Assembly (NCBI GenBank): GCA_902362365.1
Contig: CABIVQ010000068.1
Coordinates: 1 to 13,448, forward strand
From: Clostridiaceae bacterium
Lineage (GTDB): Bacteria; Bacillota; Clostridia; Peptostreptococcales; Peptostreptococcaceae
Direction: 5' to 3'
Length of the DNA stretch: 13,448 nucleotides
Part shown: positions 1 through 13,448 of the stretch, one piece after another
Numbering within the stretch: the first letter of the stretch is position 1
Layout of the letters: each line of letters begins with the position of its first letter
The notes under the pieces: model-generated
What the model was told of the DNA's origin: nothing
What the model saw: the letters and a program-made list of their open reading frames with translations, nothing else
The model's database searches: none
Program-made: the position numbers and the translations under genes

Positions 1-326
1 ACTAGTCACTATGGGTCTATTTTTTTGCAAAAAACATTTTACTTTATTTGGAAATTAAATTTAACTAGCACAATAGATTAATTATTCTATTTTTATATTA
101 TTGATTAAGATAGTTTTTTCAAAAAAAGTATGAAAAAGCTAAACTTTTCACAATGATATATTCTATATATAATTTAAAGTGTAAAGGATAGTTATTAAAC
201 ATCAATGTTAATGGGATACTTTTTTCACAAAATTTATGAAAAATCTCAGCTTTTATATAAATTTCTTTTATAATATAATGGGATTTGTAATAAACAGTAT
301 AATTTTGGAAAAAGGGAGGAGCATAT
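1..326. other. AT-rich leader upstream of the PTS operon, no gene seen
   Basis: No credible coding region lies here. The one reverse-strand reading frame (119-343) has no ribosome binding site and runs over the regulator's own start. The stretch holds a perfect 14-bp palindrome TTTTTTGCAAAAAA (21-34). It also holds an imperfect dyad TGAAAAAG/CTTTTCA (131-150), an imperfect dyad around ATTAAACAT/ATGTTAAT (194-212) and a dyad TTTTTCA/TGAAAAA (221-243), all ahead of the -10 boxes. These are plausible protein-binding sites for an activator-controlled promoter. I see no clear terminator of an upstream gene. Confidence 0.6.
251..279 (+). promoter_or_regulatory. Probable promoter of the PTS/peptidase operon
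   Basis: Two overlapping perfect TATAAT hexamers occur at 269-274 and 274-279. The hexamer 17 bp upstream of the second is TTTTAT (251-256), a poor match to TTGACA. A good -10 with a weak -35 is typical of promoters that need an activator, which fits the PRD-type activator encoded immediately downstream. The start of transcription would fall near 281-287, about 40 nt before the first gene. The assignment is by eye. Confidence 0.5.
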
Positions 327-2237
327 ATGCGAGAAAGTCTCATTCTTAAAGAGTTAAAAGACAGTGGTGATTATCTAAGTTTAGATTATTTCTCAAAGAA
401 ATTTGAAGTATCAACTAGAACAATAAGAAATGATATGAAGATAATCGCAATTGATGAAAAATGTAATGGGTTTAAAATAGAATATAAGAGTAAGCTGGGA
501 TATATTTTACAGATAGAAGATGAAATGAGATTTGAACGATATCTTAAAAGCTTATCCCCTGTTCCTTTAGATAGCCCAGAACAGCGATTAAATTCAATAA
601 CTGCATTACTTTTATTAAAAGATGATTATACAACTATAGAACAACTCAGCCAAGAGTTTTTAGTTAGCACATCTTTAATTAAAAATGATTTAAAAAGATT
701 AAGTCAAAAACTTAAAGATACAAATTTAGAATTAGAACGTAAAGCACATTATGGGATTAAGATAATAGGACCAATTAAATATAAACAGAAGATTCTATCA
801 GAAATTGCATCAAAAGATAATAGAAAGCTTGAAGAGTTTTATAGTAAATTTATCAGTGATAAGAAAATGGAAAATATAAAGACTACAGAGGAAAATATAC
901 TAGTTAAATATAAGCTAGAAGCAAACTTTGTAGAGCTTGAGGAATTAAAACTTCAATTAGTACTTTTATATATTAAAGCTAGTTTGAGGAGAAATAACGA
1001 AGAAAAAGAAATTACACAATTAAAGGTATCTTATAATGATATTATAATAGAACATATTATCAGAGAAGTTTTTTCTGAACTTCAATTTTTTATTACAGAT
1101 GAGGAAAAGGATTACCTTAGTGATTTTATAAAAAGAAAAACTAAAAATAAGGAATCTGAAATAAATAGTGCTCAAAAAGATAAGTTACAAGAACTTATAT
1201 ATAATTTCTTTGAAGAGGTAGATAAAGAATATAACACTTATTTCTTAGAAGATAAAGAATTTTTTAATTTATTATATCTTCATATAGCATCTTTAATAGA
1301 ACGTGTTAGGAGAGAACAAAATCTAAAAAATCCTTTCTCTCGTCAAATAAGTCATCAATATCCAACTGTATTTAATTTAGCAATTCAATTATCTAAGAGG
1401 CTAGAAAAAGAATACGGAATTAAGATTAATCAACATGAAATTGGATTTATAGCTACTCATATTGCAGTGCCTTTTGAAAAAAGACAAGGAGAAAATTTTA
1501 AACAAAAATACAAGATAGGAATAGTTTGTTCTTCGGGTGGAGGAAGTGCTTATTTAATTAAATTAAGATTACAAGAAATATTTCCAAATGCTGAGGTACA
1601 GAATTTTTCATTATTGGATAAAGATAAAATAGTAAACTTTTCACCAGATTTGATTTTTTCAATTACGGATTTAAGTTTTGAAGTGCATGCTCCTGTAATT
1701 TTAATAAAAGAGATACTAGATGATTTAGATTATTTAAAAATAAAGGAAAGTGTAAGATATGTAGATGATTTTGGAAAAGTAACTAATCCTAAACAGTATT
1801 TCTTAAGTTTATTTAGCAAGAAACATTTTACTTGTATTACACAAAAATCAGAATATAAAGGCATTCTTGACACGATGGCACAAAAAGTAGTTGAAGATGG
1901 GGCCTGTGCACCGAGTTATCCAAAAGATGTTTGGGAGCGAGAGAGTTTTCTAAATACAATATATACAAATGGGGTTACAATTCCACATCCAATTGAAATG
2001 ACAGGGAATAAAAACTTAATATCAGTAGGTCTTGTACAAACTGATATTGAATACGAAGAACGTAAACCTAAAATTATATTTATGGTTTCTTTAATAAAAG
2101 GAAATCTTGAATTACATAAACTAGTTACAAAGCATCTTAGTATTATTATGGAAGATGAAAGTGTTGTTAATAGATTAAGGGAATCACAGTCATATGAAGA
2201 ATTCATGCATAAATTAAAAAATAGCCTGGGGGGATAG
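327..2237 (+). CDS. PRD-domain PTS-responsive transcriptional activator (MtlR/LicR type)
   Basis: This is a cytoplasmic DNA-binding activator whose activity is set by PTS phosphorylation. The 636 residues fit the family. An N-terminal HTH lies at about 5-60 and a second HTH at about 90-145. Two PTS regulation domains follow (about 180-285 and 290-390), then a Gat/Bgl-like EIIB domain with Cys401 in a CSSGGGSA loop (about 395-480). A fructose/mannitol-type EIIA domain ends the protein (about 495-636), with His554 in TIPHP and His597. PRD2 keeps both usual histidines (His319, His378). PRD1 has Ile216 and Phe267 where they would be, so it probably is not phosphorylated in the usual way. The ATG follows AGGGAGGA by 6 nt. 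It is the first gene of the operon, 3 nt before the M42 peptidase, so it probably regulates its own transcript. No RNA antiterminator target is visible upstream, and the HTH architecture argues for a DNA-binding activator rather than a BglG-type antiterminator. Confidence 0.9.
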   Translation: MRESLILKELKDSGDYLSLDYFSKKFEVSTRTIRNDMKIIAIDEKCNGFKIEYKSKLGYILQIEDEMRFERYLKSLSPVPLDSPEQRLNSITALLLLKDDYTTIEQLSQEFLVSTSLIKNDLKRLSQKLKDTNLELERKAHYGIKIIGPIKYKQKILSEIASKDNRKLEEFYSKFISDKKMENIKTTEENILVKYKLEANFVELEELKLQLVLLYIKASLRRNNEEKEITQLKVSYNDIIIEHIIREVFSELQFFITDEEKDYLSDFIKRKTKNKESEINSAQKDKLQELIYNFFEEVDKEYNTYFLEDKEFFNLLYLHIASLIERVRREQNLKNPFSRQISHQYPTVFNLAIQLSKRLEKEYGIKINQHEIGFIATHIAVPFEKRQGENFKQKYKIGIVCSSGGGSAYLIKLRLQEIFPNAEVQNFSLLDKDKIVNFSPDLIFSITDLSFEVHAPVILIKEILDDLDYLKIKESVRYVDDFGKVTNPKQYFLSLFSKKHFTCITQKSEYKGILDTMAQKVVEDGACAPSYPKDVWERESFLNTIYTNGVTIPHPIEMTGNKNLISVGLVQTDIEYEERKPKIIFMVSLIKGNLELHKLVTKHLSIIMEDESVVNRLRESQSYEEFMHKLKNSLGG

Positions 2238-2240
2238 CAG

Positions 2241-3284
2241 ATGAATTTAGAGTTTCTAAAAAAACTATCAGAAGCAGATGGAATAGCATCTAATGAAGGG
2301 GAAGTTAGAAAAGTACTGTTAGATGAGTTAAAATCACACAGCGATAATATAGTTTGTGATGGATTGGGAAGTATTATTTTTTCAAAAGAAATAAATGAGA
2401 ATGCACCTAAAATTATGATTTGTGCTCATATGGATGAAGTAGGTTTCATAGTAAGAAGCATAAGTAAAGATGGAATGATCCATTTAATGGTAGTTGGTGG
2501 AGTTAAACCTTTAGCACAACACTTACAGAAAGTAAGGATAACAACTGAAAGTGGAGTTAAAATACCTGCGATTATAAATGGTACTTATAAAAATGAAGCA
2601 ACAGAAGATTTATATGCAGATATAGGCGCTTATACAGATGAAGAAGTATATAATTTAGGAATTCAAGTTGGAGATATGGTAACATATGCAACTGAGTTCG
2701 AAAAGTTTTCACTTCCTAATAGATTAGTAGGTAAAGCCTTTGATGATCGTCTAGGATGTTTCGTAATGGGAGAAGTACTAAAAAATTTAGATGATAAAAA
2801 ATTAAATAGTAATATTTACTTCGCAGCTACTAGTAGCGAAGAAGTAGGTATAAGAGGAGCAAAAACAGCAGCGCAATTAATAAACCCAGATGTTGTATTT
2901 GTAATAGATGTAGCCTGCCATAGAAATGAGTTTGTACGCGATCATACAAATAAAAAGCAAATTGATAAAGGTGTAATGCTTATGCATTTTGATAGAACAT
3001 TAGCACCAAATAAAAAAATGATAAATTATGTGAAGGAAACTGCAAGTAATATAAATGTTCCACTTCAACACGATATGTTCAAATCGGGTGGAACTGATGG
3101 AGGAGAAGCACACAAGGTAAATGAAGGAAAGCCAACTGTAGTTACTTGTCTTCCAGTTAGATATGGTCATTGTGCTTTTTCAATAGTAAGCCCAATAGAT
3201 CTTGAATTAATAATTAAGTTATATACAGAATTAATATTAAATTTTGATTCTGAGAAATACAAAGAAATAAAAAAATTTATCTAA
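2241..3284 (+). CDS. M42-family metallo-aminopeptidase (FrvX/YpdE-like)
   Basis: This is a predicted cytosolic dinuclear-metal aminopeptidase that trims N-terminal residues from short peptides; M42 enzymes usually form dodecameric shells. The 347 residues are a full family length. Expected metal ligands are present: His63 and Asp65 in AHMDEVG, Asp168 in AFDDR, Glu201, Asp223 and His310 in PVRYGHCA. Glu200 in TSSEEVG is the likely catalytic base. The C-terminal GGTDGGEAH and RYGHCA wording recalls E. coli FrvX and YpdE, both encoded beside PTS genes, more than the general M42 pattern of GGTDA and RYIHS; this comparison is from memory. The start lies 3 nt after the regulator stop, behind a G-rich site (2228-2234) overlapping the regulator's end, which suggests translational coupling. 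Older annotations call relatives endoglucanase (CelM), but the ligand set argues for peptidase. Confidence 0.88.
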   Translation: MNLEFLKKLSEADGIASNEGEVRKVLLDELKSHSDNIVCDGLGSIIFSKEINENAPKIMICAHMDEVGFIVRSISKDGMIHLMVVGGVKPLAQHLQKVRITTESGVKIPAIINGTYKNEATEDLYADIGAYTDEEVYNLGIQVGDMVTYATEFEKFSLPNRLVGKAFDDRLGCFVMGEVLKNLDDKKLNSNIYFAATSSEEVGIRGAKTAAQLINPDVVFVIDVACHRNEFVRDHTNKKQIDKGVMLMHFDRTLAPNKKMINYVKETASNINVPLQHDMFKSGGTDGGEAHKVNEGKPTVVTCLPVRYGHCAFSIVSPIDLELIIKLYTELILNFDSEKYKEIKKFI

Positions 3285-3298
3285 GAGGAGAAAAAGAC

Positions 3299-3613
3299 AT
3301 GGGATCAACAGAATTTGAAGTAATGGAACTTATAACTACTGCTGGGGAAAGTAAAGCTAAAGCTTTTGAAGCATTAAAAATGGTAAAGGATAAGAAGTTT
3401 GATGAGGCTAGAGAATTAATAGCTGAAGCTAGAAAAATAGATGTTCAAGCACATAGGATTCAAACTGAGCTAATAACTAGGGATATAGATGAAGATCAAG
3501 AAAGTCCTGCTATGGGATTATTAATGGTTCATGCTCAAGATCACTATATGACATCTCAGTTAGCAAAGGATTTAATAGAAACTTTAATAGAGGTACTTGA
3601 TGATACAAAGTAA
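3299..3613 (+). CDS. PTS lactose/cellobiose-family EIIA
   Basis: This is a small cytoplasmic phosphocarrier that passes phosphate from HPr to the EIIB encoded next. Its 104 residues match the family, which forms a trimer of three-helix bundles. The active-site histidine is His78 in MVHAQDH, and Asp81 of the same motif is the metal-binding residue at the trimer axis in the lactococcal IIALac structure. An amphipathic helix containing AHRIQTELI precedes it. A GAGGAG site at 3285-3290 directly follows the M42 stop and sits 8 nt before the ATG. The family is clear. The transported sugar (lactose, cellobiose, chitobiose or something else) cannot be read from this protein. Confidence 0.93.
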   Translation: MGSTEFEVMELITTAGESKAKAFEALKMVKDKKFDEARELIAEARKIDVQAHRIQTELITRDIDEDQESPAMGLLMVHAQDHYMTSQLAKDLIETLIEVLDDTK

Positions 3614-3655
3614 TTAAAAGAATTAATTGTAAAAATATAAATTAAAAATAATTTT

Positions 3656-3661
3656 AGGGGG
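3656..3661 (+). promoter_or_regulatory. Ribosome binding site deciding the EIIB start
   Basis: AGGGGG lies only 1 nt before the ATG at 3663 but 7 nt before the in-frame ATG at 3669. Normal spacing therefore selects 3669 as the start. Confidence 0.7.
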
Positions 3662-3668
3662 AATGATT

Positions 3669-4010
3669 ATGAAAATATTATTATGCTGTGCAGGTGGATT
3701 TTCTACTAACATGTTAATGCAAAATATGAAGAAGGTAGTTAAAGAAAGTACTAAACTAGATGAAAATGATTTTAAATTTACAGCTATACCAGCTGATTCA
3801 TTAGAAAGTGAGATAGATGATTGGGATATAGTGATGATTGGGCCACAAGTTTCTCACAAAACTGACTTTATAGAATCAATATGTAAGCCAAGAAATAAAC
3901 CTTTTGTTGTAATAGATAAAGATGTATATGGAAAAATGGATGGGGCAACAGTAATGAAATTAGCTTTAGTAACATATAAAAAACATGAATTAGCTAATGC
4001 AGCAAAATAG
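3669..4010 (+). CDS. PTS lactose/cellobiose-family EIIB
   Basis: This cytoplasmic 113-residue protein takes phosphate from EIIA onto a cysteine and hands it to the substrate bound in EIIC. The first strand and P-loop read KILLCCAGGFSTNML. By alignment with the CxxGMST pattern of E. coli ChbB, Cys7 is the phosphorylated residue and Cys6 an extra neighbour. The rest has the usual alternating strands and helices, with IVMIGPQVSH matching the family's second conserved strand. An upstream in-frame ATG at 3663 would add two residues but is too close to the ribosome binding site. A 55-nt AT-rich gap separates it from EIIA and contains a small hairpin with arms AAATTA and TAATTT (3639-3654). That gap is the longest in this operon, with no terminator in it. 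Confidence 0.93.
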   Translation: MKILLCCAGGFSTNMLMQNMKKVVKESTKLDENDFKFTAIPADSLESEIDDWDIVMIGPQVSHKTDFIESICKPRNKPFVVIDKDVYGKMDGATVMKLALVTYKKHELANAAK

Positions 4011-4034
4011 TGGAGATAAAAATTAATAAATAAT

Positions 4035-4040
4035 AGGGGG
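4035..4040 (+). promoter_or_regulatory. Ribosome binding site deciding the EIIC start
   Basis: AGGGGG abuts the ATG at 4041 with no spacer but lies 6 nt before the in-frame ATG at 4047. The second ATG is the likely start. Confidence 0.7.
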
Positions 4041-4046
4041 ATGACA

Positions 4047-5372
4047 ATGTTCGCAAAGTTTGAAGCATTTATGAATCGTGTATTTACACCTATAGCTCAC
4101 AAAGTGGATAATCAACGTCACTTAAGTGCTATAAAAGCAGGAATGGTAGCAATGACTCCATTCACTATACTAGGTAGTTTCTTTGCTATAATTCCAGCAC
4201 TTCCAAATATGATAGGTGAAAATAACCCAGTAAGTCAATTTATATTAAATAACGCAGAAATATTAGATTTACCAGTAACTCTTTCGATAGGATTAATCGG
4301 ACTGTATGCTTGTATGTGTATATCTTTCAACTTAGGTAATCATTACAAATTATATATTCCAGGTTGTGTTACTCTTTCTACTTTTGCTTTCTTATTCTTA
4401 GTATCATCGTTTACACCAGATGGAACTTTGGAACTTGGAAACTTAGGCGCTAAAGGTTTATTTACAGGTATGCTTACAGCTATAGGAGCAGTAGAACTTT
4501 ATAATTTATGTAAGAAGAAAAATCTTACAATTAGGATGCCAGAAGGTGTACCAGACTTCGTGTCTAAATCATTTGAATTAATACCTACAACTATAATCGT
4601 TGGTGGTACATTCATCGTATTACGTTTTGTATCCTTAAATGTTTTTGGAGAACTACCGCCACAAATACTTACTAGATTCTTAGAACCGTTAGTAGGTAGT
4701 ATGGATAACCCATGGGCAGTATTGGCATTAAATTTCTGTATATGTACGGTATTCTTCTTTGGTATACACTCATCAGTTTTCAGCCCAATAACTCGTCCGA
4801 TAATGGTTACATTTATAGCTGAAAATATAGCTGCTATGCAAGCTGGTCAGCCAATACCTCACTTCTATACAGCAGGTGCATCTAGTGCATTCTTCGGATT
4901 TACAGGCGCAGGTATAACTATAGGTTGTGTAATAGCGTGTATGTTATCTAAAAATAAGAGTTTCAGAAAGATTGGTCAAGTATCATTATTCCCATCATTA
5001 TTCGGTATAAATGAACCAATATTATTTGGTGCTCCAATAATATTAAATCCAATAATGTTTATACCATTTGTATTTGGTGGAGCAATAATAGGTACATTAC
5101 CTATGTTCTTAATGCACTACGGATGGCTAGCTAAGCCAGTATTTGATCCTCCATATGTTGGAGTATTCCTTGAGGGGTTCTTAACAAATGGAGATTGGCG
5201 TTCAATAGTAGCAAATGCAATACAATTAGTATTAACAGTATTACTATATATGCCATTCTTTAAAATAATGGAACGTCAAGCTAAAGCTAAATTAGAAGAA
5301 AGTAAATGTGCTAAAAATATATTTACAGAAGATGAAGCTGATTTATTAGATGATTTAGACTTAGATTTCTAG
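4047..5372 (+). CDS. PTS lactose/cellobiose-family EIIC permease
   Basis: This is the membrane channel of the PTS, which moves the substrate across the cytoplasmic membrane while EIIB phosphorylates it. The 441 residues contain about ten hydrophobic segments, beginning with an amphipathic N-terminus followed by AIKAGMVAMTPFTILGSFF. The two residues that contact the substrate in the Bacillus cereus ChbC structure have clear counterparts: His241 in FGIHSSVFSP and Glu323 in GINEPILFGAP. The tail is strongly acidic (DEADLLDDLDLDF). Codon choice differs from the neighbours: six of nine arginines use CGT and about half the phenylalanines use TTC by hand count. This may reflect selection for high expression. 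The stop overlaps the next gene's ribosome binding site. The substrate is unknown. No 6-phospho-glycosidase gene is adjacent, so a simple beta-diglucoside is not an obvious choice. Confidence 0.93.
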   Translation: MFAKFEAFMNRVFTPIAHKVDNQRHLSAIKAGMVAMTPFTILGSFFAIIPALPNMIGENNPVSQFILNNAEILDLPVTLSIGLIGLYACMCISFNLGNHYKLYIPGCVTLSTFAFLFLVSSFTPDGTLELGNLGAKGLFTGMLTAIGAVELYNLCKKKNLTIRMPEGVPDFVSKSFELIPTTIIVGGTFIVLRFVSLNVFGELPPQILTRFLEPLVGSMDNPWAVLALNFCICTVFFFGIHSSVFSPITRPIMVTFIAENIAAMQAGQPIPHFYTAGASSAFFGFTGAGITIGCVIACMLSKNKSFRKIGQVSLFPSLFGINEPILFGAPIILNPIMFIPFVFGGAIIGTLPMFLMHYGWLAKPVFDPPYVGVFLEGFLTNGDWRSIVANAIQLVLTVLLYMPFFKIMERQAKAKLEESKCAKNIFTEDEADLLDDLDLDF

Positions 5373-5375
5373 GAG
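5371..5375 (+). promoter_or_regulatory. Ribosome binding site overlapping the EIIC stop
   Basis: AGGAG begins inside the EIIC TAG stop (5370-5372). It touches the ATG at 5376 but is 6 nt from the in-frame ATG at 5382, which is therefore preferred. The overlap suggests translational coupling. Confidence 0.7.
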
Positions 5376-5381
5376 ATGGGT

Positions 5382-6452
5382 ATGAATAGTAGATTAGATA
5401 AAATTAAAAAATTAATAGAAGCAAAAAATATAGATGCATTACTAATAAAAGGTAAAAGTAATAAGCGATACATTGGCGCTTTAACAGGTAGTGGAGTATA
5501 TGTTTTAGTTACAAAAGATAAGGTTTATCAAATTTTAGACGGAAGATACATTGATGAAGCAAATAAAAAAACAACTGGATTCGAAAATAAAGTTGTTCCA
5601 CAAGGATCATATATACCAACTATAATAGATTTACTTAAAGAATTATCTATGCAAAAGGTTGGAATAGAGAGCCAAGCTATGAGTATAAAAGAGTATATTA
5701 CTTTAAAAGAGCATAACTTTGATATTGAATTAATAACTAATGAGCTAGGAAAAGTAAGATCAGTAAAGTCTAAAGAAGAAATTGAAATTATTAGAAAAGC
5801 TTGTGAGTTAACAGATGAAATATTTGAAGAAGTTATTTCTGAAATAAAAGAAGGTATGACAGAGTTAGAGGTTTCTGCATTACTTCATTATTGGACTTTG
5901 AGAAAGGGTGCAAGTGGTATGGCTTTTGATCCAATTGTTGCATCTGGTGAAAGGGGGGCCATGCCACATGGCCGTCCTACAACGAAAAAATTAAAAAGAA
6001 ATGAAGCTATAACCATTGATTTCGGTATTGTTTATAAAGGGTATCAATCTGATATGACTCGTACGATATCTATAGGAGAACCACCAAAAATAATTCAAGA
6101 GATATATAAAGCAGTTTTAAAGGCTCAGGAGTTGGCAATAGAAGGAATTCGAGAAGGAGTATCTGCTAGAAGTGTAGATAAAATTGCTAGAGATAGTATA
6201 ACAGAATCAGGCTTTGGTGAGTATTTTACTCATGGCTTAGGTCATGGAATGGGACTTGGTGATGGTGAAGTACCTACGCTAAACTCTAGAAGTGAAGATA
6301 TTCTAGAAGAAGGCATGGTTATGTCATGTGAACCAGGTATATATATTCCTGATGTAGGTGGAGTACGAATAGAAGATGATATCGTAATAATAAATGGAAA
6401 AGGTGTTTCACTCAATAAGACGTCAAAAGAATGGATTATACTAGGAGAGTAA
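5382..6452 (+). CDS. M24-family peptidase (Xaa-Pro aminopeptidase/dipeptidase type)
   Basis: This predicted cytosolic pita-bread metallopeptidase has 356 residues. A creatinase-like N-terminal domain spans about 3-125 and the catalytic domain about 130-356. All five metal ligands are present: Asp213 (TIDFG), Asp224 (SDMTR), His288 (HGLGHG), Glu317 (SCEPG) and Glu331 (RIEDD). His196 in MPHGR and His284 also match active-site histidines of the family. The histidine normally seven residues after the metal-binding His (GHG..L..HE; His361 in E. coli PepP) is Gly295 here, in GHGMGLGDGEVP. The metal site is thus intact, but substrate handling may differ from proline-specific enzymes. E. coli YpdF, an M24 aminopeptidase, is also encoded beside an M42 enzyme (YpdE) and PTS genes, which supports a peptide-processing role here. 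The next gene begins 2 nt after its stop. Confidence 0.88.
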   Translation: MNSRLDKIKKLIEAKNIDALLIKGKSNKRYIGALTGSGVYVLVTKDKVYQILDGRYIDEANKKTTGFENKVVPQGSYIPTIIDLLKELSMQKVGIESQAMSIKEYITLKEHNFDIELITNELGKVRSVKSKEEIEIIRKACELTDEIFEEVISEIKEGMTELEVSALLHYWTLRKGASGMAFDPIVASGERGAMPHGRPTTKKLKRNEAITIDFGIVYKGYQSDMTRTISIGEPPKIIQEIYKAVLKAQELAIEGIREGVSARSVDKIARDSITESGFGEYFTHGLGHGMGLGDGEVPTLNSRSEDILEEGMVMSCEPGIYIPDVGGVRIEDDIVIINGKGVSLNKTSKEWIILGE

Positions 6453-6454
6453 AA

Positions 6455-7672
6455 ATGAAATATGATTTTGATAAAGTAATAAATCGAAAAGAAAGCCATT
6501 GTAGAAAATGGAGTAATAAGGTTTTAAAAGATAAGTTTGACTTAGATGAAACTGCAATTCCAATGGATTTAGCTGATATTGATTTTGAATGTTCACCAGC
6601 AATAAAGAGTGCAATAGTTAATAGGGCATCAGTGGGGGATTATAGTTATACTTTTGTAGAAGATGAATTTTATGAATCTGCAGTTAATTGGAATAAAAGA
6701 AGATTTAATATTGATATTGAAAAAGAATGGATAAAATTAACTTTTGGTACGGTTTCAACTTTACATTATATAGTTCAGGCATATACAAAAGAGGGTGAAG
6801 GTGTATTAATTAATACACCTGCGTATGATCCTTTTGCAGAAGCAGTAGAAAATAATAATAGGAAACTATATTGTAGTTCATTAAGATTAATTGATAATAG
6901 ATATTACCTAGATTTTGATGATATTGAAGCTAAAATGAAGGATGGTAATATCAAAGTATATATATTCTGTAGTCCACAAAACCCTTCAGGACGTATATGG
7001 ACAAAGGATGAATTGTACAAATTATCGGAGTTATGTTTAAAATATAATGTGCTATTAGTAAGTGATGAAATACACAGAGATGTAGTATTTAAGGGACATG
7101 AGTTTATATCTTTATGGAATGCACATCCAGATATTCATAATAATAGTTTAATATGTATATCTCCAAATAAAGGATTTAATTTAGGAGGACTTAAAACTTC
7201 ATATGTTATAGCAAAAAATAAAGAAGTAAGAGAAATTTTATTAGGACAGTTAAAAAGAAATTCAATAACATCTCCAAATGTATTTGCTATACCAGCAATT
7301 ACAGCAGCTTACAATGATAGCGAAGAATGGTTAGATGAAATGACTAAGTATGTTGAAGGAAATTTTGAAATAGTGTACGATTTCTTTGAAAAAAATATAC
7401 CTAAGGCAAAGGTAATGAAATCAGACTCTTCTTTCTTAGCATGGATAGATGTAAGAGAATTATTTGAAGATGAAGAAGAAGCAAATAAATTTTTTAAAGC
7501 TGCAAAGGTAACTATGGTAGTAGGAAGTTATTTTGTTAAAGATGGAGAAGGATTTATTCGTCTTAATATAGGATGTCCTAGAGCTACATTAAATGAAGCT
7601 CTTAACAGAATTAAAGAGACATATAAAAAACTTTATCATAATAAATTTAGTGTAAGTATGAATATAAATTAG
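6455..7672 (+). CDS. PatB/MalY-type PLP-dependent cysteine-S-conjugate beta-lyase (aminotransferase fold I)
   Basis: This is a predicted cytosolic PLP enzyme that cleaves C-S bonds of cystathionine or cysteine conjugates to thiol, pyruvate and ammonia. The 405 residues contain Lys239 in SPNKGFNLGGLK, the Schiff-base lysine. They also include Asp204 in SDEIHRD, Asn176 in SPQNPSGR and Arg369 in FIRLNIG for the carboxylate. The N-terminal DFDKVINRKES followed by RKW is a variant of the PatB/MalY opening, and PMDLADIDF matches the usual P.W.ADMDF with Leu for Trp. The ATG at 6455 is preferred because AGGAG at 6443-6447 lies 7 nt before it; an ATG at 6431 would overlap the M24 gene without a site. 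MalY of E. coli also lies next to a PTS gene (malX). An aminotransferase activity cannot be excluded. It is the last gene of the operon. Confidence 0.85.
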   Translation: MKYDFDKVINRKESHCRKWSNKVLKDKFDLDETAIPMDLADIDFECSPAIKSAIVNRASVGDYSYTFVEDEFYESAVNWNKRRFNIDIEKEWIKLTFGTVSTLHYIVQAYTKEGEGVLINTPAYDPFAEAVENNNRKLYCSSLRLIDNRYYLDFDDIEAKMKDGNIKVYIFCSPQNPSGRIWTKDELYKLSELCLKYNVLLVSDEIHRDVVFKGHEFISLWNAHPDIHNNSLICISPNKGFNLGGLKTSYVIAKNKEVREILLGQLKRNSITSPNVFAIPAITAAYNDSEEWLDEMTKYVEGNFEIVYDFFEKNIPKAKVMKSDSSFLAWIDVRELFEDEEEANKFFKAAKVTMVVGSYFVKDGEGFIRLNIGCPRATLNEALNRIKETYKKLYHNKFSVSMNIN

Positions 7673-7675
7673 ATA

Positions 7676-7723
7676 AAAAAGAGTTGTTCAAGTGATATAT
7701 TTCATTTGGATAACTCTTTTTTT
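7676..7723 (+). terminator. Rho-independent terminator of the PTS operon
   Basis: The arms at 7676-7695 and 7702-7721 pair over 20 bp, with three G-U wobbles and a 6-nt loop. The stem begins with A5 and ends in an unbroken T-run (7717-7723). It starts 4 nt after the lyase stop. The A-rich 5' foot could allow weak action on reverse transcripts too. Confidence 0.92.
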
Positions 7724-7760
7724 GTTGATAAAAATATAATAATCGACAAAATTTTTATGA

Positions 7761-7792
7761 AAACTAAATATTTTAATAAAAAAACTAAATAT
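7761..7792 (+). repeat. Phased direct repeat upstream of the fhu promoter
   Basis: AAACTAAATAT occurs at 7761-7771 and again at 7782-7792, offset by exactly 21 bp, or two DNA turns. Both copies are followed by ATTTTAA-like sequence. The second copy ends 15 bp before the -35 box. This could be an UP-like element or a binding site for an activator, or chance in AT-rich DNA. Confidence 0.45.
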
Positions 7793-7807
7793 ATTTTAAA
7801 AAAGTTA

Positions 7808-7835
7808 TTGACTAGAAATAAAAAGATGGTATAAT
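7808..7835 (+). promoter_or_regulatory. Sigma-A promoter of the fhu operon
   Basis: TTGACT (7808-7813) and TATAAT (7830-7835) are separated by 16 bp, one mismatch in total from consensus. Transcription should start near 7842, giving a leader of about 69 nt. Confidence 0.85.
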
Positions 7836-7851
7836 GAATTCATAAATCAGA

Positions 7852-7866
7852 TGATAACAATTATCA
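7852..7866. promoter_or_regulatory. Fur box
   Basis: TGATAACAATTATCA differs from the 7-1-7 Fur consensus TGATAATnATTATCA at one base and has perfect 6-bp inverted arms (TGATAA/TTATCA). It sits about 10-25 nt after the predicted transcription start, so iron-loaded Fur would block RNA polymerase leaving the promoter. Its position just ahead of siderophore-uptake genes strongly supports the reading. Confidence 0.85.
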
Positions 7867-7897
7867 ATATTGAGAGCTTATATAAATAAAATAAATT

Positions 7898-7902
7898 GGA
7901 GG
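7898..7902 (+). promoter_or_regulatory. Ribosome binding site deciding the GTG start of fhuD
   Basis: GGAGG lies 8 nt before GTG 7911. A TTG at 7896 is in frame but overlaps this site, so it cannot be the start. Confidence 0.8.
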
Positions 7903-7910
7903 ATATAAAA

Positions 7911-8855
7911 GTGAAAAGGTTAAAATCATTAATGCTATTAGGCGTAACAATAGCTACACTAGGATTAGTTACTGGGTGTTCGGGAAACAGTAACAATGAA
8001 GTTTCAAAAGATGAAGCACAAACAAGAATAGTACAATCAGTAAAAGGAGAAGTTGAAATACCAGCTGATCCTAAAAGAATAGTTGATATATCTGGGAGTA
8101 GTGAAGAGCTAGCTCTATTAGGACATACTCCAGTAGGTACAGCCAATGTAGACTCATATGAAACAGACAAAGTTCCATCATATGTACAAGATAAATTAGG
8201 TGATGCAAAAGTAGTTGGTCACTCAATGATGGATACAATGGATATAGAAGCAATACTTGCTGCAGAGCCAGATTTAATAATAATGGCTCCAAGACAAGAA
8301 AAAATATACGATCAATTAAAAGAAATAGCTCCAGTTGTTATGTTAGAAGATAGATCAAACGATTGGGAAGCAAAACTTAAGGATGTAGCGGCATTATTCG
8401 GACAAGAAGAAGAAGCTCAAAAGTGGTTAGATAATTACTATGTAAAAGCAGAAGAAATAGGTAAGGAAATAAAAGAAGCTAACGGGGACCAAACTTACTT
8501 AACAGTATTAGCATCATCAGGACAATTTATGGTATTCACTGAAGGTGGTATAGGAACTGTATTAAAAGAAGATATGAAATTACCTCAACCAGCTAATATG
8601 CCTGAGCAAGATAGCATAACATTACCAACTGTTACTATGGAAGGTTTAACAGAAATAGATGCAGATCACATAATAGTTATAGCTACAGAATCAGATAAAG
8701 CTGATTTAGAGGCAAGTACGGTATGGCCACAAATAAGAGCTGTTAAAGAAGGTAACGTAACAATACTTGATGCAAGTCCATACTTCAGTCAAGCGTACAA
8801 TCCAATAGGAAGAGAATTATTATTACAATCAATCAAAGATGAAGTTGTAAAATAG
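7911..8855 (+). CDS. fhuD: Iron-siderophore (hydroxamate-type) ABC transporter substrate-binding lipoprotein
   Basis: This is the extracellular receptor of a ferric-siderophore importer, anchored to the outer face of the membrane by a lipid. Translation starts at GTG, giving 314 residues. A Lys/Arg start (KRLK) and hydrophobic core end in the lipobox VTGC, so Cys23 is the lipidated residue. The mature protein is a class III (TroA/FhuD-like) binding protein: an N-lobe beginning near RIVDISGSSEELALLG (about 56-71), a long linker helix around ALFGQEEEAQKWLDNYY, and a C-lobe ending in YFSQAYNPIGRELLL. This ending and the fhuBGC neighbours point to hydroxamate siderophores such as ferrichrome, but the ligand cannot be proved from sequence. 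It is controlled by the Fur box in its leader. A stem-loop follows its stop. Confidence 0.88.
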   Translation: MKRLKSLMLLGVTIATLGLVTGCSGNSNNEVSKDEAQTRIVQSVKGEVEIPADPKRIVDISGSSEELALLGHTPVGTANVDSYETDKVPSYVQDKLGDAKVVGHSMMDTMDIEAILAAEPDLIIMAPRQEKIYDQLKEIAPVVMLEDRSNDWEAKLKDVAALFGQEEEAQKWLDNYYVKAEEIGKEIKEANGDQTYLTVLASSGQFMVFTEGGIGTVLKEDMKLPQPANMPEQDSITLPTVTMEGLTEIDADHIIVIATESDKADLEASTVWPQIRAVKEGNVTILDASPYFSQAYNPIGRELLLQSIKDEVVK

Positions 8856-8867
8856 TAAATATATAGA

Positions 8868-8905
8868 AGTAGGTGGTGAAAAACTATAAATTTTCATCAC
8901 CTACT
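8868..8905 (+). terminator. Stem-loop between fhuD and fhuB (attenuator or 3'-end stabiliser)
   Basis: Arms 8868-8882 and 8891-8905 pair over 15 bp with a single G-U, around an 8-nt loop. The sequence after the stem (ATTTCAGTTTAT) has no continuous T-run, so termination is probably partial. In ABC importers such hairpins often protect the receptor mRNA and give more receptor than permease. The fhuD-fhuB gap is 157 nt, by far the largest in this operon. Confidence 0.75.
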
Positions 8906-8941
8906 ATTTCAGTTTATAGAAAAATTATATTTTAAAAATAA

Positions 8942-8969
8942 TTGTATTAAAGTTTTGTGGGTATATATT
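8942..8969 (+). promoter_or_regulatory. Possible weak promoter before fhuB
   Basis: TTGTAT (8942-8947) and TATATT (8964-8969) are spaced by 16 bp. The match is weak and such pairs are common in AT-rich DNA. No Fur box is visible here. If real, it would give iron-independent basal permease expression. Confidence 0.2.
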
Positions 8970-9012
8970 AATTATAGTACTTCAGTTAACTTTGATGTAA
9001 GGAGGATGAAGA

Positions 9013-10026
9013 ATGGCTAAACCTAAAAGAAAAACCTTAGCTTATTCATTAATGATAATAGGAATAATATTGCTTGTAGTTGGGATAGGAATGTCCATAT
9101 CTCTTGGAGCAAAACAAATAGATTTTTCAACAATAGTACAAAGCTTATTTACAAATGATAATGATGTAAATATTAAAATAATCAGAGATGTTAGAATACC
9201 TAGAGCAGTTGCAGCAGCACTTGTGGGTGGTTTTTTAGCAGTGGCTGGAGCAATAATGCAGGGAATAACAAGAAATCCTATAGCGGAACCATCTGTAATG
9301 GGAATTACGCAAGGTGCTACATTTATGATAGCAGTAGCATTTGTATTACAAAGAATTTATCCTAATTTAGTCATAGGAAGTTTCGGGCTTATGATATTTG
9401 CCTTTCTTGGGGCTAGCATAAGTGGACTTTTAGTATATTTTGTAAGTTCAAGGTCAGCTAGAAAAGTAGACCCAGTAAAACTTGCTCTTGCAGGAACAGC
9501 CTTAGGTACTTTATTAATATCTTTAGCAATGGGAATATCAATGTACTTCAATCTATCGCAACAATTAAGTTTTTGGATTTCAGGAGGATTAGTAAGTGCT
9601 AAGTGGCAAGGTGTAAAATTATTATTTACAGTTGGTGGAATTGCATTTATAGGAGCTATAATAATGGCACCGAAAATAACAATCCTTAGTTTAGGAGAAG
9701 AAGTAGCAATAGGATTAGGTCAAAGAATAAATTTAGTAAGATTTATATGTTTAATGATAGTAATAGCTTTAACTGGAGCATCAGTTTCAGTAGCTGGTAA
9801 CATAGTATTTGTAGGTCTTATAGTTCCTCAGATAGCTAAAGCTATAGTAGGATCAGACTATAAATATATAATACCAAGCTCAATGATATTAGGTTCGGTG
9901 TTATTAGTATACAGTGATATTATGGCTAGAATGATAAACCATCCTTATGAGACACCAATAGGGTCATTAACAGCATTATTAGGAGTCCCTATGTTTATAT
10001 ACCTTGTGAGAAAGGATACGAAATAA
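9013..10026 (+). CDS. fhuB: Iron-siderophore ABC transporter permease (FecCD/BtuC family)
   Basis: This is one half of the membrane channel for the ferric-siderophore importer. The 337 residues begin with a basic segment and a first hydrophobic helix (about 11-31), and have the roughly ten-helix pattern of the BtuC/FecCD family. Family signatures seen are DVRIPRAVAAALVG (about 59-72), MQGITRNPIAEPSVMG (82-97), FWISGG (187-192), LGEEVAIGLG (227-236) and GNIVFVGLIVPQIAK (262-276), the loop expected to dock on the ATPase. The usual PHI.R in that loop reads PQIAK. The start follows AAGGAGG by 7 nt. FhuG begins 3 nt after its stop and is a diverged paralogue, so the channel is most likely a FhuB-FhuG heterodimer, unlike the fused FhuB of E. 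coli. Confidence 0.9.
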   Translation: MAKPKRKTLAYSLMIIGIILLVVGIGMSISLGAKQIDFSTIVQSLFTNDNDVNIKIIRDVRIPRAVAAALVGGFLAVAGAIMQGITRNPIAEPSVMGITQGATFMIAVAFVLQRIYPNLVIGSFGLMIFAFLGASISGLLVYFVSSRSARKVDPVKLALAGTALGTLLISLAMGISMYFNLSQQLSFWISGGLVSAKWQGVKLLFTVGGIAFIGAIIMAPKITILSLGEEVAIGLGQRINLVRFICLMIVIALTGASVSVAGNIVFVGLIVPQIAKAIVGSDYKYIIPSSMILGSVLLVYSDIMARMINHPYETPIGSLTALLGVPMFIYLVRKDTK

Positions 10027-10029
10027 ATT

Positions 10030-11043
10030 ATGAGTATGAATAAAAATAAAAAGTTTGCCCTAGTTATAGGGATTTTGATAGCATTAATATTTACTACATT
10101 TTTAGTTAGCTTGAATTTAGGATCATTATCTATAGAACCAATGGATGTTATAAAAACATTAATAGGGCAAGGATCTAAAAGTCAAGAAATAGCTATATTT
10201 AAGTTAAGATTACCGAGAATAGTAATAGGAATATTAGTAGGTACGGCATTAGCTACAGCGGGTACTATTTTACAAGGAGTTACTAAAAATGACTTAGCAG
10301 ACTCAGGTATATTAGGTATAAACTCAGGTGCAGCACTATTTGTTGTAGTATACATCTATCTTATGAATGGGAATGTATATGATGGAATAAGCAATACAAC
10401 AATATTTACAATGCCTATAGTAGCTCTAACAGGGGCAATATTTGGAGCATTTTTAATTTATATGCTTGCATGGAAAAATGGTATAAGCTCATCAAGATTA
10501 TTACTTATAGGAATAGGTATAAACGTTGCATTTACATCAATACTTACAATTTTCCAACTTAAATTTACAACTCAGGAATTTAATAGAGTAATGGCTTGGA
10601 CATCAGGAAGTATATGGGGATCAAATTGGAAATATGTAATGGCAGTATTACCTTTTATAATAATATTTATGGCGTTAACAATATACAAATCTAGATATTT
10701 AGATGCATTAAATTTAGGTGATGAAGTTGCAACTGGATTAGGAATAGAAGTTGAAAAAGAGAGAAGAAAATTAATAGTATATGCAGTAATTTTAGCGGGT
10801 GTTGCTACATCAGTAGCTGGAAGTATAGGCTTTTTAGGTTTGGTTGCACCACATATTGCTCGTAAATTAGTAGGTCCTAAGCATAAAAAGTTAATTCCTG
10901 CAGCGGCTCTTGTTGGAACGTTAATATTATTAGTTGCAGATACGATATCTAGGAATTTAATAGCTCCTATGGAGATTCCAGTAGGAATAGTTGTAGCAAT
11001 AATAGGTGTTCCGTACTTTATTTATTTAATGTTAGCAGAATAA
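10030..11043 (+). CDS. fhuG: Iron-siderophore ABC transporter permease (FecCD/BtuC family)
   Basis: This is the second membrane subunit, also 337 residues and aligned with FhuB throughout. Matching signatures are FKLRLPRIVIGILVG (57-71), LQGVTKNDLADSGILGINSGA (81-101), WTSGSIWG (190-197), LGDEVATGLG (229-238) and GSIGFLGLVAPHIAR (264-278), the coupling loop with the standard PHIAR. It has a poor ribosome binding site of its own: the nearest AAAGGA (10011-10016) is 13 nt from the ATG and lies inside fhuB. With a 3-nt gap after fhuB, this suggests translation is coupled to fhuB, which would keep the two channel halves equal. An in-frame ATG at 10036 is also possible but is further still from the site. 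Confidence 0.9.
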   Translation: MSMNKNKKFALVIGILIALIFTTFLVSLNLGSLSIEPMDVIKTLIGQGSKSQEIAIFKLRLPRIVIGILVGTALATAGTILQGVTKNDLADSGILGINSGAALFVVVYIYLMNGNVYDGISNTTIFTMPIVALTGAIFGAFLIYMLAWKNGISSSRLLLIGIGINVAFTSILTIFQLKFTTQEFNRVMAWTSGSIWGSNWKYVMAVLPFIIIFMALTIYKSRYLDALNLGDEVATGLGIEVEKERRKLIVYAVILAGVATSVAGSIGFLGLVAPHIARKLVGPKHKKLIPAAALVGTLILLVADTISRNLIAPMEIPVGIVVAIIGVPYFIYLMLAE

Positions 11044-11096
11044 GAGATTTATTTAGTAAGAATTAGGTGGCTTTAAATAGCTAGGAGGAGACAAAT

Positions 11097-11882
11097 ATGA
11101 ATTGTATAAGTACTAAAAATTTAAATATTTCATATGGAAATTTATATATAGTAAAAGATTTAAATTTAAATATACCAAAAGGAAAGATAACTACAATAAT
11201 AGGCGCTAATGGTTGTGGAAAATCAACAGTATTAAAAACTATAGCTAGAATCATACAACCTAAAAGTGGTGATATTTATATAAATGATAAAAATATAAAA
11301 GAGCAAAGTTCAAAAGATTTAGCGAAAACAATGGCTGTTCTTCCTCAAAGTCCTCAAGCTCCAAGTGGACTTACTGTAGAAGAGCTAATAGCTTATGGAA
11401 GATTTCCTCATCAAAAAGGATTTGGAAAGTTAAAAAAAGAAGATACAGATATAGTTACATGGGCGTTAGAGGTAACTGGTATAGATGAATTTAGAGATAG
11501 ACCGATAGAAGCTTTATCAGGTGGACAAAGACAAAGAGCTTGGATAGCAATGGCTTTGGCTCAACAAACAGATATACTTGTACTTGACGAACCAACAACT
11601 TATTTAGATTTAGCACATCAACTTGAGGTATTAAATTTACTAGAAGAATTAAATAGAACTCAAGGTACAACTATAGTCATGGTAATACATGAACTTAATA
11701 ATGCGGCTAGATTTGCAGATCATATGATAGGTGTAAAAAAAGGAAAGATAGTATGTCAAGGTGATGCATACGAAGTAATGACAAAGGAAAATCTTAGAGA
11801 ATTGTTTAATATAGATGCAGAAATTGTACAAGACCCTAGAACTCAAAAGCCAGTATGCATAACTTACGACATGGTAGGATAG
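11097..11882 (+). CDS. fhuC: Iron-siderophore ABC transporter ATPase
   Basis: This cytoplasmic ATPase powers the FhuB-FhuG channel. All nucleotide-binding motifs of the 261-residue protein are intact: Walker A GANGCGKST (36-44), Q-loop Gln84, signature LSGGQ (140-144), Walker B LVLDEP (161-166) with catalytic Glu165, D-loop TYLD (168-171) and switch His198. The pattern GRFPHQKGFGKL before the signature and TYLDLAHQ after Walker B are typical of FepC/FhuC-type iron importers. The ATG follows AGGAGGAG by 6 nt, and a 53-nt gap separates it from fhuG with no terminator. The MATE gene starts 9 nt after its stop. Confidence 0.93.
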   Translation: MNCISTKNLNISYGNLYIVKDLNLNIPKGKITTIIGANGCGKSTVLKTIARIIQPKSGDIYINDKNIKEQSSKDLAKTMAVLPQSPQAPSGLTVEELIAYGRFPHQKGFGKLKKEDTDIVTWALEVTGIDEFRDRPIEALSGGQRQRAWIAMALAQQTDILVLDEPTTYLDLAHQLEVLNLLEELNRTQGTTIVMVIHELNNAARFADHMIGVKKGKIVCQGDAYEVMTKENLRELFNIDAEIVQDPRTQKPVCITYDMVG

Positions 11883-11891
11883 GTAGAATTT

Positions 11892-13247
11892 ATGGATAAT
11901 CAACAAGCATTAAAAGAAGAAAAAATAGGAAAATTATTAATAAAATACTCAGTACCAGCTATATTAGCAATGATGGTAACATCTTTATATAATACTGTAG
12001 ATAGAGCTTTTATAGGATCTATAAAAGATGTAGGAGCACTTGCTATATCAGGGCTTGGAGTAACAATGCCTTTATTTACGATTTTAGGAGCATTTTGTGT
12101 TGCAATCTCAATTGGAGGTAGCACAAATATATCGATAAAGCTTGGTGAAGGTAATAAAGAAGAGGCAGAGGAAATTTTAGGAAGTACAGTTGCTTTAGAA
12201 TTTGCAGTAGCAATAGGAATATTACTTGTAGGAATTTTCTTTTTAGATGACATACTTTATATATTTGGAGCAAGTAAACACACTATTAAATATGCTAGAG
12301 AATATATGAGTGTAATATTTGCAGGTGCGTGGTTTAACTTACCTGGATTTGCTTTAAATAGTGCAATAAGAGCTGAAGGGAATCCCAAGCTAGCAGCAAA
12401 GATGATGATAATAAGTTGTATTCTAAACTTAATATTAGACCCAATATTTATATTTGGATTTGGTATGGGGATAAGAGGAGCAGCTGTAGGAACTGTAATA
12501 TGCCAATTAGTAGTATGTCTTTGGTCTACACATTATTTTACAGTAGGAAAATCGAATTTAAAATTAAAAGTAAAGAATATAAAATTAGATAAGAAGTATT
12601 TAAAGCTTATTGTAGTAATAGCGTTGACTCCATTTTGTATGGAGCTTGCAGCAGGATCGATACACTTAGTTACAAATAGAGTATTAAAAATATATGGTGG
12701 AGATTTAGCAATAGGTGCGATGACAGCAGTGACATCAATATCTTTAATGTTCTTAATGCCAGTGTTTGGACTAAGTCAAGGAATGCAAACAATAATTGCA
12801 TATAACCATGGTGCAAAGCAACCAGAGCGTACAAGAAAAGCAATATTATTAGCTGTAATAGCTGCAACTACTATACTAACTGTTGGATGTATACTTATTA
12901 AATTATTCCCAGAAGTATTTGTAGGGATATTTACAAAGGATGATGAACTTATGAATTTAGCTATCAATGGTATAAATATAAACTTAGTAACACTTCCAAC
13001 AATAAGTATTTCTATTTTAGGAGCAGTATATTTCCAATCAATTGGTAGTGCTAAAATATCTATGTTTTTAAGTTTATTAAGACAAGTAATAATATTAATA
13101 CCAGTAATACTTTTAGTACCTAAATTCTATGGACTGAATGGAGTATGGGCTTCACAACCAATAGCAGATATAGGTGCAATGGTTATAGTAGGGTTATTTT
13201 TAGTAAGAGAATTCAAGAAAAAAGAAAGTATAGTGGAGAATATATAA
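11892..13247 (+). CDS. MATE-family efflux transporter (MepA-like)
   Basis: This is a predicted cation-driven exporter in the cytoplasmic membrane. The 451 residues form about twelve hydrophobic segments in two homologous MatE halves. The first begins at LLIKYSVPAILAMMVTSLYN (about 15-34) with TVDRAFIG after it. The second begins near ALTPFCMELAAGSIHLVTNR. AIRAEGNPKLAAKM and LNLILDPIFIFGFGMGIRGAA are characteristic of the MepA/DinF-like MATE branch. It starts 9 nt after fhuC with no terminator or promoter between, and its weak AGG-type site overlaps the fhuC stop, so it should be co-transcribed with the Fur-controlled uptake genes. The substrate is unknown. Annotated relatives are called multidrug pumps, and export of a siderophore, iron chelator or toxic uptake by-product is an inference from position only. 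Confidence 0.9.
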   Translation: MDNQQALKEEKIGKLLIKYSVPAILAMMVTSLYNTVDRAFIGSIKDVGALAISGLGVTMPLFTILGAFCVAISIGGSTNISIKLGEGNKEEAEEILGSTVALEFAVAIGILLVGIFFLDDILYIFGASKHTIKYAREYMSVIFAGAWFNLPGFALNSAIRAEGNPKLAAKMMIISCILNLILDPIFIFGFGMGIRGAAVGTVICQLVVCLWSTHYFTVGKSNLKLKVKNIKLDKKYLKLIVVIALTPFCMELAAGSIHLVTNRVLKIYGGDLAIGAMTAVTSISLMFLMPVFGLSQGMQTIIAYNHGAKQPERTRKAILLAVIAATTILTVGCILIKLFPEVFVGIFTKDDELMNLAINGININLVTLPTISISILGAVYFQSIGSAKISMFLSLLRQVIILIPVILLVPKFYGLNGVWASQPIADIGAMVIVGLFLVREFKKKESIVENI

Positions 13248-13260
13248 TTTTGAATTGTTT

Positions 13261-13302
13261 AAAATAAAAAACATTGTCTTAGCTGACAATGTTTTTTATT
13301 TT
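13261..13302. terminator. Rho-independent terminator after the MATE gene, possibly bidirectional
   Basis: Arms 13261-13278 and 13285-13302 are perfectly complementary over 18 bp around a 6-nt loop (TTAGCT). The core GACAATG stem is flanked by A-runs on the left and T-runs on the right, so it can act on either strand. It begins 13 nt after the MATE stop. Confidence 0.92.
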
Positions 13303-13316
13303 TATTATTATATGAA

Positions 13317-13353
13317 TTGATAAATTATTATTTTTGTATGATAAATTATCATA
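13317..13353. repeat. Pair of related palindromes 21 bp apart
   Basis: TGATAAATTATTA (13318-13330) and TGATAAATTATCA (13339-13351) differ at one base and are offset by 21 bp. The second lies within a perfect 17-bp palindrome TATGATAAATTATCATA (13337-13353). They lie past the terminator, so they probably belong to a gene beyond the window end. The half-sites resemble Fur half-sites but the spacing is 6-1-6, not 7-1-7. Confidence 0.6.
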
Positions 13354-13448
13354 TTAAGTGCAACATCTAAAAATATGTAAAAAAATAGTTCACAAGTTTA
13401 TGTTCATGTTACAGTAATAATAATCACAAAACTACTTTACATGAAAGG

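Follow-up and report, generated by a model that had tools for sequence, protein, structure and literature searches.

A lactose-family PTS operon with two metallopeptidases and a PatB/MalY-type lyase: a possible route for dismantling sugar-bearing peptides

Phosphotransferase systems (PTS) encoded together with peptidases or lyases are known from E. coli. The operon fryB-fryC-ypdF-ypdE-fryA pairs a fructose-family PTS with an M42 aminopeptidase, YpdE, and an M24 aminopeptidase, YpdF; frvABXR pairs an M42 enzyme with a PTS and a PRD-type regulator; and malXY pairs MalX, which we take to be a glucose-family PTS, with MalY. A preliminary description of the locus discussed here had cited all three as precedents, and all three were found as it described them. 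To our knowledge, no natural substrate has been established for fry-ypdEF or for malXY.

A fuller gene set has been reported from Lactobacillus (Latilactobacillus) sakei LT-13, in which LACBS_00568-00576 are PRD, PRD, aminopeptidase, lactose/cellobiose IIA, IIB and IIC, RDD, aminopeptidase and MalY (PMC5845896, 2018). The region, of ~8 kb, is missing from strain LK-145. Purified L. sakei MalY cleaves L-Cys, cystine and cystathionine; it has no lyase activity with L-Ser, and, as it also racemises a broad range of amino acids, cleavage may not be the activity that matters. In those parts of the paper available to us, the lyase is treated as a racemase and beta-lyase and the other genes as PTS-related, and the peptidases go undiscussed (PMC5845896).

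The operon and its products

The window analysed here—the whole stretch of 13,448 nucleotides from contig CABIVQ010000068.1 of a gut Clostridiaceae bacterium—carries seven plus-strand genes at 327-7672 that encode a PRD activator, an M42 peptidase, EIIA, EIIB, EIIC, an M24 peptidase and a PatB-type lyase (Table 1). These had been described as one tight unit closed by a terminator, and so they proved: domain scans confirmed the families, the intergenic gaps range from 2 to 49 bases (in order, 3, 14, 49, 30, 3 and 2), and a 20-pair hairpin ends the unit. The last gap assumes a revised start for the lyase. Its ORF opens at 6431, but ATG 6455 lies behind AGGAG, straight after the M24 stop, and because this ribosome site and the homologues both indicate it, ATG 6455 is most likely the true start.

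Promoter-like matches such as the one before the regulator are no commoner than in shuffled sequence (82 found, 81.8 expected). In an Rfam scan of the window, no RNA family reached its gathering score. A catabolite-control (cre) site was considered and rejected; the single one-mismatch match falls within a gene on the opposite strand, and is at chance level.

Table 1. Features of the operon and its borders, in window coordinates
Feature	Position	Strand	Basis
Promoter-like site TTTATA-16-TATAAT, before regulator	252..279	+	Consensus match only
PRD-type transcriptional regulator, C-terminal EIIA_2 domain	327..2237	+	ORF, domain scan
YpdE-type M42 aminopeptidase that keeps its metal ligands and catalytic Glu	2241..3284	+	Domain, NCBIfam, residue alignment
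PTS EIIA (PTS_IIA), lactose/cellobiose family	3299..3613	+	Domain, NCBIfam
PTS EIIB (PTS_IIB), lactose/cellobiose family	3663..4010	+	Domain, NCBIfam
PTS EIIC (PTS_EIIC), lactose/cellobiose family, distinct clade	4041..5372	+	Domain, NCBIfam, tree
M24 metallopeptidase (M24 + Creatinase_N) that keeps five metal ligands; Xaa-Pro dipeptidase/aminopeptidase type	5376..6452	+	
PatB/MalY-family PLP beta-lyase (Aminotran_1_2), PTS-linked lineage type 1 (SPNKGFNLGGLK)	6455..7672	+	
Intrinsic terminator-like hairpin, 20 pairs, ends the unit	7676..7721	+	

The regulator combines HTH_11, Mga, PRD and EIIA_2 domains. EIIA, EIIB and EIIC are all of the lactose family, not of the fructose family as in a fry-ypdEF-type operon, and they are separate proteins, not a MalX-type EII. 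EIIC passes the lacE model TIGR00410 (259.6, cut-off 236; NCBIfam) and scores below the equivalogs for cellobiose (TIGR00359, 259.6 against 434), lactose (TIGR00394, 170.9 against 614) and chitobiose (PRK10297, 125.6 against 760). It keeps His243 and Asn324-Glu325-Pro326, and in a tree of 65 chosen EIICs its clade forms a long branch of its own (SH-aLRT 100). The window EIIC shares 98% identity with an EIIC labelled Romboutsia ilealis.

The M42 enzyme passes PRK09961 (524.6, cut-off 412; NCBIfam), which we take to be the YpdE model, and in a tree of 52 chosen M42s E. coli YpdE nests inside the M42 group of this system. The M24 enzyme scores 254 with PRK09795, presumably the YpdF model, against a cut-off of 393, and so falls outside the YpdF type; its placement in a tree of 47 chosen rows is weak, and that tree is compatible with a single origin of the system's M24s or with several. 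The lyase passes the PatB C-S lyase model TIGR04350 (373, cut-off 340; NCBIfam), its PLP lysine aligns in SPNKGFN, and by sequence it is a member of that family.

Conservation of the gene set and lineages of the lyase

The association of this EIIC clade with M42, M24 and lyase is conserved, and is beyond chance. Of the 80 loci retrieved through EIIC, every one has M42, 77 have the lyase and 75 have M24; the genes stand in several orders, and the records come from Clostridia, Bacilli, Erysipelotrichia-type and Coriobacteria-type bacteria, and Vibrio/Photobacterium. A neighbourhood survey of this kind had been proposed in the preliminary description; it finds the lyase travelling with EIIC and the set recurring in distant bacteria, not confined to one strain, and, with the recurrence of M24 and lyase beside a fructose-family PTS, it bears out the earlier claim that peptidases and lyase are genuinely linked to the PTS. 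Neither the lyase nor M24 is strictly needed near EIIC, since the Photobacterium loci L053 and L057 have no lyase, and L020, L036, L059 and L066 have no detectable M24. Outside the sample, genome G894 has a clade EIIC with the full set and RDD. The set is rare in random genome samples.

The 20 genomes surveyed hold at least 150 lactose-family EIICs. Of the 150 listed, 22 have M42, M24 and lyase together within 8 kb, 123 have none of these, and five have one, counting the strongest rows (57 M42, 58 lyase and 58 M24) and excluding weak or partial ones. Since the five comprise three with M42 only and two with M24 only, lone peptidases can adjoin other lactose-family EIICs, too. Around 13 non-clade EIICs (13 of 19 rows read), M42, M24 and lyase are absent within 12-18 kb, also when all six frames are searched. 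The simple gene caller hides genes beneath longer opposite frames in GC-rich records, and absences were for this reason rechecked on all six frames.

PTS-linked lyases fall into two lineages in a tree of 56 sequences chosen from 99 aligned. The window lyase belongs to type 1, together with the lyase of a fry-like operon of C. difficile, and E. coli MalY belongs to type 2, where its sister group is the lyases that this system has in Vibrio; the window lyase is thus not of the malXY lineage. The lyases of this system are no single group on the tree, with four changes, and the PLP lysine, Tyr and Arg motifs are retained across both lineages. The residue directly after the catalytic Tyr is Asp or Asn in 72 of 79 lactose-PTS lyases, six of seven other-PTS lyases and none of 13 others, a correlation confounded by relatedness, as 12 of the 13 non-PTS lyases cluster together and, among the seven, L148 and L152 are near copies. 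'Without PTS neighbour' means here that nothing beside the lyase matches any of 27 reference proteins. Near the L159 lyase there is an EIIB-like gene, ~2 kb off on the opposite strand. The 20-genome count included 36 lyases distant from any EIIC; 20 regions were read, L152 being picked as the second copy of L148. The L165 lyase, missed by the gene caller and recovered by six-frame scan, is absent from alignment and tree.

What the operon might do

We put at roughly one in two the probability that this is an inducible operon for importing and dismantling sugar-bearing peptides or amino acids, with the lyase cutting on the amino-acid side. The lactose-family EII, whose conserved core residues are present, would import the conjugate and phosphorylate its sugar part; the M42 aminopeptidase and the M24 Xaa-Pro peptidase, whose catalytic residues are intact, would remove flanking residues in the cytosol; and the PLP beta-lyase would cut the bond to give pyruvate, ammonia and a sugar product, presumably a sugar phosphate if the link is through O to Ser, and a thiosugar phosphate if through S to Cys. 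Judging by its family, the PTS-controlled PRD regulator would couple expression to substrate. Such salvage seems probable because the set recurs in distant bacteria and its enzyme lineages are common to two E. coli operons, fry and malXY; the conserved association, gene content and intact active sites also support it. In the S-linked case, the operon has no enzyme to use the thiosugar phosphate. Other points against the reading are that L. sakei MalY has no lyase activity with L-Ser (PMC5845896), that some loci lack the lyase or M24, that the system's lyases are no single group, and that lone peptidases adjoin other lactose-family EIICs. An S-conjugate giving up a thiol, as the preliminary description had put forward, is just one among several outcomes that fit; the overall interpretation given there is partly supported.

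A narrower version, which we hold to be rather doubtful, is an O-glycosyl route without glycosidase: the PTS would 6-phosphorylate a glycosyl-Ser/Thr peptide, M42 and the Xaa-Pro M24 would trim Pro-rich flanks, and the lyase would beta-eliminate sugar phosphate from serine, so that sugar phosphate, pyruvate and ammonia enter central metabolism, with malXY and fry-ypdEF as partial versions. Were this so, those two E. coli operons would gain a testable substrate class. Glucosinolates were considered as substrates, and rejected; the route in the accessible part of PMC8660893 relies on a glycosidase.

The operon might be an ordinary disaccharide PTS, instead, with the peptidases and lyase as co-regulated scavengers of nitrogen and sulfur and the sugar phosphate hydrolase encoded elsewhere. 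EIIC does belong to the lactose/cellobiose family, and it shares its Asn-Glu-Pro core with nearly all control EIICs and its His with many. This is unlikely, nevertheless: the enzyme trio is tied to a single EIIC clade, 123 of the 128 other listed EIICs having none of the three, and GH4 glycosidase was confirmed near six of the 13 non-clade relatives read, whereas in 82 loci of this system a set of ten queries (six for GH4 and one each for GH1, NagB, glycosylasparaginase and SIS) finds no match within 7.4 kb of EIIC. The glycosidase reported as missing from the unit is missing beside the PTS in these loci, too, as far as the GH4 and GH1 queries go. A lyase that breaks the bond from the amino-acid side would explain its absence.

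Quite improbably, the lyase might be a regulator or an amino-acid racemase, not a catabolic enzyme, in an operon for D-amino-acid-containing or cell-wall peptides. L. sakei MalY racemises many amino acids, D-amino acids are raised as its possible native ligands, and E. coli MalY is cited as acting on MalT, in the accessible part of that report (PMC5845896). Against this, the lyase position is occupied by members of two distinct lineages, which keep the PLP lysine, Tyr and Arg motifs, and L. sakei LT-13 is reported there to have no MalT homologue (PMC5845896), although both points are still compatible with a racemase.

Salvage of a thiol cofactor strikes us as very unlikely. The PTS would take up a pseudo-disaccharide thiol of the mycothiol or bacillithiol type, or an S-conjugate of it; the aminopeptidase would detach the S-substituted cysteine from its glucosamine, and the lyase would split that cysteine. 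Lactose-type EII, aminopeptidase and C-S lyase would each get one step, and Cys, cystine and cystathionine are substrates of L. sakei MalY, according to the part of the paper at hand (PMC5845896), but the Xaa-Pro type M24 is left without a clear role. Least likely of all are glycated (Amadori) peptides or amino acids, also on the earlier list of candidates: SIS-domain proteins, SIS being the fold of known deglycases, occur beside two malXY-like loci and one mannose-family PTS-lyase locus, and in PTS units immediately downstream of the lyase operon at L061 and L064, but the window has no deglycase, its operon has no SIS protein, and the one SIS query scored none within 7.4 kb of EIIC in the 82 loci.

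Uptake of sugar conjugates and cleavage from the amino-acid side, the reading we prefer, suggests a general idea that is testable now: that several PTS families import sugar-conjugated amino acids or peptides, and that the bond is then cut from the amino-acid side—by a beta-lyase here, by glycosylasparaginase in parallel operons—and not by a glycosidase.

Comparison with known systems

Such a parallel is provided by PTS loci with a probable glycosylasparaginase: 10 of the same 20 genomes have one no more than 8 kb from a lactose-family EIIC (28 of the at least 150 listed EIICs were used). Like the window operon, the loci L168, L169 and L060 combine a lactose-family EII, peptidases and an enzyme that would cleave the sugar bond from the amino-acid side; unlike it, glycosylasparaginase and M20 replace lyase and M24, and EIIC is on another branch (L168 and L169). 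Both L168 and L169 have two M42 genes, and M20 was confirmed in L168. In Enterococcus xiangfangensis, a probable glycosylasparaginase lies 1.7 kb from the lyase operon.

The lyase also occurs with glucose- and mannose-family PTS. The C. difficile fry-like operon (L148 and L152), ordered PRD-IIA-IIB-IIC-M24-lyase, shares with the window a PRD regulator, M24 and a lyase of the same lineage, but its EIIA and EIIC are of the fructose family and its region has no M42. Among genomes searched with its EIIC, 27 of 148 from Clostridia and 187 of 250 from Bacilli have a match, and E. coli FryC finds one in two of 229 Gammaproteobacteria genomes, most matches in these fry-like searches being far weaker. 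Ten further fry-like regions have no M24, M42 or lyase by profiles and six-frame search, and so the two C. difficile genomes are the only ones in which a fry-like operon with lyase was seen. Six of the ten carry a gene of ~870-930 aa, which in L242 and L244 looks like an alpha-mannosidase, to judge from the printed start of the protein.

The L. sakei LT-13 set, likened to ours by its listing in a figure legend and not by sequence, is the same set of genes, but differs in having RDD and two PRD genes (PMC5845896, in part).

The fryBC-ypdF-ypdE-fryA operon of E. coli resembles the window in joining a PTS to M24 and M42, with YpdE inside the system's own M42 group; it differs in its fructose-like EII and in having no lyase. 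The malXY operon, in turn, joins a PTS enzyme to the beta-lyase MalY, as this system does, but with MalI as regulator, a lyase of the other lineage, and no peptidase gene within the stretch read. One conserved operon thus unites enzyme lineages that E. coli splits between fry-ypdEF and malXY.

Organization of the operon

The window holds all seven genes that the preliminary description read as one plus-strand unit, together with the terminator-like hairpin that closes it. The lyase more likely starts at the ATG at 6455 than at 6431, since an AGGAG precedes that ATG, directly behind the M24 stop codon.

Coordinates of the operon in the window
Feature	Position	Strand	Remark
PRD regulator	327-2237	+	
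M42 peptidase	2241-3284	+	
EIIA	3299-3613	+	
EIIB	3663-4010	+	
EIIC	4041-5372	+	
M24 peptidase	5376-6452	+	
PatB/MalY-family lyase	frame from 6431, end 7672	+	start 6455 likelier
Terminator-like hairpin	7676-7721		after lyase

The EIIC shares 98% identity with one labelled Romboutsia ilealis. It belongs to the lactose/cellobiose family but scores below the curated cellobiose, lactose and chitobiose models. At E 0.001 the PDB offers one sequence match, 3qnq, whose entry calls it a cellobiose-specific IIC component. A His and an Asn-Glu-Pro motif, which we take to be sugar contacts, align with those of 3qnq and are kept across the alignment of window-type EIICs (the 'clade'). M42 scores above the curated YpdE model and the lyase above the PatB C-S lyase model; M24 scores below the YpdF model. 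The metal ligands are kept in 82 rows for M42 and 77 for M24 (the window and locus L001 included), bar gaps in one row each.

Downstream of the operon, an iron-uptake-like unit spans 7896-11882 and is followed by a MATE exporter gene at 11892-13247. Ahead of the former, in the 7808-7866 region, is a promoter-like site, TTGACT-16-TATAAT (11/12), and, read by eye, a Fur-box-like near-palindrome, TGATAACAATTATCA, at 7852-7866.

Distribution of the gene set

Genomes were scanned with an alignment of the EIICs and two peptide patterns; this gave 150 confirmed stretches, of which the best 80 were kept as loci. These come from Romboutsia, Clostridioides, Peptacetobacter, Terrisporobacter and Clostridium; from Enterococcus, Streptococcus, Lactococcus, lactobacilli, Listeria grayi and Bacillus; and from gut Erysipelotrichia-type genera, Collinsella/Olsenella/Olegusella and Vibrio/Photobacterium—presumably three phyla—so the set is not the property of one strain. 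Within 6.5 kb of the 80 EIICs, and conditional on the clade because the loci were retrieved by EIIC, we find M42 in 80, EIIB in 79, EIIA in 78, PRD in 76 and M24 in 75; an RDD-type membrane protein joins them in 19. The lyase, whose companionship with M42, M24 and EIIC had been left as a question, is present in 77.

Contig ends cut the side where genes are missing in L055, L038 and L066, and L066 lacks M24 on its open side too. Within the same 6.5 kb, no lyase lies near EIIC in L053 and L057 (Photobacterium), the former also without PRD; no M24 is detectable in L020, L036 and L059; and PRD, EIIA and EIIB are all absent from L054. Gene order varies. M42 leads in the window type, sits between M24 and lyase in Enterococcus, Listeria grayi and Bacillus, and follows EIIA in two loci (L026, L028); the lyase is divergent in Collinsella, and lyase and EIIA are in Vibrio. 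The RDD-type protein (named from Pfam for one member; ~200 aa) lies at the operon end or between EIIC and M24 (e.g. L031:13210-13866), and could export a product. Reading frames are split in two in L012 (M42), L022 (EIIC), L027 (PRD) and L063 (several genes), perhaps through decay or assembly errors.

Most other lactose-family EIICs keep different company. The 20 locus-holding genomes contain at least 150 EIICs of the family, and the 150 listed were compared, at a radius of 8 kb, with the stronger M42, lyase and M24 matches. All three enzymes lie near 22 of these EIICs and none near 123; M42 alone accompanies three and M24 alone two. Random genomes were searched at E 1e-60, with at most four candidates scored per genome. 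Among 398 Bacilli genomes one, which was the centre, gave an EIIC match above 400 bits. Two of the 391 sampled from Clostridia did so: the centre and a new one, G894, which carries PRD-M42-IIA-IIB-IIC-M24-lyase-RDD. Among the weaker, non-clade EIIC rows, 13 of 19 were inspected (31-40% identity to the window EIIC); repeated searches with profiles in all six frames found no M42, M24 or lyase in the surrounding 12-18 kb. Six of these 13 regions hold a Pfam-confirmed GH4 glycosidase, the glycosidase scan having covered those six.

The operon had been described as lacking a glycosidase, and this extends to the wider set: in 82 loci, ten queries (six GH4, one each of GH1, NagB, glycosylasparaginase and SIS) matched nothing closer than 7.4 kb to EIIC. 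A glycosylasparaginase comes nearest, at 7.4 kb (L060), followed by a weak SIS match (L011) and a GH4 (L039), both at 8.8 kb, and a NagB at 9.2 kb (L045). In the EIIC tree a long branch sets off the clade (SH-aLRT 100). Just one control row falls within the clade, as a duplicate copy of the same locus. From the neighbour counts, random samples and non-clade regions, then, the system is rare in the samples and scattered, and the joint presence of its three enzymes is bound to a single EIIC clade.

A possible function and a parallel

We envisage that the EII complex would import and phosphorylate a sugar-bearing peptide, that the M42 and M24 peptidases would shorten it, and that the lyase would sever the sugar bond at the amino-acid end. 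That bond might be S- or O-linked, and we prefer neither. An S-linkage suits a family of C-S lyases, and the purified Lactobacillus sakei enzyme cleaves L-Cys, cystine and cystathionine, but not L-Ser (PMC5845896). An O-linkage would suit the Xaa-Pro type M24, which may fit Pro-rich O-glycosylated stretches, and would yield a usable sugar phosphate.

A sister PTS offers the best clue to function: its partner enzyme probably cuts a sugar–amino-acid bond on the amino-acid side. Two of the three M42-only EIICs (L168, L169) each adjoin two M42 genes and an Asparaginase_2-family protein; the L168 region also encodes an RDD protein and a peptidase of the M20 family. The L168 protein is probably a glycosylasparaginase, since its score against that enzyme is 217 bits, whereas isoaspartyl peptidases and other relatives give no more than 134.6. 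Glycosylasparaginase cuts GlcNAc off asparagine. Matches to the L168 protein occur in 13 of the 20 genomes (11 at 390 bits or more), lying less than 8 kb from a lactose-family EIIC in 10 genomes and less than 0.7 kb in eight. In Enterococcus xiangfangensis such a unit (L060:16448-21315; regulator, M20-like, glycosylasparaginase-like, EIIB, EIIC) begins 1.7 kb past the lyase operon. These PTSs perhaps handle N-linked glyco-asparagine.

Lyase lineages and known systems

PTS–peptidase and PTS–lyase pairings are known, each by itself. The cluster is already in print, the Figure 1 legend of PMC5845896 listing the same gene set in an ~8-kb region of L. sakei LT-13 that is missing in LK-145. Searches of the open-access literature gave no account of its conservation or function. 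Within the reach of these searches, the conserved union of PTS, peptidases and lyase appears to be undescribed, and so do the split of PTS-linked lyases into two lineages, the fructose-family operon that includes M24 and a lyase, and the parallel with glycosylasparaginase.

In a 56-row tree, PTS-linked lyases split into two lineages. The first contains the window lyase, and here a Clostridioides difficile operon lyase groups with three lactose-PTS lyases (support 99/99). In the second, Escherichia coli MalY and this system's Vibrio lyases are sisters (100/100), accompanied by lyases linked to MalX from C. difficile, Clostridium and Bacillus, many lactose-family-linked ones and, on a long, unsure branch, a mannose-family-linked lyase (L163). 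Twelve of the 13 lyases that have no PTS neighbour cluster elsewhere in the tree; the thirteenth, L157, belongs with the first lineage, on a long branch. The residue after the catalytic Tyr is Asp or Asn in 72 of 79 lactose-PTS lyases (window and L001 counted) and six of seven other PTS lyases, versus none of 13 others, a difference confounded by relatedness. In first-lineage lyases (window, L148) the PLP lysine is directly preceded by Asn and followed by Gly or Ala (SPNK[GA]FNLGGLK); most other lyases carry Ser or Thr there.

SIS-domain proteins recur beside PTS-linked lyases: with each MalX–lyase pair at L151:7109-10479 and L155:5719-9218, and with a mannose-family PTS and lyase at L163:7235-11723. 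At L061:8286-12691 and L064:14801-19215, a second PTS unit immediately 3' of the lyase operon comprises PRD, IIA, a small IIB-like protein, what we read as an ascorbate-like membrane protein, and an SIS protein.

The E. coli K-12 precedents first cited, fryB-fryC-ypdF-ypdE-fryA, frvABXR and malXY, agree with the records, as does the sgc operon with sgcX. YpdE of the fry operon nests in the M42 group of this system (22-row group 100, inner branch 88); support in the M24 tree is weak. C. difficile (L148:7627-14053, L152) encodes PRD-IIA-IIB-IIC-M24-lyase. It shares PRD and M24 with our operon, and its lyase falls in the same lineage as the window lyase, but its EII is of the fructose family: a fry-like operon with a lyase added.
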